Of a DNA stretch of 64,000 bases, positions 1 through 64,000 are shown one piece after another. The notes below the pieces were generated by a model. It was not told the origin of the DNA. It worked only from the letters and a program-made list of their open reading frames with translations, and searched no databases. Both the position numbers and the translations under genes were made by a program. The stretch is from Maricaulis sp. (GTDB lineage: Bacteria > Pseudomonadota > Alphaproteobacteria > Caulobacterales > Maricaulaceae): the NCBI RefSeq assembly GCF_017643475.1, contig NZ_JAEPNI010000003.1:62001-126000 (forward strand). Direction: 5' to 3'. The stretch's first letter is position 1. Each line of letters begins with the position of its first letter.

Positions 1-503
1 GCATTCGCTTCTACGCCGAGGACAATCCGGAAGTCGTCGACTTCTATTCCTCGCGTGATGTTCACACGGTGACCAATCGCGAGCGTGAAGCCTATGAGCG
101 TTTCCGCGACGGTCTGGAAGATTATGAGCGTGACATCCTGGATAGCGGCGATCGTATCTATTACATCGAGCTGTCGAACCAGGGCGGCCTCGTCATGCCG
201 GTCATCCTGGAATTCACCTTTGCAAACGGAAACACCGAGCTCGTTCGCATCCCGGCCGAAGTCTGGCGTTACAACCCGGCGAACATCACCTGGTCCTACA
301 TCACCGATCAGGAGGTCGTTTCCGTCGAGCTGGACCCGCTGCACGAGACCGCTGATGCTGATCGTTCGGATAACCATTATCCGCCGCGCATTGAGCCGAC
401 CCGTCTGGAGCTTTACCGTTCCGGTCAGGGCTCCCGCTCCAACATGATGAGCGATATGGACCGCCGCGTGAGCCGCGACAGCGTCCGCACGCGTTCGGAG
501 TAA
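1..503 (+). CDS. M1 family metallopeptidase, C-terminal part (5' end outside window)
   Basis: The reading frame is already open at base 3 and runs to TAA at 501-503, so only the last 166 residues are visible. They align without gaps to the end of the complete M1 peptidase at 1054-3495 and differ at 12 of 166 positions by my count (about 93% identity). The catalytic domain would lie upstream of the window. The visible part is the C-terminal region that follows the zinc site, ending in a conserved stretch with YPPRIEPTRLELYRSGQGS. By analogy with the complete copy it is a secreted zinc aminopeptidase-like enzyme. The next gene starts one base after its stop, so the two are probably co-transcribed. 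Confident as a paralogue; exact substrate unknown. Confidence 0.9.
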   Translation, partial: IRFYAEDNPEVVDFYSSRDVHTVTNREREAYERFRDGLEDYERDILDSGDRIYYIELSNQGGLVMPVILEFTFANGNTELVRIPAEVWRYNPANITWSYITDQEVVSVELDPLHETADADRSDNHYPPRIEPTRLELYRSGQGSRSNMMSDMDRRVSRDSVRTRSE

Positions 504-504
504 G

Positions 505-1014
505 ATGAGCAAGCTTCGACTGATACTCGCAGTAATGGCAGGAGCCGTCCTCGTGACGGCTCCTGTTCAGGCTCACCGCATGAAAGCCGGCGCGACCGAG
601 ATCGCGGTCAATGAACGCACCGGCGAAATGGAAATCATCCACCGGGTCTACGCCCACGACCTTCTTGAGGCGCTGGGAAACCTGGAACTGGATGAGACCG
701 AACTCCTCTCCTCACAATCCGGCCTTGCGCAGATCGAGCAACTTGTACGCGCGGAGTTTCGCGTGGCTGAGGGAGACGGCCGGCTGCTTGAGCTGACCTA
801 TGTTGGCGCCGAGCTGGACGGCGAGTTCGCCTGGATCTATTTCACCGCTTCGGCGCCAGAAGATACGTCCAGCTTTGTGGTCGATAATGACATTCTCTCG
901 AACGCGTTCGAGGACCAGGTCATGATGACCAATTTCCGTTTCAACTCTGATGTTCGCACCGCGATGCAGGGGCCTGGCCGACGCGATCCGATCCGCGTCC
1001 GCTTCACGCAATAA
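505..1014 (+). CDS. DUF6702-like secreted protein of unknown function
   Basis: The product is 169 residues with a clear Sec signal peptide: a positive start (MSKLR), a hydrophobic core and a likely cleavage after VQAH-type residues near 23-25. The mature part begins HRMKAG and has the MEIIHRVYAHDLLEAL pattern of small exported DUF6702-type proteins; this family match is from memory. No catalytic motif is apparent. It starts one base after the upstream M1 peptidase stop and is followed 39 bases later by the second M1 peptidase, so it probably belongs to the same transcription unit. It may be an accessory factor of these peptidases, but that is only inferred from position. Confidence 0.75.
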   Translation: MSKLRLILAVMAGAVLVTAPVQAHRMKAGATEIAVNERTGEMEIIHRVYAHDLLEALGNLELDETELLSSQSGLAQIEQLVRAEFRVAEGDGRLLELTYVGAELDGEFAWIYFTASAPEDTSSFVVDNDILSNAFEDQVMMTNFRFNSDVRTAMQGPGRRDPIRVRFTQ

Positions 1015-1053
1015 CGTCCCGACACCGGGATTGTCTCAAGGGGATTTGGGGAA

Positions 1054-3495
1054 ATGCGCAATCTAGCCATTGCCATGCTTGTCACGAGCGTGGGTTTTGC
1101 CGCCGTGGCGGAGGCTCAGCCTATCCGTCAGACGTCCAGCGACTGGCGCGACGCCTTTCGTCAGATGGAAGACGAGGACTGGCCGACACCCAATGATGAA
1201 CGCCGCGCGACGGGAGCGCCGGGACCGGCCTACTGGCAGCAACAGGTAGACTACGTTATCGAGGCGCGTCTGGACGAGAACTCCCACGTGATCACGGGCG
1301 CGGCGACGGTGACCTACACCAATAACGCGCCGGACACGCTGGATTTCCTCTGGTTCCACCTCGACCAGAACCGCTTCCGTCCGGACTCCATCGCGGTAAT
1401 GACCGAGACGATTGGTGGCGGTGAACGTGCCAGTTCGCGCCTTGGCCGCATCTCGACCGATGGTATCGCCGCGCGGGCTTTCAATCGCCGGCGCCTTGTT
1501 CGAGAGAACGGCTATGGCCAGAACATCACGGGTGTGACTGCAGCCGATGGGGAGACATTGGAATTCACCATCGTCGACACGCTGATGCGGGTGGATCTGG
1601 AAACGCCACTGGAAACCGGTGACAGCGTCACTTTCACCATCGACTGGAACCATCGTCTGCTGGAAACCCTGTGGGCCGGTGGCCGGGGTGGTGTCGAGTG
1701 TTTTGACGATTACGACAATTCAGGTGGCGATTGTATTTTCCAGGTCGCGCAATGGTATCCACGAGCGGCTGCCTTTACAGATTTCGAGGGTTGGCACAAC
1801 AAACCCTTCCTCTCTCGTGGTGAGTTCACGCTGGAGTTTGGCAATTACGATGTTTCGCTGACGGTTCCGCAGGACTTCATTGTTGCCGCGACAGGCGAGA
1901 TCCAGAATGCCGACGAGGTTCTGACCGAAGAGCAGAGAACACGCCTGGAACAGGCACGCACGGCAGACGAGCCGATGTTCATTGTGACCCCGGAAGAGGC
2001 ACAGCAGAACGAACGCCGTGGTACGCGCTCCGAGCGCACCTGGCGTTTTGCCGCCGAGAATGTCCGCGACTTTGCCTGGGCAGGGTCGCGCAAATTCATC
2101 TGGGATGCCGTTGGTATCGAGCAGGACGGGCAGGGCGAGGCACCGGACCTGGTCATGGCGATGTCCTTCTATCCGTTTGAAAGCGAGCCGCTCTGGTCGA
2201 CGTTCTCGACCCGCGCTGTCGAGCATACGATCAATGTCTATAACGAGTTTGCCTTCCCTTACCCGTATCCCACAGCGCAATCGGTAGCGGGACCGCAGGG
2301 TGGCATGGAGTATCCGATGATCACCTTCAATGGTGGTACATTTGGACGCCCGACGATCGATGATGATGGCAATATCACCTATTCCCGCGGCGCCCGGAAC
2401 GGTCTTGTTGGGGTGATCATCCACGAGATTGGTCACATCTATTTCCCGATGATTGTCAATTCCGACGAGCGCCAGTGGACCTGGATGGATGAAGGCCTCA
2501 ACTCCTTCCTCGAGGACATCGCAAAGCTTCGCTGGGAAGAGGATTTTGTTGGCCGCAAACGCTCCGACGTCCAGTGGATCACGGGTTACATGACCTCGCG
2601 CAACCAGCAGCCGATCATGACCCAGTCAGATAGTGTTCGGAGCATCGGCGCGAATGCTTACTCCAAACCGTCGGTCGGCTTGTTCATCCTGCGCGAGACG
2701 ATTATGGGTCGCGAACTGTTTGACGAGGCTTTCCGGACCTATTCCCGTCGCTGGCGTTTCAAGCGTCCGACGCCGTATGATTTCTTCCGCACCATGGAAG
2801 AGGTCTCGGGGATTGATCTCGACTGGTTCTGGCGTGGATGGTTCTACTCCACCGATCATGTCGATATCTCCATCGACAACGTCACCGAGGGTATGTTCAA
2901 CACCGAAAATCCGGAAATCGAGAACGCGCTGGATCGCGCCTCAGACGAGTCCCGCGGCGAAAGCCGGACCCAGGCCTACAATATGGCTGAGGGCATCCGC
3001 TTCTACGCCGATGACAATCCGGAAGTCGTCGACTTCTATTCCTCGCGGGATGTTCACACCGTGACCAATCGCGAGCGTGAAGCCTATGAGCGTTTCCGCG
3101 ACGGTCTGGAAGACTATGAGCGTGACATCCTCGATAGCGGCGACCGTATCTATTACATCGAGCTGTCCAATCTGGGCGGTGTGGTCATGCCGGTGATCCT
3201 GGAATTCACCTTCGCAAACGGAAACACCGAGACAGTACGCATTCCCGCTGAGGTCTGGCGTTATGACCCGGCGAACATCACCTGGTCCTACATCACGGAT
3301 CAGGAGGTTGTTTCCGTCGAGCTCGATCCGCTGTTTGAAACCGCCGATGCGGATCGGTCCAACAATCACTATCCGCCGCGCATCGAGCCAACGCGTCTGG
3401 AGCTCTATCGGTCCGGTCAGGGCTCCCTCTCGAACATGATGAGCGACATGGATCTGCGTGTCTCACGAGACAGCATCGAAACCCGAGAGGAATAG
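1054..3495 (+). CDS. Secreted M1 family metallopeptidase
   Basis: The 813-residue product starts with a signal peptide (about residues 1-21, cleavage near AEAQ). The zinc site is complete: HEIGH at H457-H461 and the third ligand E480 in WMDEGLN, giving the family's HEXXH-x18-E spacing. The substrate-side motif appears as GGMEYP near residue 413, replacing the classical GAMEN and typical of the non-canonical bacterial M1 group. It should cleave N-terminal residues or small peptides in the periplasm or outside the cell. GGGGAAATG-like purines precede the ATG. The last 166 residues are almost duplicated in the gene at 1-503, indicating a recent tandem duplication or gene conversion. A bidirectional terminator follows directly. 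Confidence 0.92.
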   Translation: MRNLAIAMLVTSVGFAAVAEAQPIRQTSSDWRDAFRQMEDEDWPTPNDERRATGAPGPAYWQQQVDYVIEARLDENSHVITGAATVTYTNNAPDTLDFLWFHLDQNRFRPDSIAVMTETIGGGERASSRLGRISTDGIAARAFNRRRLVRENGYGQNITGVTAADGETLEFTIVDTLMRVDLETPLETGDSVTFTIDWNHRLLETLWAGGRGGVECFDDYDNSGGDCIFQVAQWYPRAAAFTDFEGWHNKPFLSRGEFTLEFGNYDVSLTVPQDFIVAATGEIQNADEVLTEEQRTRLEQARTADEPMFIVTPEEAQQNERRGTRSERTWRFAAENVRDFAWAGSRKFIWDAVGIEQDGQGEAPDLVMAMSFYPFESEPLWSTFSTRAVEHTINVYNEFAFPYPYPTAQSVAGPQGGMEYPMITFNGGTFGRPTIDDDGNITYSRGARNGLVGVIIHEIGHIYFPMIVNSDERQWTWMDEGLNSFLEDIAKLRWEEDFVGRKRSDVQWITGYMTSRNQQPIMTQSDSVRSIGANAYSKPSVGLFILRETIMGRELFDEAFRTYSRRWRFKRPTPYDFFRTMEEVSGIDLDWFWRGWFYSTDHVDISIDNVTEGMFNTENPEIENALDRASDESRGESRTQAYNMAEGIRFYADDNPEVVDFYSSRDVHTVTNREREAYERFRDGLEDYERDILDSGDRIYYIELSNLGGVVMPVILEFTFANGNTETVRIPAEVWRYDPANITWSYITDQEVVSVELDPLFETADADRSNNHYPPRIEPTRLELYRSGQGSLSNMMSDMDLRVSRDSIETREE

Positions 3496-3497
3496 CA

Positions 3498-3527
3498 AAA
3501 AGCCCGGCTCAAGCGAGCCGGGCTTTT
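3498..3527. terminator. Bidirectional intrinsic terminator
   Basis: A hairpin with arms AAAAGCCCGGCTC and GAGCCGGGCTTTT (13 pairs, loop AAGC) lies between the convergent ends of the M1 peptidase and the alpha/beta hydrolase. It has an A-run on one side and a T-run on the other, so it can stop transcription from both directions. Confidence 0.9.
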
Positions 3528-3549
3528 CACTTCCGGGGGGAGGTCTGGA

Positions 3550-5277
3550 TCAGTCCACGAAACGCGTCCGGATCCAGTCGGAAATCAGATCGAGCGTTTC
3601 TGGGTCAAAAGTCGTTTCGATCTGGGCGTATTCAGCAATCGTGCCGGTCTGTGCGGGCTGGAACATGTGGTTGAGCCCATAAAGTTCCAGGATGGTAGCA
3701 TCAGGGTTTCCGGCCAGCCCCTCACGCAGACCTGCCAGATTGGATGCGGCAGGGACTTGCAGATCCATGGAACCAACTACTGCCAGTACGGGTTGCTCAA
3801 CAGCCTGCAGATAGGGCAGCGGGTCGTGATTGAGGAATTGCACATACCAGTCCCGCGTGATCTGGGTCAGGAAGAGCTCCTTCTGGTCGGCCGGAACGCT
3901 CAGTGACGTCAAAAATTCCTCGGTCAGGAGCGGTGTGACTCGTGCCCGTACATCGGCGCCGTCATGGGCCTGTTTGGCCTCATCTGTCATCACCTGAAGT
4001 GCACTGACCATAGCGGCGACATCCTCATCGGAACCACCGGACGCGCGGGCGATAAGGCCGGCTTGTTCCAGCACGATCTCCTGGCCGGTCGTGCCGGGGC
4101 CAGCGAGCAAAACAAGGAAGTCAGGTGCGCCGTCCAGGTTCGCCATCAGCGGCGCGATCAGCCCGCCTTCACTGTGACCGATCACACCAACTTTGGACGT
4201 GTCCACACCCGGCTGCGCGCGTAGCCAGCGCAGGACTGCCATGGCGTCGCTGGCAAAGTCATGTGACGTGCCTGTTGCAAAGTCTCCGGTCGATTCTGCA
4301 AATCCGCGGTCATCATAACGAAGAACCGCGACCCCCTGGCGGGTAAGATGATCGGCGAGAACGGCGAACGGGCGGTGGTCCCAGATGCTCTCGTCACGGT
4401 CCTGGGGGCCAGATCCTGAAACGAGAATGACGGCCGGCACAGGCTGGCTGCCACGCGGCATGGTCAGGGTCCCGGCCAGGCTCACGCCCTCTGCTTCAGG
4501 ATTATCGATACGCACTTCGGAAATCTCATAGGGAAAAGGCGCTTGCGGTGTTTGCGGGCGTGTTGGAGCAACCACCTGCATGGCTGTGCGGGTGAATTCC
4601 AGCGCCACATCCGGAAAGCCCGGGCGGGTCCAGTCGCCACGCAGAACGCCTGCGTCAGCATCGAGCACCGCCGAATAAGTTACATTGGCCATCGGGATGC
4701 GCAGGTCAACGCGGTCGCCGTCTCGGCTCAGACCAGTCACCGGAATGTCGTAGACGCCCTGGTCAACACTATCCAGCGTGGCCGAGGTGCCGTGTGCTCC
4801 GGTCTCGATATTCAGCACGAGGTTCAAGAGCGTGCCCTCACGATCGAGCAACGCTTCCCAGCGTCCGTCCAGCCCTTCGATGATCAGTGCAACGGGCGCT
4901 TCGTCAGCGGCGGAAAAATTGAGCGCCAGCGTCATGCCTTGCTGAAACTCGCCCTCATACAGATTCGTTTCCGCGTTCCAATCGCCGGAGTATTGCGCGC
5001 CCATATTGGCGATCGAAAAGCTGAGACTTTCATCGTCCAGTGCGACTGTCGTAACGGGAATATTCTGACCCGGTGCCTGGTCCAGGCTTTCAAGGAATGC
5101 GGTCTGGTTACCGTCCTGGTCCTCGCTCACCTTGAGCAGGAGCCGCAGGGAGCCGGCGGGCGTGTCCAGCGTGCCAATCCAGTTGCGAGTGGCCTCCTGG
5201 GCGAGGGCAGGCAAGCTGATGAGGGCGGATAGGATCAGGGGCAGTAACACCCTGGTCAGGTGTAAAATGAAGGGCAT
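3550..5277 (-). CDS. Secreted alpha/beta hydrolase (S33/S9-like serine hydrolase)
   Basis: The 575-residue product has a signal peptide at its N-terminus (hydrophobic LLPLILSALISLPALAQ). About 230 residues of beta-rich, unassigned sequence follow, then an alpha/beta-hydrolase domain in the C-terminal half. That domain shows an oxyanion-type SGSGPQDRDE motif, the nucleophile elbow GHSEGG, a candidate acid Asp in VVGSMDLQVPA and the catalytic His in GLNHMFQPA. It probably hydrolyses esters or peptides in the periplasm. The start at 5277 is chosen because AAGGAAA lies just upstream and the signal peptide begins there; a longer frame reaching 5325 would add 16 residues before it. It is a single gene convergent with the M1 peptidase. 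Confidence 0.88.
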   Translation of the reverse strand: MPFILHLTRVLLPLILSALISLPALAQEATRNWIGTLDTPAGSLRLLLKVSEDQDGNQTAFLESLDQAPGQNIPVTTVALDDESLSFSIANMGAQYSGDWNAETNLYEGEFQQGMTLALNFSAADEAPVALIIEGLDGRWEALLDREGTLLNLVLNIETGAHGTSATLDSVDQGVYDIPVTGLSRDGDRVDLRIPMANVTYSAVLDADAGVLRGDWTRPGFPDVALEFTRTAMQVVAPTRPQTPQAPFPYEISEVRIDNPEAEGVSLAGTLTMPRGSQPVPAVILVSGSGPQDRDESIWDHRPFAVLADHLTRQGVAVLRYDDRGFAESTGDFATGTSHDFASDAMAVLRWLRAQPGVDTSKVGVIGHSEGGLIAPLMANLDGAPDFLVLLAGPGTTGQEIVLEQAGLIARASGGSDEDVAAMVSALQVMTDEAKQAHDGADVRARVTPLLTEEFLTSLSVPADQKELFLTQITRDWYVQFLNHDPLPYLQAVEQPVLAVVGSMDLQVPAASNLAGLREGLAGNPDATILELYGLNHMFQPAQTGTIAEYAQIETTFDPETLDLISDWIRTRFVD

Positions 5278-5308
5278 GGGAATTTCCTTTTGGCATGGCT
5301 CCGCCGGT

Positions 5309-5328
5309 CGTGTGCCCGAAGGCACACG
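5309..5328 (-). terminator. UUCG-capped hairpin
   Basis: On the minus strand the sequence forms an 8-bp stem, CGTGTGCC and GGCACACG, around a TTCG tetraloop, an exceptionally stable RNA hairpin. It lies downstream of the SdpI-like gene and upstream of the hydrolase. No T-run follows it, so it may be a processing or stability element, or a weak or factor-assisted terminator, rather than a classical terminator. Confidence 0.6.
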
Positions 5329-5358
5329 TTATTGAGGCAGAGTGAAAGTTGGGGAGGG

Positions 5359-5952
5359 TTAGTTTTTGGAGCGGTAGAGGCTTGCGGCTGATGCGACCAC
5401 GACGATGACGCCGGAGAAGAGCACGGCCATTGCGGCAGGCATGGCCCATTCGATCGGCGCGAAAGCCCAGATCAGTGTGTAGGCCAGAGCCGTCAGAACA
5501 AACATGCGTCCTGCAAAGCGTGCCTGCGCCTGGGCACGTTCAGGTGAACAGCCAGCATCCTGCAACGCGATGGGGCGTTTGGGCGCGGCATTTCCGTAGA
5601 GCAGAAATATGACACCGAACAGAACACCCAGGATGCGTTGTTCCATCGCATCGCCGAGAGCCTCGGTGATCCCGAAGGAAACCACCAGCGTAAATGCAAG
5701 GGGAACAGCCATCAGCAACCCAGCGGCAGAGATGGACCATCGGATCGCGGCTTGGTTCTCATAGAAGCGTTCATCACGCTCTTGATTGCGTTTCTTGATC
5801 TCGATCACCGTCCAGGCGACGGGCAGGAACAGCGCGGCAATCATGAAGGCGATCAGACCTTCCGGTTCACGATAAGCGGCGATCGCGCCGAGGCTGAACG
5901 TCAGGACCACCATGGCCATGGGGCCGAAAATGGAATTCGAAGTACGGCTCAT
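5359..5952 (-). CDS. SdpI-like integral membrane protein
   Basis: The product has 197 residues with about six hydrophobic segments and almost no soluble domain. It contains LLYGNAAPKRP, which resembles the GN-x-xPK segment of SdpI/YhfL-family membrane proteins. Its start overlaps the stop of the ArsR-family gene by ATGA (5949-5952). In Bacillus the repressor SdpR is encoded with SdpI, a membrane immunity and signalling protein that sequesters SdpR. The arrangement here is the same, so this may be a signal-sensing partner of the upstream repressor. Assignment rests on this context and a short motif; the function in alphaproteobacteria is not established. Confidence 0.7.
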   Translation of the reverse strand: MSRTSNSIFGPMAMVVLTFSLGAIAAYREPEGLIAFMIAALFLPVAWTVIEIKKRNQERDERFYENQAAIRWSISAAGLLMAVPLAFTLVVSFGITEALGDAMEQRILGVLFGVIFLLYGNAAPKRPIALQDAGCSPERAQAQARFAGRMFVLTALAYTLIWAFAPIEWAMPAAMAVLFSGVIVVVASAASLYRSKN

Positions 5953-6248
5953 TGTCCGGTCTCCTCTTTGTCTTTTTCTTCCGTCGGGCTGCCCAGGCCA
6001 AAGGCGGCAGCAAAACCGAGAAGGGCGTCTTCGAGCACAGAAAGCTTGATCCGATAGATCACGCTCTTTCCGTCCTTGGTGGCGTCCACAAGGTTGGCGT
6101 CCTTGAGGACTGTGAAATGCGCCGACATGGTCGGTTTGGAGACGTCGAACTCAGCGGCCAGTTCACCAGCGGTCATCGGACGCTCCCTGAGGAGTTCCAA
6201 GACACGCCGCCTTGTGGGGTCCGAGAGGGCTTTGAATACATTGCTCAT
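5949..6248 (-). CDS. ArsR/SdpR-family winged-helix autorepressor
   Basis: The 99-residue product has the ArsR-type winged helix: FKALSDPTRRRVLELL (helix 1), MTAGELAAEFDVSKPTMSAHF (recognition region) and a wing, followed by an acidic tail. The lack of the metal-binding CVC motif and the opening SDPTRRRVLELL place it near SdpR-type autorepressors rather than metal sensors. The start at 6248 is preferred because the promoter and operator (see 6246-6284) place the transcription start at or next to this ATG, and no Shine-Dalgarno is visible. It is translationally coupled to the SdpI-like gene by a 4-base overlap. It probably represses its own promoter. Confidence 0.85.
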   Translation of the reverse strand: MSNVFKALSDPTRRRVLELLRERPMTAGELAAEFDVSKPTMSAHFTVLKDANLVDATKDGKSVIYRIKLSVLEDALLGFAAAFGLGSPTEEKDKEETGQ

Positions 6249-6284
6249 GATTAGACGATTAGCTAATCGACGAATTGAAGTCAA
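6246..6284 (-). promoter_or_regulatory. arsR-like promoter with overlapping palindromic operator, probably leaderless
   Basis: Reading the minus strand, TTGACT (6279-6284) is followed after exactly 17 bases by TAATCG (6256-6261). Seven bases later comes the ATG of the ArsR-family gene (6246-6248), so transcription should begin at or next to the start codon. A perfect 14-base palindrome, CGATTAGCTAATCG (6256-6269), covers the -10 box, and a further TAATC half-site adjoins the ATG. This is an ideal place for autorepression by the encoded winged-helix protein. Confidence 0.7.
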
Positions 6285-6384
6285 GAACAATTCGAAAAAT
6301 ATCTAACTAAGATAATGGCCGGTATTCGGGCAGGGACGGATGACAACGCTTGATGTCCGCCGCTGCTGGGCTTATTTGCGGGGC

Positions 6385-7359
6385 ATGGCCAATCTGATCG
6401 ATACGTCTTCGCGTGAATCTGCCGCGTCCGCGCGCGCCGCTCGCCACCCTGAAAAACAAAAGCGTCCGGACACCCCGGTGCTGCGCAAGCCGGACTGGAT
6501 CCGGGTCAAGGCGCCGCTAGGCAAGACGTTCTCTGAGACCCAGAAAATCGTCAAGGATGGCGGTTTGGTCACGGTTTGTGAGGAAGCCGGTTGTCCGAAT
6601 ATCGGTGAATGCTGGGAACAGAAACACGCCACGTTCATGATCCTGGGCGACACCTGCACGCGAGCGTGCTCGTTCTGCAATGTTAAAACGGGTCTGCCAG
6701 CCCCTGTCGATCATGATGAGGCGCGCCGTGTCGCCGATGCCGTGGCTGAGATGGGGCTCAACCATGTGGTCATCACGTCAGTGGACCGGGATGACCTGGA
6801 TGATGGCGGCGGGCAGCATTTTGTCGATGTGATCAATTCCATCCGCGAGGCGGCGCCGCAGACGACGATCGAGATCCTTACACCGGACTTCCTGCGAAAG
6901 GATGGCGCCGCGGAAATGGTGATCGACGCCAGACCGGATGTGTTCAACCACAATCTGGAAACGGTCCCGCGCCTCTATCTCTCCATCCGTCCGGGCGCGC
7001 GCTATTATCACTCGCTGCGTCTGCTGGAACGTGTAAAGGAACGCGATCCGAACCAGTTCACCAAGTCCGGCATCATGGTCGGTCTGGGTGAGACCAAGGA
7101 AGAGGTCATGCAGGTGATGGACGATATGCGTTCAGCCGGCATCGATTTCCTGACGATCGGCCAGTATCTCCAGCCGACCCGCAAACACGCAGCGGTCGAG
7201 CGGTTTGTAACGCCGGATGAGTTCAAGGCCTATGAAACCATCGCCCGCGCCAAGGGGTTCCTGATGGTGTCGGCCACGCCGCTGACACGGTCCAGCCATC
7301 ACGCCGGTGATGATTTCGCCAAGCTGAAAGCCGCGCGCGAACAGGCGGTGAACCGCTAG
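6385..7359 (+). CDS. lipA: Lipoyl synthase
   Basis: The radical-SAM enzyme inserts two sulfurs into protein-bound octanoyl groups to make the lipoyl cofactor of 2-oxoacid dehydrogenases and the glycine cleavage system. In 324 residues it shows both iron-sulfur sites: the auxiliary [12 protein letters not shown] cluster (C-x4-C-x5-C) and the SAM cluster CTRACSFC (C-x3-C-x2-C). It also has family blocks such as [24 protein letters not shown] and SHHAGDDF. An upstream in-frame ATG at 6340 would add 15 residues not typical of the family, so 6385 is preferred. The next gene begins inside its stop codon (TAGTG), so the two are co-translated. Confidence 0.97.
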
Positions 7360-7856
7360 TGGCGACAGTCGTCCGTGAACACCTGCGGCTCTTTCACACC
7401 GCGGACGAGCTCTTCGGGCTGGTGCTGGATGTGCGGTCCTACCCACAGTTTATCAGTCAGATCACGGCCCTTCGTGTCCTTGAAGAGAGCGAAGGTGATC
7501 TGACCGCAGAGGCGCGTGTGCGCTATAAATTCGTGGCAGAGAGTTTCACCAGCCGCGTACGCTCCGATGCTGGCGCTCTCAGCATAGATGTAAGTTTCGT
7601 TTCCGGACCGTTTCGCACCCTGATCAATAACTGGCGTTTCCATCCGCTCAGCGACGGGTCCTGCCTGGTTGATTTCTACATTGAGGCTGAATTCAAGATT
7701 GGCATGTTGCAAATGCTGCTTGAAGCCAACAAGGCCCGGGCCGGGCATGTTCTGATCAAGCGCTTCAGCGATGAAGCGGGCCGTCGCTTCGGGCCGTCGG
7801 GCAATCCTGAGCTTGATCTAACCGAAGAAATCGACGCCCTGATCCAGCAGGCCTAG
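7359..7856 (+). CDS. COQ10/RatA-type START-domain protein
   Basis: The 165-residue product is a single START/polyketide-cyclase-like domain starting VREHLRLFHTADELFGLVLDV, matching the ubiquinone-binding Coq10/RatA family. Members bind ubiquinone or a related lipid and support its delivery to the respiratory chain; the alternative name RatA refers to a toxin activity reported in E. coli. The GTG start (7359-7361) overlaps the lipA stop by one base. Pairing with lipA is a recurrent alphaproteobacterial arrangement as I recall it. Its 3' end overlaps the convergent cinA/pncC gene by 39 bases, which is unusually deep for two conserved genes. Confidence 0.9.
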   Translation: MATVVREHLRLFHTADELFGLVLDVRSYPQFISQITALRVLEESEGDLTAEARVRYKFVAESFTSRVRSDAGALSIDVSFVSGPFRTLINNWRFHPLSDGSCLVDFYIEAEFKIGMLQMLLEANKARAGHVLIKRFSDEAGRRFGPSGNPELDLTEEIDALIQQA

Positions 7857-8318
7857 CGCAGTCAGGACGGCGCAGCGGCGGACTTCGCCACGCCCCCGGT
7901 CTCCAAAGCGTTCCACCTGTGAAATGACGGTGCGGCCACGAATTGCCAACCCGAAGTGCACTAATCCGGCAGGCTTGTGAGCGGTGCCACCCGGTCCAGC
8001 GATACCGGTGATCGAAACCGCAATATCCGCGTTGGATTTCAGAAGGGCGCCTTCTGCCATCCGGCGCGCGACCTCACGCGATACGGCGCCATTGGAGACG
8101 ATCACTCGGGCCGGAATGCCGAGCATTTCTGTCTTGGCTTCATTGGAATAGGTCACGAATGTACGGTCGACCACATCAGAAGAGCCTTCGACATCGGTCA
8201 TCAGTGAACTGACCAGCCCGCCGGTACAGCTCTCCGCTGTTGTGATCATGACGCCTGCGGTTCGAGCCCGTGCGAGCAGGGCGTCGGCCCGAGTGATAAG
8301 TTCAGTGTCAAACATCAT
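7818..8318 (-). CDS. pncC: CinA C-terminal domain protein (nicotinamide-nucleotide amidase, PncC type)
   Basis: The 166-residue protein corresponds to the stand-alone CinA C-terminal domain, which deamidates nicotinamide mononucleotide to nicotinate mononucleotide in NAD salvage. Diagnostic segments are TTAESCTGGLVSSLMTDV at the N-terminus, TYSNEAKTEMLGI, and the SITGIAGPGG loop. It starts inside the ispDF coding sequence (11-base overlap, 8308-8318), so it is probably translated from the same mRNA. Two adjacent ATGs (8318 and 8315) are possible starts. Its 3' end overlaps the convergent RatA-like gene. Confidence 0.93.
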   Translation of the reverse strand: MMFDTELITRADALLARARTAGVMITTAESCTGGLVSSLMTDVEGSSDVVDRTFVTYSNEAKTEMLGIPARVIVSNGAVSREVARRMAEGALLKSNADIAVSITGIAGPGGTAHKPAGLVHFGLAIRGRTVISQVERFGDRGRGEVRRCAVLTALGLLDQGVDFFG

Positions 8319-9456
8319 CTGGCATCCGCGCGGTTACGATAGCCTGGGCGGCAACGCCCTCCCGGCGGCCGGTAAAGCCCAGCTTCTCCGTCGTTGTTGC
8401 CTTGATATTGACACGACGCACGGCGAGGCCAAGCAATCCTGCCACCCGGGCACGCATCTCCTCACGATAGGGGCCCACCTTGGGGCGCTCGCAGATCAGC
8501 GTCACATCAGCGTTCACAAGCTCCCCGCCAGCATTTTTCAACAGCTGGCAGGCATGTTCGAGAAACCGATCGCTCGGCGCACCTTTCCATTGCGGGTCAG
8601 TCGGCGGGAAGTGCTGGCCAATATCACCTTCGCCTGCAGCGCCAAGAATGGCGTCGGTCAGAGCATGCAGCCCGACATCAGCATCGGAATGCCCAACCAG
8701 GCCGAACTCCTGATCAAGCCGTACACCGCACAGATACATGTGATCGGATGCTTCCAGGCGATGCACATCAAATCCCTGGCCGGTTACATAGGTCATGTCT
8801 GGTTTCCCAAGCATCGTCTTGGCGCGTTCGAAATCGGCCGGTGTGGTCAGTTTGAAATTATCCGAGCTGCCGTCAACCAGCGTGACCTTCAATCCCGCGG
8901 CGAGCGCGACTGAGGCATCGTCATGCGCCGCGCCATCACCATGTGCCTTGTAGGCGTTCATCAGTGCGCCATAGTGAAAGCCTTGCGGTGTCTGGGCGGC
9001 ACGCAGTTGATCCCGGTCAACACTGGCCTGCATGACGCCATGTTCATGCGCAAGAATGGCATCGGCCAGGGGCAGAACCGGCAGGGCAGCCGGGGTGTCC
9101 TCCAGAGCCGTGATCACGGAGGATATGATTTCGTGGCTGACGAACGGCCGGGCTGCGTCATGGATGAGAATTTTATCGGGCGCCTCTGATTCCAGTGTCG
9201 CCAGACCAGCCAGCACCGAGGCTGTGCGTGTTGCACCACCCGGTACATATCGGTGGTCACCCTGGATCGAGGCATAGAAGCCTTGGTCGGCAGGATTGAT
9301 CACAACGACTATTGGGCCAATGTCCGGGTGCGCAGAAAACACCTCAAGCGTCCGTTCAAGCACGGTTTTTCCTGCCAGTTGCCGATATTGTTTGGGCACA
9401 CCGCCACCGGCGCGTTCTCCCCGTCCGGCAGCGACCAGAATGGCGGCAGTTTTCAT
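8308..9456 (-). CDS. ispDF: Bifunctional IspD/IspF isoprenoid enzyme
   Basis: The 382-residue fusion carries out two steps of the MEP isoprenoid pathway. The N-terminal half is 2-C-methyl-D-erythritol 4-phosphate cytidylyltransferase (AAGRGERAGGGVPKQY near residue 8, HDAARPFV near 100). The C-terminal half is MEcPP synthase (GQGFDVHRLE near 228 with its metal-binding Asp and His, HSDADVGLHALTDAILGA, and GDIGQHFPP). Fusion of these two genes is common in alphaproteobacteria and epsilonproteobacteria. The start at 9456 directly precedes the MKTAAILVAAGRG nucleotide-binding strand; the frame extends further upstream but would lengthen the protein atypically. It is divergent from dusB and upstream of pncC. 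Confidence 0.97.
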   Translation of the reverse strand: MKTAAILVAAGRGERAGGGVPKQYRQLAGKTVLERTLEVFSAHPDIGPIVVVINPADQGFYASIQGDHRYVPGGATRTASVLAGLATLESEAPDKILIHDAARPFVSHEIISSVITALEDTPAALPVLPLADAILAHEHGVMQASVDRDQLRAAQTPQGFHYGALMNAYKAHGDGAAHDDASVALAAGLKVTLVDGSSDNFKLTTPADFERAKTMLGKPDMTYVTGQGFDVHRLEASDHMYLCGVRLDQEFGLVGHSDADVGLHALTDAILGAAGEGDIGQHFPPTDPQWKGAPSDRFLEHACQLLKNAGGELVNADVTLICERPKVGPYREEMRARVAGLLGLAVRRVNIKATTTEKLGFTGRREGVAAQAIVTARMPDDV

Positions 9457-9538
9457 GTGACAGTCCCGTGCATTGCCGCAGTGCAGCAAAATCGTTAGCG
9501 TTATCGCGACGCGAGCGCGAAAGAGGCTGTCACCTAAC

Positions 9539-10534
9539 ATGAGCTTTTCAGTCGGCAAACATGTGATCGACGTGCCAGCAATCCTGGCTCCGATGTCCGG
9601 CGTGACGGATCTGCCTTTCCGTCGTCAGGCCCAGGCTTTTGGTGCAGGAGCCGTCGTGTCTGAAATGGTGGCTAGCGACGCCCTGGCCGCCGGTCGCCGT
9701 GACATGGTGCGCAAGGCGGCCAGCGATGCCAGTCTAAATCCACGCATCATCCAGCTTGCAGGTCGAGAAGCCCACTGGATGGCGGAAGGTGCGAAGATCG
9801 CTGAAGACGCAGGCGCTGATATCGTTGACATCAACATGGGCTGTCCTGCGCGCCAGGTGACGAAAGGATTGTCTGGCTCGGCCCTGATGCGTGATCTCGA
9901 TCATGCGATGACCCTCATTGAGGCGACGGTGACGGCCACAACCTTGCCGGTGACATTGAAAATGCGTCTTGGATGGGACCATGCCAGCCTGAATGCAGCC
10001 GAGTTGGCCCTGCGCGCGCAAAATGCCGGGATCCAGCTGGTTACGGTGCACGGCCGTACTCGCCAGCAATTCTACAAGGGTGAAGCGGATTGGGCGGCTG
10101 TTCGGCCGGTGCGTGACGCGATTGATATTCCGCTGGTCGTCAACGGTGATATCTGTTCACTGCACGACGCTCGTGAAGCTATGAAGCAATCCGGTGCCGA
10201 CGCTGTGATGATCGGACGGGCGGCCCAGGGTCTGCCTTGGCTGGTTGGGCAGATCGGTGCTGAAATGCTGGGAAGGCCTCTTGCGGTAAGCTGGGACGAG
10301 AAATGTTCCGCGCTGAGTGAACAGTTCCGGGAGGCGCTAGATTTCTATGGCGAAGCGCTGGGTATTCGCATGATGCGCAAACATTTCTCTTCCTTTGTTG
10401 ATGTCGAATATCGTCGCGCTGCCGAAGATTCACGTCGAGCCCTCAAGAACATTCTGTGCCAAAGCTTCGACCCGGCAGAAGTCGAGGCGTGTCTTGCAGG
10501 GCTTGAAGAGCCGGAGCAGGCCGTGGCGGCATGA
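9539..10534 (+). CDS. dusB: tRNA-dihydrouridine synthase DusB
   Basis: The FMN enzyme reduces specific uridines in the tRNA D-loop. In 331 residues it shows [14 protein letters not shown] at the N-terminal strand, the catalytic cysteine in [11 protein letters not shown], and [12 protein letters not shown] and GRAAQGLPW in the TIM-barrel. The start at 9539 gives the standard N-terminus; the frame extends back to 9473. It is the classical nifR3 position upstream of ntrB, and the ntrB ATG overlaps its stop (ATGA), so expression of the nitrogen two-component system is tied to it. Confidence 0.95.
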
Positions 10535-11565
10535 CCCAGCACACGCTCGATCATCCTGCCCAGCTAGCCGCCGAGGTCTTGCCCTTTCCGCTGATCGTCT
10601 TTGATGATCTCAAGCGCGTGCTCTGGCTGAACACGGCGGGACAGGAATGGTTGGGAGTCTCCTCCAGGAAACTCTCCAAGCGTGGTCTGGACGCAATTCA
10701 CCCCGCCTACTCACGTATCGCGGACCCTGTTTTCCAGGCTATTGATACCGGGCAGTCGGTGATCCTCCGCGAAGTGGAGATTGCCGGCGCCCAGTATGAT
10801 CTGAGTGCGAGTTATGATCACGAGGTCGGCGCGACAACTTTATGCGTTCTTCCCGCTCCCGCTCCGCGCCGCCAGGAACACCAGGCCGCACTGGGTTTTG
10901 GCAAGATGCTGGCCCATGAGCTTAAAAATCCGCTGGCGAGTATCCGAGGCGCAGCGCAATTGCTTGAACCGAGTGTGTCCGGTGAGGATCGCGATCTTCC
11001 CCAGACCATCATCGAGGACGTTGACCGCATCACCAGCCTTGCCAATCGCTGGAGCAGTATCGGGGATGTTGAGCTGCAGGCAGACGAACCGGTCAATCTG
11101 AACCGTGTCTGTGTCGAGGCTTTCGAGCGATTGGCGCGTTCCAGCAGTCTGGCTGACGACCTGATCATCGAGCAGTTCGATCCGTCTCTGCCCCAGGGTC
11201 GCGGTGATGTTCTCCTGCTGCAGCAGGTCGTTCTCAATCTATTGCAGAATGCACTGGACGCCCTGGAAGACACGGACAGGCCGCGGATACGTGTCGAGAC
11301 CTACTACGACGCGCTTGACCGAGGCGCGGACGGTTCGAGACCGGCGCCTTTGGTGATCGCCGTACGCGACAACGGGCCGGGCGTGTCCGCGGAACTGCGA
11401 GGGTCGCTGTTCACTCCCTTTGTGACGACAAAGCCCGCGGGTGAGGGGCTCGGACTCTCCTTCTGCGCCCGTATTGCCCAATTGCATGGTGGGCGATTGG
11501 ATTATGAATCAACGCCCAGTGCCACATCCTTCTACCTGAAACTTCCAGCTGATCGCCGAGGATAA
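10531..11565 (+). CDS. ntrB: Nitrogen-regulation sensor kinase NtrB
   Basis: The cytoplasmic histidine kinase phosphorylates and dephosphorylates NtrC in response to nitrogen status signalled by PII. The 344 residues comprise an N-terminal PAS domain (about 12-110), a HisKA region with the phospho-acceptor His129 in [15 protein letters not shown], and a HATPase domain with the N-box [21 protein letters not shown] and GEGLGLSF. No membrane segments are present. It is coupled to dusB by a 4-base overlap and lies one base upstream of ntrC. Confidence 0.95.
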
Positions 11566-11566
11566 G

Positions 11567-12820
11567 ATGCCAGCCAAGATCATCCTGCTCGAAGATGACG
11601 AAAGCCTGCGCAAGATCGTGGCGCGCAGCCTGTCCTCCACAGGTCATGAAGTGCGGGCGACCGGTTCGATCGAGACAGCGCGCGGCTGGTTGCAGGATGG
11701 CGGTGTCGATCTCTTGCTGACCGATGTGCTGCTGGATGGTGTGAATGTGTTTGAACACCTGCCCATGCTCAAGCGCCTGGCGCCGAGCATGCCCGTTATC
11801 GCGATGAGCGCGCAGACCACGGCGAAAACCGCAATCGGTGCTTCCAAGGTGGGGGTGTTTGACTATCTCCCAAAACCTTTCGACCTGGAGGTGTTGCGCG
11901 ACACGGTGGCCGGTGCGCTAAAGAAGTCGAGCAAGTCACTCCGGCCTCGGGAGCGCCAGACCGAAGCGGGGCTGGCCGGCCGCTCTTCAGAGATGCAGCC
12001 GAGCTTCAAGGCCATCGGCATGGCGGCGCGCAGCCGGGCCAATGTTCTCATTTCGGGGGAAGCCGGGACAGGTAAACGCACCGCAGCAGAAACGCTCTTT
12101 GATGCGCGCGGGATTGCCCGGGGCGAGGTGCGTGTTCTGACGCCTTCGCATGCTCCGAAGGAGATTTTCGAGGCCTGTCAGACCGTGTCCCACCATCTCT
12201 GGCTTCGGCTTGATGAGTGGGATGAACGCCAGCTGGGCGCAGGGCTTGATGGGCTCGATACCGGGCAGGCGCTGGTCGTGGCGACGTATACGCCTGGCCA
12301 GGCTGAGCTAAGCGGACGCCTGCAGGCACGTCTCGGCGAAAGCCGTGTGGATCTGCCGCCTTTGAGACAGCGCCGAGACGATATTCCCGCATTGTGCCAG
12401 GCTTTTCTGGCTGAATTTGCTCACCGCGACGGGCGCGAGCCCCTGGTCCTGCCAGCCCCCATCATCGAACAACTGCAAGGCCATGACTGGCCGGGCAATT
12501 CAGCCCAGTTGCGGGCCGTTCTCTCGCGGCTCTCCGTGGCCTGCCAGTCCGGCAGCCTCTCCGTTGAGAGTGTCACGGAGGAACTCTCCCGCGCAGATCG
12601 TGACACGCCATCTCGTGCCGAAGGGGACCCGTTCGCTGCAGTCGCGCGCTTCATGAACACCAATGGCATCAGTCGCCAGGACGGTGTCGACCTGCTCGAC
12701 AAGGCACTCATCCTGCAGGCACTGGAAGTCGAGAGTGGTAATCAGTCCCGCGCCGCTGCCCGGATAGGCGTCAATCGCAACACACTGGCGCGGCGGATGG
12801 CCGAGCTCGGCCTGCGCTAA
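11567..12820 (+). CDS. ntrC: NtrC response regulator with degenerate sigma-54 activation domain
   Basis: Position after ntrB and the overall layout identify NtrC. It has a receiver domain with acidic pair D10/D11, phospho-acceptor D53 and K103 (YLPKPF), an AAA+ domain, and a C-terminal Fis-type helix-turn-helix (NQSRAAARIGVNRNTLARRM). The AAA+ domain keeps Walker A (GEAGTGK, 164-170) and a Walker-B-like LRLDEWD. It lacks the whole segment that normally carries ELFG...GAFTGA, the loop that contacts sigma-54, and lacks the usual FREDLYYRL arginine-finger block; the sensor II GNVR is GNSA. At 417 residues it is shorter than a standard NtrC (about 470-480). It should bind DNA but probably does not remodel sigma-54 polymerase. 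Confidence 0.9.
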   Translation: MPAKIILLEDDESLRKIVARSLSSTGHEVRATGSIETARGWLQDGGVDLLLTDVLLDGVNVFEHLPMLKRLAPSMPVIAMSAQTTAKTAIGASKVGVFDYLPKPFDLEVLRDTVAGALKKSSKSLRPRERQTEAGLAGRSSEMQPSFKAIGMAARSRANVLISGEAGTGKRTAAETLFDARGIARGEVRVLTPSHAPKEIFEACQTVSHHLWLRLDEWDERQLGAGLDGLDTGQALVVATYTPGQAELSGRLQARLGESRVDLPPLRQRRDDIPALCQAFLAEFAHRDGREPLVLPAPIIEQLQGHDWPGNSAQLRAVLSRLSVACQSGSLSVESVTEELSRADRDTPSRAEGDPFAAVARFMNTNGISRQDGVDLLDKALILQALEVESGNQSRAAARIGVNRNTLARRMAELGLR

Positions 12821-12900
12821 CCATGTGGCAGCACGAACACGAGTGTTGATTTCGAGCAACATCGGCGTAAAGATGCGTGTTTTAAAGCTCAGGGTTGCCC

Positions 12901-15138
12901 GTGTCAGATTCTGAATCTGTCAATATGATCAAGAATATCTCGCCACGTTCGGCGGCGCTGTTCGGTCTTGGTTTTGTTGTTGCGACAACAGTCCTCGTTG
13001 TCGTCGCCGTTGCCATTCTGGGTGATATCTATGCGATTGAGCCGGGCGATCCGCTTGCGCTGGCGATCCTTTCCGCCAATGCAGTCTTGATCCTGGGGCT
13101 GGCACTTGTGGTCTTTGTGCGAGTGCGTCGCCGCATGCGAGGCCGTCGTTTCGGCGAGCCCGCACCCCGTCTGCACCTACGTTTTGTCGGTCTGTTTTCA
13201 ATCGCGGCGGCCGCGCCAGCCATCTTCGCCGCAATCTTTCTGGGCGCGGTCCTGACGCGTGGTGTGGAATACTGGTTTGGAGAGCGGGTAACAGCCTTTG
13301 TAAACACAGCGTCCCAGACGGCTGAAGAAGTCTATTACCAGGAAGCGCGCATTACCCAGTCGCGCTTGCAGGCACTGGCGACCGCTGTGGAGAGCGAAAG
13401 AGCAGCGCAGCAATTCGTCTCCAGTCGCATCCAGTTCAACACAGTTTTCGCCAACGCCGTTGCACAGTCGCGGCTGGCTGCGGCCTACATCATTGATGAG
13501 CGCGGCACGCGTCTGGCTGAAGTGGAGTTCAGGCCGGGCGAGGTTTACGTCCCTCCGACCCAGAATCTCTATGAACTCGCGGATGCGGGCGATTTGGGTG
13601 TATCGGGGCCGAATTTTGCAGCGGCGGCCAATCTTCCCAGCAGCGCTGAAGGCATGCGCATGTTGCACAAGTTGGAAGGGTATGAAGGCGCTTATCTTTA
13701 TGTTGTTCGAGAACTGGACATGTCGCTTTGGCGGGACATTCTCGAAGCCTCGAGTTCCCTGCGCGCCGTGCGCGAGCGCGAAGCGGAATCGCGTGCGGTT
13801 TTCTTCATGCTCTACGCTGAAGTTGTGGCGCTGATCATTATCGGCTCGATCTGGCTGGCCTTGTCTGCAGCGACCCGCGTGGTGACGCCGATTTCGCGCC
13901 TGGTCTACGCCGCCGAATGTGTCAGGCGAGGCGATCTTGATACCCGGGTCCAGATGGGGCGTGAGGATGATGAAATTGCTGCTCTGGGCCGTGCCTTTAA
14001 CCGAATGACCCGCCAGTTGCGCAGCCAGCGCCGCGAACTCATAGAATCCCATGCAGAGTCCGAACAGCGCCGCGCCTTTACCGAAGCCGTTCTTGCCGGC
14101 GTTAGCGCCGGGGTGATGGGCGTGGACAGCCAGGACCGGATTACCCTGGTCAATCGATCCGCCGTCGGCCTGCTGAGCCCGGGCACGGATGATCTGATCG
14201 GGATCAATGTTGAATCAGTATCGCCGGAACTTTTCGAGATCATTCAGGAGGCACGACGTCGCCCCGGCCTGATCGCAGAGGCCCAGATTGATATCGGAGC
14301 GGAGGATGACCAGGTGCGCAGCCTGTCCGTCCGGGCGGCGATGGACGAAGAGGCTGGCCTTATCGTCACCTTCGACGATGTGACCCGTCTGGTCGCGGCC
14401 CAGCGCAACGCTGCCTGGCGCGACGTCGCACGACGCATTGCACACGAGATCAAGAACCCGCTGACCCCGATCCAGCTGTCTGCGGAACGTATCAAGCGGA
14501 AATATCGCAAGGAGATCCAGACGGATGTCGAGATCTTCGACCGGTGTACCGACACGATCGTTCGACAAGTCAGCGATATCGGCCGAATGGTCGACGAATT
14601 CTCTTCATTCGCGCGAATGCCACAGCCCAATATCGAGCCTGTGGAGATGCGGGAAATGACGCAAGCCGCTGTGTTCGCTCAACGGGTCGCGTCACCCAAT
14701 CTGGACGTCGTTTTCGAGGCGTCCGACGACAAGATTCTCGCGCTGTGTGATGCGCGGCTGTCCAGCCAGGCCCTTGCCAATATCCTCAAGAATGCCGCGG
14801 AGAGTGTCTCTTCTCGTATGGAGAGTGAACTTGGCGGCGCTAAACCTGGCATCATCAAGGCAGACCTTCGCGCCGAACACGGTTATGCGGTGATCGAAGT
14901 GCAAGACAATGGTCTGGGCTGGCCGGTTTCGAACCGGGAACGCCTGACCGAACCCTATATGACAACGCGCGAGAAAGGCACCGGTCTCGGCCTTGCCATC
15001 GTCAAGCGTGTCATGGAGGACCACAAGGGACGTCTTGAACTGGACGTGCCTGCGGAAGGTCATGGGGCTGTTGTCAGACTGGTTTTCCCGCTCGCGGGAG
15101 AGAGTGAAACCGTGCTTGAAAACGCACAGGAGGCTTGA
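12901..15138 (+). CDS. ntrY: Membrane sensor histidine kinase NtrY
   Basis: The 745-residue kinase has four N-terminal membrane segments in all: two near residues 12-60, one near 90-115, and one near 300-325 after a periplasmic region. A HAMP linker (RVVTPISRLVYAAECVRRGDLDTRV), a PAS domain and a HisKA region with His515 in ARRIAHEIKNPLTPIQLSAERIKRKY follow; the last is an NtrY signature. The HATPase domain includes GTGLGLAIVKRV. It senses redox or nitrogen-related signals and acts on NtrX. GTG at 12901 is preferred because AGGG sits 6 bases upstream; TTG at 12895 and ATG at 12925 are in frame but poorer. An 80-base gap separates it from ntrC, so a separate promoter is possible. Confidence 0.95.
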   Translation: MSDSESVNMIKNISPRSAALFGLGFVVATTVLVVVAVAILGDIYAIEPGDPLALAILSANAVLILGLALVVFVRVRRRMRGRRFGEPAPRLHLRFVGLFSIAAAAPAIFAAIFLGAVLTRGVEYWFGERVTAFVNTASQTAEEVYYQEARITQSRLQALATAVESERAAQQFVSSRIQFNTVFANAVAQSRLAAAYIIDERGTRLAEVEFRPGEVYVPPTQNLYELADAGDLGVSGPNFAAAANLPSSAEGMRMLHKLEGYEGAYLYVVRELDMSLWRDILEASSSLRAVREREAESRAVFFMLYAEVVALIIIGSIWLALSAATRVVTPISRLVYAAECVRRGDLDTRVQMGREDDEIAALGRAFNRMTRQLRSQRRELIESHAESEQRRAFTEAVLAGVSAGVMGVDSQDRITLVNRSAVGLLSPGTDDLIGINVESVSPELFEIIQEARRRPGLIAEAQIDIGAEDDQVRSLSVRAAMDEEAGLIVTFDDVTRLVAAQRNAAWRDVARRIAHEIKNPLTPIQLSAERIKRKYRKEIQTDVEIFDRCTDTIVRQVSDIGRMVDEFSSFARMPQPNIEPVEMREMTQAAVFAQRVASPNLDVVFEASDDKILALCDARLSSQALANILKNAAESVSSRMESELGGAKPGIIKADLRAEHGYAVIEVQDNGLGWPVSNRERLTEPYMTTREKGTGLGLAIVKRVMEDHKGRLELDVPAEGHGAVVRLVFPLAGESETVLENAQEA

Positions 15139-15141
15139 TTC

Positions 15142-16536
15142 ATGGCACGTGACATCCTGATCGTGGATGACGAAGCAGATATCCGCGAACTCATTGGCGG
15201 ATTGCTTGAAGATGATGGATATGCACCGCGCGAGGCAGCGGATGCCGATGGGGCGCTGGCCGCGATACAGGCCCGCAAGCCTTCGCTCATTATCCTTGAT
15301 GTCTGGCTTCAGGGCAGCCGTCTGGACGGGCTTGAACTGCTCGAGGAATTCAAGCGGATTGACGAAAACCTGCCGGTGATTGTGATTTCCGGCCATGGCA
15401 CGATCGAAACCGCCGTCGGCGCGATCCGAAAGGGTGCCTATGACTTCCTGGAGAAGCCTTTCAAGTCGGACAAATTGTTGCTGACGGTGACCCGGGCGCT
15501 CGAAAACAGTCGCCTGAGACAGGAAAATGCAGAGCTGAGGGCACGCACCGAAGTTCAGTCGACCCTGATCGGCAACTCGCCGGGTATCATCCAGGTCCGG
15601 CAATTGGTCGAACGGGTCAGCCCGACAAATAGTCGCGTAATGATCAAGGGCCCGTCCGGCGCCGGCAAGGAGTTGGTCGCCCGCCAGATCCATGACGGTT
15701 CGCCACGTGGCGGCGGCGATTTCATCGCAGTGAGCGCACCGGGTATCGCACCGGAATCCTTCGAGGAAGAACTATTCGGTCGTGAAAATGATGATGGATC
15801 GATCAAGCATGTTGGTCTCCTGGAACGGGCCCACGGGGGCACGCTCTATCTCGACGAGATTGGCGACATGCCGCGCGAAACCCAGACCAAGTTGCTGCGG
15901 CTGCTGGTAGAACAACGCTTCCGCCGCATCGGCGGCACGGCTGACGTCTCGGTGGATGTACGTGTCATTTCGAGCTCGTCGCGAGATCTTCACGCAAGCA
16001 TTGATTCCGGTGAGTTCCGTGAAGATCTCTACCACCGCCTGGCTGTCGTCCCGATTGCCGTTCCGGCGCTCGCAGAACGTCGAGCGGACATTCCGTCCCT
16101 GGTCGAACATTTCCAGGAGAGCCTGACAGTGAATGCCGGCCTGCCACGTCGCGTTTTCGGTGAGGATGTGATGGCCGCACTGCAGGCACACAGCTGGCCC
16201 GGCAATGTTCGTCAGCTGAGGAATAATGTTGAACGGCTTCTGATCCTTGCCACCGGTCCCGTTGATGAGGCCATCACCCTGGCCGCGCTGCCATCCGAGG
16301 TCGTTGCGCGCGACACCCAGGAAGGTGGTTTTGATTCCGAGAAGATGATCGCCCTGTCATTGCGTGAAGCACGCGAGAGCTTCGAGCGTGAGTATCTGAA
16401 GACGCAGATCGACCGGTTTGGTGGTAATATCTCCAAGACGGCCGCATTTATCGGCATGGAACGTTCCGCGCTGCATCGCAAGCTGAAATCGCTCGGCGTG
16501 GGTGGTCCTCAGCGCGACTCGGCAACGACGAGCTAG
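15142..16536 (+). CDS. ntrX: Response regulator NtrX
   Basis: The 464-residue regulator has a receiver domain (phospho-acceptor D53 in LIILDVWLQG, KPF lysine), an AAA+ domain and a Fis-type helix-turn-helix (GGNISKTAAFIGMERSALHRKL). Walker A (GPSGAGKE), Walker B (GGTLYLDEIGDMP) and REDLYHRL are intact. The expected GAFTGA loop is replaced by ELFGRENDDGSIKHVGLLERA, with no GAFTGA. This is known for alphaproteobacterial NtrX and fits sigma-54-independent action in respiration, nitrogen and envelope control. AGGAGG lies 10 bases before the ATG, 3 bases after ntrY. Confidence 0.96.
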   Translation: MARDILIVDDEADIRELIGGLLEDDGYAPREAADADGALAAIQARKPSLIILDVWLQGSRLDGLELLEEFKRIDENLPVIVISGHGTIETAVGAIRKGAYDFLEKPFKSDKLLLTVTRALENSRLRQENAELRARTEVQSTLIGNSPGIIQVRQLVERVSPTNSRVMIKGPSGAGKELVARQIHDGSPRGGGDFIAVSAPGIAPESFEEELFGRENDDGSIKHVGLLERAHGGTLYLDEIGDMPRETQTKLLRLLVEQRFRRIGGTADVSVDVRVISSSSRDLHASIDSGEFREDLYHRLAVVPIAVPALAERRADIPSLVEHFQESLTVNAGLPRRVFGEDVMAALQAHSWPGNVRQLRNNVERLLILATGPVDEAITLAALPSEVVARDTQEGGFDSEKMIALSLREARESFEREYLKTQIDRFGGNISKTAAFIGMERSALHRKLKSLGVGGPQRDSATTS

Positions 16537-16546
16537 GAACAGCGTC

Positions 16547-17920
16547 ATGAGAGCCATTGTCTGCGGTGCGGGTCAAGTTGGTTTCGGTATCGCCAGAGCG
16601 CTTGCCCAGGAGGGCAATGCGGTCACAGTGGTCGACTGGTCGACCGAACTGATCGACAATATCGTGACGGATCTGGACGTGCGCGGTGTCGTGGGGCATG
16701 GCTCCCACCCCGACGTGCTGGAGCGCGCAGGGGCAGGGGAAGCCGACCTGATCGTCGCTGTAACCCACTCCGATGAAACCAACATGATCGCCTGCCAGGT
16801 GGCGCATTCGCTGTTCGAAACACCGATGCGTATTGCCCGTATCCGCGCACAGAATTATCTGGAACCAGCCTGGGCAGACCTGTTCACGACCGGCAACCTG
16901 CCCATTAACGAGATTATTTCGCCAGAACTGGAAGTCGGGCGCGCGATCCTGCAACGGATGGAAACGCCAGGCGCCTTTAACACCGGTGTCTTTGCTGGCG
17001 GTCGGGTGCAACTGCTTGGCTTGCGTCTGGACGAGAACTCACCCGCTGCTGGCTCGTCCACGGAACAGTTGATGGAACTCTTCCCGGACTTGCGGGTCAC
17101 CGTTGTGGGTGTGCAGCGCGAGCAGACGCTGTTCATACCCAAGGCGTCCGATCCAATCCTGCCCGGCGATGATGTTTATGTTGTCACGGAGAGCGCCCAG
17201 GTGCGCCGTGCACTGGATATCTTCGGTCAGGAAACCGGCATCGTCCGCCGTGTCGTCATCATTGGAGCTGGCAATATCGGTCTTTATGTCGCTCGCGCCC
17301 TGGAGCGCGCCGGCGGTGTGAAAGTTCGTCTCATCGAGGCCGACAAGCGGCGTGCAGAGCATGCGGCAGAGGTCCTCAAGAAGACCGTCGTCCTGCATGG
17401 CGATGGCCTGAGCCCGGCCATGCTGGCCGAGGCGGGTGTCGCCAATTCGGAGCTGGCGGTGTGCGTGACCAATGACGACAAGGTCAACATGCTGGCCGCG
17501 GTCATGTCCAAGGGTGAGGGTGCCCAGCGGGCAATCAGCCTGATCAATGAGCGCTCCTTTGAGAGCATGCGCAAACCGTTGGGCATTGATGTTCTTATTG
17601 ATCCGCGCGCAACAACTGTTTCGACTATTCTCCAGCATATCCGCCGCGGTCGTATTACCGGTCTTCAAACGCTTGGCGGCGGCCAGGCAGAGGCGCTTGA
17701 GGGCGTGGCCCTCGCGACCTCGCCACTGATCGGGCGTGAGATTGACGAGCTGGACCTTCCCAATGGCGTGGCGCTGGGCGCTGTTGTTCGGGGGGACAAG
17801 GTCATGTTGCCCGGCGATGGTGGACGGATTCGTGAGAATGATCGCGTGCTGCTGTTCTGCAATACGGCGATCATTTCCGAAGTCGAACACCTCTTCCGCG
17901 TCAGCCTCGAGTTCTTCTAG
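16547..17920 (+). CDS. trkA: Trk potassium system NAD-binding subunit TrkA
   Basis: The 457-residue cytoplasmic protein is the gating subunit of the Trk potassium transporter. It has two RCK modules: Rossmann folds beginning MRAIVCGAGQVGFG (residue 1) and VVIIGAGNIGLYVAR (about residue 230), each followed by a TrkA-C ligand-binding domain. The start at 16547 places the GAGQVG nucleotide loop at the correct distance. It follows ntrX by 10 bases and precedes trkH by 2 bases. Linkage of ntrYX with trkA is conserved in many alphaproteobacteria. Confidence 0.95.
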   Translation: MRAIVCGAGQVGFGIARALAQEGNAVTVVDWSTELIDNIVTDLDVRGVVGHGSHPDVLERAGAGEADLIVAVTHSDETNMIACQVAHSLFETPMRIARIRAQNYLEPAWADLFTTGNLPINEIISPELEVGRAILQRMETPGAFNTGVFAGGRVQLLGLRLDENSPAAGSSTEQLMELFPDLRVTVVGVQREQTLFIPKASDPILPGDDVYVVTESAQVRRALDIFGQETGIVRRVVIIGAGNIGLYVARALERAGGVKVRLIEADKRRAEHAAEVLKKTVVLHGDGLSPAMLAEAGVANSELAVCVTNDDKVNMLAAVMSKGEGAQRAISLINERSFESMRKPLGIDVLIDPRATTVSTILQHIRRGRITGLQTLGGGQAEALEGVALATSPLIGREIDELDLPNGVALGAVVRGDKVMLPGDGGRIRENDRVLLFCNTAIISEVEHLFRVSLEFF

Positions 17921-17922
17921 GC

Positions 17923-19329
17923 ATGGGGCCGAGCGCTCTCCTCCGTCCGCTCGGTGGATTGTGGTCGCTGCTGGCGATCGTAGCCGTGCTTACCGGTTTG
18001 CTGTCCGGAGCGTTGGGGGAATCTCACTTGGCGCCGCTGTTCCTGGCGAGTGCTGCTGTGTGCGGGATACCCGGCCTGCTGATGTTGACGGCAACGCGCG
18101 GAATGACGATGACGGCGACGGCCATGGATGCTGTCTTGCTAGCGCTCATCGCCTGGTCAATCACGCCAGCGTTTGCCGCCATCCCGTTGTATTTATCAGG
18201 GTATTTCACGTTCCCGGATGCAGTTTTTGAAGCCTATTCAGCGTTGACGACAACCGGAGCCAGGCTCGCGAACGCAGAGGACCTGCCACGGGTTTTTGTC
18301 CTTTGGCGAGCACTTCTGGCCTGGACCGGAGGTTACTCAACCCTGGTTCTGGCTGCTGCTGTATTTGCTGCCTTGGACAAGGACTTGCCAGCCATCCGGC
18401 GCTCCGCTCTGCTGACCATTCGCCCGGACAATGTGTTTTCCCACCTGGGTGTCGCAGCCCGACGCATCGCCTTGATTTATGCCTTGTTGACCGGGCTGAT
18501 CATGGTCGGATTGATGTTCGCCGGGAATGATCTTTTCCAAGCTGGCGTTCTGGCCATGGGCGGGATTTCAACGTCCGGCGTAATGCCTGTTCTGGACGGT
18601 GACCAGTTTTCAAACTTTTCCCTGACGGGCTTCTGGGTCGTCCTGGCGTGCCTGTTCGGCAGTCTGAACGTGTCACTGTTCTGGGACGCGCTTCGCGACC
18701 GCACCAGCTTCCAGGATCCCGATCTTGCCGGCATTCTGGCTCTTGTTGTTGGCACGACTTTGATCTTCTTCGTCGCGACGGGCGAGGGGCTAGTCGAGCA
18801 TGTCGCCAACGCGGTCTTTCTGGTGTCAACGTCGGGGTATCAAATCGGGGATGATGTGCTTCCAGTCGGGCTGGTCGGTGTGTTCATTGTCCTGATTGGT
18901 GGTGCCGCCGCGTCCACGACCGGTGGCGTAAAAGTCACCCGGGTCTTGATGTTGTGGAAGCGTATGGGAGCGGAACTGGCTGTGCTCGCTGATCCATCCA
19001 GCGTCATGCCTGTATCCTTCCGGGGGCGGGTAACCAAGGACAGGTCGTTGATCGCAGTCTGGTCCTATGTACTGGCATTTGCTGCCGTACTGGGTACGGG
19101 CGCTTTCTTGATTACGCTCTTTGGAAGTAGTTTCGAGGTGAGTTTCATCGCGACCGCCTCAGCTCTTTCCAACGCCGGCCCCTTGCTGGACCAGATCACC
19201 GGGGAACCGCTGGCCTGGACCGAGATGAGTGAAAACGCCCGCAGCTTCCTTATTCCAGTCATGATTTTGGGGCGTCTGGAAGTCATCGCCGCCCTGACCG
19301 CTGTGTGGGCGGTTTTCATCCGGAGATAA
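17923..19329 (+). CDS. trkH: Trk potassium uptake channel TrkH
   Basis: The 468-residue polytopic membrane protein is the potassium-conducting subunit gated by TrkA. The four pore-loop repeats of the selectivity filter can be seen as ALTTTGARL, GGISTSGVMP, VSTSGYQIG and ALSNAGPLL, with the expected glycine in each. The conserved GGAAASTTGGVKVTRV segment before the fourth repeat is intact. The fourth filter reads SNAGP where many homologues have GNVGPG, a modest departure. It lies 2 bases after trkA and 5 bases before the aminotransferase gene. Confidence 0.93.
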   Translation: MGPSALLRPLGGLWSLLAIVAVLTGLLSGALGESHLAPLFLASAAVCGIPGLLMLTATRGMTMTATAMDAVLLALIAWSITPAFAAIPLYLSGYFTFPDAVFEAYSALTTTGARLANAEDLPRVFVLWRALLAWTGGYSTLVLAAAVFAALDKDLPAIRRSALLTIRPDNVFSHLGVAARRIALIYALLTGLIMVGLMFAGNDLFQAGVLAMGGISTSGVMPVLDGDQFSNFSLTGFWVVLACLFGSLNVSLFWDALRDRTSFQDPDLAGILALVVGTTLIFFVATGEGLVEHVANAVFLVSTSGYQIGDDVLPVGLVGVFIVLIGGAAASTTGGVKVTRVLMLWKRMGAELAVLADPSSVMPVSFRGRVTKDRSLIAVWSYVLAFAAVLGTGAFLITLFGSSFEVSFIATASALSNAGPLLDQITGEPLAWTEMSENARSFLIPVMILGRLEVIAALTAVWAVFIRR

Positions 19330-19334
19330 GTCGC

Positions 19335-20183
19335 ATGTCGCGTTATGCCTATGTCAATTCCGCTTTTGTGCCCCATCGCGCAGCCAGCGTGCATATCGAG
19401 GATCGCGGCTTCCAGTTCGGCGACGCTGTCTACGAGGTGTGGAGTGTGCGGGACGGGCATTTGCTGGATGAGCAGGGGCATTTCGAGCGGCTCTACCGCT
19501 CGCTGGACCAGCTCGACATCCGGTTCGAACGTTCCCAGTCTGCTATGCAGGTCACCATTCACGAGCTCCTGCGTCGAAATCGGATCCGTGAAGGACTGGT
19601 CTACCTGCAGATCTCGCGCGGTGTTGCCCCACGCGATCACGCCTTTCCAGCGACCAATACTCCGCCCACTATCGTGCTGACGGCCAAGCGTTTCAGCTTC
19701 TCGGCAGCTGGCAGGCGTGCCGAGCAGGGGGTGCGTGTCATTACCCATGAGGATGAACGCTGGGACCGATGTGACATCAAGTCCGTCAACCTGTTGGCCA
19801 ATGTGCTTGCCAAACAGGCGGCGCGCGAAGAGGGGGCCTACGAGGCTTGGCTTGTGGATAAGGCAGGGCTGGTGACAGAAGGCAGTTCAACGACAGCCTG
19901 GATCGTCAATGCAGACGGCGCGCTGGTAACGCGGCCGTTGGATAATCATATTCTGCATGGGATTACCCGCAAAACAGTCGTCGCGGTCGCCAACGCAATG
20001 TCTATCCCACTGATAGAACGCGCCTTTACGCCAGCCGAAGCAAAATCTGCGCGCGAGGCCTTCATCACCTCCGCCAGCAGTTTCGTCATGCCGGTGGTTC
20101 AGATTGACGACAAGATGATCGGAAATGGCGCCCCGGGATCGCTTTCACTCTCGCTGCGAGATGAGTATTTGAGGGCACAGTAA
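19335..20183 (+). CDS. dat: Class IV aminotransferase, D-amino-acid transaminase type
   Basis: The 282-residue PLP enzyme of fold type IV interconverts D-amino acids and 2-oxo acids, probably D-alanine and D-glutamate for peptidoglycan. Family marks are VHIEDRGFQFGDAVYEVW near residue 22, the PLP lysine in DIKSVNLLANVLAKQAA near 147, and EGSSTTAWIV and the phosphate-binding HGITRK near 215. It begins 5 bases after trkH, so it looks like the last gene of the ntrYX-trkAH unit. Branched-chain aminotransferase or aminodeoxychorismate lyase are the alternatives within the fold; the residues favour Dat. Confidence 0.88.
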   Translation: MSRYAYVNSAFVPHRAASVHIEDRGFQFGDAVYEVWSVRDGHLLDEQGHFERLYRSLDQLDIRFERSQSAMQVTIHELLRRNRIREGLVYLQISRGVAPRDHAFPATNTPPTIVLTAKRFSFSAAGRRAEQGVRVITHEDERWDRCDIKSVNLLANVLAKQAAREEGAYEAWLVDKAGLVTEGSSTTAWIVNADGALVTRPLDNHILHGITRKTVVAVANAMSIPLIERAFTPAEAKSAREAFITSASSFVMPVVQIDDKMIGNGAPGSLSLSLRDEYLRAQ

Positions 20184-20216
20184 GCAAAAGACACGTTTCT
20201 TTTTAAAATGAGACGG

Positions 20217-20244
20217 TTGCAGGAAGGGCCCAGCCCTGTATACG
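20217..20244 (+). promoter_or_regulatory. Candidate hfq promoter
   Basis: In the 104-base gap before hfq, TTGCAG (20217-20222) is separated by 16 bases from TATACG (20239-20244), a fair sigma-70-type promoter placing the start about 35 bases before the hfq ATG. The spacer contains the symmetrical GGGCCCAGCCC. This is by eye only. Confidence 0.5.
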
Positions 20245-20287
20245 GTTAATTACGAATCGCTGGAAAAGCGGCGCACGCGGAGCAAAC

Positions 20288-20575
20288 ATGTCTCAAGATA
20301 AAAAACAAAACCTGCAGGACGTTTTCCTGAACGCGGTGCGAAAGTCCAAGACACCGCTCACCATTTTCCTGGTAAACGGTGTCAAACTTCAGGGCGTTGT
20401 GACCTGGTTTGATAATTTCTGTGTCCTGCTTCGCCGGGACGGGCTCTCGCAACTTGTCTACAAGCACGCGATCTCGACCATCATGCCGGCACAGGCGGTC
20501 CAGCTGTTTGATCAGGAGAAGGAAGGCCTTGAGGCCGAACCGACTTCACCTGAGACAGCGGATATCGCGGATTGA
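20288..20575 (+). CDS. hfq: RNA chaperone Hfq
   Basis: The 95-residue protein contains the full Sm fold: [27 protein letters not shown] (Sm1 with the proximal-face Gln and Phe) and the Sm2 motif YKHAIST. The hexamer pairs small RNAs with mRNAs. An acidic C-terminal tail ([19 protein letters not shown]) is slightly longer than in the shortest alphaproteobacterial Hfq. Its TGA overlaps the TTG start of hflX. It is the typical hfq-hflX pair downstream of ntrYX-trk. Confidence 0.97.
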
Positions 20576-21906
20576 TTGAACGCGAACAACCGGTAATTCG
20601 AGCCACAGTCATCCATCCGTACGAAAGAGATCGTGCCGATCGTGCAGATGCACGCCTGGAGGAAGCCTCCGGCCTGGCCGAAGCCCTGGATATGGAATTG
20701 GTGGATGGTTATCTCGTTTCGCTGCGGCGGATCGAGGCGGGCCTGTATTTTGGCAAGGGCAAGGTCGAGGAGATCAGCGACAAGCTGAAAGAGACCGAAT
20801 CCGACGTCGCCGTTGTTGATGCCGCGCTCTCGCCTCTACAGCAGCGCAATCTCGAAAAGGTCTGGAAGGTCAAGGTAATCGACCGGACCGGTCTTATCCT
20901 CGAGATTTTTGCAAAGCGGGCGCGCACCAAGGAGGGCGTGCTTCAGGTCGAACTGGCGCGGCTGGCCTATGAACGATCACGGCTTGTGAGAACCTGGACT
21001 CACCTGGAACGCCAGCGTGGTGGTCGGGGCTTCCTGGCCGGTCCCGGTGAAACCCAGATCGAGACTGATCGCCGGCTTCTCGCAGACAAGATGGCCAAGC
21101 TTCGACGTCAGCTCGACGAGGTGCGCCGGACGCGTGGCCTTCACCGCAAGACACGCGACGATGTGCCGTTCCCGACCGTCGCGCTGGTCGGATACACAAA
21201 TGCTGGCAAATCGACGCTGTTCAACCGGCTGACAGGGGCAGGGGTGTTTGCCAAGGACATGCCCTTTGCCACGCTGGATCCGACGGTGCGCAAGGTGAAG
21301 CTGCCCGGCGGGCTCGAGATCCTGTTGTCCGACACGGTGGGTTTCATCACCGATCTTCCGACCGAGCTGATCGCGGCTTTTCGAGCGACGCTCGAGGAGG
21401 TCAAGGAAGCTGATCTCATTATCCATGTGACCGACGCTTCGGATCCTGACATGCAGGGCCGTGTAGCGGATGTGAACGCGGTTCTCGACCAGATCGAGGC
21501 CGGCAAGGCACATGACCAGCTCGAGATCGAAGCCTGGAACAAGATCGACATGCTCGATGAAGAGCCGCTGGAGGATCTGGAGCTCGACTGCCTGCTGTCC
21601 AATCGCAAGGCGGAATGCATCGTCAAACTGGCTGTGTCAGCCCACACCGGTGAGCGCATTGATGTCCTGCTCGGTGCAATTGAGAGCACGCTGGCTGAAC
21701 GCGGTGAGGTGATGGAGCTCGTCCTGCCACCTGTCGAGGGACGTGCGTTGGCCTGGCTTATGGCCAATGCCGATGTGATCAGCCAAGACACCGATATGGA
21801 GACCGGTGCAGTGACGGGACGCTACAAGCTCTCCGACGTCAATGCAGGACGCTTCCGCGCACAATATCCGCACTTGGCAGCACCATTGCCGAAAGAGGAA
21901 TACTAG
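20572..21906 (+). CDS. hflX: Ribosome-splitting GTPase HflX
   Basis: The 444-residue GTPase binds the large ribosomal subunit and rescues stalled or stress-inactivated ribosomes. It has the N-terminal HflX domain ([53 protein letters not shown]) and G-domain motifs G1 [10 protein letters not shown]3 DTVGFI and G4 NKID. The only suitable start is TTG at 20572, overlapping the hfq stop as TTGA; the next in-frame ATG would delete about 40 conserved residues. This suggests translation coupled to hfq. Its 3' end overlaps the convergent mazG by 4 bases. Confidence 0.95.
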
Positions 21907-22709
21907 GCGGAATGTTTTTCAATCCGCTTGGCTTCGTCCCACAAGGCTTCCATCTCTTCCAACGACGCCTCGCTGGTGGTGCGTTTCTGCGCCTCCAGGG
22001 TTATTTCGATATGCCTGAATCGGCGTTCGAACTTGGCGTTTGCTGAGCGGGTTGCGGACTCAACATCTACTTTCAGTTTTCGTCCTAAGTTTGTGCAAAC
22101 AAATATTAAATCGCCCACCTCTTCATCTATCGCCGACTGGTCGTTATGCATCATTGCATCGCTCACTTCGCCGATTTCCTCGTGCACTTTTTCAAGCACA
22201 CGATCGGCATCCGGCCAGTCAAACCCGACGGTGGCGGCACGTTTCTGGAGCTTCTGTGCGCGCTTCAATGCGGGCAGGGCGACGGGGACATCATCCAGCA
22301 GGCTTTCGCCCTTGTCCTTCTGTTTGCGTTCCAGTGCTTTTTGTTCTTCCCAGGCCTGGTTCTGGGCATCCGTATCCCGCTCACTCGCATTGCCAAACAC
22401 ATGTGGATGGCGACGGATCATCTTGTCATTGATCGACCGGCACACATCATCAAAGTCAAACAGGCCAGCCTCCTTGGCCATCTGGGCGTGGAACACGACC
22501 TGCAGAAGGAGGTCGCCAAGCTCATCCTGCAGGTCCGGCATGTCCTTCCGCTCGATCGCGTCGGCAACCTCATAGGCTTCCTCGATCGTATAGGGCGCAA
22601 TCGTGCTGAAATCCTGTTCAACATCCCACGGACATCCGGTGTGAGGATCACGCAGGCGGGCCATAATCGCCAATAGTTCGGACATTGGCTGGAGTGGAGT
22701 GTCGGACAT
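21903..22709 (-). CDS. mazG: Nucleoside triphosphate pyrophosphohydrolase MazG
   Basis: The 268-residue enzyme hydrolyses NTPs to NMP and pyrophosphate, cleaning the nucleotide pool. Two tandem MazG domains are seen: the first with RLRDPHTGCPWDVEQDF, EEAYEVADAIE and ELGDLLLQVVFHA, and the second with VHEEIGEVSDAM and EEVGDLIFVCTNLGRKL, the usual EExxE and ExxD metal sites. The start at 22709 gives the normal N-terminus; the frame continues upstream to 22775. It is the last gene of the minus-strand rlpA-to-mazG run, 124 bases after the preceding MBL gene, so it may have its own promoter. Confidence 0.94.
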   Translation of the reverse strand: MSDTPLQPMSELLAIMARLRDPHTGCPWDVEQDFSTIAPYTIEEAYEVADAIERKDMPDLQDELGDLLLQVVFHAQMAKEAGLFDFDDVCRSINDKMIRRHPHVFGNASERDTDAQNQAWEEQKALERKQKDKGESLLDDVPVALPALKRAQKLQKRAATVGFDWPDADRVLEKVHEEIGEVSDAMMHNDQSAIDEEVGDLIFVCTNLGRKLKVDVESATRSANAKFERRFRHIEITLEAQKRTTSEASLEEMEALWDEAKRIEKHSA

Positions 22710-22833
22710 GTGTTTGCTCGCTGAAAGGCTGGGCGCCAAGATGAGCAGATTCTGTGTGCGGAGCGATAGCGACACCTATCCCAAGTAAGCGCATAATCAA
22801 TATTATGAGAAATACGATGTTGATTTGAGCTGG

Positions 22834-23682
22834 CTATACAACCGCAACCGCATCAGCACACTTCGTGATGCGCAGACCGTCATACGCAACATGAACGCCC
22901 TTGGGCAGACGCGATGACAGCGCTTGATAGTCCAGCGTGATGTGAAGGTTTGTCAGAACGGCCTGGACTGCGCCCACCGCTTCAACAGCATTCAGAGCTT
23001 CACTTACAGAGAAATGAGTCGGATGCGCTTCCTCACGCAGCGCGTCGACCGCCCAGCAATCCACGTCCTGCAGTAACGCTGCGCTGTTGGCCGGCAATGC
23101 ATTGATGTCAGCAGAATACGCGAGGCCATCACACAGAAAGCCCAGCGAGTTGATTGGACCGTGTTCCTGGTTAAACGGTGTGATGATCAACTGACCACCT
23201 GGTCCGTCGATCGTGATCGCCTCTAGAGGTGTGAGCTCGCTGCGTGCATCCAGGATCGGCGGATAGATGGAGTTCTCGGGCGCCACGAAGGTGTAGCTGA
23301 AACGCGACAACATTATTTCCGCCGTACGCGCATCCATCCATACCGGAATGCGTTTGCGCTGCAACAGCGCGAAGGCACGCACATCATCAATGCCGTGCGT
23401 TTGGTCTGCGTGTTCATGCGTCAGCAGCACGCCGTCCAGGCGTCTGACACCAGCCGAGATCATCTGTTCGCGAAAATCGGGAGACGTGTCGATCACGATA
23501 CGCGTGACGTCTTCGCCGGCATCGAGGTCCTCGACACTCTTGGCGCGTTCCAGCAATGCCGAACAACGACGACGTCTGTTGCGTGGATTGGCCGGGTCGC
23601 AATCGCCCCAGTCACCATTTGCGCGCGGTACTCCTCCCGAAGAGCCTGTTCCGAGCAATGTCAGGCGCGTGATACCGCTCAT
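22834..23682 (-). CDS. MBL-fold metallohydrolase with HxHxDQ variant motif
   Basis: The 282-residue beta-lactamase-fold hydrolase resembles PhnP/RNase Z-type cyclic phosphodiesterases (LLGTGSSGGVPR at the N-terminus, IDTSPDFREQM, EHGPINSLGF, SADINALP). The signature metal motif is THEHADQTHG: the usual HxHxDH has Gln in place of the last His. A second His two residues later, or only one metal, may compensate. It is encoded after tatD with an ATGA overlap, as in the tatD-MBL pair of many alphaproteobacteria. Substrate unknown. Confidence 0.88.
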   Translation of the reverse strand: MSGITRLTLLGTGSSGGVPRANGDWGDCDPANPRNRRRRCSALLERAKSVEDLDAGEDVTRIVIDTSPDFREQMISAGVRRLDGVLLTHEHADQTHGIDDVRAFALLQRKRIPVWMDARTAEIMLSRFSYTFVAPENSIYPPILDARSELTPLEAITIDGPGGQLIITPFNQEHGPINSLGFLCDGLAYSADINALPANSAALLQDVDCWAVDALREEAHPTHFSVSEALNAVEAVGAVQAVLTNLHITLDYQALSSRLPKGVHVAYDGLRITKCADAVAVV

Positions 23683-24461
23683 GGCCGGCTGACCGTGTCA
23701 AACAGTTGGAAAAAGGCGTCGGAGGTCTTCTGCGCGGCTTCGGTTTCGTCCCAGCCCTTGATCTCACCGAGTTTGGCGGCGACGGCAGGAAGAAAGCTCG
23801 GCTCACACCGCTTGCCACGATGCGGAACCGGCGCGAGATACGGGCAATCTGTTTCAACAATCACGCGATCATCCGGCACAATGTCCTTGAAAACCGCGCG
23901 AACATCATCGGCTTTCTTGAAAGTGATGATGCCGGACGCCGCGAAGTAAGCGCCGAGTTTTGCAGCACGTCTGGCGAGCTCAGGGCCACTGGTATAGCAG
24001 TGCATCAGCGGGCGAAACGCCCCCTTCCCCATCTCTTCCTCCAGGATGTCGCCCATCAAATCATCGGCTTCGCGGGTATGGATGATCAGCGGCAAGCCGG
24101 TGCGGCGAGCCGCCTCGACATGTGCCCTGAAGCTTTGGACCTGTTGCTCGATCGGACTGTACCCGTAATGCAGATCCAGGCCGGTTTCACCAATACCTGC
24201 AACACGAGGGTGCTGAGCGATTTCAACCAGTTCCTCTGCGGTGATGTCTGGTCGGTCCTTGGCATGATGCGGATGCGCTCCGATCGTGCACCAGATGTCA
24301 TCATGCCTTTCGGCAATCACAGAAACTACTGGAAAGTCAGACAATTGGCAGCAGATCGTGAGCATTCGCTTCACGCCCGCTGCACGGGCGCGAGAGATGA
24401 CCTCGTCGAGGTCGTCGGCGAATTGCTCACCGTGCAGATTGACGTGACTATCTACCAGCAT
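23679..24461 (-). CDS. TatD-family metal-dependent hydrolase
   Basis: The 260-residue TIM-barrel hydrolase has the family's metal ligands: VDSHVNLHGEQF near residue 3 (the D-x-H-x-H pattern as DSHVNLH), GIGETGLDLHYGYSP near 95, IHTREAD near 130, HCYTSG near 153 and ETDCPYLAPVPHRGKRCEPS near 205. TatD proteins act as 3'-5' DNA exonucleases in repair or apoptosis-like degradation, or as D-aminoacyl-tRNA deacylase-type enzymes. It lies 19 bases after holB; in related genomes methionyl-tRNA synthetase often sits at this position, and it is absent here. Confidence 0.92.
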   Translation of the reverse strand: MLVDSHVNLHGEQFADDLDEVISRARAAGVKRMLTICCQLSDFPVVSVIAERHDDIWCTIGAHPHHAKDRPDITAEELVEIAQHPRVAGIGETGLDLHYGYSPIEQQVQSFRAHVEAARRTGLPLIIHTREADDLMGDILEEEMGKGAFRPLMHCYTSGPELARRAAKLGAYFAASGIITFKKADDVRAVFKDIVPDDRVIVETDCPYLAPVPHRGKRCEPSFLPAVAAKLGEIKGWDETEAAQKTSDAFFQLFDTVSRP

Positions 24462-24480
24462 GTCTTAGCTATCCGGATGA

Positions 24481-25521
24481 TCAGGATGTGGTCGCGGCGG
24501 TGCGTGTCAGCGACAGTGCCTGAAGCACCGTCTGTTTCGGGTCGAGATAGAGCGCTTCCGCATCGCGGACAAGCTTGGCGATATCCGCCCAGGCCTTGAT
24601 CCAGCCCTTGGGGTCCCTGCCATCGGTGGCGCACTGGAGCGCCTGGGCCTGATAGGCCCGGGCCAGCGCTTCATAAAAGACGGCGAGCTGATCTTCGCGG
24701 CCCTTGCCGGTGACACGGTCGGCAATACGGCGGGCATCCTGATCGCTCAGGGACTTTCCGCGCTTCACCAGGGCGTCGACGTCCTGGATAAGACTGGCGC
24801 CATCGCCGATCGCAAGCGCCAGTGCTCGCCCGGGAGACGCGCCCGCATAATCAACCAACTGATCCAAAGAGGCCTCAGAGGGCACTCCATTACGTTCGCT
24901 CAGCCACCGGCAGACGGCTGTGGGCTCAGGAGCGCGCAGCACAAGCTTGCGACAACGCGACCGAATGGTGGCGGGAAGGCGGCCTGGTGAATGTGAGATG
25001 AGAATGAGGATGCCGCGCTTGGGTGGCTCTTCAAGTGTCTTCAGCAAGGCATTGGCAGCATTGCGATTCATGTCATCCGCGCTGTCAACGATACACACAC
25101 GCCAACCGCCCGCGCCAGCGCTTTTCTCGAAAAAGCTCGGAGCCTTGCGTGCCTCATCGACCGTGATCTCTGCACGCCAGCGCTTGCGTTTGTCATCCCA
25201 GGGACGACGCAGCATCAACAGGTCCGGATTGGCCCCGGCCTCAAGCAGCTGACTGGCCGGGTCGCGCGGACTGGAACCCAGTATGCCATATTCAGTGTCC
25301 GGCGCCGCGCCGAGAACCCTGCGCGCCATGCGCCAGGCAAGGGTGGCCTTGCCGATTCCCTTAGGCCCCGAAATCAGCCAGGCGTGGTGCAGGCGGCCGC
25401 TTTCCCAGGCTGTCTGGAATGCCCTTTCGGCGTCCAGATGCCCAAGGAGGTCATAACGTTCGCGAGGCGGCAGGCAGCCGGCTTCTTGATCCGAAGCGAT
25501 ATCCGGATCGGTCAGGCTCAC
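24481..25521 (-). CDS. holB: DNA polymerase III delta' subunit
   Basis: The 346-residue protein is the clamp-loader subunit. It has the AAA+ Walker A-like GPKGIGKATLA (GKA rather than GKT, as often in delta' of this class), VCIVDSADDMNRNAANALLKTLEEPP (Walker B and the box VI region) and LISHSPGRLPATIRSRCRKL with the SRC motif. The zinc-finger cysteines of gamma-proteobacterial delta' are not apparent. The GTG start at 25521 overlaps the tmk stop (GTGA), indicating coupled translation in the tmk-holB pair. Confidence 0.93.
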   Translation of the reverse strand: MSLTDPDIASDQEAGCLPPRERYDLLGHLDAERAFQTAWESGRLHHAWLISGPKGIGKATLAWRMARRVLGAAPDTEYGILGSSPRDPASQLLEAGANPDLLMLRRPWDDKRKRWRAEITVDEARKAPSFFEKSAGAGGWRVCIVDSADDMNRNAANALLKTLEEPPKRGILILISHSPGRLPATIRSRCRKLVLRAPEPTAVCRWLSERNGVPSEASLDQLVDYAGASPGRALALAIGDGASLIQDVDALVKRGKSLSDQDARRIADRVTGKGREDQLAVFYEALARAYQAQALQCATDGRDPKGWIKAWADIAKLVRDAEALYLDPKQTVLQALSLTRTAATTS

Positions 25522-26150
25522 GCGTTTGCACCCAGCTTGTCTGCCATGATCTCGAGAGCAGCCTCATATACTGCGTCGGGCGCCATGGAAGCGTCGATAA
25601 CAACACAACGATCCGGCTCGTCACTGGCGATGCGCAGAAAGGCGTCACGCAGACGAGTGTGGAAGTCGGTCTCGTGCATTTCGAACCGGGTCGGATCTTC
25701 TCCGCGCTCCACCGTACGGCGCAGGCCGACCAGCGGATCCAGGTCGAGAATAAACGTCAGGTCAGGATAGAAATCCTCGAGCGCGACAGTGTGCAACTGG
25801 CGAATACGCGCGATATCAACCCCGCCCGCAGCCCCCTGATAGGCCAGAGTACTGTCTGAAAATCGGTCCGAGATTACCCAGGCACCCCGCGCCAGTGCAG
25901 GCTGGATCAGGCGCTCGACATGATCGACCCGCGCTGCATACATCAAAAGGGCTTCGGTTACGGGCGACCAGCGATCCGTCTGGCCGGTGAGCAGGATATC
26001 ACGCAAATCTTCTGCGCCTGGCGTTCCACCGGGCTCACGCGTGATGATCACTTCCAGGCCCTGGTTTTCCAGGTGGGTTTTAAGCTTGCGGATGAGGGTG
26101 GTCTTGCCAGCCCCCTCACCGCCCTCAAGCGAGATGAATTTGCCGGCCAC
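25518..26150 (-). CDS. tmk: Thymidylate kinase
   Basis: The 210-residue enzyme phosphorylates dTMP to dTDP. The P-loop is FISLEGGEGAGKTTLI near residue 5. REPGGTPGAEDLRDILL (dTMP-binding), ISDRFSDSTLAYQGAAGG (DR motif) and the lid region with RGEDPTRFE follow. GTG is the start. It lies one base after the carboxypeptidase stop and overlaps holB by 4 bases. Confidence 0.96.
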   Translation of the reverse strand: MAGKFISLEGGEGAGKTTLIRKLKTHLENQGLEVIITREPGGTPGAEDLRDILLTGQTDRWSPVTEALLMYAARVDHVERLIQPALARGAWVISDRFSDSTLAYQGAAGGVDIARIRQLHTVALEDFYPDLTFILDLDPLVGLRRTVERGEDPTRFEMHETDFHTRLRDAFLRIASDEPDRCVVIDASMAPDAVYEAALEIMADKLGANA

Positions 26151-26151
26151 G

Positions 26152-27297
26152 TCAGTTCCCGCGGATCATGTGCGCAATCGCAGCGCCGATACGGCCCATC
26201 AGACCTTTCTGGGCAACATCCTCGGACGCGACAACCGGAAACTCCCGATCTTCCTGGCCAGGGACCTCGACGATGACGCGGCCAATTTCGTCGCCTGCGC
26301 TGATGGGGGCCGGGATCGGACCATCGAAGGCCACGGAAACAGTCATGTTGCGACGAGCGCGCCGATGCAGCGCGAGCTGAACATCCTCGGCGACTTCCAG
26401 ACGCACGGTTTCAGCTTCGCCCATGAAGACTTCAGCCTGAGCCTCAAGCGCATCTCCGGCGGCGAACAGGTCATAAAGGGCATAGTCATTGATTGCTGCG
26501 CGCATCATGCGTTCGGCTTCATTGGCGCGGTCGGTGTTGGAGCCCATGCCATTGAACACAATGATCCGGCGCACTCCGTCGCGTTCAGCCGTGCCGACAA
26601 GGCCGTAGCCGCTTTCCTCGGTGTGTCCGGTTTTCAGGCCATCGGCCCCGGAAAAGACACCCAGAAGCGGATTGCGATTGTACTGACGGATACCGTTGTA
26701 GGTGAACTCGCGCTCAGCCCAGAGGGAGTAGAGTTCCGGGTGATCCGCTATGATGATGCGAGCGAGTTCCGCCAGGTCCGCAGCGCTGATGCGGTGGTCG
26801 GGATGCGGCCAGCCGGTGGCATTGGCGAAGCTTGCGCTCTCCAGACCCAGTTCGCGTGCCCTGTCCGTCATCATTTCCGCGAACGCCTCTTCGGAACCGC
26901 CGAGGGCTTCGGCGATAACGATACAGGCGTCATTGCCGGACTGGATGATGATCCCGCGCAGCAAGTCCTCGACCCGCGCGCGTGAATTCACTTCCAGAAA
27001 CATCGTGGAACTGCCTGAAGCAGCCCCGCCCCGGCGCCAGGCATTTTCGGAGACCGGGAGTTCGTCATCAAGGCTCAATTGACCATCGCGAATGGCCTCC
27101 AGCGTCATCAGGACCGTCATCAGCTTGGACATCGAGGCCGGCGGCATGGCAACATCGCCATTGCGATCAAACAGGATTTCACCCGTATCGAAGTCCATGA
27201 TCACCGCGTGGGTGGCTTCGGTCTGGTACTGATCCTGGGCAACAACAGCGCTGATCGGTGTGCTCAGGAGAAGCAGGGATGCGAGAGTGGCGCGCAA
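26152..27297 (-). CDS. D-alanyl-D-alanine carboxypeptidase (PBP5/6 type)
   Basis: The penicillin-binding protein trims the terminal D-Ala of peptidoglycan pentapeptides in the periplasm. The three active-site motifs are SMSK (in PPASMSKLMTV), SGN (IIQSGNDACI) and KTG (DGLKTGHTEESGYG), followed by the C-terminal beta domain and a basic end. I place the start at TTG 27297: AGGAG sits 8 bases upstream and it gives a proper signal peptide (RATLASLLLLSTPISAVVAQ, 381 residues in all). The frame is open to a TTG at 27348, but that adds 17 residues before the signal. It stands 1 base before tmk and 103 bases after rlpA. Confidence 0.92.
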   Translation of the reverse strand: MRATLASLLLLSTPISAVVAQDQYQTEATHAVIMDFDTGEILFDRNGDVAMPPASMSKLMTVLMTLEAIRDGQLSLDDELPVSENAWRRGGAASGSSTMFLEVNSRARVEDLLRGIIIQSGNDACIVIAEALGGSEEAFAEMMTDRARELGLESASFANATGWPHPDHRISAADLAELARIIIADHPELYSLWAEREFTYNGIRQYNRNPLLGVFSGADGLKTGHTEESGYGLVGTAERDGVRRIIVFNGMGSNTDRANEAERMMRAAINDYALYDLFAAGDALEAQAEVFMGEAETVRLEVAEDVQLALHRRARRNMTVSVAFDGPIPAPISAGDEIGRVIVEVPGQEDREFPVVASEDVAQKGLMGRIGAAIAHMIRGN

Positions 27298-27400
27298 CTT
27301 GGACGCTCCTTCGACGATTCGTGGATGACTGACGTGAAGCGCATTCAAGCGTGTGGACCCGGTCAGGTCCAGCGTTCAAACAGGGCATTTTCGTGAATTG

Positions 27401-28291
27401 TCAGCCGATGGTAACGATGCGGCTGTCGTATATCCCGTAGGAACTGAGCTGACGTGCCGCATCGACGGCGGCCTGTTCACTCGCCCAACGCCCCAGATAC
27501 ACACGATAAAGCGTGCGCCCATTGCCGTGGGTTTCTTCAACCCAGGCATCCCCGAGATCGGCGACACGGGCGCGAAGATTTTCCGCATTCGCCCGCATGC
27601 CAAAAGCACCGAGCTGAACGGTGAAACGCCCCTGCCCGGCAATCTGCGACTGTTGAGATGCAGCCGTTGCCGCATGAGCCGGAGCCGGTGTTGGTGCCCG
27701 TGTTGGGACAGCCTGCGCCGGCTCACCATTGGAAGAATGCGTACGCGCAGGAGGTTCCGCGCCTGCATGAGCGGGACCAAGATAACGAACACGGACGCGG
27801 GCCAGACCACGTGAGCGATAATCCAGTTCTTCCGCGGCAGCGCGTGACAGATCGATTATGCGATCATCAACAAACGGACCCCGGTCATTGATGCGCACGA
27901 TAACGCTGCGGCCATTTTCAAGATTGGTCACTTCGGCGATCGAGGGGATCGGCAGCGTTGTGTGCGCAGCGGTCATCAGATGCTGGTCAAAAACCTCACC
28001 ATTGGCGGTCGCTCGGCCGTGGAAGGTTGGGCCATACCAGGAGCCGATGCCAATCTCGTCATAGTCATCATCCCGGCGAGGGACATAGCGCTCACCTGCG
28101 ACGACATAGGGGTTGCCGACTTTCTGGTGAGCGCTGGAGCGTGCGATCAGGGATCGTGTTTCAGTCCTGGAAAGAGGTCTCGCAAGGCGTTCGCCACTGC
28201 TGTCAAAAGACCGCAGATTGCTCGGTGTGGAAGAACAGGCCGCCGCCATAACGGTGCAGGCCAGAACCAGAAAAACTCTCAGCGCACGCAA
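27401..28291 (-). CDS. rlpA: RlpA-family septal lipoprotein with SPOR domain
   Basis: The 296-residue lipoprotein has a signal ending in the lipobox MAAAC (Cys near residue 19), so it should be anchored to the outer membrane. A double-psi beta-barrel domain ([45 protein letters not shown]) follows, then an Ala/Pro-rich linker and a C-terminal SPOR domain ([21 protein letters not shown]). RlpA proteins are lytic transglycosylases acting on denuded glycans at division sites, where SPOR binds. TTG at 28291 is the only start that keeps the signal peptide. It heads the minus-strand housekeeping run. Confidence 0.93.
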
Positions 28292-28378
28292 GACATACCA
28301 TCCCGTATCTGGAAGACGTCATTCTAACCGGAGAATATCGCCGAAATGGTGAAAGCTCCGTAAGCTGCATCAAGATAG

Positions 28379-28408
28379 TTGCCATTCGCACCGAAAGCCG
28401 GGTAATTG
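28379..28408 (+). promoter_or_regulatory. Candidate tRNA-Ser promoter
   Basis: TTGCCA (28379-28384) is followed after 17-18 bases by GTAATT/TAATTG (28402-28408), then a GC-rich GGGGC discriminator a few bases before the mature tRNA. Such a discriminator is usual for stringently controlled stable-RNA promoters. This is by eye only. Confidence 0.5.
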
Positions 28409-28416
28409 GGGCTATC

Positions 28417-28504
28417 GGAGGGGTGGCAGAGTGGTCGATTGCGGCGGTCTTGAAAACCGTTGAGCCGAGAGGTTCCGGGGGTTCGAATCCCTCCCCCTCC
28501 GCCA
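28417..28504 (+). tRNA. tRNA-Ser (anticodon UGA)
   Basis: The 88-base cloverleaf has an encoded CCA end. The acceptor GGAGGGG pairs with CCCCTCC, the discriminator is G, and the D arm contains AGAGTGGTCGA. The anticodon loop is CTTGAAA with TGA, a long variable arm (GAGCCGAGAGGTTC) marks class II, and the T arm is GGGGG-TTCGAAT-CCCTC. The long variable arm, G73 and the UGA anticodon identify serine. The next base after CCA is the end of the convergent Tsx-like gene. Confidence 0.97.
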
Positions 28505-29240
28505 CTAACCCCAGTCGGGAACCCATTTCAGTTGCAGCTGCACAACGCTTTCGGTCACACCATCCACACCGAACTTGTTGTCCCAGTACTGCCATTCAAT
28601 TCCGGCCCAGAGATTTCCTGGCTCCCCGCTCAGCGAGCCCAGATTGACCAGCACTCGTGGCACAATCAGCGTATTGGCCACGCCGGTGCTCTCTGCGCCA
28701 GCCAGGTCAGAGAAGCCTTCGAACAAGAGGCGTGTATTGCCGATCATCACCGGGCCGTTCCAGGCCAGCGTCAGCTGTTCGGTGCTGCCAGGCCGTGCCG
28801 GATCATCCCGGTGCAGGGCCATCACCTTGAAAAAGACGAAACCTGGCAGATCTAGATCCGCTGAAATTCCTCCCAGATAACGCTCCAGCCCCTGCTCCCC
28901 GCGTTCGTAATTCAGGGTGAAATAGACGTCACGCACCAGGCCGTCGCCGAAATCGATATCAAACAGATTCTCAAACGAGAAACGCGGCGTGATTTCGCCG
29001 TATGCGCCGATGCTGCCATCTTCGTTGAACAAAAAAATCGGTGAACAGGAAGAAATCGCCTCCGGACCAGCGACTGGCGTGTTCAACTGTGAAGATCGTG
29101 CGCTCAGTTGATCCAAGCTCGTAGTCTTCACCGCGCAGGATCTGTATGTTTTCGGCGTGCCAGAAATCCTGGCCTTGAGCGGCGCATGACAACGCCGCTG
29201 CGGTCATCACGGCCATGCAGAGCTGAGTTCTTGGCCCCAT
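28505..29240 (-). pseudogene. Tsx/OmpK-like outer-membrane channel gene with a frameshift
   Basis: Two overlapping minus-strand frames together make one Tsx/OmpK-family outer-membrane protein. The first (start 29240, GGAGGG upstream) gives a signal peptide (AVMTAAALSCAAQGQDF) and HAENIQILRGEDYELGS...SRWSGGDFFLFTD. The second continues with NEDGSIGAYGEITPRFSF and runs to a typical C-terminus ([22 protein letters not shown]). The switch falls in a run of seven A on the plus strand (29031-29037); removing one base would fuse the frames into an intact protein of about 244 residues. The gene may be a recent pseudogene, a phase-variable gene or a sequencing error. The family normally forms a beta-barrel for nucleosides or related solutes. 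Confidence 0.8.
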
Positions 29241-29307
29241 GGAACCCTCCTCGGCGGGCAGCATGAAGACATGATTCCCTGCCAAATTGTTTCTCGAGGA
29301 GACTGAC

Positions 29308-29691
29308 CTAGCCTCGACCCAACCAGGCCAGAGCGGCTTTCTCATCATCGTGGAAACCCACTTTGATCTGATGTCGCCAGGCGAGCGTTCCCAGAAGCAT
29401 TTGTTCGGTATCATGGGATGACACGTCGAGAACGTAGGCGATCCGGCGAACGCTCGGAAATGCGGTCATGAACGCCTCGAACATGGAGATGAACTGGGCC
29501 GGTGTGAATTGGGCGTCACTCCGGGAAACGAGCATCAGGATGCGTGTCGAACGGAGCCGTATGCACGCCTCGCCCAGGGCGGCAGCGGCTTCTCCCAACC
29601 CCTCAGGCGTCGTCTTGCCCCAAATTTCCTGGATCAGAACACCTGTTGTGCGGTCTTCCCCAAGGCGGTGTCCGAATTCTCCGTCACTCAT
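29308..29691 (-). CDS. SpoIIAA/STAS-like small protein
   Basis: The product has 127 residues, soluble, without signal or membrane segments. Alternating strands and helices (GVLIQEIWGKTT, RILMLVSRSD, MFEAFMTAFPSVRRIAYVLD) and an end reading VGFHDDEKAALAWLGRG resemble SpoIIAA-like/STAS-SEC14 proteins, whose C-terminus commonly reads F-x-DEEEALAWL. The role is unknown, possibly protein-protein or lipid interaction. The start at 29691 is chosen because the frame upstream of it (to 29784) encodes a sequence unlike the family. It is divergent from msrP. Confidence 0.68.
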   Translation of the reverse strand: MSDGEFGHRLGEDRTTGVLIQEIWGKTTPEGLGEAAAALGEACIRLRSTRILMLVSRSDAQFTPAQFISMFEAFMTAFPSVRRIAYVLDVSSHDTEQMLLGTLAWRHQIKVGFHDDEKAALAWLGRG

Positions 29692-29887
29692 CCCGAACTT
29701 CTTTTCATGGCAACAAGCGCCGGCCAATGACACAGCGAGGCAATACTGAAGAGTTTTAAAAAACAACTGTCGGCGGACGATCACGTCGTCTCACAAAACC
29801 GAATTCTCGATCACGAGCGCGTTGGTTGGGGAAGACAAATCAGATTGGCGGGCTATGTCTGAAGGCACGATACAAACCGGAGCCATC
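29692..29887. other. Intergenic region between the SpoIIAA-like gene and msrP
   Basis: This 196-base divergent gap is the promoter region for both neighbours. It contains an A/T-rich stretch (GAGTTTTAAAAAACAA near 29750-29765) and an inverted repeat GACGA-TCACG-TCGTC at 29776-29790 that could bind a regulator. An in-frame extension of msrP exists here but lacks the protein's normal N-terminus. Confidence 0.4.
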
Positions 29888-30853
29888 ATGATCCGTCGCA
29901 AGAATGAAATCTGGCAATTGTCCAACGAGCTGGTCACACCAAAACCCGCTTTTCTCAACCGTCGTCAAATCATGAAGGCCGCGGGTGCCCTTGGCGTCAC
30001 AGCGCTTGCCGGGTGTGGCCAGGGATCGGCCTCGGCCCGCCAGATGCCAACTGAAGGCGCGCTGGCCGCGCGAGAGACCAACTGGCAGGTCAGTGAAGAT
30101 CTGACCCCGTACGAAGCCGTTACGGGCTACAATAATTTCTATGAGTTCGGCCTCGATAAGGGCGATCCGGCACGTTATGCGTCCGCTATGACAACATCAC
30201 CCTGGAACATTGAGGTTTCAGGACTGACCGATGAACCCCGCGAATACGCCTTGCAGGATCTTGTTGATTTCGACGCGCTGGAAGAGCGCGTATACCGCCT
30301 GCGTTGTGTTGAAGCCTGGTCCATGGTGATCCCGTGGGTCGGTGTTCCGTTGGCATCGATCATAGAGCGATTGCGGCCGAGCAACGACGCGCGATATGTG
30401 CAGTTCGAGACCTATCTCAACCGTAACGAGATGCGTGGCACTCGCCTGCGTGTGCTGGACTGGCCCTATGTGGAAGGCTTGCGTCTTGATGAAGCTCGCA
30501 ACGAACTCGCCTTCCTGGCTGTGGGGCTTTATGGCGAGGTTCTGCCCAAGCAGAACGGGGCACCGATCCGTCTCGTTGTTCCGTGGAAGTATGGCTATAA
30601 ATCCATAAAATCCATCGCGAAAATCCGATTTACGTCTGAAGAGCCCGCGACTTCCTGGAACCAGTCAGCACCAAATGAGTACGGATTTTATTCCAATGTG
30701 AATCCGAACCGCGCCCACCCGCGTTGGAGCCAGTCCAGCGAACGCATTATCGGCGGTGGCCTGCTGGCACGTCGGGAGACGGAGATGTTCAACGGTTATG
30801 AGGACCAGGTCGCGTCCATGTATGCTGGAATGGATCTGATCGAGCAGCATTGA
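29888..30853 (+). CDS. msrP: Protein-methionine-sulfoxide reductase catalytic subunit MsrP
   Basis: The 321-residue periplasmic molybdoenzyme repairs methionine sulfoxide in exported proteins. A twin-arginine signal, NRRQIMKAAGALGVTALAGC near residues 24-43, sends the folded enzyme with its molybdopterin through Tat. The molybdenum-ligand cysteine lies in YRLRCVEAWSMVIPWVG near residue 140, and PWKYGYKSIKSI is the typical C-terminal substrate-side block. CGGAG precedes the ATG at 29888. The last base of its TGA is the first base of the msrQ ATG. Confidence 0.95.
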   Translation: MIRRKNEIWQLSNELVTPKPAFLNRRQIMKAAGALGVTALAGCGQGSASARQMPTEGALAARETNWQVSEDLTPYEAVTGYNNFYEFGLDKGDPARYASAMTTSPWNIEVSGLTDEPREYALQDLVDFDALEERVYRLRCVEAWSMVIPWVGVPLASIIERLRPSNDARYVQFETYLNRNEMRGTRLRVLDWPYVEGLRLDEARNELAFLAVGLYGEVLPKQNGAPIRLVVPWKYGYKSIKSIAKIRFTSEEPATSWNQSAPNEYGFYSNVNPNRAHPRWSQSSERIIGGGLLARRETEMFNGYEDQVASMYAGMDLIEQH

Positions 30854-31530
30854 TGTCAACACGAGCCGACCTCCTCAAACGGTTCGGGCGCGACTGGCTC
30901 AAACCGCTGAGTTTCTGGTTGCTTGCCCTGCCTGGTTTATGGCTTGGCTGGCAATGGTGGGCGCTGCTCACAGGCGCAGAGCACGCGCTCGGCTTCAACC
31001 CGATCGAGACCACACACCGTTTTCTGGGCGATACCGCCCTGAGAATCCTGATTCTGTCGCTGGCCATCACGCCGTTCCGCGATCTCACGCGGTGGACACC
31101 GGTCATGAAAATTCGCCGCCGTGTCGGTCTGGCGGCGTTCTGGTACGCATTATTGCACTTGCTGGCCTACATGGGGCTCGACCTGCTGGTTGCTGCGCAG
31201 GGCAACGTGCCCGGCATGTTTGCAGGGCTGTGGAATGATGTGGTTGAGCGGATCTATATCACGCTGGGCATGTTTGCCGTTATCGGTCTGGTTCCGCTCG
31301 CGCTGACATCGTTCAACAGCTCGATCCGCGCTTTGGGGGCGCATCTCTGGCAGCGCCTGCACCTCGCCGTTTATCCGATCGCGGTGCTGGCCGTCTTCCA
31401 CTATGGCTTCATGGTGAAGGGGCATCAGCTGGGGCCATGGGTCCACGGCGGTGTCCTGGGCATCCTTCTGGTGTATCGGATCGTGCATCGGCTTCGAAAG
31501 GTTCAAGCCCGTAACAGGTCAGCGGCCTGA
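30853..31530 (+). CDS. msrQ: Heme-binding membrane subunit MsrQ
   Basis: The 225-residue inner-membrane protein has about six hydrophobic segments and is the b-type cytochrome that passes electrons from the quinone pool (and possibly flavins) to MsrP. Family marks are TGAEHALGFNPIE, ITPFRDLTRWTPVMKIRRRVGL, FWYALLHLLAYMGLD with a heme His, and LHLAVYPIAVLAVFHYGFMVKG with further His. The ATG overlaps the msrP stop (TGATG). The 3' end overlaps the convergent alpha/beta hydrolase gene by 28 bases. Confidence 0.95.
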   Translation: MSTRADLLKRFGRDWLKPLSFWLLALPGLWLGWQWWALLTGAEHALGFNPIETTHRFLGDTALRILILSLAITPFRDLTRWTPVMKIRRRVGLAAFWYALLHLLAYMGLDLLVAAQGNVPGMFAGLWNDVVERIYITLGMFAVIGLVPLALTSFNSSIRALGAHLWQRLHLAVYPIAVLAVFHYGFMVKGHQLGPWVHGGVLGILLVYRIVHRLRKVQARNRSAA

Positions 31531-32372
31531 GCGCGAACCCAGTCAGCGCATCCGATAGGGTCTTCCATCGGAGCCAAATGGCCTGCCTGGGTCAGATCAG
31601 GGTCGAGTCCGTGACGACGCAGGCGCCAGACCGGATAGACTGTCGACCCTCTTCGCACTGATTTCAGAATGGAAACGGGTGCATGGAGTTCGCGCAGCGC
31701 GCTCCAAGGGTTATGACCGTGCGACGCGAAAATCGCGGCCTCCCATTCAGGTGCGCAGGCGAGGCTTGCTGATTCCTCGTGCTCGATAATGCCAGTGTCC
31801 AGATAATCCTCCAAAACGCCCGGCTGCCACCGCTCGAACAGAGGTTTCTCCTTATAATGGGCAATTGCCTCCGAGCGGCTGCCCCATAGCGAACGCCGCT
31901 TCCGAGCTGCCGTGGACATCGGGTTGTAGCGATACGCCCACGCCCCTCCGGGAATGTGAGGAATGGCATAAAACCATGATGGCATGAAAATTGGCTCGAT
32001 CAGGGCAAATCGATCCACCCGCAAACCGTGCCAGGCCGCCGCCAATAGTCCGCAGACGGACCCCATTGAGTGTCCGACAAACAGTGTGGGTCGCGTAGAG
32101 CTGTCGTGGCAGGCAAGTGCCAGATCACGACCAAAAACCTGCCAATCACGCAAGTTTACCGGCTCGACAGGCACTTGCGACAGACCATGCCCCCTCAAGT
32201 CCGGGGCAATGATTTCAAATTGATCGGCCAGCTCTGACAGGAACAATCGGTACGTGCCCGCGTTGAAACCATTGGCGTGACCGAAGATCAAGCGGGGTGC
32301 AGAGGGCCGACGTGCAATCAAGACGCTCAGATCGCCATCGTCGACCTCGACACGTTTGCGCTCCAAGACCAT
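31503..32372 (-). CDS. Alpha/beta-fold hydrolase
   Basis: The 289-residue cytoplasmic hydrolase has HANGFNAGTYRLFL (oxyanion region), APDLRGHGLS, the nucleophile elbow VGHSMGSVCG and a catalytic His in TQAGHLAPMEDP near the end. An acid residue before it is plausible in the last strand. It is likely an esterase or related enzyme; no substrate is indicated. Its ATG overlaps the DoxX-like stop by one base, so the two are coupled. Confidence 0.88.
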   Translation of the reverse strand: MVLERKRVEVDDGDLSVLIARRPSAPRLIFGHANGFNAGTYRLFLSELADQFEIIAPDLRGHGLSQVPVEPVNLRDWQVFGRDLALACHDSSTRPTLFVGHSMGSVCGLLAAAWHGLRVDRFALIEPIFMPSWFYAIPHIPGGAWAYRYNPMSTAARKRRSLWGSRSEAIAHYKEKPLFERWQPGVLEDYLDTGIIEHEESASLACAPEWEAAIFASHGHNPWSALRELHAPVSILKSVRRGSTVYPVWRLRRHGLDPDLTQAGHLAPMEDPIGCADWVRAQAADLLRA

Positions 32373-32860
32373 CAGGAACGATAACGATCATCGCGAACGA
32401 GCGCTGCGATGAAATCTCCGAGTAACGCCGCCAATTCACGCCGGTTCCAGACCACCAGGACGAGGCAAGAAAACCAGACGCCGACCGCCGCCATGAACAG
32501 GCCACCACCATCATTGTTGGGATCGATACCCAGGGGCGTGAACAGGTGGAAACTGATGGCACCGCTCATGATGGAAATGCCAAGAAGCGCGCCCAGGGCC
32601 TGAAAACGACGAAGCCCCGGCAACAGGCCAATCAGCACGCAGGCAGATGCAACAAGCTCCGCCCCTCCGATCATGTACTGGCTGAACAGGCCGCTATGTC
32701 CGAACAGCCCGGGCGCGCCGAGCGTGCCGGCCCAGGCATCCAGCCGGCCGAATATTTCCTGCGTCTCCGGCGCGTCTGTGAATTTGAAGCGCAGGGAATC
32801 AAGAAAGATGATGGATACGAAAACACTCAGTACCGTGCGGATAATCGTTGTCAGTTTCAT
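32372..32860 (-). CDS. DoxX-like small membrane protein
   Basis: The 162-residue protein has four hydrophobic segments and a DoxX/DUF4870-type outline (KFTDAPETQEIFGRLDAW, YMIGGAELVASACVLIGLLPG, LGALLGISIMSGAISFHLFTPLG). Such proteins are small quinone- or redox-related membrane components of unclear function. AGGGG precedes the ATG at 32860; the frame reads upstream to 33130, but that part would add 90 hydrophilic residues before the first membrane segment and is rejected. It is coupled to the downstream hydrolase gene. Confidence 0.8.
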   Translation of the reverse strand: MKLTTIIRTVLSVFVSIIFLDSLRFKFTDAPETQEIFGRLDAWAGTLGAPGLFGHSGLFSQYMIGGAELVASACVLIGLLPGLRRFQALGALLGISIMSGAISFHLFTPLGIDPNNDGGGLFMAAVGVWFSCLVLVVWNRRELAALLGDFIAALVRDDRYRS

Positions 32861-33004
32861 GTCAGCCCCTTCCCGTGGCAATCGCCTGTTTCCTATCGCC
32901 TCCGCGGGCTCCGGTCTTTTCACATTCCGCGGCGTGGACCGTGATCGAACGGTTGGAAACCGGCCCGAATTGCGCCAGACATCTGCAAGGTTAGGGAGAG
33001 CCGC

Positions 33005-34126
33005 ATGACAATCAAGATCAATTCCGCCTTCGACAGTGGCAATATTGATGTCGTTTCCGTTGATCAAGGCGGGGCGATCGAACTTGAGATCTGCAAGGAT
33101 AACGGCTCCGACTTCTTCCAGTGGTTCCACTACCGGGTGAGCGGCGCCAAGGGCCAGGCGCTTTCAATGGCGATCACCAATGCCGGTGGTGCAGCCTATC
33201 TGGACGGCTGGAAAGATTATCAGGCGTGCGCGTCTTATGATCGCGAAACATGGTTCCGCATCGACACCTCTTATGAAAACGGCGTCCTGACTCTAAGCCA
33301 TGCCCCGGAACTGGACACGGTCTGGTATGCCTATTTTGCCCCCTATTCCATGGAACGCCATCAGGATCTGATAGCCTGGGCCCAAACCTACCCGGGTGTT
33401 GATTTAGAAGTACTTGGCGAAACGCTCGACGGCCAGAGCCTGGATTGTCTCAGTGTGGGCAATGGCGAAAAAACGATCTGGATCACGGCCCGACAGCATC
33501 CGGGCGAAACCATGGCCGAGTGGTGGATGGAGGGTTTCCTCAATCGTCTTCTTGATCAGGACGACCCGGTCGCACGAAAACTCCTCAGCCTCGCGCGTTT
33601 CCACATGGTGCCGAACATGAATCCCGATGGCAGTCGTCGCGGGCACCTGCGCACCAATGCCAAGGGTATCAATCTCAATCGCGAATGGGACAAGGCGTCA
33701 CCAGAGAACTCTCCAGAGGTCTTTTTCGTCCTCGAACGGATCCGAGCGACGGGAGTTGACCTGCACCTGGATGTGCATGGCGACGAGGGGCTTCCCTACA
33801 ACTTCATCGCCGGCGGGGAAGGCGCACCAAATTTCACGGCTGACGACCAATACAAGCTGGACGCCTACAAGGTCGCGCTCGAGGCCATTTCCCCGGATTT
33901 CCAGACTTTGCACGGCTATGACGTAGATGCGCCGGGAACGGCAGATCTGTCCATCTGTACCAACTATATGGCAAACACGTTCGGCTGCCTCGCGATGACG
34001 CTGGAAATGCCGTTCAAGGATAATGCCGATCTGCCAGATGTATTTGCCGGATGGTCACCCGAGCGTTGCCGTAAACTCGGCGCCGCCAACCTTGATGCCA
34101 TGTTGGCGGTTATTGATGACGTCTGA
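33005..34126 (+). CDS. M14-family zinc carboxypeptidase (cytosolic carboxypeptidase-like)
   Basis: The 373-residue enzyme has an N-terminal beta-rich domain (about 1-125, with FFQWFHYRVSGAKGQ) followed by an M14 catalytic domain. The zinc ligands are H165 and E168 (RQHPGET) and H258 in DVHGDEG. NREWDKASPENSPE supplies substrate-binding residues, and the general-base Glu is in LEMPFKDN. No signal peptide is present, so it acts in the cytoplasm. The architecture matches the bacterial relatives of cytosolic carboxypeptidases, which remove C-terminal or side-chain amino acids. GGGAG precedes the ATG. Confidence 0.9.
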   Translation: MTIKINSAFDSGNIDVVSVDQGGAIELEICKDNGSDFFQWFHYRVSGAKGQALSMAITNAGGAAYLDGWKDYQACASYDRETWFRIDTSYENGVLTLSHAPELDTVWYAYFAPYSMERHQDLIAWAQTYPGVDLEVLGETLDGQSLDCLSVGNGEKTIWITARQHPGETMAEWWMEGFLNRLLDQDDPVARKLLSLARFHMVPNMNPDGSRRGHLRTNAKGINLNREWDKASPENSPEVFFVLERIRATGVDLHLDVHGDEGLPYNFIAGGEGAPNFTADDQYKLDAYKVALEAISPDFQTLHGYDVDAPGTADLSICTNYMANTFGCLAMTLEMPFKDNADLPDVFAGWSPERCRKLGAANLDAMLAVIDDV

Positions 34127-34200
34127 CACGTATTAGGCGAATTTTGCTTGTGAGAATCGCGCGCATCGGGAAGCATGAGGCGACTTGATGGAGCTTTCGC

Positions 34201-34611
34201 ATGTATCTCACTCGCCTGCTTTACTTCTCTCGAGCATCCCAGGGCCTGGGCATGGATCTCGATCAGATCCTGGCCTCGGCCCGCGAACAGAACAGCAAGA
34301 ATAATATCACCGGTGCACTGTGGTTTGACGGCGATTATTTCGTTCAGGTGCTGGAGGGCGGACGTCATGCGGTCAGCGAAACCTATCACCGTATTGCGGC
34401 GGACGAACGTCACACGGACATCGAGCTCGCTTCATGTGAGATGGTCGACAGCCGACTGTTCCACAAATGGCGAATGGCCTATTTCGCTGACACCCAGGAA
34501 AATCGGGACCTGATCACGAAATACTCCGGTCATAACCAGCTGATACCGGAAAAAATGAGCGCCCGCTCCCTGCTCCACGTCCTCGCCGAGGGACAGTTGC
34601 TCGGGCACTAG
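34201..34611 (+). CDS. Single-domain BLUF blue-light sensor
   Basis: The 136-residue protein is essentially one BLUF domain, which binds FAD and shifts its spectrum in blue light. The photoactive set is present: Y8 (LLYFS), N31 in the NSKNNITGAL block, Q49 in FVQVLEGG, and W90/M92 in HKWRMAYF. The N-Q-W-M spacings equal those I recall for AppA (N45, Q63, W104, M106). After the domain only about 40 residues remain, with no EAL, GGDEF or DNA-binding output, so it must act through a partner protein. GGAG precedes the ATG. It is a single gene between the M14 and M2 peptidase genes. Confidence 0.93.
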   Translation: MYLTRLLYFSRASQGLGMDLDQILASAREQNSKNNITGALWFDGDYFVQVLEGGRHAVSETYHRIAADERHTDIELASCEMVDSRLFHKWRMAYFADTQENRDLITKYSGHNQLIPEKMSARSLLHVLAEGQLLGH

Positions 34612-34885
34612 GGTCACTCCTGCAGCTCGAAGGTCATTCTGGTGCATCCAGATAGCCTGGACGCGGCCGATACCGTGCGGATCATATTCCTGCATGAAAT
34701 GTCCGCCCGGCTCGCATCGAGCTTGCAATCTGCACTCTGGAAGCGTCCCTGCGATCTCATCCGGGTCTGGCCTGTCCGCCTAACAGGATCACCTGACACG
34801 ACGGCTATCACCAGCGATTGACTTGACGCTTACGCAAACTCGGCGAGGATGATCGGCGTATTTTCGGTTTCTGAGGGGAACAATC
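34612..34885. other. Intergenic region before the M2 peptidase
   Basis: This is the longest gap in the window (274 bases). No RNA gene or convincing coding sequence is seen. Near its end, TTGACGC (34823-34829), followed 17 bases later by GGATGATC, loosely fits a Caulobacter-type housekeeping promoter for the M2 peptidase gene. Confidence 0.4.
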
Positions 34886-36751
34886 ATGGGCCGTTTGTTG
34901 ATGGGCGTCGCTTCTGGCGCCCTGCTGATGGGCGCTGGCATCTATTTTTACCAGGGCGCGAATGAGGGTGATGCGGGCACACAGGCTGGCCCATCGACCA
35001 CAAGCAGCGATGCACCGCTGACCGTTGCGGATGCGGAGGCCTTTGTGGAGGGGGCTGAAGCCGAGTTCCGCGAGTTCGGCGAGTTTGCTGCGCGCACTGC
35101 CTGGGTTCAGAACAATTTTATCACTCATGACACCAACTGGTTGCTGCAGCGCATGGGCGCCCAGTCCACCGCGATGTCCGTGCGGTATGCGACCGAAGCC
35201 GGTCAATATGCTGATCTGGATCTTCCCGCTTCGCTCGAGCGAAAATTGACAGCGCTTCGGGCCGGCATCACCCTGCCCTCGCCCAATGACCCGGCTGCGG
35301 CAGCGCGCATGTCAGAGCTGACCACACGCATGGGCTCGTCCTACTCCTCCGGCCTGATGGAAATCGACGATGAGATGGTCGATCACAACGAGCTTGAAAA
35401 CATCATGCGGACCAGCCGCGATCCGGAATTCCTGGCCCATGTCTGGAATGGCTGGCGCGAGGCCTATGATCCCGAAGCCATGGCGCAGGACTATTCCGAA
35501 ATGGTCGAGATCGCCAATCAGGGCGCCCGCGATCTGGGATATGACAATCTCGCACAGATGTGGCTGTCCAATTACGACATGCCGGCTGACGAGATGGAAG
35601 CCGAGGTTGAACGCCTCTGGGGCCAGGTCGCGCCGTTCTACGAGGAACTTCACTGTCACGTCCGCTCGAACCTGAACGAGCTTTATGGCGACGAGGTTCA
35701 GCCTGCCACCGGTGCGATCCGCGCGGACCTCCTGGGGAATATGTGGGCACAGGGCTGGGGCTCACTCAGCGATGTCGCCGGTGTGGGTTCGGGTGAATCC
35801 GCCTACAATCTCAACGACCTTCTGGTCAACAACGGCTACACGGCCCACCAGATGGTTGAAGTGGCCGAGACCTTCTTTACGTCACTGGGCCTGGAGCCGC
35901 TTCCGGAAACCTTCTGGGAGCGTTCGCTGATCACCCAGCCCCGGGACCGCCAGGTGGCCTGTCACGCTTCGGCCTGGAACCTCGACAGCGTCGATGATCT
36001 GCGTATCAAGATGTGTACGCTCGTCAATGGCACTGATTTCGTGACGGTTCACCACGAGCTCGGCCACAACTTCTACCAGCGCGCCTATAACCACCAGGAC
36101 CTCCTGTTCCAGACCGGCGCCAATGACGGTTTCCATGAAGCAATCGGCGATTTCATCGCACTTTCCGTGACGCCGGAATATCTGGTCCAGATTGGCCTGC
36201 TCAATGAAGCCGACATGCCGGGTGCGGACGCGGATCTGAGCCTGTTGATGGATACGGCGCTCGACAAGATTGCCTTCCTGCCCTTCGCGGTAATGATGGA
36301 CCAGTGGCGCTGGCGCGTGCTGCGTGGCGAGATTCAGCCGGACGAATATAACTCTGCCTGGTGGGAGCTCAGAAACAGCTATCAGGGCATCACCCCGCCG
36401 GTGGAGCGCCCGGCAGACGCGTTCGACCCGGGTTCAAAATACCACATCGCCAACAACGTGCCGTATTTGCGTTATTTCCTTAGCCATATCCTGCAATTCC
36501 AGTTCCATCAGGCCGCCTGTGAAATGGCGGGCTGGGAAGGCCCGCTGCACCGGTGTTCGATCTATGGAAACGAGGAAGTCGGTGAACGCTTCAACGCCAT
36601 GATGGAGCTGGGCGCATCCCAGCCCTGGCCGGATGCGCTGGAAGCCTTTACCGGCACCCGTCAGATGGATGGCTCTGCAATCACGGCCTATTTCCAGCCA
36701 TTGATGGACCATCTGCGAGAGGAAAACGAAGGTCGTTCCTGCGGCTGGTAA
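34886..36751 (+). CDS. M2-family metallopeptidase (bacterial angiotensin-converting-enzyme homologue)
   Basis: The 621-residue peptidyl dipeptidase has an N-terminal signal or membrane anchor (LLMGVASGALLMGAGIYFY) and should act in the periplasm. The zinc site HELGH (H390-H394) with E418 in GFHEAIGD gives the M2 spacing HEXXH-x23-E; the HHELGHNFYQ sequence is close to ACE. FPTLK-like substrate blocks and C-terminal YLRYFLSHILQFQFH with the chloride-region residues are also family-like. It probably releases dipeptides from peptide C-termini. GAGGGG precedes the ATG. The M3 gene follows after 156 bases. Confidence 0.95.
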   Translation: MGRLLMGVASGALLMGAGIYFYQGANEGDAGTQAGPSTTSSDAPLTVADAEAFVEGAEAEFREFGEFAARTAWVQNNFITHDTNWLLQRMGAQSTAMSVRYATEAGQYADLDLPASLERKLTALRAGITLPSPNDPAAAARMSELTTRMGSSYSSGLMEIDDEMVDHNELENIMRTSRDPEFLAHVWNGWREAYDPEAMAQDYSEMVEIANQGARDLGYDNLAQMWLSNYDMPADEMEAEVERLWGQVAPFYEELHCHVRSNLNELYGDEVQPATGAIRADLLGNMWAQGWGSLSDVAGVGSGESAYNLNDLLVNNGYTAHQMVEVAETFFTSLGLEPLPETFWERSLITQPRDRQVACHASAWNLDSVDDLRIKMCTLVNGTDFVTVHHELGHNFYQRAYNHQDLLFQTGANDGFHEAIGDFIALSVTPEYLVQIGLLNEADMPGADADLSLLMDTALDKIAFLPFAVMMDQWRWRVLRGEIQPDEYNSAWWELRNSYQGITPPVERPADAFDPGSKYHIANNVPYLRYFLSHILQFQFHQAACEMAGWEGPLHRCSIYGNEEVGERFNAMMELGASQPWPDALEAFTGTRQMDGSAITAYFQPLMDHLREENEGRSCGW

Positions 36752-36907
36752 TCTCTCCGACGCATTAAGATTGAGTCACAGACGGCTCGACACATTGCGC
36801 GCGTTATAGTGTAACGTTAGGTTTGCGATCATTTCTCCGATCGGATTCCGGACCTTGCCAAACGCCGCAATGTGCCGGGCCGTTCGCTTGTCTATTGGGG
36901 TGAAACT

Positions 36908-39097
36908 TTGAAACCAGTATTCATGGCTAGCGTCGCCAGCCTGGCGCTCCTGACCGCTTGCGGCCAGGTCAACACCGGAACCGATGCCGAAACGTCCGCC
37001 AATGCGGACGCCAGCAGCGAAGTTGCAGCCGACGTCAATGTCGCCAGCAATCCCTTCCTGGAAGACGGGTGGGATACACCGTTCGGCACGCCGCCTTTTG
37101 ACCGCATTGAAAACGAGCATTTTGCACCGGCATTCGACGCTGGCATTGCTGAGTCCCGCGCGGAATTCGCTGCCATCGTCGAAAACGCTGACGCTCCGAC
37201 CTATGAGAACACGATTATCGCCATGGAGCGTCTCGGTTCGTCCCTGTCGCGTGTGCAGTCAGTCTTCTTCGCGCTTGCCAGCGCACACACCAATGAGACC
37301 ATCCAGACGCTGTCCCGGGAATATTCCTCGCAATTCTCCGCACTGGGCAATGACATCTCCCTGGACGGGCGGCTGTGGGAACGCATTAACACGCTCTACG
37401 AGACGCGCGACAGCCTGGGTCTGGATGCAGACCAGATGCGGGTTCTCGAACTCTATCACCGTGACTTTGTCCGCGCCGGCGCCCTGCTGAACGACGCCGC
37501 CAAGGAACGCCTGGCCGAGCTGAACACTCAGATTTCCGGACTGACGGTCGCCTATGGCCAGAATCTGCTGGCAGAAAACAATGGCTATGAGCTGGTCATC
37601 ACCGACGAGGCTGATCTGGCCGGCCTGCCGGATGGGATCCGCGCTGCCGGTGCCCGCGAAGCTGCTCGCCGTGGATATGAGAACTCCTGGGTCTTCACGA
37701 CCTCCCGCTCCTCCATCACGCCTTTCCTGACCTTCGCGGAAAACCGAGAGCTGCGTGAGGATATCTACAACGGCTATGTCATGCGTGGCTTCGCCGGCGG
37801 TGACAGCGACAATCAGGAAGAAGCGATCGAGATCGCTCGCCTGCGTGCTGAACGCGCCGAGTTGCTCGGTTATGCAAATCACGCGTCCTACCAGCTTGAA
37901 ACACGCATGGCGCAGAACCCGGACAATCTCTCCGATTTCCTCAACCAGATCTGGGAGCCGGCCTTGGCCCGCGCACGCGAAGAGCGTGACGACATGCAGG
38001 CCATGATCGATGCGGAAGGCGGCGACTTTCAGCTCGCGGCCTGGGACTGGTGGTATTATTCCGAAAAGGTTCGCCAGGCGCGTTACTCTCTCAATGAGGA
38101 AGAGGTTCGCCAGTACTTCGTGCTCGAGAATGTTCGCAATGCTGCGTTCGAAGTTGCCAACCGTCTCTGGGGCCTAACCTTCCATCCGGTCGAGGACGCA
38201 CAGGTCTTCATCGACGGCGTTGAAGTCTGGGAAGTTCGCGAAGCGGACGGCACCCATGTCGGCGTCTTCTACGGTGACTTCTTCGCCCGCCCGACCAAGC
38301 GTGGCGGTGCGTGGATGAACAGCTTCCGCGGGCAGCAGAATATCGATGGTGAAAACCAGCGCCCGGTCGTAGGCAATTACCTCAACCTCTCGCCGCCGGC
38401 AGAAGGTGATCCGGCGCTGATGAGTTTCAACGAGGTCTCCACCCTCTTCCACGAATTCGGCCACGCCCTGCACGGCCTTCTGTCCGAGCAACGCTATCCG
38501 CGCATTTCCGGTGTCACCGGTCCGCGCGACTACACCGAATTCCCAGCCCAGATCTATGAACACTGGGCGGCCGCTCCGGAAGTCATGCGTGAATTCTTCA
38601 CCCACGCTGAAACCGGTGAGACCATTCCGGACGAGCTGATGGAACGCCTGCAGGCAGCAGCCACCTTCAACCAGGGTTTCGCAACCACGGAATACATGGC
38701 CGCTTCGCTGCTCGATCTCGCCTGGCACTCGTTGAGCCCGGAGGAGATCCCGGAAGACGCGCTGGAGTTCGAGACCCGAGTGCTCGATGATATCGGCATG
38801 ATGGAAGAGATCGCGCCGCGTTATCGCTCGACGTACTTCTCACACATCTTCGCGGGTGGTTATTCTGCCGGTTATTACGCCTATATCTGGTCAAACCTGC
38901 TGGACGCTGACGGATTTATTCCGTTCCGCGAAAACGGTCTGTATGACGAGACCTATGCCCAGCGTCTGCGCGAGAACGTCTATGGCGCCGGCGGCATCCG
39001 CCCAGCCCTGGATCTCTACGTCTCTTTCCGCGGTCAGGAACCAACCATCGAGCCGCTGCTCGAAGGTCGTGGCCTGATCGAGAGCGAAAGCGAGTAA
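36908..39097 (+). CDS. M3-family metallopeptidase lipoprotein (Dcp/oligopeptidase A type)
   Basis: The product is a 729-residue thimet-like oligopeptidase. The zinc site is FHEFGH (H515, E516, H519) with E544 in DYTEFPAQIYEHW. The preceding domain has the family helices and the C-terminus contains FAGGYSAGYYAYIWSNLLDAD. I place the start at TTG 36908: GGGGTGA lies just upstream and it yields a lipoprotein signal KPVFMASVASLALLTAC with lipobox LTAC (Cys about residue 18). ATG at 36923 would leave a very short signal. The enzyme is thus probably membrane-anchored in the periplasm or outer membrane and digests peptides alongside the M2 enzyme. Confidence 0.94.
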   Translation: MKPVFMASVASLALLTACGQVNTGTDAETSANADASSEVAADVNVASNPFLEDGWDTPFGTPPFDRIENEHFAPAFDAGIAESRAEFAAIVENADAPTYENTIIAMERLGSSLSRVQSVFFALASAHTNETIQTLSREYSSQFSALGNDISLDGRLWERINTLYETRDSLGLDADQMRVLELYHRDFVRAGALLNDAAKERLAELNTQISGLTVAYGQNLLAENNGYELVITDEADLAGLPDGIRAAGAREAARRGYENSWVFTTSRSSITPFLTFAENRELREDIYNGYVMRGFAGGDSDNQEEAIEIARLRAERAELLGYANHASYQLETRMAQNPDNLSDFLNQIWEPALARAREERDDMQAMIDAEGGDFQLAAWDWWYYSEKVRQARYSLNEEEVRQYFVLENVRNAAFEVANRLWGLTFHPVEDAQVFIDGVEVWEVREADGTHVGVFYGDFFARPTKRGGAWMNSFRGQQNIDGENQRPVVGNYLNLSPPAEGDPALMSFNEVSTLFHEFGHALHGLLSEQRYPRISGVTGPRDYTEFPAQIYEHWAAAPEVMREFFTHAETGETIPDELMERLQAAATFNQGFATTEYMAASLLDLAWHSLSPEEIPEDALEFETRVLDDIGMMEEIAPRYRSTYFSHIFAGGYSAGYYAYIWSNLLDADGFIPFRENGLYDETYAQRLRENVYGAGGIRPALDLYVSFRGQEPTIEPLLEGRGLIESESE

Positions 39098-39116
39098 GCT
39101 GTCACCGCTATCCGAG

Positions 39117-39150
39117 AAAAGCCCCGGTTCATCGAGCCGGGGTTTTTTTT
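39117..39150. terminator. Intrinsic terminator, probably bidirectional
   Basis: A hairpin GCCCCGGTTC-ATC-GAGCCGGGG with one G-T wobble is preceded by AAAA and followed by eight T. It ends the M3 peptidase transcript and also sits right after the convergent HupE/UreJ-like gene, whose stop is at 39152-39154. Confidence 0.92.
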
Positions 39151-39151
39151 G

Positions 39152-39913
39152 TTATCCGCCGAGAAAGACGCGCTCGATGGTCCACCAGATGGCCATCAAT
39201 GCGATGGCACCGTTGGCGCCGCGAACCAGCGAGCTGCGATACCAGTCCTGTTCGAAAAACCAACGCAGGGCAAAATACATTGCTGCGATGATGGTCAGCT
39301 GTCCCAGTTCAACCCCGACGTTGAAACTCACCAGCGCGGGAACCAGCGCACTTCCAGGCAATCCGAGCTCAGATAACACGCCGGCAAAACCCAGCCCGTG
39401 AAACAGCCCGAAGCCGAAGACCACCAAGGGGCGCCATTTCTGCATGTCCTTGAAAAGAATGTTCTCGACAGCCACAAAAGCTATCGAAAGCGCGATGATC
39501 GGCTCGACGATTTGGCCCGGCACGACAATCAGTCCTGAAATCGCCAACCCCAACGTGATCGTATGCGCGATCGTGAAGCTCGAAACCTGCAGCACCAGCG
39601 GTTTCAGACGTGTAGAGGCGAAAAACAGCGCACACACGAACAAGATATGATCCAACCCCTTGGGGAGGATGTGCTCAAACCCCAGCTTCACGTAAAGCGC
39701 TATCGTCTCCCACAGGCCGCGTTCCAGCGTGACGTCGAATCCCAGTGCGGCTTCTCCAGAAGGCAACTCGCTGTCCATGCTTTCCAGTGCCGCACAGAGA
39801 TCCGGGTCCAGCCGACAGATTTCGTCCTCGGGGTGCGCCCAGGCAGTTGCCGCGCCCAGCACCATCAGTCCAAGCATCAGAACGAGGGAGCTGAGCACAA
39901 AAATTCTTGGCAT
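39152..39913 (-). CDS. HupE/UreJ-like membrane protein (copy 1, with signal peptide)
   Basis: The 253-residue polytopic protein has an N-terminal signal (cleavage near AWAH), a periplasmic segment (about 26-75) and six or so membrane helices. It carries the HupE/UreJ pattern of conserved His and Glu: GFEHILPKGLDHILF, FTIAHTITL, IVEPIIALSIAFVAVEN, FGLFHGLGFAGVL and FNVGVELGQL. HupE/UreJ relatives are thought to move nickel or other metals, but no hydrogenase or urease genes are nearby. A paralogue lies at 41613-42197 in the same orientation. GGAGG precedes the ATG. Confidence 0.85.
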   Translation of the reverse strand: MPRIFVLSSLVLMLGLMVLGAATAWAHPEDEICRLDPDLCAALESMDSELPSGEAALGFDVTLERGLWETIALYVKLGFEHILPKGLDHILFVCALFFASTRLKPLVLQVSSFTIAHTITLGLAISGLIVVPGQIVEPIIALSIAFVAVENILFKDMQKWRPLVVFGFGLFHGLGFAGVLSELGLPGSALVPALVSFNVGVELGQLTIIAAMYFALRWFFEQDWYRSSLVRGANGAIALMAIWWTIERVFLGG

Positions 39914-40164
39914 TCATGCCTCCGAAGGGTGGTCGCGCGCCGCCGAAGCGCGGTGGAAACTCCGCGTTACCTTATAACGGGAGCACAGTTATTTGGAGTA
40001 TCCACTACACTTGGGGATGCCGCTGCCGGAACCATTCGAAACCAAAGCAAGCAGCGGAAAATTATACGAAAACCGACCCTGCTGGCTTTCGTTCACTAGA
40101 ACGCCTCGACGAGTTGCTCAAATTTAATGTGACTCCACAATATCATATGAGACATGATTGTCTC
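39914..40164. other. Divergent intergenic region between the HupE-like and TetR genes
   Basis: This 251-base region is A/T-richer than its surroundings and holds the promoters of both neighbours. TTGCTC (40114-40119) with CAATAT (40138-40143), 18 bases apart, is a weak candidate promoter for the TetR gene. The frame of the TetR gene is open across the region, but the translation there is not protein-like. Confidence 0.45.
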
Positions 40165-40166
40165 AT
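40147..40166 (+). promoter_or_regulatory. Palindromic operator overlapping the TetR-family start codon
   Basis: Arms ATGAGACA (40147-40154) and TGTCTCAT (40159-40166) form a perfect 8-bp inverted repeat around TGAT. The right arm contains the first two bases of the ATG at 40165. It is a typical size for a TetR-dimer operator, so autoregulation of the TetR-desaturase pair is likely. No Shine-Dalgarno is visible before the ATG. Confidence 0.65.
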
Positions 40167-40722
40167 GAATGATCCAATCAGACCCACCGCCAAAAATGCT
40201 ATTATGGAAGCCGGTTTCCGACTTTTGTCAGCCGAGCCATCAAGCTCTCTGTCCCGCATCGCTGAACACGCCGGTGTCGGGAGAGCCACATTGCACCGTC
40301 ACTTTACTTGCAGGGACGAGCTTCTGCGGAAGCTTGCCATGCGCGCTTATGAAGAGATGGACGAGGCTGCGGAAAGCGCGGCAGAACACGCGCCTAGCTA
40401 TTCTGCCGCTCTCAAGAATATTCTGGACGCCCTCATCCCTCTCGGTGATCGCCACGGCTTTCTCGCACATTTTGGGCTCGAGGATGATGCAGAGCTGAAA
40501 AATGAAATTGCGCGCCAGGCTGAGGAAACGCGCGATCTGATCGACGCGGCTCGCGGGGAAGGACTGTTCGACCCTGCCATTCCAACAAGCTGGATCGAGC
40601 GCATGTACGACGCCGCGGTCATGGCCGGCTGGGAAAGCATGCGTGCCGAGGAAACAACCCTGAACCAGGCCAGCGAACTCGCCTGGAACAGCCTCATCAA
40701 GGGTGTAGGAGCGAAATCATGA
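40165..40722 (+). CDS. TetR/AcrR-family transcriptional regulator
   Basis: The 185-residue protein has an N-terminal TetR helix-turn-helix (AIMEAGFRLLSAEPSSSLSRIAEHAGVGRATLHRHF) and a helical ligand-binding domain ending AWNSLIKGVGAKS. It probably represses itself and the desaturase gene, whose ATG overlaps its stop (ATGA at 40719-40722). An in-frame ATG at 40147 is possible; 40165 gives the more usual start MNDPIRPTAKNA. The palindrome covering the start supports autorepression. The ligand is unknown; the partner suggests a lipid. Confidence 0.88.
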   Translation: MNDPIRPTAKNAIMEAGFRLLSAEPSSSLSRIAEHAGVGRATLHRHFTCRDELLRKLAMRAYEEMDEAAESAAEHAPSYSAALKNILDALIPLGDRHGFLAHFGLEDDAELKNEIARQAEETRDLIDAARGEGLFDPAIPTSWIERMYDAAVMAGWESMRAEETTLNQASELAWNSLIKGVGAKS

Positions 40723-41603
40723 ACGGTGATGCAATTGAGTATCTGGGCAGCCAAATTGATGATGCTTTCTTCCTTCTCGGCGCAGCCATCCTGCTGATCG
40801 AGCTGGTGACCGGTGTCTTCACGAAGAAGATGACCGGCCGGACCCTGCTGGACATGATCGCCAATATCTCGACCCAGATTCCCTATCTGGCCTTCGAAAT
40901 ATTTGTGATGGGATTTGTGTATCTCGGCTTTGTCGCCATCAATGCGAACTTCGTCAGCTGGGATATTCCAGTGACGCTATGGAGCGTGGTTCTCGCGCTC
41001 CTGGTCGCCGACTTCACCTATTATTGGGAACACCGAATGGCGCATGAAATCCGTCTGTTGTGGACCCAGCATGCCGTGCATCACTCTTCTCGCTTCATGA
41101 ACATCAGCGTGGCGATCCGCTTCGGGCCGTTTGAGAGCCTGACATCAGCGATCTTCCATCTGCCCATGCTGTTCATGGGCTTTCATCCAGGCGTCGTCTT
41201 CTTCTCGATCGTCGTGGTGCAGGCCTATCAGACCTGGATCCACACCGAATTGGTCGGCAAGCTGGGCGTGCTGGACGGCATCCTGAACACACCCGCCAAT
41301 CACCGGGTCCACCACGGCTGTGACGACAAGTATATCGACAGGAATTACGGCGGCATCCTGATCATCTGGGACCGCATCTTCGGCACCTATCAGCGCGAAG
41401 AGGAAACCCCGCACTACGGCCTGGCGCGCGACTTTAACAGCGTCAATCCGCTGGCCGTCTGGTTCTCGGAACTTCCGGGCCTCTTCAGGGACCTCGGCTC
41501 GGCCCGCAATGCCGGAGAATGGTGGGGGTATCTTTCGAAGCGACCCGGATGGGCGCCTGAAAATGGCTCTGCCAAGCGTCAGATGGAAGGGCCGGCTGAA
41601 TAG
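40719..41603 (+). CDS. Sterol desaturase/fatty-acid hydroxylase-family protein
   Basis: The 294-residue integral membrane di-iron oxygenase has the histidine clusters of the family: YYWEHRMAHE (HxxxH), QHAVHHSS (HxxHH) and NHRVHHGCD (HxxHH), plus EETPHYGL. It should hydroxylate or desaturate a lipid at the inner membrane. AGGAG precedes the ATG, and the start overlaps the TetR stop. The C-terminus (GWAPENGSAKRQ) is soluble. Substrate is not predictable; hopanoid, carotenoid or fatty acid are all possible. Confidence 0.9.
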   Translation: MNGDAIEYLGSQIDDAFFLLGAAILLIELVTGVFTKKMTGRTLLDMIANISTQIPYLAFEIFVMGFVYLGFVAINANFVSWDIPVTLWSVVLALLVADFTYYWEHRMAHEIRLLWTQHAVHHSSRFMNISVAIRFGPFESLTSAIFHLPMLFMGFHPGVVFFSIVVVQAYQTWIHTELVGKLGVLDGILNTPANHRVHHGCDDKYIDRNYGGILIIWDRIFGTYQREEETPHYGLARDFNSVNPLAVWFSELPGLFRDLGSARNAGEWWGYLSKRPGWAPENGSAKRQMEGPAE

Positions 41604-41610
41604 CCGGCTC
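41589..41610. terminator. Hairpin between convergent genes, weak terminator
   Basis: GCCGGCT (41591-41597) and AGCCGGC (41602-41608) form a 7-bp stem around GAAT and include the desaturase stop codon. No T-run follows, so termination efficiency is doubtful. Confidence 0.45.
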
Positions 41611-41612
41611 CC

Positions 41613-42197
41613 CTAGCCTCCCAGAAACACGCGTTCGATCGTCCACCACAGCGCCATCAGCGCGATGAGACCAGTGCCCCCCAGACGGAGATAATTATAG
41701 GCAGGCTTCTCGCGCCACCAGAACACGGCGATCCACGCCATGGCCAGGATCGACAATTGCCCCAGCTCAACCCCGACATTGAAGCTGATAAGCGCGGCTG
41801 CCAGATCGCCTTCCGGCAAGCCCAGCTCACCCAATACGCCCGCGAACCCCAAGCCGTGAAAGAGCCCGAAGGCGAAAACCAGCGCGGGGCGCCATTTCTG
41901 GACATCCTTGAAGACGATGTTCTCGATCGCCACGAAGGCGATGGACAGCGCGATTATCGGCTCGACTATACTGCCCGGCAGGCTGACATGGCCCAACGTG
42001 GCCAGGGCCAGCGTGATCGTGTGGGCCAGGGTGAAAGCGGAGACCTGCCAGATCAGGTCCTTCCATTTTGATGATGCGAGAAAGAGAGCCAGGACAAAAA
42101 GAATATGGTCCAGGCCCAGCGGCAGGATGTGCTCGTAACCCAGCTTGAGATAAAGCCAAATCACGTCCCAAACCGTCTGTTCCACAGCATCCAGCAT
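41613..42197 (-). CDS. HupE/UreJ-like membrane protein (copy 2, without signal peptide)
   Basis: The 194-residue polytopic protein is a clear paralogue of the product at 39152-39913. It has the same His/Glu blocks (GYEHILPLGLDHILF, FTLAHTITL, EPIIALSIAFVAIEN, FGLFHGLGFAGVL, FNVGVELGQL) and the same end IERVFLGG. It lacks the periplasmic N-terminal segment and signal peptide. The start at 42197 has AGGGTGAG just upstream; ATGs at 42236-42239 would add 14 residues. Role as for copy 1: possible metal transport, unproven. Confidence 0.84.
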   Translation of the reverse strand: MLDAVEQTVWDVIWLYLKLGYEHILPLGLDHILFVLALFLASSKWKDLIWQVSAFTLAHTITLALATLGHVSLPGSIVEPIIALSIAFVAIENIVFKDVQKWRPALVFAFGLFHGLGFAGVLGELGLPEGDLAAALISFNVGVELGQLSILAMAWIAVFWWREKPAYNYLRLGGTGLIALMALWWTIERVFLGG

Positions 42198-42218
42198 AGC
42201 ACTCACCCTTGATCGCGC

Positions 42219-42285
42219 TTGACGGATCGATGTCATCACGCGAAATTATTTTAGTTCTAAATTATCTCCGACTCGCAGTCCTGCG
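42219..42285 (+). promoter_or_regulatory. Candidate promoter/operator region of the kyn-anthranilate unit
   Basis: This A/T-rich gap before kynA contains TTGACG (42219-42224) with AAATTA 18 bases downstream. It also has two short inverted repeats with 2-base spacers: TTTAG-TT-CTAAA (42250-42261) and CGCAG-TC-CTGCG (42274-42285). The first is a reasonable size and position for a MarR-dimer site, and a MarR gene lies within the unit. This is by eye only. Confidence 0.4.
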
Positions 42286-42302
42286 ATGTCGATTTCACAG
42301 GC

Positions 42303-43157
42303 ATGAATATGACCGACACCTTCTCCTCGCAAGTCGATGTCTCTGATGAAGATATTCATTGGGATTTCAAGGACGACATGTCCTACGGCAAGTATCTCCG
42401 TCTGGACACCATCCTGTCCCAGCAGGAATTGCTGACCGGCGAGCATGACGAGATGTTGTTCATCGTCATCCACCAGGTCGCCGAATTGTGGATGAAGCTG
42501 GTGATCCACGAGATTGAGGCTGCCTCCCGCCGTATTGCGCAGAACGAGGTCGGACCGGCGCTGAAGATGCTGACGCGGGTGTCGCGCACCCAGGAACAAC
42601 TGATCGAGGCCTGGTCGGTTCTGGCGACCATGACCCCTGCTGATTACCTGGTTTTCCGCGACAAGCTGGGCCACAGCTCGGGTTTCCAGTCCTATCAATA
42701 TCGCACAATCGAATTCCGCCTGGGCAACAAGAACGCCGCCATGGCGCGCGTGCACAAGGATAATCCGGTTGCCCACGCCATGGTCACCGAAGCACTGACC
42801 AAGCCCAGCATCTGGGATGAGACGCTCGCCTTCCTCGCCCGCAAGGGATACGAGGTTCCGAAGGACCGGCTGGAGCGTGACTGGAGCGAAGCCTACGAGG
42901 CGAGCGAACAGGTCGAGGCGGTCTGGCGCGAGATCTACGCTAACAGCGAGAAACACTGGGAAGCCTATGAACTCGGCGAGAAACTCGTCGACGTCGAGCA
43001 CAAGTTCCAGCAATGGCGTTTCAATCACATGAAAACTGTCGAGCGTATCATCGGCTTCCGCAAGGGCACTGGCGGCACAGCCGGTGTGGGCTATCTGGTC
43101 AGGGCCCTGGATCTTCGTTTCTTCCCGGAAATCTGGACCGTGCGGACGCTGCTCTGA
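42303..43157 (+). CDS. kynA: Tryptophan 2,3-dioxygenase
   Basis: The 284-residue heme enzyme opens the indole ring of L-tryptophan to N-formylkynurenine. Seen are YGKYLRLDTILSQQ, FIVIHQVAELWMKLVIHE (active-site His and substrate pocket), YQYRTIEFRLG with the carboxylate-binding Arg, and the axial heme His in RFNHMKTVERIIG near residue 240. The C-terminal GTGGTAGVGYL binds the ammonium group. It opens the kynurenine genes; kynB follows after 3 bases. ATGs at 42303 and 42309 are both possible starts. Confidence 0.97.
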   Translation: MNMTDTFSSQVDVSDEDIHWDFKDDMSYGKYLRLDTILSQQELLTGEHDEMLFIVIHQVAELWMKLVIHEIEAASRRIAQNEVGPALKMLTRVSRTQEQLIEAWSVLATMTPADYLVFRDKLGHSSGFQSYQYRTIEFRLGNKNAAMARVHKDNPVAHAMVTEALTKPSIWDETLAFLARKGYEVPKDRLERDWSEAYEASEQVEAVWREIYANSEKHWEAYELGEKLVDVEHKFQQWRFNHMKTVERIIGFRKGTGGTAGVGYLVRALDLRFFPEIWTVRTLL

Positions 43158-43160
43158 TCC

Positions 43161-43787
43161 ATGAAACATCTCTGGGACATATCACAACCGCTCCGCGCCG
43201 AGCTGCCTGTCTGGCCCGGTGACACCGCTTTCCAACGCGAAGACAACTGGGTGATTTCCGACGAGTGCCCCGTCAAGGTCTCCCGCCTGACCCTGTCCAC
43301 GCACTCCGGTGCCCATGCGGATGCGCCGGAGCATTATGACCGTGATGGCACAGATATCGCCTCGGTTTCGCTGGAGCCCTACCTGGGGGAATGTGTGCTG
43401 GTCACCGCGGGCGGTTCCGGTGTCGATGTGACGCCAGACGATGTTGACTGGGACAAGATCGGCGCCCATGCACGGGTTCTGGTGCGAACTTATGAGTATT
43501 TCCCGCACGACAGCTGGGACAGTGATTTCCGTGCCATCAATGCGTCAACAGTCGAACGACTGGCTGCTGCCGGCTGCAAGCTGATCGGCACCGACGCTGC
43601 CTCGCTTGATCCGGAAACATCCAAGACGCTCGACGCGCATCACGCTGTCAAACGGCATGACATGCGCATTCTGGAAGGCCTCGTCTTCGACGGCGTACCG
43701 GACGGACGATACGAGCTGATCGCCCTGCCCCTGCCCATCATCAATGCGGACGCCTCGCCCGTTCGCGCGATTTTGAGAGAACTCTGA
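43161..43787 (+). CDS. kynB: Kynurenine formamidase
   Basis: The 208-residue cyclase-family metal hydrolase splits N-formylkynurenine to kynurenine and formate. The two-metal site is in THSGAHADAPEHY (His, His, Asp, His) near residues 48-60, with WPGD near 18 and a further His in DAHHAVKRHDM. It lies 3 bases after kynA and 1 base before kynU. This metal-dependent bacterial type differs from the alpha/beta-hydrolase type of eukaryotes. Confidence 0.96.
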   Translation: MKHLWDISQPLRAELPVWPGDTAFQREDNWVISDECPVKVSRLTLSTHSGAHADAPEHYDRDGTDIASVSLEPYLGECVLVTAGGSGVDVTPDDVDWDKIGAHARVLVRTYEYFPHDSWDSDFRAINASTVERLAAAGCKLIGTDAASLDPETSKTLDAHHAVKRHDMRILEGLVFDGVPDGRYELIALPLPIINADASPVRAILREL

Positions 43788-43788
43788 G

Positions 43789-45018
43789 ATGACCCTCGAC
43801 GAGATCAACGCGCTTGATGCCACCGATCCGCTGCGCGAGATGCGCGACCTGTTCACCATTCCTGATGGCGTGATCTATCTGGACGGTAATTCGCTGGGTG
43901 TCCTGCCCAAGGCGACGCCTGACGCGATGAGCGACATGATCCACCGCCAGTGGGGCCAGGATCTCATTCGCTCCTGGAACAGCAATGACTGGATCAATGC
44001 GCCCCGTCGCCTGGGTGACAAGATCGGAAGCCTGATCGGCGCGGCGCCCGGTCAGGTCGTTGCAGCCGATTCCACATCCGTAAACGTATTCAAGGCACTG
44101 TCTGCAGCTTCTCAACTCAACTCTGACAAGTCGGCTTTGCTTTCCGAGACCGGGAATTTTCCGACAGACGCCTACATGATGGAGGGGCTTGCAAGCGCCT
44201 CCGGTCGTCAGCTCAGTGCCGAGCTGGTCGAACGTTCGCAAATTCTGGAGCGTCTCACAAAGGGGGATGTTGCCGCCCTGCTCCTCACCCAGACGCATTA
44301 CAAGACCGGTGCGCTCTGGGACATGGCAGAGGTTACACGCCGCGCCCACGACGTTGGCGCCCTGGTGATCTGGGATCTCAGCCATTCCGCCGGAGCCCTG
44401 CCTGTCGAGCTGGATGCCTGCAACGCCGATTTCGCCGTCGGGTGTGGCTATAAATACCTCAATGGCGGCCCTGGTGCGCCCGCCTTCATCTATGTGGCAG
44501 AGCGTCATCAGGGCAAGGTCATGCCCGCGCTTTCCGGATGGATGGGCCATGCGGCGCCGTTCGCCTTCGACGACCGCTACGATGCCGGCAAGGGCATTGA
44601 CCGGTTTCTGTGCGGCACTCCGGGGATTCTCGGCATGTGTGCGCTGGAAGTCGGGCTGGATATCTTCGCGGACGTCGACATGGCCGCCCTGCGCAGGAAA
44701 TCACAAATGCTGGGCGACCTCTTTATCAAGCTGGTTGAGGAAAACACGTCCGGTTTCGAACTGGCCTCACCGCGTGTCGCTGAACACAGAGGCAGCCAGG
44801 TGTCGATCCGTCATCGCGACGGATACGCGATCATGCAGGCGCTGATCGATCGCGGCGTCATTGGTGATTTCCGTGCTCCGGACATCCTGCGGTTCGGCTT
44901 CACCCCGCTCTACACCCGCTACAGCGATGTCTGGACGGCGGTTTCCGAGCTCGCCGATGTGATGAACACGAATAGCTGGAAGGACGAGAAATATACCGTC
45001 CGCGCCGCCGTGACCTAG
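43789..45018 (+). CDS. kynU: Kynureninase
   Basis: The 409-residue PLP enzyme cleaves L-kynurenine to anthranilate and L-alanine. The family features are FTIPDGVIYLDGNSLGVLPK, ADSTSVNVFKALSAAS, WDLSHSAGALPVELDACNADFAVGCGYKYLNGGPGAPAF (PLP Asp and Schiff-base Lys in GYKYLNGG) and LRFGFTPLYTRYSDVW. No kynurenine 3-monooxygenase is present, so the pathway branches to anthranilate, which the genes downstream consume. Confidence 0.97.
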   Translation: MTLDEINALDATDPLREMRDLFTIPDGVIYLDGNSLGVLPKATPDAMSDMIHRQWGQDLIRSWNSNDWINAPRRLGDKIGSLIGAAPGQVVAADSTSVNVFKALSAASQLNSDKSALLSETGNFPTDAYMMEGLASASGRQLSAELVERSQILERLTKGDVAALLLTQTHYKTGALWDMAEVTRRAHDVGALVIWDLSHSAGALPVELDACNADFAVGCGYKYLNGGPGAPAFIYVAERHQGKVMPALSGWMGHAAPFAFDDRYDAGKGIDRFLCGTPGILGMCALEVGLDIFADVDMAALRRKSQMLGDLFIKLVEENTSGFELASPRVAEHRGSQVSIRHRDGYAIMQALIDRGVIGDFRAPDILRFGFTPLYTRYSDVWTAVSELADVMNTNSWKDEKYTVRAAVT

Positions 45019-45027
45019 GAGACGATG

Positions 45028-47112
45028 ATGAGCCCTGTTTCCACCCGAAAAACCGGTTCTGTCCTGGTCATCACCATCGATCACCCGCCGGTCAACGCAC
45101 TCTCGCATTCCGTTCGCGAGGGCATAGTAAGCGCACTCAACTCGGCACCGGCGAGTACGAATGCTGCGGTATTGCAATGTGCCGGACGAACCTTCTTTTC
45201 AGGCGCAGATATCTCCGAGTTCGGCAAACCGCCCCAGGCGCCCAGCCTCGCTGACGCGATCTCAGCCCTGGAAAACGCGCCCTTCCCGGTCATTGCCGCC
45301 ATTCACGGACAGGCGCTGGGCGGCGGTCTGGAGATCGCTCTGGGCTGTGATTACCGGGTGATGGATGCGCGTGCAAAAGTCGGGCTTCCCGAGGTCAATC
45401 TGGGTCTGATCCCCGGCGCGGGCGGCACGCAACGCCTGCCTCGTATCGCCGGCATGGCGCTTGGCCTGGAAATGGCAAGCCAGGGCAAGCCAATCTCGGC
45501 GACCAAGGCTCTTGAAGCCGGGATCGCCGATGCGATCGCGAATGATGACCTTGCTGGCTCAGCGCTGGAGTTTGCGAAAAGCAAGACCCGCAACGACAAA
45601 CGCTCTACAGGGGCGCTTCCCAATCCCGGGCACGATCAGTCGGCGCTGGACCACTGGAGGGCCCATGCGGACAAACGCCAGCGCGGTCAAAAGGCCCCGC
45701 TCGCGGCAATCGATGCCGTCGAAGCCAGTGGCACGCTGGACATCCAGGCCGGCTTGAAAAAGGAGCGCGAACTGTTCGTTGAGCGCATGTCGGACACGCA
45801 GTCCGCTGCCATGCGCCATCTCTTCTTCGCCGAGCGTAAATCCGCCAAACTTCCCGGCGTCGCTGCAGAGCCCCGCAAACTCGAACGCGCGGCCGTCATC
45901 GGCAGTGGCACAATGGGAGTCGGCATAGCCGCTTCGCTCCTTTCTGTGGGCCTGTCTGTCAAGCTGCTGGACATGTCAGACCAGGCCCTGCAGGCCGGTT
46001 ACAATCGCATCAAGGGCATTTTCCAGAATGACGTTGCCAAGGGGCGGTTGAGTGAAACTGCCTGCTCGGCAGTTCTGCAGCGTCTGACCGCCACCACGAA
46101 GTACGCAGACCTTTCGGACTGTGAAATCGTCATCGAGGCCGTGTTCGAAGATATCGAAATCAAGCACAAGGTCTTCGCCCAGTTGACGGAAGCGGTAAGC
46201 GAGAAGGCCATCCTGGCAACCAACACATCCTATCTCGATGTAGACGCGATAGCAGATCGCGTCCCCAATCCAGAACGCGTTCTGGGCCTCCATTTTTTCT
46301 CACCCGCGCACATCATGCGGCTTCTCGAGGTTGTGCGTGGCGCGAAGACGGATCCGTCCGTCCTGGCCACTGCCATGTTGCTGGGCAAGCGTATGCGCAA
46401 GGTCGCGGCAGTTTCCGGTGTTTGCCATGGCTTCATCGGCAATCGCATGCTGTCCTGCTACGGGCGCGAGGCCGGGTTGATGCTTCTGGAGGGGGCTTCA
46501 CACCGCCAGATCGACAAGGCCCTCACCGATTTCGGCATGCCGATGGGGCCCTTCACCATGGGTGATATGGCGGGCCTCGATATCGGCTACATGAACCGGC
46601 AGAAGCTTGACCCGGAGAGTTTTGAGCAGCGGGCTTTTCTCATCCATGACCGTCTGGTCGAGATGGGGCGCAAGGGCCAGAAAACCGGCGCGGGCTTCTA
46701 TCGCTATGAAAGGGGCAATCGCGCACCGCTGGATGACGAAGCACTTGACGAAATTCTGGCTACGGCACGCTCGGAACAGGGCGTCACTCTGCGTGAGGTA
46801 GATGATGGTGAGATCGTCGATCGCTGCATGCTCGCGCTGATCAACGAAGGAGCGAAAATCCTCGACGAAGGGATCGCGTGGCGTGGCAGTGATGTCGACG
46901 TGGTCTACGCCAATGGCTACGGCTTCCCGCGTTATCGCGGTGGTCCGATGTTCCACGCCGACACGATCGGCCTAGACAAGGTACTTGCCGGTATTCGTTC
47001 CAATGCCGAACGCTTCGGAGCGCGCTGGTGGACACCTTCGGATCTGCTGGTCCGGCTTGCGGAAACGGGTGGTCGCCTTTCCGCTCATGAAATCAACACA
47101 GGAGCCGCGTGA
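45028..47112 (+). CDS. Fused enoyl-CoA hydratase/3-hydroxyacyl-CoA dehydrogenase (FadB-like)
   Basis: The 694-residue multifunctional protein has an N-terminal crotonase domain (about 1-190; oxyanion-hole segments [14 protein letters not shown] and [18 protein letters not shown], acid residues in [17 protein letters not shown]). After it come a linker, an NAD-binding domain ([15 protein letters not shown] near 290) and the dehydrogenase C-terminal domains ([19 protein letters not shown]). It would hydrate and dehydrogenate ring or open-chain CoA intermediates of anthranilate breakdown. AGGAG at 45017-45021 fits ATG 45028 better than ATG 45025. The next gene starts within its stop (TGATG). Confidence 0.93.
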
Positions 47113-49406
47113 TGAAGATTGCTTGCCTGGGCGGTGGTCCCGCCGGCCTCTACTTCGCAATTTCCATGAAGCTGCGCGATCCCGATTGCGAGATCGACGT
47201 CTATGAGCGTAACAAGCCAGGGGACACTTTTGGCTGGGGCGTGGTCTTTTCCGATCAGACCATGGAAAACCTGGAAGGCAATGACCCGATCAGCGCAGCA
47301 TCCATTGGCGACAGTCTTGCCCACTGGGATGATATCGACGTGCATTTCGGTGGCAGTGTCGAGACGTCTACGGGGCACGGGTTCTGCGGCATCGGGCGCA
47401 AGCACCTGCTGAACATACTCCAGGACAGGGCTCGTGAGCTGGACATCAATCTGCACTTCGAAGTCGAGATCGAACCGGGTCTGGATCAATTCTCCGACGC
47501 CGACATCATCATCGCCTCAGACGGCCTCAACTCGAAGATCCGCAACACCTACGCCGATGTTTTCAAGCCGGATATCGAGGTTCGTCAGAACAAGTTCATC
47601 TGGCTTGGCACAAACAAGGTGTTTGAGGCCTTCACCTTCATCTTCACCGAAACCGAACATGGATGGGTCTGGGCGCACGCCTATCGTTTTGACGACGAAA
47701 CCTCGACCTTCATCGTGGAATGCGAACCGGAGACCTGGGAAAAGCTGGGGTTTGACCAGCTCGACAAAGAGGAGACCTGTCGCAAGTGCGAAGCGCTCTT
47801 TGCGGACTGGCTGGACGGTAATGAGCTCATGTCTAATGCCCGCCATCTGCGCGGCTCGGCCTGGCTGAATTTCCCGCGTGTTCTGTGTGAGACCTGGATC
47901 CATGACAATGTGATCCTGCTGGGTGACGCAGCTCACACGGCCCACTTCTCGATTGGTTCAGGCACAAAGCTGGCATTCGAGGACGCCATCATGCTGGCGG
48001 ACGTTCTGACCTCGACCGAGAAACCGCTCGCCGAAGGCCTGCATGACTACCAGGAAGCGCGAAAGGTCGAGGTTCTCAAACTCCAGAGCGCAGCGCGCAA
48101 TTCCACCGAATGGTTCGAACATCTCGACCGCTATCTCGGTTTCGAACCCAAGCAGTTTGCCTATTCCCTGCTCACCCGCTCCCAGCGCATCAGCCACGAG
48201 AACCTTCGCCTGCGTGACGAGAAATGGCTTGGCAGTGTGGAGAGCTGGTTTGCCAAAACGGCCACAAAAAAAGCCGACACACCATCGCGCCCGCCGATGT
48301 TTGCGCCATTCGAGCTGCGCGACATGCGGCTGGAAAACCGCGTCGTGGTTTCTCCGATGTGCATGTATTCCGCCAAGGACGGCACACCCAACGCCTTCCA
48401 CAAGACACACTACGGCGCGCGCTGTATCGGCGGCGCCGGGCTGGTCTATACCGAAATGACGGATGTCAGCGCCGACGCGCGCATCACGCCGGGCTGCGCC
48501 GGACTCTACACCGATGAACATGTTGCGGCTTGGCGTGAAATCACCGACTTCGCCCACAGCCGCAGCAGCGCCAAAATGGCTATCCAGCTCAGTCATGCCG
48601 GTCGCAAGGGCTCCACCCGTATCGGCTGGGAAGGCTATGACCTGCCGCTCGAAAGCGGAAACTGGGAGATCATCGCCCCCTCTCCGATCGCCTGGTCAGA
48701 CGGCAACCAGATCCCGCGAGAGATGACCCGTGCCGACATGCATGCCGTCAAGGCGGATTTTGTTGCAGCGACAAGGCGCGCTCTGGAGGCCGGTTTCGAT
48801 CTGGTCGAGCTTCACTGTGCCCACGGCTATCTGCTCTCCAGCTTCATCACACCAATCTCAAACCAGCGCACCGACGAATACGGCGGATCGCTCGACAATC
48901 GAATCAAGTTTCCGCTGGAAGTCTTTGAAGCGATGCGCAATGTCTGGCCATCAGACAAGCCGATGGCGATCCGTCTGTCAGCCACTGACTGGCTCGGTGA
49001 AGACGGCATTACCGGCGATGACACGGTGCGTATTTCCCAGGCCTTTATAGAGGCTGGCGCCGATCTGATCGATGTGTCTGCCGGCCAGACCAGCCCGCTC
49101 GCACGTCCGGTCTACGGACGCATGTTCCAGACACCGTTCTCTGATCAGATCCGCAACACACTTGGCTGCGCCACCATGGCGGTTGGCAATATCTTTGAAC
49201 CCGATCACGTCAATTCGATCCTCGCGGCCGGCCGGGCCGACCTGGTCGCCCTCGCCCGCCCGCATCTGGCGGACCCGAACTGGACTCTGCGCGCCGCCGC
49301 GGAACTCGGTTATCGCGGCGTTACCGCACCCAACCCCTATGTCGCCGGCTTTGAACAGCTTGGCCGCAATCTCAAAAAAGCCCAGGAAATGGAGCAACGC
49401 GCATGA
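47112..49406 (+). CDS. Bifunctional anthraniloyl-CoA monooxygenase/reductase
   Basis: The 764-residue flavoenzyme has two halves. The N-terminal FAD monooxygenase domain ([13 protein letters not shown] at residue 4, [22 protein letters not shown] near 275) is of the salicylyl-CoA 5-hydroxylase/2-aminobenzoyl-CoA type. The C-terminal half (from about 395) is an Old Yellow Enzyme-type FMN domain ([65 protein letters not shown]). The family enzyme from Azoarcus hydroxylates and reduces 2-aminobenzoyl-CoA to a non-aromatic 2-amino-5-oxocyclohexene-carboxyl-CoA. It overlaps both neighbours (TGATG and ATGA). Confidence 0.94.
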
Positions 49407-50161
49407 GCACGCTAAACGGACGCACAGCCGTCATCACAGGTGGCGGAACCGGTATCGGTGTCGCCTGTGCCAAGGGTCTCGCTGCCCAGGGCGCCAGGGT
49501 CATTCTGATGGCCCGCAATCTGGAACGTCTCGAAGCCGCCGCTGCTGAAATCGATGGCGCAAAGGCGATCAAGGTCGATGTCACCGATGATGCCAGCGTC
49601 GCCCAGGCCTTTGGTTCTGCCATGGCAGATGGCCCGGTGGACATCCTCGTCAACAATGCCGGTATCGCTGCAGCATCCGCCTTCCACAAGACCTCGCTGG
49701 AAGAGTGGCGGCGCATCCAGGCCGTTAATGTCGAAGGCCTGTTTCGCTGCACCCAGGCTGTTATCGGCGAAATGATGCGTTCCGACTATGCGCGGATCGT
49801 CAACATCGCCTCGATCGCAGGTCTGCGTGGTGGCGCCTATATTGGTCCCTATGTCGCCTCAAAACACGCTGTCGTCGGCCTGACCAAGTCCCTGTCGCTG
49901 GAATATGCAAAGACCAACATGACCGTGAACGCGGTCTGCCCGGGTTATGTAGACACAGCGATTGTCGACAATTCCGTCGCCAACATCATGGAGAAGACCG
50001 GCCGTTCCCGCGACGAGGCCCTGGCCGAACTAACGAAGAACAACCCCCAGGGGCGTCTGATCCGGCCCGAGGAAGTTGCGGAAATGGTCACCTGGCTTTG
50101 CTCTCCACTCAGCGCGTCCGTTTCCGGTCAAGCCATCATGATAGCCGGCGGCGCAATCTAG
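49403..50161 (+). CDS. Short-chain dehydrogenase/reductase
   Basis: The 252-residue NAD(P)-dependent SDR has the cofactor motif [21 protein letters not shown] and the catalytic Ser and YxxxK in [10 protein letters not shown] and [15 protein letters not shown], followed by VCPGYVDT. A 3-hydroxyacyl-CoA or cyclic alcohol dehydrogenase role in the anthraniloyl-CoA pathway is likely from context. Its ATG overlaps the monooxygenase stop and its TAG overlaps the MarR GTG start. Confidence 0.92.
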
Positions 50162-50646
50162 TGTCGCTCGCGGCAACTCATACCCCCGCGGCTCCGCAAC
50201 AACATCTTCGCCTCTGGCTGCGTCTCTATCGTACTGTCGGCCTGATTGAACGCGAGATCCGCGCTCGCCTGACCCGTGAGTACAACGTCAGCCTGGCCCG
50301 GTTTGACCTGATGTCTACCCTGGAACGCGCGGATGGCCCGTTGACCATGGGCCAGCTCTCCGAGCGCCTTTTGGTAAGCAACGGCAATGTCACCGGCCTG
50401 ATCACGCGTCTGGTCGAGGATGATTGGGTGACCCGCACGCCTCTGCCCAACGATCGCCGCAGCTATCACATCGAAACCACCGAAAAGGGCCGCGAATGTT
50501 TTGCCCAAATCGCCACGGCTCATGCCGCCTGGGTTGATGAACTGCTGAACGCCGTACCGGCCGACATTGCCGAGGCACTCAGCGAAAATCTCGACCACAT
50601 CCTGCATTCACCCCGTTTCAAGTCCGGAGACCACCGTGCGCCTTGA
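50161..50646 (+). CDS. MarR-family regulator embedded in the pathway unit
   Basis: The 161-residue winged-helix protein has [70 protein letters not shown], the complete MarR recognition helix, wing and DR-x-R segment. GTG at 50161 overlaps the SDR stop (TAGTG), and the end overlaps the next gene by 11 bases. MarR proteins commonly bind aromatic acids or their CoA esters, so this is probably a pathway-specific repressor released by anthraniloyl-CoA or anthranilate (inference). Candidate operator near 42250-42285. Confidence 0.91.
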
Positions 50647-51451
50647 TCCAGCAAACTACACACCTGAACACTTCCTCTGGCAGTTCGAGGACGGCATTGG
50701 CCGCATCACCCTCAATCGCCCTGAACGCAAGAATCCGCTGACTTTCGAGAGTTATGCCGAGCTGCGCGATTTCCTGCGTGACCTCTGCTATGTGCCGGAT
50801 GTGAAGGTGCTGGTCTTTTCCGGTGCCGGCGAGAATTTCTGTTCCGGCGGTGATGTGCACGAAATCATCGGACCGCTGGTCCAGATGGATATGCCTGGAT
50901 TGCTCGATTTCACTCGCATGACCGGCGATCTCGTCAAGGCGATGCGGGACTGCCCGCAACCCATAATCGCCGCCATCGATGGTATCTGTGTTGGGGCAGG
51001 TGCGATTATCGCCATGTCCTCTGACCTGCGCATTTCAACACAGCGTTCCAAGACCGCATTCCTGTTCAACCGTGTGGGCCTGGCGGGCTGTGATATGGGC
51101 GCCTGCGCGATCCTGCCGCGCATCATCGGCCAGGGCCGCGCGTCCGAACTGCTCTATTTCGGTCGCTCGATGAGCGCGGAAGAAGGCGAACGTTGGGGCT
51201 TCTTCAATTCGATCGTCGAACCCGATGCATTGATGGAAAAGGCGCTGGACTGGGCAAAACGCATCCGTACAGGCCCGACCTTTGCCAATGCCATGACCAA
51301 GAACCAGCTCAACACAGAGTGGGATATGAGCCTGCACACGGCCATCGAGGCGGAAGCCCAGGCCCAGGCGATCTGCATGAAGACCAAGGACTTCGAACGC
51401 GCCTATCGTGCCTTCGTGGCCAAGGAAAAACCGGTTTTCGAGGGCGACTGA
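50636..51451 (+). CDS. Enoyl-CoA hydratase/isomerase-family protein
   Basis: The 271-residue crotonase has [14 protein letters not shown], the oxyanion-hole segments [16 protein letters not shown] and [22 protein letters not shown], and [29 protein letters not shown] with the usual C-terminal region. GTG at 50636 with GGAG at 50625-50628 is preferred, overlapping marR by 11 bases. It probably hydrates, or opens, a cyclic enoyl-CoA intermediate of the anthraniloyl-CoA route. The acyl-CoA dehydrogenase follows after one base. Confidence 0.92.
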
Positions 51452-51452
51452 C

Positions 51453-52616
51453 ATGGCAGATCGTTCCTATCTCGACTGGCCTTTTCTGGACGACAAACAC
51501 CGCCGGCTTGCGGCGGAGATCGAAACCTGGGCCAACGACCGCTTCGGCGATGACGGGTTTCACGATCATGCCGATGTCGATGCTGACTGCCGAGCTATCC
51601 TGAAAGACCTTGCTGCAGCCGGGTGGACCGCTCATTCGGTCCCGGTCAATACGGACCGCCTGGACGTACGCACGCTCTGCCTGATCCGCGAACACCTGGC
51701 TTATCGATCAGGCCTCGCGGATTTCGTCTTTGCCATGCAGGGTTTGGGGTCCGGCGCAATCTCGTTGTTCGGGACACCGGAGCAACGCCAGCGCTATCTG
51801 CGCAAAGTAGCAGCCGGTGAGTTCTGCGCCGCCTTCGCGCTCACCGAACCGGAAGCAGGATCGGACGTCGCCAACCTCGCGACAACTGCCGAGCTGGTCG
51901 ATGGAGAATACCGGCTCAATGGCGAAAAGACCTTCATCTCCAATGGCGGAATTGCCGATTTTTACGTCGTGTTCGCCCGGACGGGTGAGGCAGAAGGCGC
52001 ACGCGGCCTCAGCGCCTTCATTCTCGATGCTGACACGCCGGGGCTGCAGATTGTTGAACGTATCGACACCATCGCCCCGCACCCGCTGGCGCATTTGCGG
52101 TTCAATGATTGCCGCCTGCCCCTGGATCGTCTGATCGGCACATCTGGTCAGGGCTTCAAGATTGCCATGGCAACGCTCGACGTCTTTCGCTCCACGGTGG
52201 GCGCCGCAGCGCTGGGCTTTGCACGGCGTGCGCTTGATGAGGCCACCAGACGTTCCACGACACGTCAGCTGTTTGGGGCGGCGCTCTCCGACCTTGCCGG
52301 TGTGCAGACCCAGCTCGCCGAAATGGCACTGGGTATCGATACCAGCGCCCTGCTCATCTATCGCGGCGGGTGGGCGAAGGATAGCGGCGCAGAGCGCATC
52401 ACCCGCGAAGCCGCCATGTCAAAGCTGCACGCGACCGAAACCGCCCAACAGGCAATCGACATGGCTGTGCAGATCTTTGGCGGCCTGGGTGTCACCAAGG
52501 GGTCGGTTCCCGAAGCCCTCTATCGCGAGATCCGGGCCCTGCGCATCTATGAAGGCGCCTCGGAGGTCCAGAAACTCGTTATTGCCCGCGCACACCTGTC
52601 CGGAGCGAAGTCATGA
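51453..52616 (+). CDS. Acyl-CoA dehydrogenase
   Basis: The 387-residue flavoprotein shows the family pattern: [22 protein letters not shown] (FAD and substrate binding, near residue 125), [33 protein letters not shown], and near the end [40 protein letters not shown] with the Glu of EGASE as candidate catalytic base. It should oxidise a saturated CoA thioester formed after ring cleavage or reduction. GAGGGCG precedes the ATG. It overlaps the thioesterase gene by ATGA. Confidence 0.93.
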
Positions 52617-53023
52617 CCTTCACACATCGGCACAAGGTCGGCTTTGCCGATGTGGACCCGGCCGGGATCGTCTTCTATCCGCGTTATTTCGAGATGATCA
52701 ACGCGACCATCGAGGATTGGTTCCGCACCCTGGATTATGGCTTCGACCAGATGATCCTCAGGGATGGATACGGCGTTCCCACCGCCACCATCCAGGTTGA
52801 TTTCAAGGCCCCAAGCCGACTGGACGACCTGGTCGAGCTGGAACTGAACCTCGTGCGACTGGGGCGCAGCTCCATCGGGCTGGAGATCCGGATCAGTGCT
52901 GAGGGCGAGCTCCGCGCACTTGTCCAGCAAACCCTCGTTTTCATTCGCATGGAAGGCAACAAGCCCGTGCGGATCCCGGACCCACTCAGGGCCCGCATCG
53001 AACGCAGCATGGAGGCAAGGTGA
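52613..53023 (+). CDS. Hot-dog-fold acyl-CoA thioesterase
   Basis: The 136-residue thioesterase of the 4-hydroxybenzoyl-CoA/YbgC type has the active-site segment [27 protein letters not shown] (Asp in DPAG) and the hot-dog core strands ([27 protein letters not shown]). It may release CoA from dead-end aromatic or alicyclic thioesters in the pathway. It overlaps the dehydrogenase by 4 bases and the RidA gene by 1 base (TGATG). Confidence 0.92.
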
Positions 53024-53415
53024 TGGATATCATCAATCCACGCGGATGGCCGCGCCCTCGCGGGTATTCTAACGGTATCAAGTGTGATGGCGAGATGATC
53101 TTCATTGCCGGACAGATCGGCTGGGATGAGACTGAAACCATCGTCTCTGATGATTTCGCCGAACAATTCCACCAGGCTCTGCAAAATGTGATCGCTGTTC
53201 TCGAGGCCGGTGGCGGCAAGCCGGAGAACATTGTCCGGCTGACAGGTTACGTGACTTCACGTGAAGAATATCTCGCGGCGGGCAAGTTGATCGGAGCGAG
53301 TTGGAAGGAGTTGATGGGGCGCAGTTATCCAGTGATGTCCTTTGTTATCGTCGCCGGGCTGATCGAGGAGCGCGCCAAGATCGAACTGGAAGCCACAGCG
53401 GTACTGCCGTCATGA
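53023..53415 (+). CDS. RidA-family enamine/imine hydrolase
   Basis: The 130-residue YjgF/YER057c/UK114-family protein has FIAGQIGWDE, the QNVIAVLEAGGGKPENIVRLTGYVTSREEY block and VIVAGLIEERAKIELEATAVL with Glu near the usual Arg-containing end. RidA proteins hydrolyse reactive enamines and imines to ketone and ammonia. The anthraniloyl-CoA product carries an amino group on a ring double bond, i.e. an enamine, so removal of nitrogen here is an attractive role (inference). GGAGG precedes ATG 53023; the start overlaps the thioesterase stop. Confidence 0.92.
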   Translation: MDIINPRGWPRPRGYSNGIKCDGEMIFIAGQIGWDETETIVSDDFAEQFHQALQNVIAVLEAGGGKPENIVRLTGYVTSREEYLAAGKLIGASWKELMGRSYPVMSFVIVAGLIEERAKIELEATAVLPS

Positions 53416-53444
53416 GCATTCTGGACAACACGCAGGAGGACAAG

Positions 53445-55046
53445 ATGATCGCCACTGGCCATGCCGATACATTCTGCCGGGATCGCCTCCCGCCCGCTGA
53501 CCAGCGCCCGGACCTCCTGTTCGGCGGAGAAGCCCCGCAATACGCGGATCGCCTGAACGCCGCAGTCGAGCTGCTCGATGCCAATGTCGACAAGGGGCTG
53601 GGTGACAAGACCGCGATCTACTCGGTTGCCGAGACCCTGACTTATCGCCAGCTCATGGAACGCGCCAACCAGCTGGCAAATTATCTCGTCGATGAAATGG
53701 GTGTCGTACCAGGAAATCGCGTTTTACTGCACGGCTTCAACGGCATCGCTCTCAGCGTCGCCTGGTATGCGACCATCAAGACCGGTGCTGTCGCGGTTAC
53801 CACAATGCCGATGCTGCGCGGAGGCGAACTGGCCAAGATTATTGCCAAGGCAGAAGTCAATTTTGCTCTGTGTGACAACAAGCTGCGCCCAGTTGTTGAG
53901 GAAGCGCGAGAGATTACTGGCAAGCTCGCCTGGATCGTCGACTGGGCCGGTGATGGCATGCTTGAAGATGATGTCGCCGGGAAACCTGTCACCTTCGACA
54001 ATGCCGACACCGCACGCGATGATATAGCGCTGCTGGCCTGTACCTCGGGCACGACGGGAGAGCCAAAGGCCTGCGCGCATTATCATTCTTCGGTTCTGGC
54101 CATGGCCGATACCTTCGCGCAGCATTGCCTGGAACCGCAGCCGGATGATGTTTACGCGGGCACGCCACCCCTGGCTTTCACATTTGGCCTGGGGGCCTTC
54201 CTGGTCTTCCCGGCCCGCGCAGGCCTTGCCGTTGCTTTCCCGGACCGACCAGGATTTGACGCCCTGTGCGAGACCGTCGAACGCTTCAAGGTGACGACGA
54301 CATTCACCGCTCCCACGGGGTATCGCGCGATGATGGGGCTGTGGGACCAGCATGATCTGTCCAGCCTTCGCAAGGGAATCTCGGCGGGCGAACACCTTCC
54401 GGCAGCGACGTCCGATGCCTTCCACACACTAACCGGCATCCGCCTGATTGATGGCATCGGTGCTACCGAGATGATCCACATCTTCATTTCGACCACCGCG
54501 ACAGATGTTCGTCCCGGTGCGACCGGACGTGTGGTGCGAGGGTATGAAGCGCGCATTGCAGACGAGAACGGCGAAACGCTGCCGGCTGGAGAAACCGGGC
54601 GTCTTGCGCTCAAGGGGCCGACCGGGTGTCTCTATCTCGATGATGACCGTCAGTCCCAGTATGTGCGGGATGGCTGGAACTATACCGGCGATCTCTACTC
54701 CCGGGATGCCGACGGGTATTTCTGGTACGTCTCACGCGCGGACGACCTGATTGTGTCCAGCGGCTATAATATCGCTGGCCCCGAAGTCGAACAGGCCCTG
54801 CGCACGCATGAAGCGGTCGCAGAAGCCGCTGTCGTTGGCCTGCCGGATCCGGAACGTGGGGCCGTTGTCAGCGCCTTTATTGTTCTCGCGGAGGGCGTTT
54901 CCGGTGATGAAACACTAATCAAGGCGCTTCAGGATCACGTCAAGACGAGTATCGCGCCGTACAAGTACCCGCGCCGGGTCGAATTCATCGAGACGCTGCC
55001 GAAAACACAGACTGGCAAGATTCAGCGTTTCAAACTTCGCGGATGA
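53445..55046 (+). CDS. 2-Aminobenzoate-CoA ligase (benzoate-CoA ligase family)
   Basis: The 533-residue adenylate-forming enzyme should activate anthranilate with ATP and CoA. It has LACTSGTTGEPKACAHYH (P-loop), DGIGATEMIHIFIST (A5/aromatic acid pocket), YVRDGWNYTGDLYSRDADGYFWYVSRADDLIVSSGYNI (A7-A8) and the A10 lysine in PKTQTGKIQRFKL. The subfamily follows from similarity to benzoate/anthranilate ligases and the cluster context. GGAGGA at 53435-53440, 4 bases before ATG 53445, favours this start; ATG 53412, overlapping the ridA stop, is an alternative adding 11 residues. Confidence 0.93.
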   Translation: MIATGHADTFCRDRLPPADQRPDLLFGGEAPQYADRLNAAVELLDANVDKGLGDKTAIYSVAETLTYRQLMERANQLANYLVDEMGVVPGNRVLLHGFNGIALSVAWYATIKTGAVAVTTMPMLRGGELAKIIAKAEVNFALCDNKLRPVVEEAREITGKLAWIVDWAGDGMLEDDVAGKPVTFDNADTARDDIALLACTSGTTGEPKACAHYHSSVLAMADTFAQHCLEPQPDDVYAGTPPLAFTFGLGAFLVFPARAGLAVAFPDRPGFDALCETVERFKVTTTFTAPTGYRAMMGLWDQHDLSSLRKGISAGEHLPAATSDAFHTLTGIRLIDGIGATEMIHIFISTTATDVRPGATGRVVRGYEARIADENGETLPAGETGRLALKGPTGCLYLDDDRQSQYVRDGWNYTGDLYSRDADGYFWYVSRADDLIVSSGYNIAGPEVEQALRTHEAVAEAAVVGLPDPERGAVVSAFIVLAEGVSGDETLIKALQDHVKTSIAPYKYPRRVEFIETLPKTQTGKIQRFKLRG

Positions 55047-55086
55047 CGTACTAGTTTGGCATGAATCAACCGCCCAGAGGGATGAG

Positions 55087-55353
55087 ATGCGCCAGTTTTA
55101 TGTCTTCATCAAATGCGAGCTCGGCCGGACCTATGACGTGGCAGCGTCGCTGGTGGACAATCTCGACGAGGCACCGATGGTGCACTCGATCTCGGGTGCG
55201 TTCGACCTGCTGGCGCAGTTCACACTGTCCGACGAGACCGATATCGGTCGTTTCGTGAACCAGCAAGTCCAAACAATATCGGGCATCAAGGACACGCAGA
55301 CCATCATCTGTTTCAACGCATTCACGCGTGACCGCGGTCTCGGCGAAGGCTGA
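55087..55353 (+). CDS. Stand-alone Lrp/AsnC-type ligand-binding domain protein
   Basis: The 88-residue protein matches only the C-terminal effector domain (RAM) of Lrp/AsnC regulators: YVFIKCELGRTYDVAASLVDNLDEAPMVHSISGAFDLLAQFTLSD, the VHSISGxFDLL block lining the amino-acid site. There is no DNA-binding helix-turn-helix. Such proteins may bind amino acids and associate with other Lrp proteins. It is 40 bases after the CoA ligase and 3 bases before the serine dehydratase gene, so it may sense serine or tryptophan for this unit (inference). Confidence 0.87.
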   Translation: MRQFYVFIKCELGRTYDVAASLVDNLDEAPMVHSISGAFDLLAQFTLSDETDIGRFVNQQVQTISGIKDTQTIICFNAFTRDRGLGEG

Positions 55354-55356
55354 TCC

Positions 55357-56736
55357 ATGCATTTTGGCGTTTTCGACCTGTTCAAGATCGGAATAGGTCC
55401 GTCCAGCTCCCATACGGTTGGCCCGATGAAGGCCGGCAAGGTTTTTGTCGACCGTGTTCTGGCCGACGGGCTGGACATCAAACGGATTGAGACTGAGCTC
55501 TACGGCTCACTCGCCCTGACCGGTCTGGGTCACGGAACAGATACGGCTGTGCTCCTCGGCCTCGAGGGCAATGCCCCCGCGAAGCTGAACCCGGATACGG
55601 TCCCACAGCGGCTTGAACGCATTCGCACGGAAGAAACGCTCAAACTGGCCAACGGCACCGAAATCCCCTTCATTGAAAAACGCGATCTGGACTTTCGGGG
55701 CGATGTTCGCCTGCCCTTCCACTCCAACGCTCTGAAATTCAAGGTCTATGGCGAGGGCGAGGAAATCCTGCGCGAAGAGATCTGGTATTCGATCGGCGGC
55801 GGTTTTGTCATCAATGAACACGAAGCGGGGCGCAATTCAGCGGCGGATGTGAAGGAAGGCGAACCCTACCCGTTCAATTCCGCCCAGGAATTGCTTGAAA
55901 TCGGCGAACGCACCGGCCTCTCCATCCACCGTATCATGCTTGAGAACGAACGGACCTTCCTGCCCGAAGATACGATCCGGGCCGGCATTGAAGGGCTGTG
56001 GCGCACGATGGAAGACTGTATCGATCGCGGCTTGCGCCAGGACGGCATCCTGCCCGGCGGTCTGAACGTCAAACGCCGTGCGCCCAAAATGCATCGCGAC
56101 CTCAAGGAAGAGGCGAAAAACCCGACAGATGATCCGCTGGCCCCGATGGACTGGATCAATCTCTGGGCCATGGCAGTGAATGAGGAAAACGCTGCCGGCG
56201 GACGTGTCGTCACCGCGCCAACCAATGGCGCAGCAGGCATCATCCCGGCCGTGGCGCGCTATTTCGATCGCTATCATCGTGACCCCGACGATGAAGAGGC
56301 GCTGCAGCGCTTTTTCCTGACCGCTGCGGCGATTGGCTCGCTCTACAAGAAAAACGCCTCAATCTCGGGCGCTGAAGCCGGCTGCCAGGGTGAAGTGGGC
56401 GTAGCCTGCTCGATGGCTGCCGGGGCCCTCGCCGCGGCCATGGGTGCAGACAATCACCAGATCGAGGATGCCGCTGAAATCGGCATGGAGCACAATCTTG
56501 GACTGACTTGTGACCCGGTCGGCGGCCTCGTTCAGATACCCTGTATCGAACGCAATGCCATTGGTGCCATCAAGGCGATTGATGCCGCTCGTCTTGCCCT
56601 TCGTGCCAATTCCGAAGACATGAAAGTCTCTCTGGACCAGGTCATCGAGACCATGCGCCAGACCGGTATCGACATGATGGAAAAGTACAAGGAAACCAGC
56701 CAGGGCGGTCTCGCCGTCAATGTGGTGGAGTGCTAA
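55357..56736 (+). CDS. sdaA: L-serine ammonia-lyase
   Basis: The 459-residue iron-sulfur dehydratase converts L-serine to pyruvate and ammonia. It has the N-terminal beta domain (FDLFKIGIGPSSSHTVGPMKAG) and the catalytic domain with [4Fe-4S] cysteines in GAEAGCQGEVGVACSMAAGAL and GLTCDPVGGLVQIPCIERNAIG. GAAGG precedes the ATG. It directly follows the Lrp-type ligand-binding protein and converges with the RND adaptor gene, only 3 bases apart. Confidence 0.96.
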   Translation: MHFGVFDLFKIGIGPSSSHTVGPMKAGKVFVDRVLADGLDIKRIETELYGSLALTGLGHGTDTAVLLGLEGNAPAKLNPDTVPQRLERIRTEETLKLANGTEIPFIEKRDLDFRGDVRLPFHSNALKFKVYGEGEEILREEIWYSIGGGFVINEHEAGRNSAADVKEGEPYPFNSAQELLEIGERTGLSIHRIMLENERTFLPEDTIRAGIEGLWRTMEDCIDRGLRQDGILPGGLNVKRRAPKMHRDLKEEAKNPTDDPLAPMDWINLWAMAVNEENAAGGRVVTAPTNGAAGIIPAVARYFDRYHRDPDDEEALQRFFLTAAAIGSLYKKNASISGAEAGCQGEVGVACSMAAGALAAAMGADNHQIEDAAEIGMEHNLGLTCDPVGGLVQIPCIERNAIGAIKAIDAARLALRANSEDMKVSLDQVIETMRQTGIDMMEKYKETSQGGLAVNVVEC

Positions 56737-56739
56737 CCC

Positions 56740-57810
56740 CTAGGCATCATCCTGTTGTTCCTGGACCGCACGTCCCTCGCTGAGCGTTTCAGCACCGGAC
56801 ACCACGACACGCTGACCGCGCGCGATATCACCGTTAATGGCGATAAAACCGCCCGAACGTACACCCGTGGTTACGGCGACCTGGTGAGCGATATCATCCT
56901 CGTCGACCGTGAAGACAAACGATCCGTTGGCCCGCAAGATCACTGCGTCATACGGCGCGGCCGTCTGGCTGCGCGGGGTTTCCGCCGGAAAGGCCGCACG
57001 TGCTGCGGAACCAACCAGCCAGCCGGTTCCCTCCAGGTCGATACGGACTTCGAAAGTGCGAGAGACCGCGTCACCGACAGGAATAATCGCACGGATCGGC
57101 GCTTCGATACTTTCGCCATCGCGAAGGGATACCGTCACTGTCTGGCCAACGCTGAGATAAGGCGCGATCGCAACGGGCGCCATGGCAATGGCCTCGGTAT
57201 GATCCGTATCTACCAGGCGCGCAATCTCGCGACCTGGCGCTGACAGTTCCCCTGCCTCCATCAGGCGTTCAGCCACGCGACCAGCAAAAGGCGCCAATAT
57301 CTGCGTGCGCTCCAGCTCGAGCTCGGCGCGTTGCATGGCAGCGCGGGCCTGTCTTTGATCCTGCAGGGCAAGGTCACGGGCCAGCTCGACCTCTCGCAGT
57401 CGCGTTGTCGGCACGGTGCCGTTTTGTGCCAGCTGTGCAAAACGTTCCGCTTCTGCCTGCTGATAGTTCGCATTGGCCGTGCTGCGCGCCAGGCTGGCAC
57501 GTGCTTCATCGAGCTGAATGCGCGCCTGACGGTCGTCAAGCTGGGCGATGATCCCGCCAGCCTCGATGAAATCTCCGGGCTCGGCGATCATGGTGATGCG
57601 GCCGGATGCTTCCGCCGCGATACGGGCATCATTGCGGGCGATGACACTGGCCGGGGTAGTGATTGTCCGTGCCATGTCGAGTTCCACGACCTCACCGATA
57701 CGTACGATGGCGGGCGGCGGGCCGTTTTGGGCCAGGACAGTCGGTGCGACAAGGGCCGTGGCACCAAGAGCCAGGCCTGCGATTACGCCCGAGCGGAGTG
57801 AGTTGAACAT
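56740..57810 (-). CDS. RND efflux periplasmic adaptor subunit
   Basis: The 356-residue membrane-fusion protein has a signal or anchor sequence (VIAGLALGATALVAPTVLAQ), a lipoyl half-motif (RIAAEASGRITMIAEPGDFIEAGGIIAQLD), a long coiled-coil hairpin (about 95-160, DEARASLARSTANANYQQAEAERF), the second lipoyl half (ILAPFAGRVAERLMEAGELSAPG) and the beta-barrel domain. It bridges the pump at 57822-60911 to an outer-membrane channel not encoded here. The pump gene lies 11 bases upstream on the same strand. Confidence 0.93.
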   Translation of the reverse strand: MFNSLRSGVIAGLALGATALVAPTVLAQNGPPPAIVRIGEVVELDMARTITTPASVIARNDARIAAEASGRITMIAEPGDFIEAGGIIAQLDDRQARIQLDEARASLARSTANANYQQAEAERFAQLAQNGTVPTTRLREVELARDLALQDQRQARAAMQRAELELERTQILAPFAGRVAERLMEAGELSAPGREIARLVDTDHTEAIAMAPVAIAPYLSVGQTVTVSLRDGESIEAPIRAIIPVGDAVSRTFEVRIDLEGTGWLVGSAARAAFPAETPRSQTAAPYDAVILRANGSFVFTVDEDDIAHQVAVTTGVRSGGFIAINGDIARGQRVVVSGAETLSEGRAVQEQQDDA

Positions 57811-57821
57811 GGTCTGTCCCT

Positions 57822-60800
57822 TTATTCGGCCGGCTGCAAAGTCGCAGAGGCGTTAATGGCCTGCTCCTGGCGCCCTTCCCCGAGGCGCAGAAGACAGGGA
57901 ATGAGAATGAGGGTGAAGATGAGGCTGACCGTCATGCCGCCAACAATGGCCGCCGCCAGCCCGCGATAGATAACACTGCCTGGCCCGGGGTTGAGCAGAA
58001 GCGGCAACATGCCCAGAAGACTGGTCATGGTCGACATGAAGATCGGACGCAAACGCATGCGCAGCGCCTGTTCCACCGCCTCGCGGCGTGGCAGGCCGGA
58101 GCGTTCTCCCTGGCGCGTCTGGTCAACCAGAAGAATGGCATTGTTAATGACAAGGCCCAGCAGGATCAGGAAACCCATCTGGGTCAAAAGATCGAGCGGC
58201 TGTGTCACGAAGACATCCAGAATCGCCAGCAGGATCACACCACCAACTGCGGCCAGCGGGATGGAGACCAGAACCAGCAAGGCATCACGCAGGGAGCGGA
58301 AAAGTCCCGCCAGGATCATGAACAAAACCACGAGCGCCATGGCCAGGTTCATCAACATGGTCTCATTGGCGCGCTGCAGGCTGTCAGCGCTGCCACCATA
58401 GGTGACCGAACCAGACGTGGACAATTCCTCCATGATCGCGGGCTCTACCTCGTTGCGGATCACGCTGACGATCTCGCCCAGGGTCAAGTCCTCGGGCTGG
58501 TTGATATTGATGGTGACCGTACGCCGGCGGTTCAGACGCTGAATACCGCCCACACCGACTTCCTCACGCACGCTTACAAGATCGCCCAGCGGAACAACGG
58601 CGCCTGACGGTGTTGCAATTGGCAGGCCTGCCAGCTCGTCCGGCGTCTCCCAGCCCTCCGTCCGCAGGATCATGTTCATGCGACTATTGCCATCGAAATA
58701 CTCACCAATGAACTGGCCGTCACCGAGCATGGAGATCATCCCGGCCACATTGCGACGAGACCAGCCCGCCTCCTGGATGCGACGGTCATCCGGCACCATG
58801 GTCAGACGCGGCTGGGTCGCCTCGGGCGGCGGATTGGCGTTGATGTTCACGCCGGGAAAACGTTCGCGCAACATGCTCAACCCGACATTGACAGCCCTGA
58901 CACGGGCATCGGGGTCAGCGGACTGGATGTTGACCTGGATCCCCCCGCCCTGCTGGAAACCGCCAAACAGATTGCCTTGCTGGGCAGAGCTGAAAACGAC
59001 ATCGGGAATATCGCCGATGATTTCCCGGCGCACAATCTGCTCCAGTTCGCCCACGCGGGACTGATCAGCCACACGGATGCCGGCTGTGGCGCCTCCGCCC
59101 CCCGGGAAAGTCCCGAAATAGTAATTGCGTAGTCGCGGTTCCTGCTCGCCACTCATATACGGCTCTAGCCGCTCAACGACACGAGTGGCCACTTCTTCTT
59201 CAACCCAATCGAGATTGGTGCCGGGCGGAAAGATCCAGAACGCATCTACGGCATCCCGTTTGACTTCCGGGAGATAGCCATCCTCCGGCTTGAACTGCCA
59301 GGCCAGAAGGCAGGGCAAGATGATGAGGCTTGCGGCCAGCGCGATACGCTGTCGCGGCGTGTTCGAAAGCCAGAGCACCCAGTCAGCGACCCTGTTGAGC
59401 AACGGTTGTTCCGTCTGGGTCTTGCGATCCCGAACGAATTGTTTGACGGCAACTGGAAGAATGGTCACAGCAACGATCATGGAAAGTCCAACGCCGACAG
59501 CGATCGTCAATGCGAGATCAGCAAACAGCTGCCCTTCCACATCACGCACAAAAATCAGCGGCAGGAAGATGGCGACCGTGGTCACCGTCGACGCCAGCAA
59601 AGCTCCCCAGACCTGGGATGCCCCCGCCTCGGACGCGGTGTGGCTGTCTTCTCCCGCTTCTCTGCGGCGGATGATGTTCTCAAGCACGACAATCGCGGCG
59701 TCCATGACCATGCCTGTGGCAAACGCCAGTCCCGCGAGCGAGATGATGTTGAGCGTGCGCCCGAAAAGATAGAGCACGATCAGCGTAGACAGCAGACACA
59801 CCGGAATGGCGGCCGAGATAATGATGGTCGCCCGCATGCGGCGCAGGAACAGCCAGAGGCCGAACACTGCCAGACCCACGCCAAGGAACAGGTTGACGAC
59901 AACCAGGTCGATCGCGCGATTGATGAAGACAGACGCGTCGAAAGACGGCGCCATGACGAGCTGCCGGTCTGCGAGCAGATCCTCGTTGATGCGGTCCACT
60001 TCTGCCTTCACGGCCTCCAATGCCGCCAGGACATTGGCGCCCTGTTGCCGGCGCACCTCGATACCCATGGCCGGATTGCCGTTCTGGTAAGTGAAGTCAC
60101 GCCGCTCGCCAAAACCAACCTGAACATCCGCGACATCGCTCAGACGCACCGGGCTGCCATTGCGCCAGTCGATGACCAGCTCGCCCATTTCGAGCGGATC
60201 GAACTCGCCTTCAAACCGCATCTGATAGGATCGGCGGCCGATCTCGGCATTGCCGCCGGACACATCGGAATTATTGGCAATGGCCGCGCTGATCTGCGGC
60301 AACGTCACGCCAAGGGCAGCAGCGCGATAGGGATCGACGGTGATCCGCAATTCTTCCGGACGCAGCCCCCAGCCCACCTGGACGCTGGCCACGCCGGGAA
60401 TGCCTTCAAGGCGCGGAATGACCGTGTCGCTGACGAAGGCGGAATATTCGTGGACCTCCTGAGGATTGCCAGGCAAGGCCTGCATGAAGAACCAGATCAG
60501 GCTCTGCTGCGCATCTCCCCCGAAAGAACCGATATTCGGCCCGATGGCATCACGAGGCAGTGGCGGGACCTGGTTGAGACGGTTCGAAATCTCGATCGCC
60601 GTCTGGGTCATGTCGGTGTCGATAGCGAAGGTCAGATTGATGAAGGCGTTACCTTCATTGACAAAAACACGCATCTCCTCGAGCCCGGGAAGGCCCGAAA
60701 GCGCCTGTTCTTGCGGCTCGACAATTTCCGATTCCATTTCCAGCGGAGACGCGGAACGCCAGAATGTAGCGATGTTGACCTGTGGCCGCTCGACGTCCGG

Positions 60801-60911
60801 CATAAGCTGCACCGGCAAGCGGGTGAACGCGACAATGCCTGCCAGCGCGACAAGCGCAAGCATCACAAAAACAGCGGCCGGGTTGTTCAGGGAAAGTCGC
60901 GTTAAAGGCAT
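57822..60911 (-). CDS. RND efflux permease
   Basis: The 1029-residue pump has about twelve membrane helices and two large periplasmic loops. Hallmarks are NPAAVFVMLALVALAGIVAF (TM1), RLPVQLMPDVERPQVNIATFW, TM4 GMVMDAAIVVLENIIRR and TM10 LVINNAILLVDQTRQG. Compared with AcrB, one of the two TM4 aspartates is Ala and the TM10 lysine is Asn, as in several other RND subgroups, so substrate class is uncertain. GAGGAG precedes ATG 60911, which gives the canonical short N-terminus; the frame continues to 60938. It forms an operon with the adaptor. Confidence 0.93.
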   Translation of the reverse strand: MPLTRLSLNNPAAVFVMLALVALAGIVAFTRLPVQLMPDVERPQVNIATFWRSASPLEMESEIVEPQEQALSGLPGLEEMRVFVNEGNAFINLTFAIDTDMTQTAIEISNRLNQVPPLPRDAIGPNIGSFGGDAQQSLIWFFMQALPGNPQEVHEYSAFVSDTVIPRLEGIPGVASVQVGWGLRPEELRITVDPYRAAALGVTLPQISAAIANNSDVSGGNAEIGRRSYQMRFEGEFDPLEMGELVIDWRNGSPVRLSDVADVQVGFGERRDFTYQNGNPAMGIEVRRQQGANVLAALEAVKAEVDRINEDLLADRQLVMAPSFDASVFINRAIDLVVVNLFLGVGLAVFGLWLFLRRMRATIIISAAIPVCLLSTLIVLYLFGRTLNIISLAGLAFATGMVMDAAIVVLENIIRRREAGEDSHTASEAGASQVWGALLASTVTTVAIFLPLIFVRDVEGQLFADLALTIAVGVGLSMIVAVTILPVAVKQFVRDRKTQTEQPLLNRVADWVLWLSNTPRQRIALAASLIILPCLLAWQFKPEDGYLPEVKRDAVDAFWIFPPGTNLDWVEEEVATRVVERLEPYMSGEQEPRLRNYYFGTFPGGGGATAGIRVADQSRVGELEQIVRREIIGDIPDVVFSSAQQGNLFGGFQQGGGIQVNIQSADPDARVRAVNVGLSMLRERFPGVNINANPPPEATQPRLTMVPDDRRIQEAGWSRRNVAGMISMLGDGQFIGEYFDGNSRMNMILRTEGWETPDELAGLPIATPSGAVVPLGDLVSVREEVGVGGIQRLNRRRTVTININQPEDLTLGEIVSVIRNEVEPAIMEELSTSGSVTYGGSADSLQRANETMLMNLAMALVVLFMILAGLFRSLRDALLVLVSIPLAAVGGVILLAILDVFVTQPLDLLTQMGFLILLGLVINNAILLVDQTRQGERSGLPRREAVEQALRMRLRPIFMSTMTSLLGMLPLLLNPGPGSVIYRGLAAAIVGGMTVSLIFTLILIPCLLRLGEGRQEQAINASATLQPAE

Positions 60912-60976
60912 GTCTGGCTCCTCGCATAGCCGACGCACCTGATAACACGTGAAATGTCTAGGGGTATTAAACCTTG

Positions 60977-61010
60977 CTAAGGCGGCTCACATAGCCGTGA
61001 ACCGCCTTAG
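60977..61010 (-). terminator. Long hairpin after scoB
   Basis: Arms CTAAGGCGGCTCAC and GTGAACCGCCTTAG form a 14-bp stem with one C-A mismatch around a 6-base loop, between scoB and the RND gene. The minus-strand sequence after it (CAAGGTTTAA) is only mildly T-rich. It probably ends or processes the scoAB transcript. Confidence 0.55.
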
Positions 61011-61020
61011 AATTCTTTCA

Positions 61021-61679
61021 TCAAGCGGTCTCGTGAGAGACCAGCCTGTCGGAAACCGTGTACTTGGCTTCCGTCTGTTCCTTTATCAGGTCCAGCGTAG
61101 CGCCCGGCGCCAGTTCGATCAGCTCCAAACCGTCATCCTTCACGTCGAACACACCCAGCGTAGTGATGATACGGTGAACGCAATTCTTGCCGGTCAGCGG
61201 CAGAGAGCATTCCTTGAGCAGTTTGGGTTCCCCGCGCTTGTTCGCGTGGTCCATGATCACAACGACGCGTTTAACGCCGGCAACCAGGTCCATGGCACCG
61301 CCCATACCCTTGACCAGCTTGCCGGGGATCATCCAGTTGGCGATATCGCCCTCTTCCGAGATTTCCATCGCGCCCAGGATGGACAAGTCGATATGCCCTC
61401 CCCGTATCATGGCAAAACTGTCTGCGGACGAGAAATAGCTGGTGCGACGCAGCTCGGTTATGGTCTGCTTGCCGGCATTGATCAGGTCGGCATCCACCTC
61501 GTCGTCATACGGGAACGGACCCATGCCCAGCATGCCGTTCTCCGACTGCAGCGTGACATCGATGCCGTCGGGAATGTGGTTGGCGACAAGCGTCGGAATA
61601 CCGATGCCGAGATTGACGTAGAAACCGTCTTCGAGTTCCAGGGCAGCGCGCGCTGCCATTTCGTCACGTGTCCAGGCCA

Positions 61680-61680
<1 letters not shown>
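61021..61680 (-). CDS. scoB: 3-Oxoacid CoA-transferase subunit B
   Basis: The 219-residue subunit of a class I CoA transferase carries the catalytic Glu in [13 protein letters not shown] near residue 50 and the blocks [32 protein letters not shown] and [18 protein letters not shown]. With ScoA it moves CoA between succinyl-CoA and a 3-oxoacid such as acetoacetate or 3-oxoadipate. Its ATG overlaps the scoA TAA by one base. Confidence 0.95.
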
Positions 61681-62384
<704 letters not shown>

Positions 62385-62465
62385 GAGGACCTCAGTTCAA
62401 AGTTGATAACTGGTTCATGTTTATACTGCAGGTGCGAAGAACACCAGCGAAAGGCACATGCCGCG

Positions 62466-63341
62466 TTATCTGTCGAGGTGCCGACCGTCGATTTCGATCG
62501 CCAGAGCACCGCCGAAGAAAACAGCATATGCGCTCCAATAAATCCACAAGAGGAAGACGACAAGAGCGCCGAGTGATCCATACACGCTAAAATCGATCAC
62601 TTCAGTGACATAAGTTGAAAATCCCTTCGACAAACCCAGCCACAAACCAGTCGCCACCAGGGCTGCGCTTGTCGATGCTTTCCAGGTCACAGCCTGTTCC
62701 CGCTTGCGCATGGTGAGCCGGTAAAGCATTTCCAGCGCCAGGAACATCGACAGGCCGGCCGCGGTCCATTCATTGATGAACAGGCCCAGATCAGGCTCCG
62801 GCATATTGAGAAACTCGAACACCTGGTGAGCCACGACCGGAATGATCAGCACCGCCAGATTGGCGAGGGTCAGAAGCACGCCGCCAATCAACACACCGAC
62901 CATGGCCAGGATGTTGAAGTGGATGACATTGCGAATATCCTTGTCCTCGGCGAGATGGTTGAGCCCTGCGATCAAAGCCTTCACACCCCGCGACGCGGCA
63001 AAGAGCGCGATGGCAAGGGCCACAGCGCCCTGTGCGGACAGAACCGCGATCGGCGCGTCCGCGATACGCGACATTTGACCCAGCACGAAATCCTGTGCAC
63101 CTGCTGGCATGATTTCGGAAAACCGCGCGAACTGGCTTTCTGCATCGGCGATAGAAAACACCACGCCGTAAACCGACATCGCCAGCGCAATTGCGGGAAA
63201 CAAGGCCAGCATGCCGAAAAATGACGCTCCACCGGCGAACAACATCACATCCCGCGCCATTGACCGACTGATCGCCGAAAAGACGATCATGACGGCTGCC
63301 CGCTTGCGGGTCGGCTTGGAAAGGGTTTCGCTGGCTGACAT
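62466..63341 (-). CDS. YihY/BrkB-family inner-membrane protein
   Basis: The 291-residue protein has about six hydrophobic segments (SMARDVMLFAGGASFFGMLALFPAIALAMSVYGVVF as the start, SRGVKALIAGLNHLAEDKD, YGSLGALVVFLLWIYWSAYAVFFGGALAIEID at the end) and the YihY/BrkB family outline. Formerly annotated as ribonuclease BN, the family's function is still unclear. It is divergent from the WYL-domain regulator. Confidence 0.9.
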   Translation of the reverse strand: MSASETLSKPTRKRAAVMIVFSAISRSMARDVMLFAGGASFFGMLALFPAIALAMSVYGVVFSIADAESQFARFSEIMPAGAQDFVLGQMSRIADAPIAVLSAQGAVALAIALFAASRGVKALIAGLNHLAEDKDIRNVIHFNILAMVGVLIGGVLLTLANLAVLIIPVVAHQVFEFLNMPEPDLGLFINEWTAAGLSMFLALEMLYRLTMRKREQAVTWKASTSAALVATGLWLGLSKGFSTYVTEVIDFSVYGSLGALVVFLLWIYWSAYAVFFGGALAIEIDGRHLDR

Positions 63342-63417
63342 CCGGCCTGTTAAGCGTGAGTCCGGTTAAAGAATCACCAAGTCTCGATAAGCTGCGAGCG
63401 ATTAGGGAGTTAGCCAT

Positions 63418-64000
63418 ATGTCCTTTGCCAAGGCTGTCGATCTTTTGCAGCTGGCGCGCCTCGCCAATGGTCGCACCGGCGTATCCCTCGCCGAGATCGA
63501 GGAAGAGTTCGCCTGTGTCCGTCGCACCGCGCAACGCATGACCCAGGCGCTGGAAACAGTGTTTCCCGATGCCGAGGCCTATGTGGACTATGAGGGTCAC
63601 AAGCGCTGGCGCATTCCTCACGGCAAGGTCTCGGAGTTTTTTGCACCGACTGCCGATCAGCTCGCCGCGCTGGAGCTGGCCAAGGAAACGTTGACAAATG
63701 CGGGCCTGACAAGCGAAGCGAAACAATTGTCCGATCTTGGCGGTGCGGTGAAACTCCTGACGTCAGACCGTCGTCGTGCAGGCATCGAGGCTGATGAGGA
63801 AGCCCTGTTGGAGGCAATGGGCCATGCCGCCCGTCCCGGCCCTCGCCCGGCGACCAATTCACAGGTGGATGAAGCCATCGCGGACGCTCTCAAGGGGCCG
63901 TTCCGCCTGGTCATCCTCTATCGCGGTCGCAATGACGACACAGCCCGAGAACGGCGTATCGAACCCTATGGTATTCTCCTTGGAACCCGGCGCTATCTCA
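63418..64000 (+). CDS. WYL-domain transcriptional regulator (3' end outside window)
   Basis: The frame opens at ATG 63418, with AGGGAG 7 bases upstream, and is still open at base 64000 (194 residues seen). The N-terminus, FAKAVDLLQLARLANGRTGVSLAEIEEEF followed by RTAQRMTQALE, is a winged helix-turn-helix of the HTH_11/DeoR type. From about residue 160 (GPFRLVILYRGRNDDTARERRIEPYGILLGTRRYL) a WYL domain begins, a ligand- or nucleic-acid-binding module of PafBC and other regulators. Target unknown. Confidence 0.9.
   Translation, partial: MSFAKAVDLLQLARLANGRTGVSLAEIEEEFACVRRTAQRMTQALETVFPDAEAYVDYEGHKRWRIPHGKVSEFFAPTADQLAALELAKETLTNAGLTSEAKQLSDLGGAVKLLTSDRRRAGIEADEEALLEAMGHAARPGPRPATNSQVDEAIADALKGPFRLVILYRGRNDDTARERRIEPYGILLGTRRYL

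Follow-up and report, generated by a model that had tools for sequence, protein, structure and literature searches.

A compact gene unit predicted to lead from tryptophan to anthraniloyl-CoA ring degradation in Maricaulis, with a putative MarR operator

The 2-aminobenzoyl-CoA (abm) pathway of Azoarcus (Aromatoleum) evansii was reportedly described by Schuehle et al. 2001, and the kynBAU anthranilate operon of Ralstonia/Cupriavidus metallidurans is said to have been described by Kurnasov et al. 2003. To our knowledge, the kynBAU operon includes no ring-degrading genes; it encodes the same three enzymes from tryptophan to anthranilate as the Maricaulis unit reported here. We know of no kyn genes in the described abm clusters of A. 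evansii, which presumably also hold a MarR-like gene and a Rid-like (“translation inhibitor”) gene. The abm pathway and the Maricaulis unit have in common a CoA ligase, a 2-aminobenzoyl-CoA monooxygenase/reductase and beta-oxidation enzymes (PMC4539516, in part), and they differ in that Maricaulis has kynABU joined to these genes, with a putative operator before the kyn genes.

On a plasmid of Arthrobacter sp. Rue61a, an anthranilate-yielding upper pathway is combined, as here, with an anthranilate-CoA ligase and an anthraniloyl-CoA monooxygenase/reductase (ACMR), but the substrate is quinaldine, the upper genes are others, and the regulators named in the relevant passages are of the PaaX type, not MarR (PMC3534580). 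Excerpts of the same source report that anthraniloyl-CoA and a C7H8O4-CoA were detected in Arthrobacter grown on anthranilate, and that proteins sharing 50% identity with the enzyme of A. evansii were assigned to 2-aminobenzoyl-CoA. For Cupriavidus metallidurans CH34, sections of PMC8879955 list kyn and abm genes under different pathways and give no growth on anthranilate, and tryptophan is reportedly not used either (PMC2842291, in part), so that gene content need not mean growth. Blocks with tryptophan 2,3-dioxygenase (TDO) and ACMR lie within a few to ~15 kb of each other in Ruegeria pomeroyi DSS-3, Ensifer sp. PDNC004 and Aminobacter sp. MSH1, where, unlike in Maricaulis, both strands are used and an alpha/beta hydrolase near TDO or the ligase stands in place of the cyclase-type KynB; the linked loci of Ensifer and Aminobacter also hold ABC transporters, unlike the Maricaulis unit, and in the Ruegeria stretch TDO was found and kynU was not. 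No description of a joined kyn–abm unit was found among the titles and passages listed from the open-licence PMC literature, and the compact joining with a common switch looks new, each half being already known.

Layout and the two halves of the pathway

The window (the whole 64,000-nucleotide stretch analysed, from a 3.26 Mb genome of the genus Maricaulis) carries twelve plus-strand genes between 42303 and 55046, with a largest intergenic gap of 6 bp. All twelve frames of the initial annotation, which had described them as mostly overlapping or a few base pairs apart, were found there. The junctions (in bp, overlaps negative) are 3 between TDO and formamidase, 1 between formamidase and kynureninase and 6 between kynureninase and the FadB-like gene, then -4 (FadB/ACMR), -4 (ACMR/SDR), -1 (SDR/MarR), -11 (MarR/crotonase), +1 (crotonase/ACAD) and -4 at each of ACAD/thioesterase, thioesterase/Rid and Rid/ligase. 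Where the listed frame was longer, the start was picked by the analyst (MarR GTG 50161, crotonase GTG 50636, ACAD ATG 51453). Peptidase genes (M14, M2) lie upstream of the unit, as they do in sister loci.

The three genes of the tryptophan half all passed their NCBIfam equivalog cut-offs: TDO (kynA, 42303..43157; TIGR03036, 403 bits against 390.7), kynurenine formamidase (kynB, 43161..43787; TIGR03035, 260 against 223) and kynureninase (kynU, 43789..45018; TIGR01814, 308 against 246). The closest solved structure of the kynureninase is 1qz9, with which it shares W63, G276 and T277, positions which we take to be marks of the L-kynurenine type and which are present in 26 of 26 aligned rows. These residues go together with the lack of a kynurenine 3-monooxygenase candidate among the ten FAD_binding_3 matches of the genome, of which a single strong one (88 bits) is UbiH-like, with ACMR scoring 26.7 and L109 (aminoacetone oxidase family) the only annotated one among the other eight. 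For anthranilate dioxygenase (TIGR03228), three weak matches were obtained, all below the cut-off and nearest to GbcA or SdmA, and the search for 3-HAO gave no match, its control search being equally silent, so that this negative carries no weight. The claim that neither kynurenine 3-monooxygenase nor anthranilate dioxygenase is present was thus upheld across the genome at the level of family searches.

In ACMR (47109..49406), a flavin monooxygenase is joined to an Old Yellow Enzyme (OYE) domain (PF01494, PF00724). The protein reached 1289 bits against NF006101 (cut-off 1078), a model whose NCBIfam name, salicylyl-CoA 5-hydroxylase, is a label of the model rather than an established function. 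The last gene (53412..55046) encodes an aryl-CoA ligase, predicted to be a 2-aminobenzoate (anthranilate)-CoA ligase, which at 365 bits falls slightly below the NCBIfam subfamily cut-off of 375 and has as its top solved relative the anthranilate-CoA ligase 4wv3 (318 bits), ahead of the benzoate-CoA ligase 2v7b (247). The flavin monooxygenase/OYE-type fusion is presumably the mark of the aerobic 2-aminobenzoyl-CoA (abm) pathway, and both it and the ligase are present. Some ACMR loci elsewhere (e.g., L038, L040 and L044) are found without the rest of the cluster. NCBIfam profiles, domain matches and the solved relatives of the ligase agree with the gene identities that had been proposed initially.

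The Rid protein, the crotonase and the beta-oxidation-type enzymes

Profile and domain matches identify four further enzymes: a FadB-like enoyl-CoA hydratase/3-hydroxyacyl-CoA dehydrogenase (45025..47112), which retains both hydratase Glu residues and the dehydrogenase His and is one of two full-length ones in the genome (the other is at C7); a short-chain dehydrogenase/reductase (SDR, 49403..50161) in which all 84 rows keep the catalytic Ser and Tyr; an acyl-CoA dehydrogenase (ACAD, 51453..52616) whose catalytic Glu is kept in 69 rows out of 73, the other 4 being gaps; and a hotdog acyl-CoA thioesterase (4HBT_2, 52613..53023). The crotonase-fold protein of the PRK08258 family (50636..51451; 485 bits against an NCBIfam cut-off of 330) was judged by what we take to be the positions of the two catalytic Glu of canonical enoyl-CoA hydratase, and it lacks this pair, with Ile at one position in 81 of 87 rows and Thr or Asn at the other in 86 of 87, while Asp153 is invariant (87/87); the solved structure 4fzw has an equal residue pattern.

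The Rid-family protein (53020..53415; profile match and alignment) accompanies ACMR in 73 of 103 loci. In RidA, Arg105 contacts the substrate carboxylate, according to passages of PMC4433059. The carboxylate-binding Arg is missing from the linked proteins, which have Met at this position in 71 of 74 rows (Ile in 1, gap in 2), and Met likewise faces Arg in a separate alignment, whereas the positions of Tyr17 (Y 72/74, F 2/74) and Glu120 (E 66/74, Q 5, T 1, gap 2) are conserved as in RidA. The own-genome Rid paralog L125 reads “HARSAV”, with Arg at the expected place, as judged by eye and leaving out L123 and L124; L124 is interrupted by a stop. The Arg-to-Met exchange, combined with a glutamate-less crotonase, suggests that enamine hydrolysis and ring opening take place on CoA thioesters.

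The palindrome and the MarR regulator

A MarR-family regulator (PF01047) is encoded at 50161..50646, and a palindrome, TATTTTAGTTCTAAATTA, stands as a putative MarR operator before the first gene (42247..42264, unstranded), 38 bp upstream of the TDO start. It matches TATTTTA-N4-TAAAATA at 13 of 14 positions and no other site in the 3.26 Mb genome comes within one mismatch. This wider palindrome was derived from sequences upstream of Maricaulis loci, which means that both motif and 11/14 threshold were set after part of the data had been seen; with this threshold (at least 11/14), it stands ahead of ACMR in 55 of 88 loci. The narrower exact form, TTAGNNCTAA, occurred in three places only: the window, L001 (its copy in the own genome) and the sister locus L002. 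Presence of the palindrome follows presence of the MarR gene across loci, the exceptions among 82 loci being two with a palindrome and no recognised MarR gene nearby (L011, L041) and seven that bear MarR and score below 11/14, L002 among them. The consensus promoter scan made no call at the operator, and the promoter and terminator scans as a whole gave counts near those of shuffles (7 against 4.4, sd 2.0, and 12 against 10.6, sd 3.3). Binding of MarR to the palindrome and its response to a pathway compound are predictions from these patterns.

In the window, ACMR has no palindrome ahead of it, and the palindrome precedes the tryptophan genes instead, whereas in L003 and L004 it lies between FadB and ACMR, with none before TDO. 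Several arrangements are seen in related genomes: separate halves, a joined unit with an internal operator, one with two operators, and one in which the upstream operator is the only one. In the lineage of the window, the operator would have left its normal position ahead of ACMR and would now precede the tryptophan genes, a shift by which all twelve genes can share one controlled promoter. The palindrome, the unusual Rid and crotonase residues and the comparison of insertion sites had not figured in the initial annotation.

Linkage across genomes and the proposed function

Kynureninase occurs in 32 of the 42 genomes that have ACMR and in 34 of the 257 that lack it, and kyn genes and ACMR are co-located in 8 of 32 genomes, as against ~0.2 expected; the functional tie between the halves that had been proposed is supported by these counts and by the recurring adjacency, and the co-location counts led us to discard chance adjacency as a reading. 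The neighbourhood is found in a number of families across the phylum and on plasmids of rhizobia, which speaks against the uniqueness implied earlier. The suggested search for the same gene order in other genomes thus recovered the linkage, and the arrangement elsewhere follows other orders. In the window, the ring-degrading block is placed between kynU and a serine dehydratase gene; at three sister loci this junction is closed. KYN and FadB are neighbours in Hyphobacterium (L101), as are FadB and ACMR in Marinicauda (L008), and both neighbourhoods speak for an old joined state. The ACMR tree has no resolved branching within Maricaulis and does not fix whether the fusion was gained or lost.

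Taken from its sequence, the unit is probably (at roughly 0.78) a dedicated tryptophan catabolic operon with a predicted MarR operator upstream. TDO, formamidase and kynureninase would convert tryptophan to anthranilate, formate and alanine, the ligase would form anthraniloyl-CoA, and ACMR would hydroxylate and reduce it to 2-amino-5-oxocyclohex-1-ene-carbonyl-CoA. The steps through ACMR follow from the named families and published ACMR chemistry, and we infer the later ones, in which the Rid protein may hydrolyse the enamine with release of ammonia, the crotonase-fold protein may open the ring, SDR, ACAD and FadB may carry out the onward beta-oxidation with a thiolase supplied from elsewhere, and the thioesterase may serve as an outlet. 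MarR is predicted to repress the unit via the palindrome at 42247–42264, from which an intermediate of the pathway would release it. To call the system self-contained, as had been done, goes too far, since neither a thiolase nor a transporter is among the twelve genes and the four thiolase-family matches of the genome are all outside the window.

That kyn and abm are two ordinary modules, merely adjacent, without joint function and separately regulated, would fit the wide separation of the halves in two Maricaulis genomes with both sides visible, G343 (L096, L097) and G402, M. maris (L099, L006), and the internal operator of L003 and L004 argues for separate control in those loci; it is improbable for the window in view of the co-location excess, the FadB stop that overlaps the ACMR start with the internal operator gone, and Hyphobacterium, which retains FadB and SDR beside kyn despite having ACMR elsewhere. 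A use of the unit mainly for detoxification or nitrogen scavenging of kynurenine or anthranilate, and not for growth, is likewise unlikely: the lack of a transporter and thiolase and the CH34 example (PMC8879955, in part) would agree with it, but the unit has a beta-oxidation set including a FadB of its own, besides the one at C7, and the upstream peptidases suggest peptide feeding.

It is very improbable that the lower genes are for salicylate instead of anthranilate and that the fusion enzyme acts as a salicylyl-CoA 5-hydroxylase, a reading for which the name of the NCBIfam model and of the plasmid records would speak. No salicylate-forming gene was recognised among the twelve, kynU of the same unit makes anthranilate, the ligase is closest to anthranilate-CoA ligase, and the frequent companion of ACMR is Rid, as expected for a nitrogen compound; a Rhodococcus relative adjoins alkylquinolone (aqd) genes, which we take to yield anthranilate, and the Arthrobacter assignment quoted above (PMC3534580, in part) points the same way. 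These observations suggest that the annotation salicylyl-CoA 5-hydroxylase/oxidoreductase, which is in wide use, is misleading for many genomes.

A fuller version of the tryptophan operon reading is tentative and somewhat doubtful: the Arg-to-Met Rid protein would deaminate a CoA-thioester enamine, the glutamate-less crotonase would open 2,5-dioxocyclohexane-carbonyl-CoA, and a MarR that senses a CoA ester of the pathway would have captured the tryptophan genes by relocation of its operator, with Maricaulis genomes preserving stages of the fusion. The passages cited here name no enzyme for nitrogen release and ring opening, and the Rid protein and the crotonase are offered as testable catalysts of these steps. 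As for the organization of catabolism, the Maricaulis unit shows a route by which upper and lower aromatic pathways merge into one regulated unit.

The unit and the identity of its genes

The initial annotation had described twelve tightly joined plus-strand genes at 42303-55046, and all twelve were present, with their tight junctions confirmed. In a profile search of the window, tryptophan dioxygenase (TDO, kynA), formamidase (KFA, kynB) and kynureninase (KYN, kynU) passed their equivalog cut-offs, the large flavoprotein regarded as the anthraniloyl-CoA monooxygenase/reductase (ACMR, 47109-49406) reached 1289 bits with NF006101 against a cut-off of 1078, and the crotonase (ECH) lay above the PRK08258 cut-off. 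The FadB-like protein, short-chain dehydrogenase/reductase (SDR), MarR regulator, acyl-CoA dehydrogenase (ACAD), hotdog thioesterase (TE) and Rid protein were clear by domain, and the best solved relative of the ligase (LIG) was the anthranilate-CoA ligase 4wv3 (318 bits, versus 247 for benzoate-CoA ligase 2v7b). The name of NF006101, “bifunctional salicylyl-CoA 5-hydroxylase/oxidoreductase”, also spans genes with an anthraniloyl-CoA-type context (window 47109-49406 and relatives).

Trp63, Gly276 and Thr277 of the kynureninase, at positions that presumably set the preference for kynurenine, match the Trp, Gly and Thr of the P. fluorescens enzyme (1qz9). The first and third of these residues are replaced by His and Asn in the human chain 3e9k but are again Trp and Thr in chain 7s3v, an engineered human enzyme. 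The three residues were kept in 26/26 aligned rows, comprising the window and, of 26 loci with a match, the 25 aligned at a score of at least 300, in which L002 and L098 are one contig.

Recurrence of the kyn-abm linkage and its place in Maricaulis

Of 299 genomes sampled across the phylum, 42 had the ACMR family and 66 had kynureninase, which occurred in 32 of the 42 ACMR genomes versus 34 of the 257 others (Fisher p = 2e-16, uncorrected for kinship). The two genes lay within 15 kb of each other in 8 of these 32 (G000, G099, G194, G197, G217, G232, G246 and G247; family codes f1, f10, f12, f15, f22 and f34), against a chance expectation of about 0.2. An order sample, also of 299, contained ACMR in 65 genomes, with kynureninase within 15 kb in 6 of them (G000, G306, G377, G382, G526 and G571). 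Among the 80 named loci best by ACMR similarity out of 509, the nearest ACMR was that of a Maricaulis MAG (L002, 91% identity), same-strand joined units were seen in L002, L003, L004 and L007, and TDO or KYN stood on the opposite strand in L018, L021, L030 and L062; L068 holds a partial TDO at a contig end.

Other gene orders were also encountered. On one strand, L085 reads ACMR-SDR-MarR-ECH-ACAD-LIG-TDO-KYN-TE-Rid and L089 follows the same order except that KYN precedes TDO, both being ten-gene versions without KynB and FadB; L090 runs from ACMR to LIG and then KYN-TDO, and in L086, L087, L088 and L091 the kyn and ACMR genes are on opposite strands. On the ACMR tree (102 rows), the same-strand label takes 7 changes, of which 4 or more fall on branches with good support; among its 12 rows are L068 and two plasmid loci, L117 and L118, in which kynA alone shares the ACMR strand. 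Named plasmids of Ruegeria pomeroyi (TDO only), Aminobacter and Ensifer carry linked but scattered versions. Given these orders, tree changes and plasmid versions, the linkage is recurrent. The arrangement with kynABU and FadB ahead of ACMR was seen, among the loci compared, only in Maricaulis (window, L002, L003, L004 and L007). The overall route is not new, as a path from tryptophan via anthranilate to 2-aminobenzoyl-CoA has already been suggested from Cupriavidus genomes. In the part of the literature covered, kynurenine or kynureninase was paired with anthraniloyl-CoA enzymes only for C. metallidurans CH34, whose kyn genes and abm genes are assigned to separate pathways (PMC8879955).

The sister loci L096, L099 and L100 read M14, M2 peptidase, HupE/UreJ, TDO, KFA, KYN, serine dehydratase and RND pair, kynU being directly followed by the serine ammonia-lyase/dehydratase gene where the abm block is absent. 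The block lies exactly between KYN and serine dehydratase in L002, L003, L004, L007, L092 (here without FadB and MarR) and the window, where L-serine ammonia-lyase starts 310 bp after the unit's end at 55046. In L101 (genome G437), FadB and SDR stand between KYN and serine dehydratase and ACMR is about 1 Mb off; G302, of the same genus code (g156), has its ACMR at a place coinciding with L010 (Hyphobacterium indicum), where it lies in a block with crotonase, ACAD, Rid and ligase and without SDR and FadB. Together these two arrangements indicate that FadB and SDR remain with the kyn genes even in a split block.

The window (33005-60938) and the sister loci share a conserved Maricaulis neighbourhood concerned with the use of amino acids and peptides, in which the kyn genes are accompanied by M14 carboxypeptidase, M2 peptidase, HupE/UreJ, serine ammonia-lyase and an RND efflux pair. 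At 39152-42239, a TetR regulator and a fatty acid hydroxylase lie between two HupE/UreJ_2 proteins, the second of which is encoded divergently and adjoins the putative operator. Elsewhere, on the Rhodococcus erythropolis BG43 plasmid pRLCBG43 (L120), ACMR with ligase, thioesterase and Rid adjoins aqd alkylquinolone genes, possibly another source of anthranilate, and haloarchaeal plasmids (hits H155-H160) encode ACMR-like proteins of 35-41% identity at 93-96% query coverage.

A putative MarR operator

Of 88 loci scored, 55 carry the palindrome TATTTTA-N4-TAAAATA at 11/14 or better in the 300 bp upstream of ACMR, versus 7 of 440 stretches drawn at random from these loci, which could include true sites; 33 loci, the window among them, miss it, and 14 further loci with an unrecognised ACMR start were left out. 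The first scan had given 50 sites of at least 13/16 across 2.05 Mb of loci, and 0.88 Mb of base-shuffled sequence yielded no such site. With a MarR gene within 6 kb the palindrome was present in 54 loci and absent in 7, versus 2 and 19 without MarR (p = 6e-11; 82 loci, left after dropping 8 with unrecognised starts and 11 with short flanks). A wider start pattern (89 loci) gave 57 with both, 19 with neither, 9 with MarR only and 4 with the palindrome only. Over 9 supported independent pairs, the palindrome followed MarR in 5.6 and opposed it in 0.1 on average (sign test, median p = 0.03, range 0.016-0.375).

The best score in the window is 7/14 before ACMR and 13/14 before TDO (42247-42264, 38 bp before its start), the latter being the genome's only place with at most one mismatch; two further places have two mismatches, and a reversed control pattern has one place. 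L003 and L004 carry the palindrome in a 74-bp FadB-ACMR spacer and none before TDO. L007 carries it at both places, upstream of TDO and in the 57-bp spacer ahead of ACMR, and in the window and L002 the FadB-ACMR spacer is gone. In the split arrangement it precedes ACMR (L005, L006, L097) and not TDO (L096, L099, L100), two genomes being seen on both sides (G343: L096, L097; G402: L099, L006). Upstream of TDO, where 25 regions were scored, it is confined to the window, L007 and L002, whose contig is counted again as L098. The palindrome before TDO looks like a relocated operator, to which MarR would be predicted to bind.

L092, in which TetR and DUF2855 genes (L092:12616-14470) take the position that MarR has elsewhere, carries the MarR-type palindrome before neither ACMR nor TDO. 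The palindrome is also absent at the ACMR genes of L038, L040, L044, L047, L059 and L079 (mostly Sphingomonas), whose flanks hold no other recognised abm genes.

Search for competing branches and the proposed chemistry after ACMR

The lack of kynurenine 3-monooxygenase and anthranilate dioxygenase claimed for the window held in family searches of its whole genome (3.26 Mb, 99.99% complete). Ten FAD_binding_3 matches offered no candidate for the former, since the sole strong one (88 bits) is UbiH-like and the rest are ACMR (26.7) or weak, mostly short matches, only L109 among them being annotated; the dioxygenase search returned 3 weak matches, none above cut-off, nearest to GbcA or SdmA. A 3-HAO search of the genome gave no match, with its control equally silent. 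For the thiolase step the unit offers no gene, and four genes of the thiolase family are found in other parts of the genome.

Anthranilate-grown Arthrobacter Rue61a is reported to contain anthraniloyl-CoA, C7H7NO3-CoA and C7H8O4-CoA, the last proposed as cyclohexanedione-carboxyl-CoA (PMC3534580), a composition that fits enamine hydrolysis of the ACMR product. Arg105 of RidA, described as contacting substrate carboxylates and as replaced in Rid4-7 (PMC4433059), is Met in 71 of 74 linked Rid rows (L098 and L104 duplicating contigs of L002 and L006), with Tyr and Glu mostly kept; its loss would fit a CoA thioester, where a free carboxylate is missing at that end. Neither hydratase glutamate is present in the crotonase, which has, in 87/87 rows, an Asp that aligns with that of 1,2-epoxyphenylacetyl-CoA isomerase (4fzw); in the FadB-like protein, both Glu and the His are retained in 13/13. 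Hydration can therefore be the task of FadB, leaving the crotonase free for another, which may be isomerisation or ring opening; hydrolytic ring opening would yield 4-oxopimeloyl-CoA.

The presence of the genes does not guarantee growth: C. metallidurans CH34, for which both kyn and abm genes are reported, did not grow on anthranilate (PMC8879955), and tryptophan is reportedly not used by this strain (PMC2842291). The Maricaulis unit is real, well explained and recurrent in kind, and what is new is its compact form and its putative regulation.
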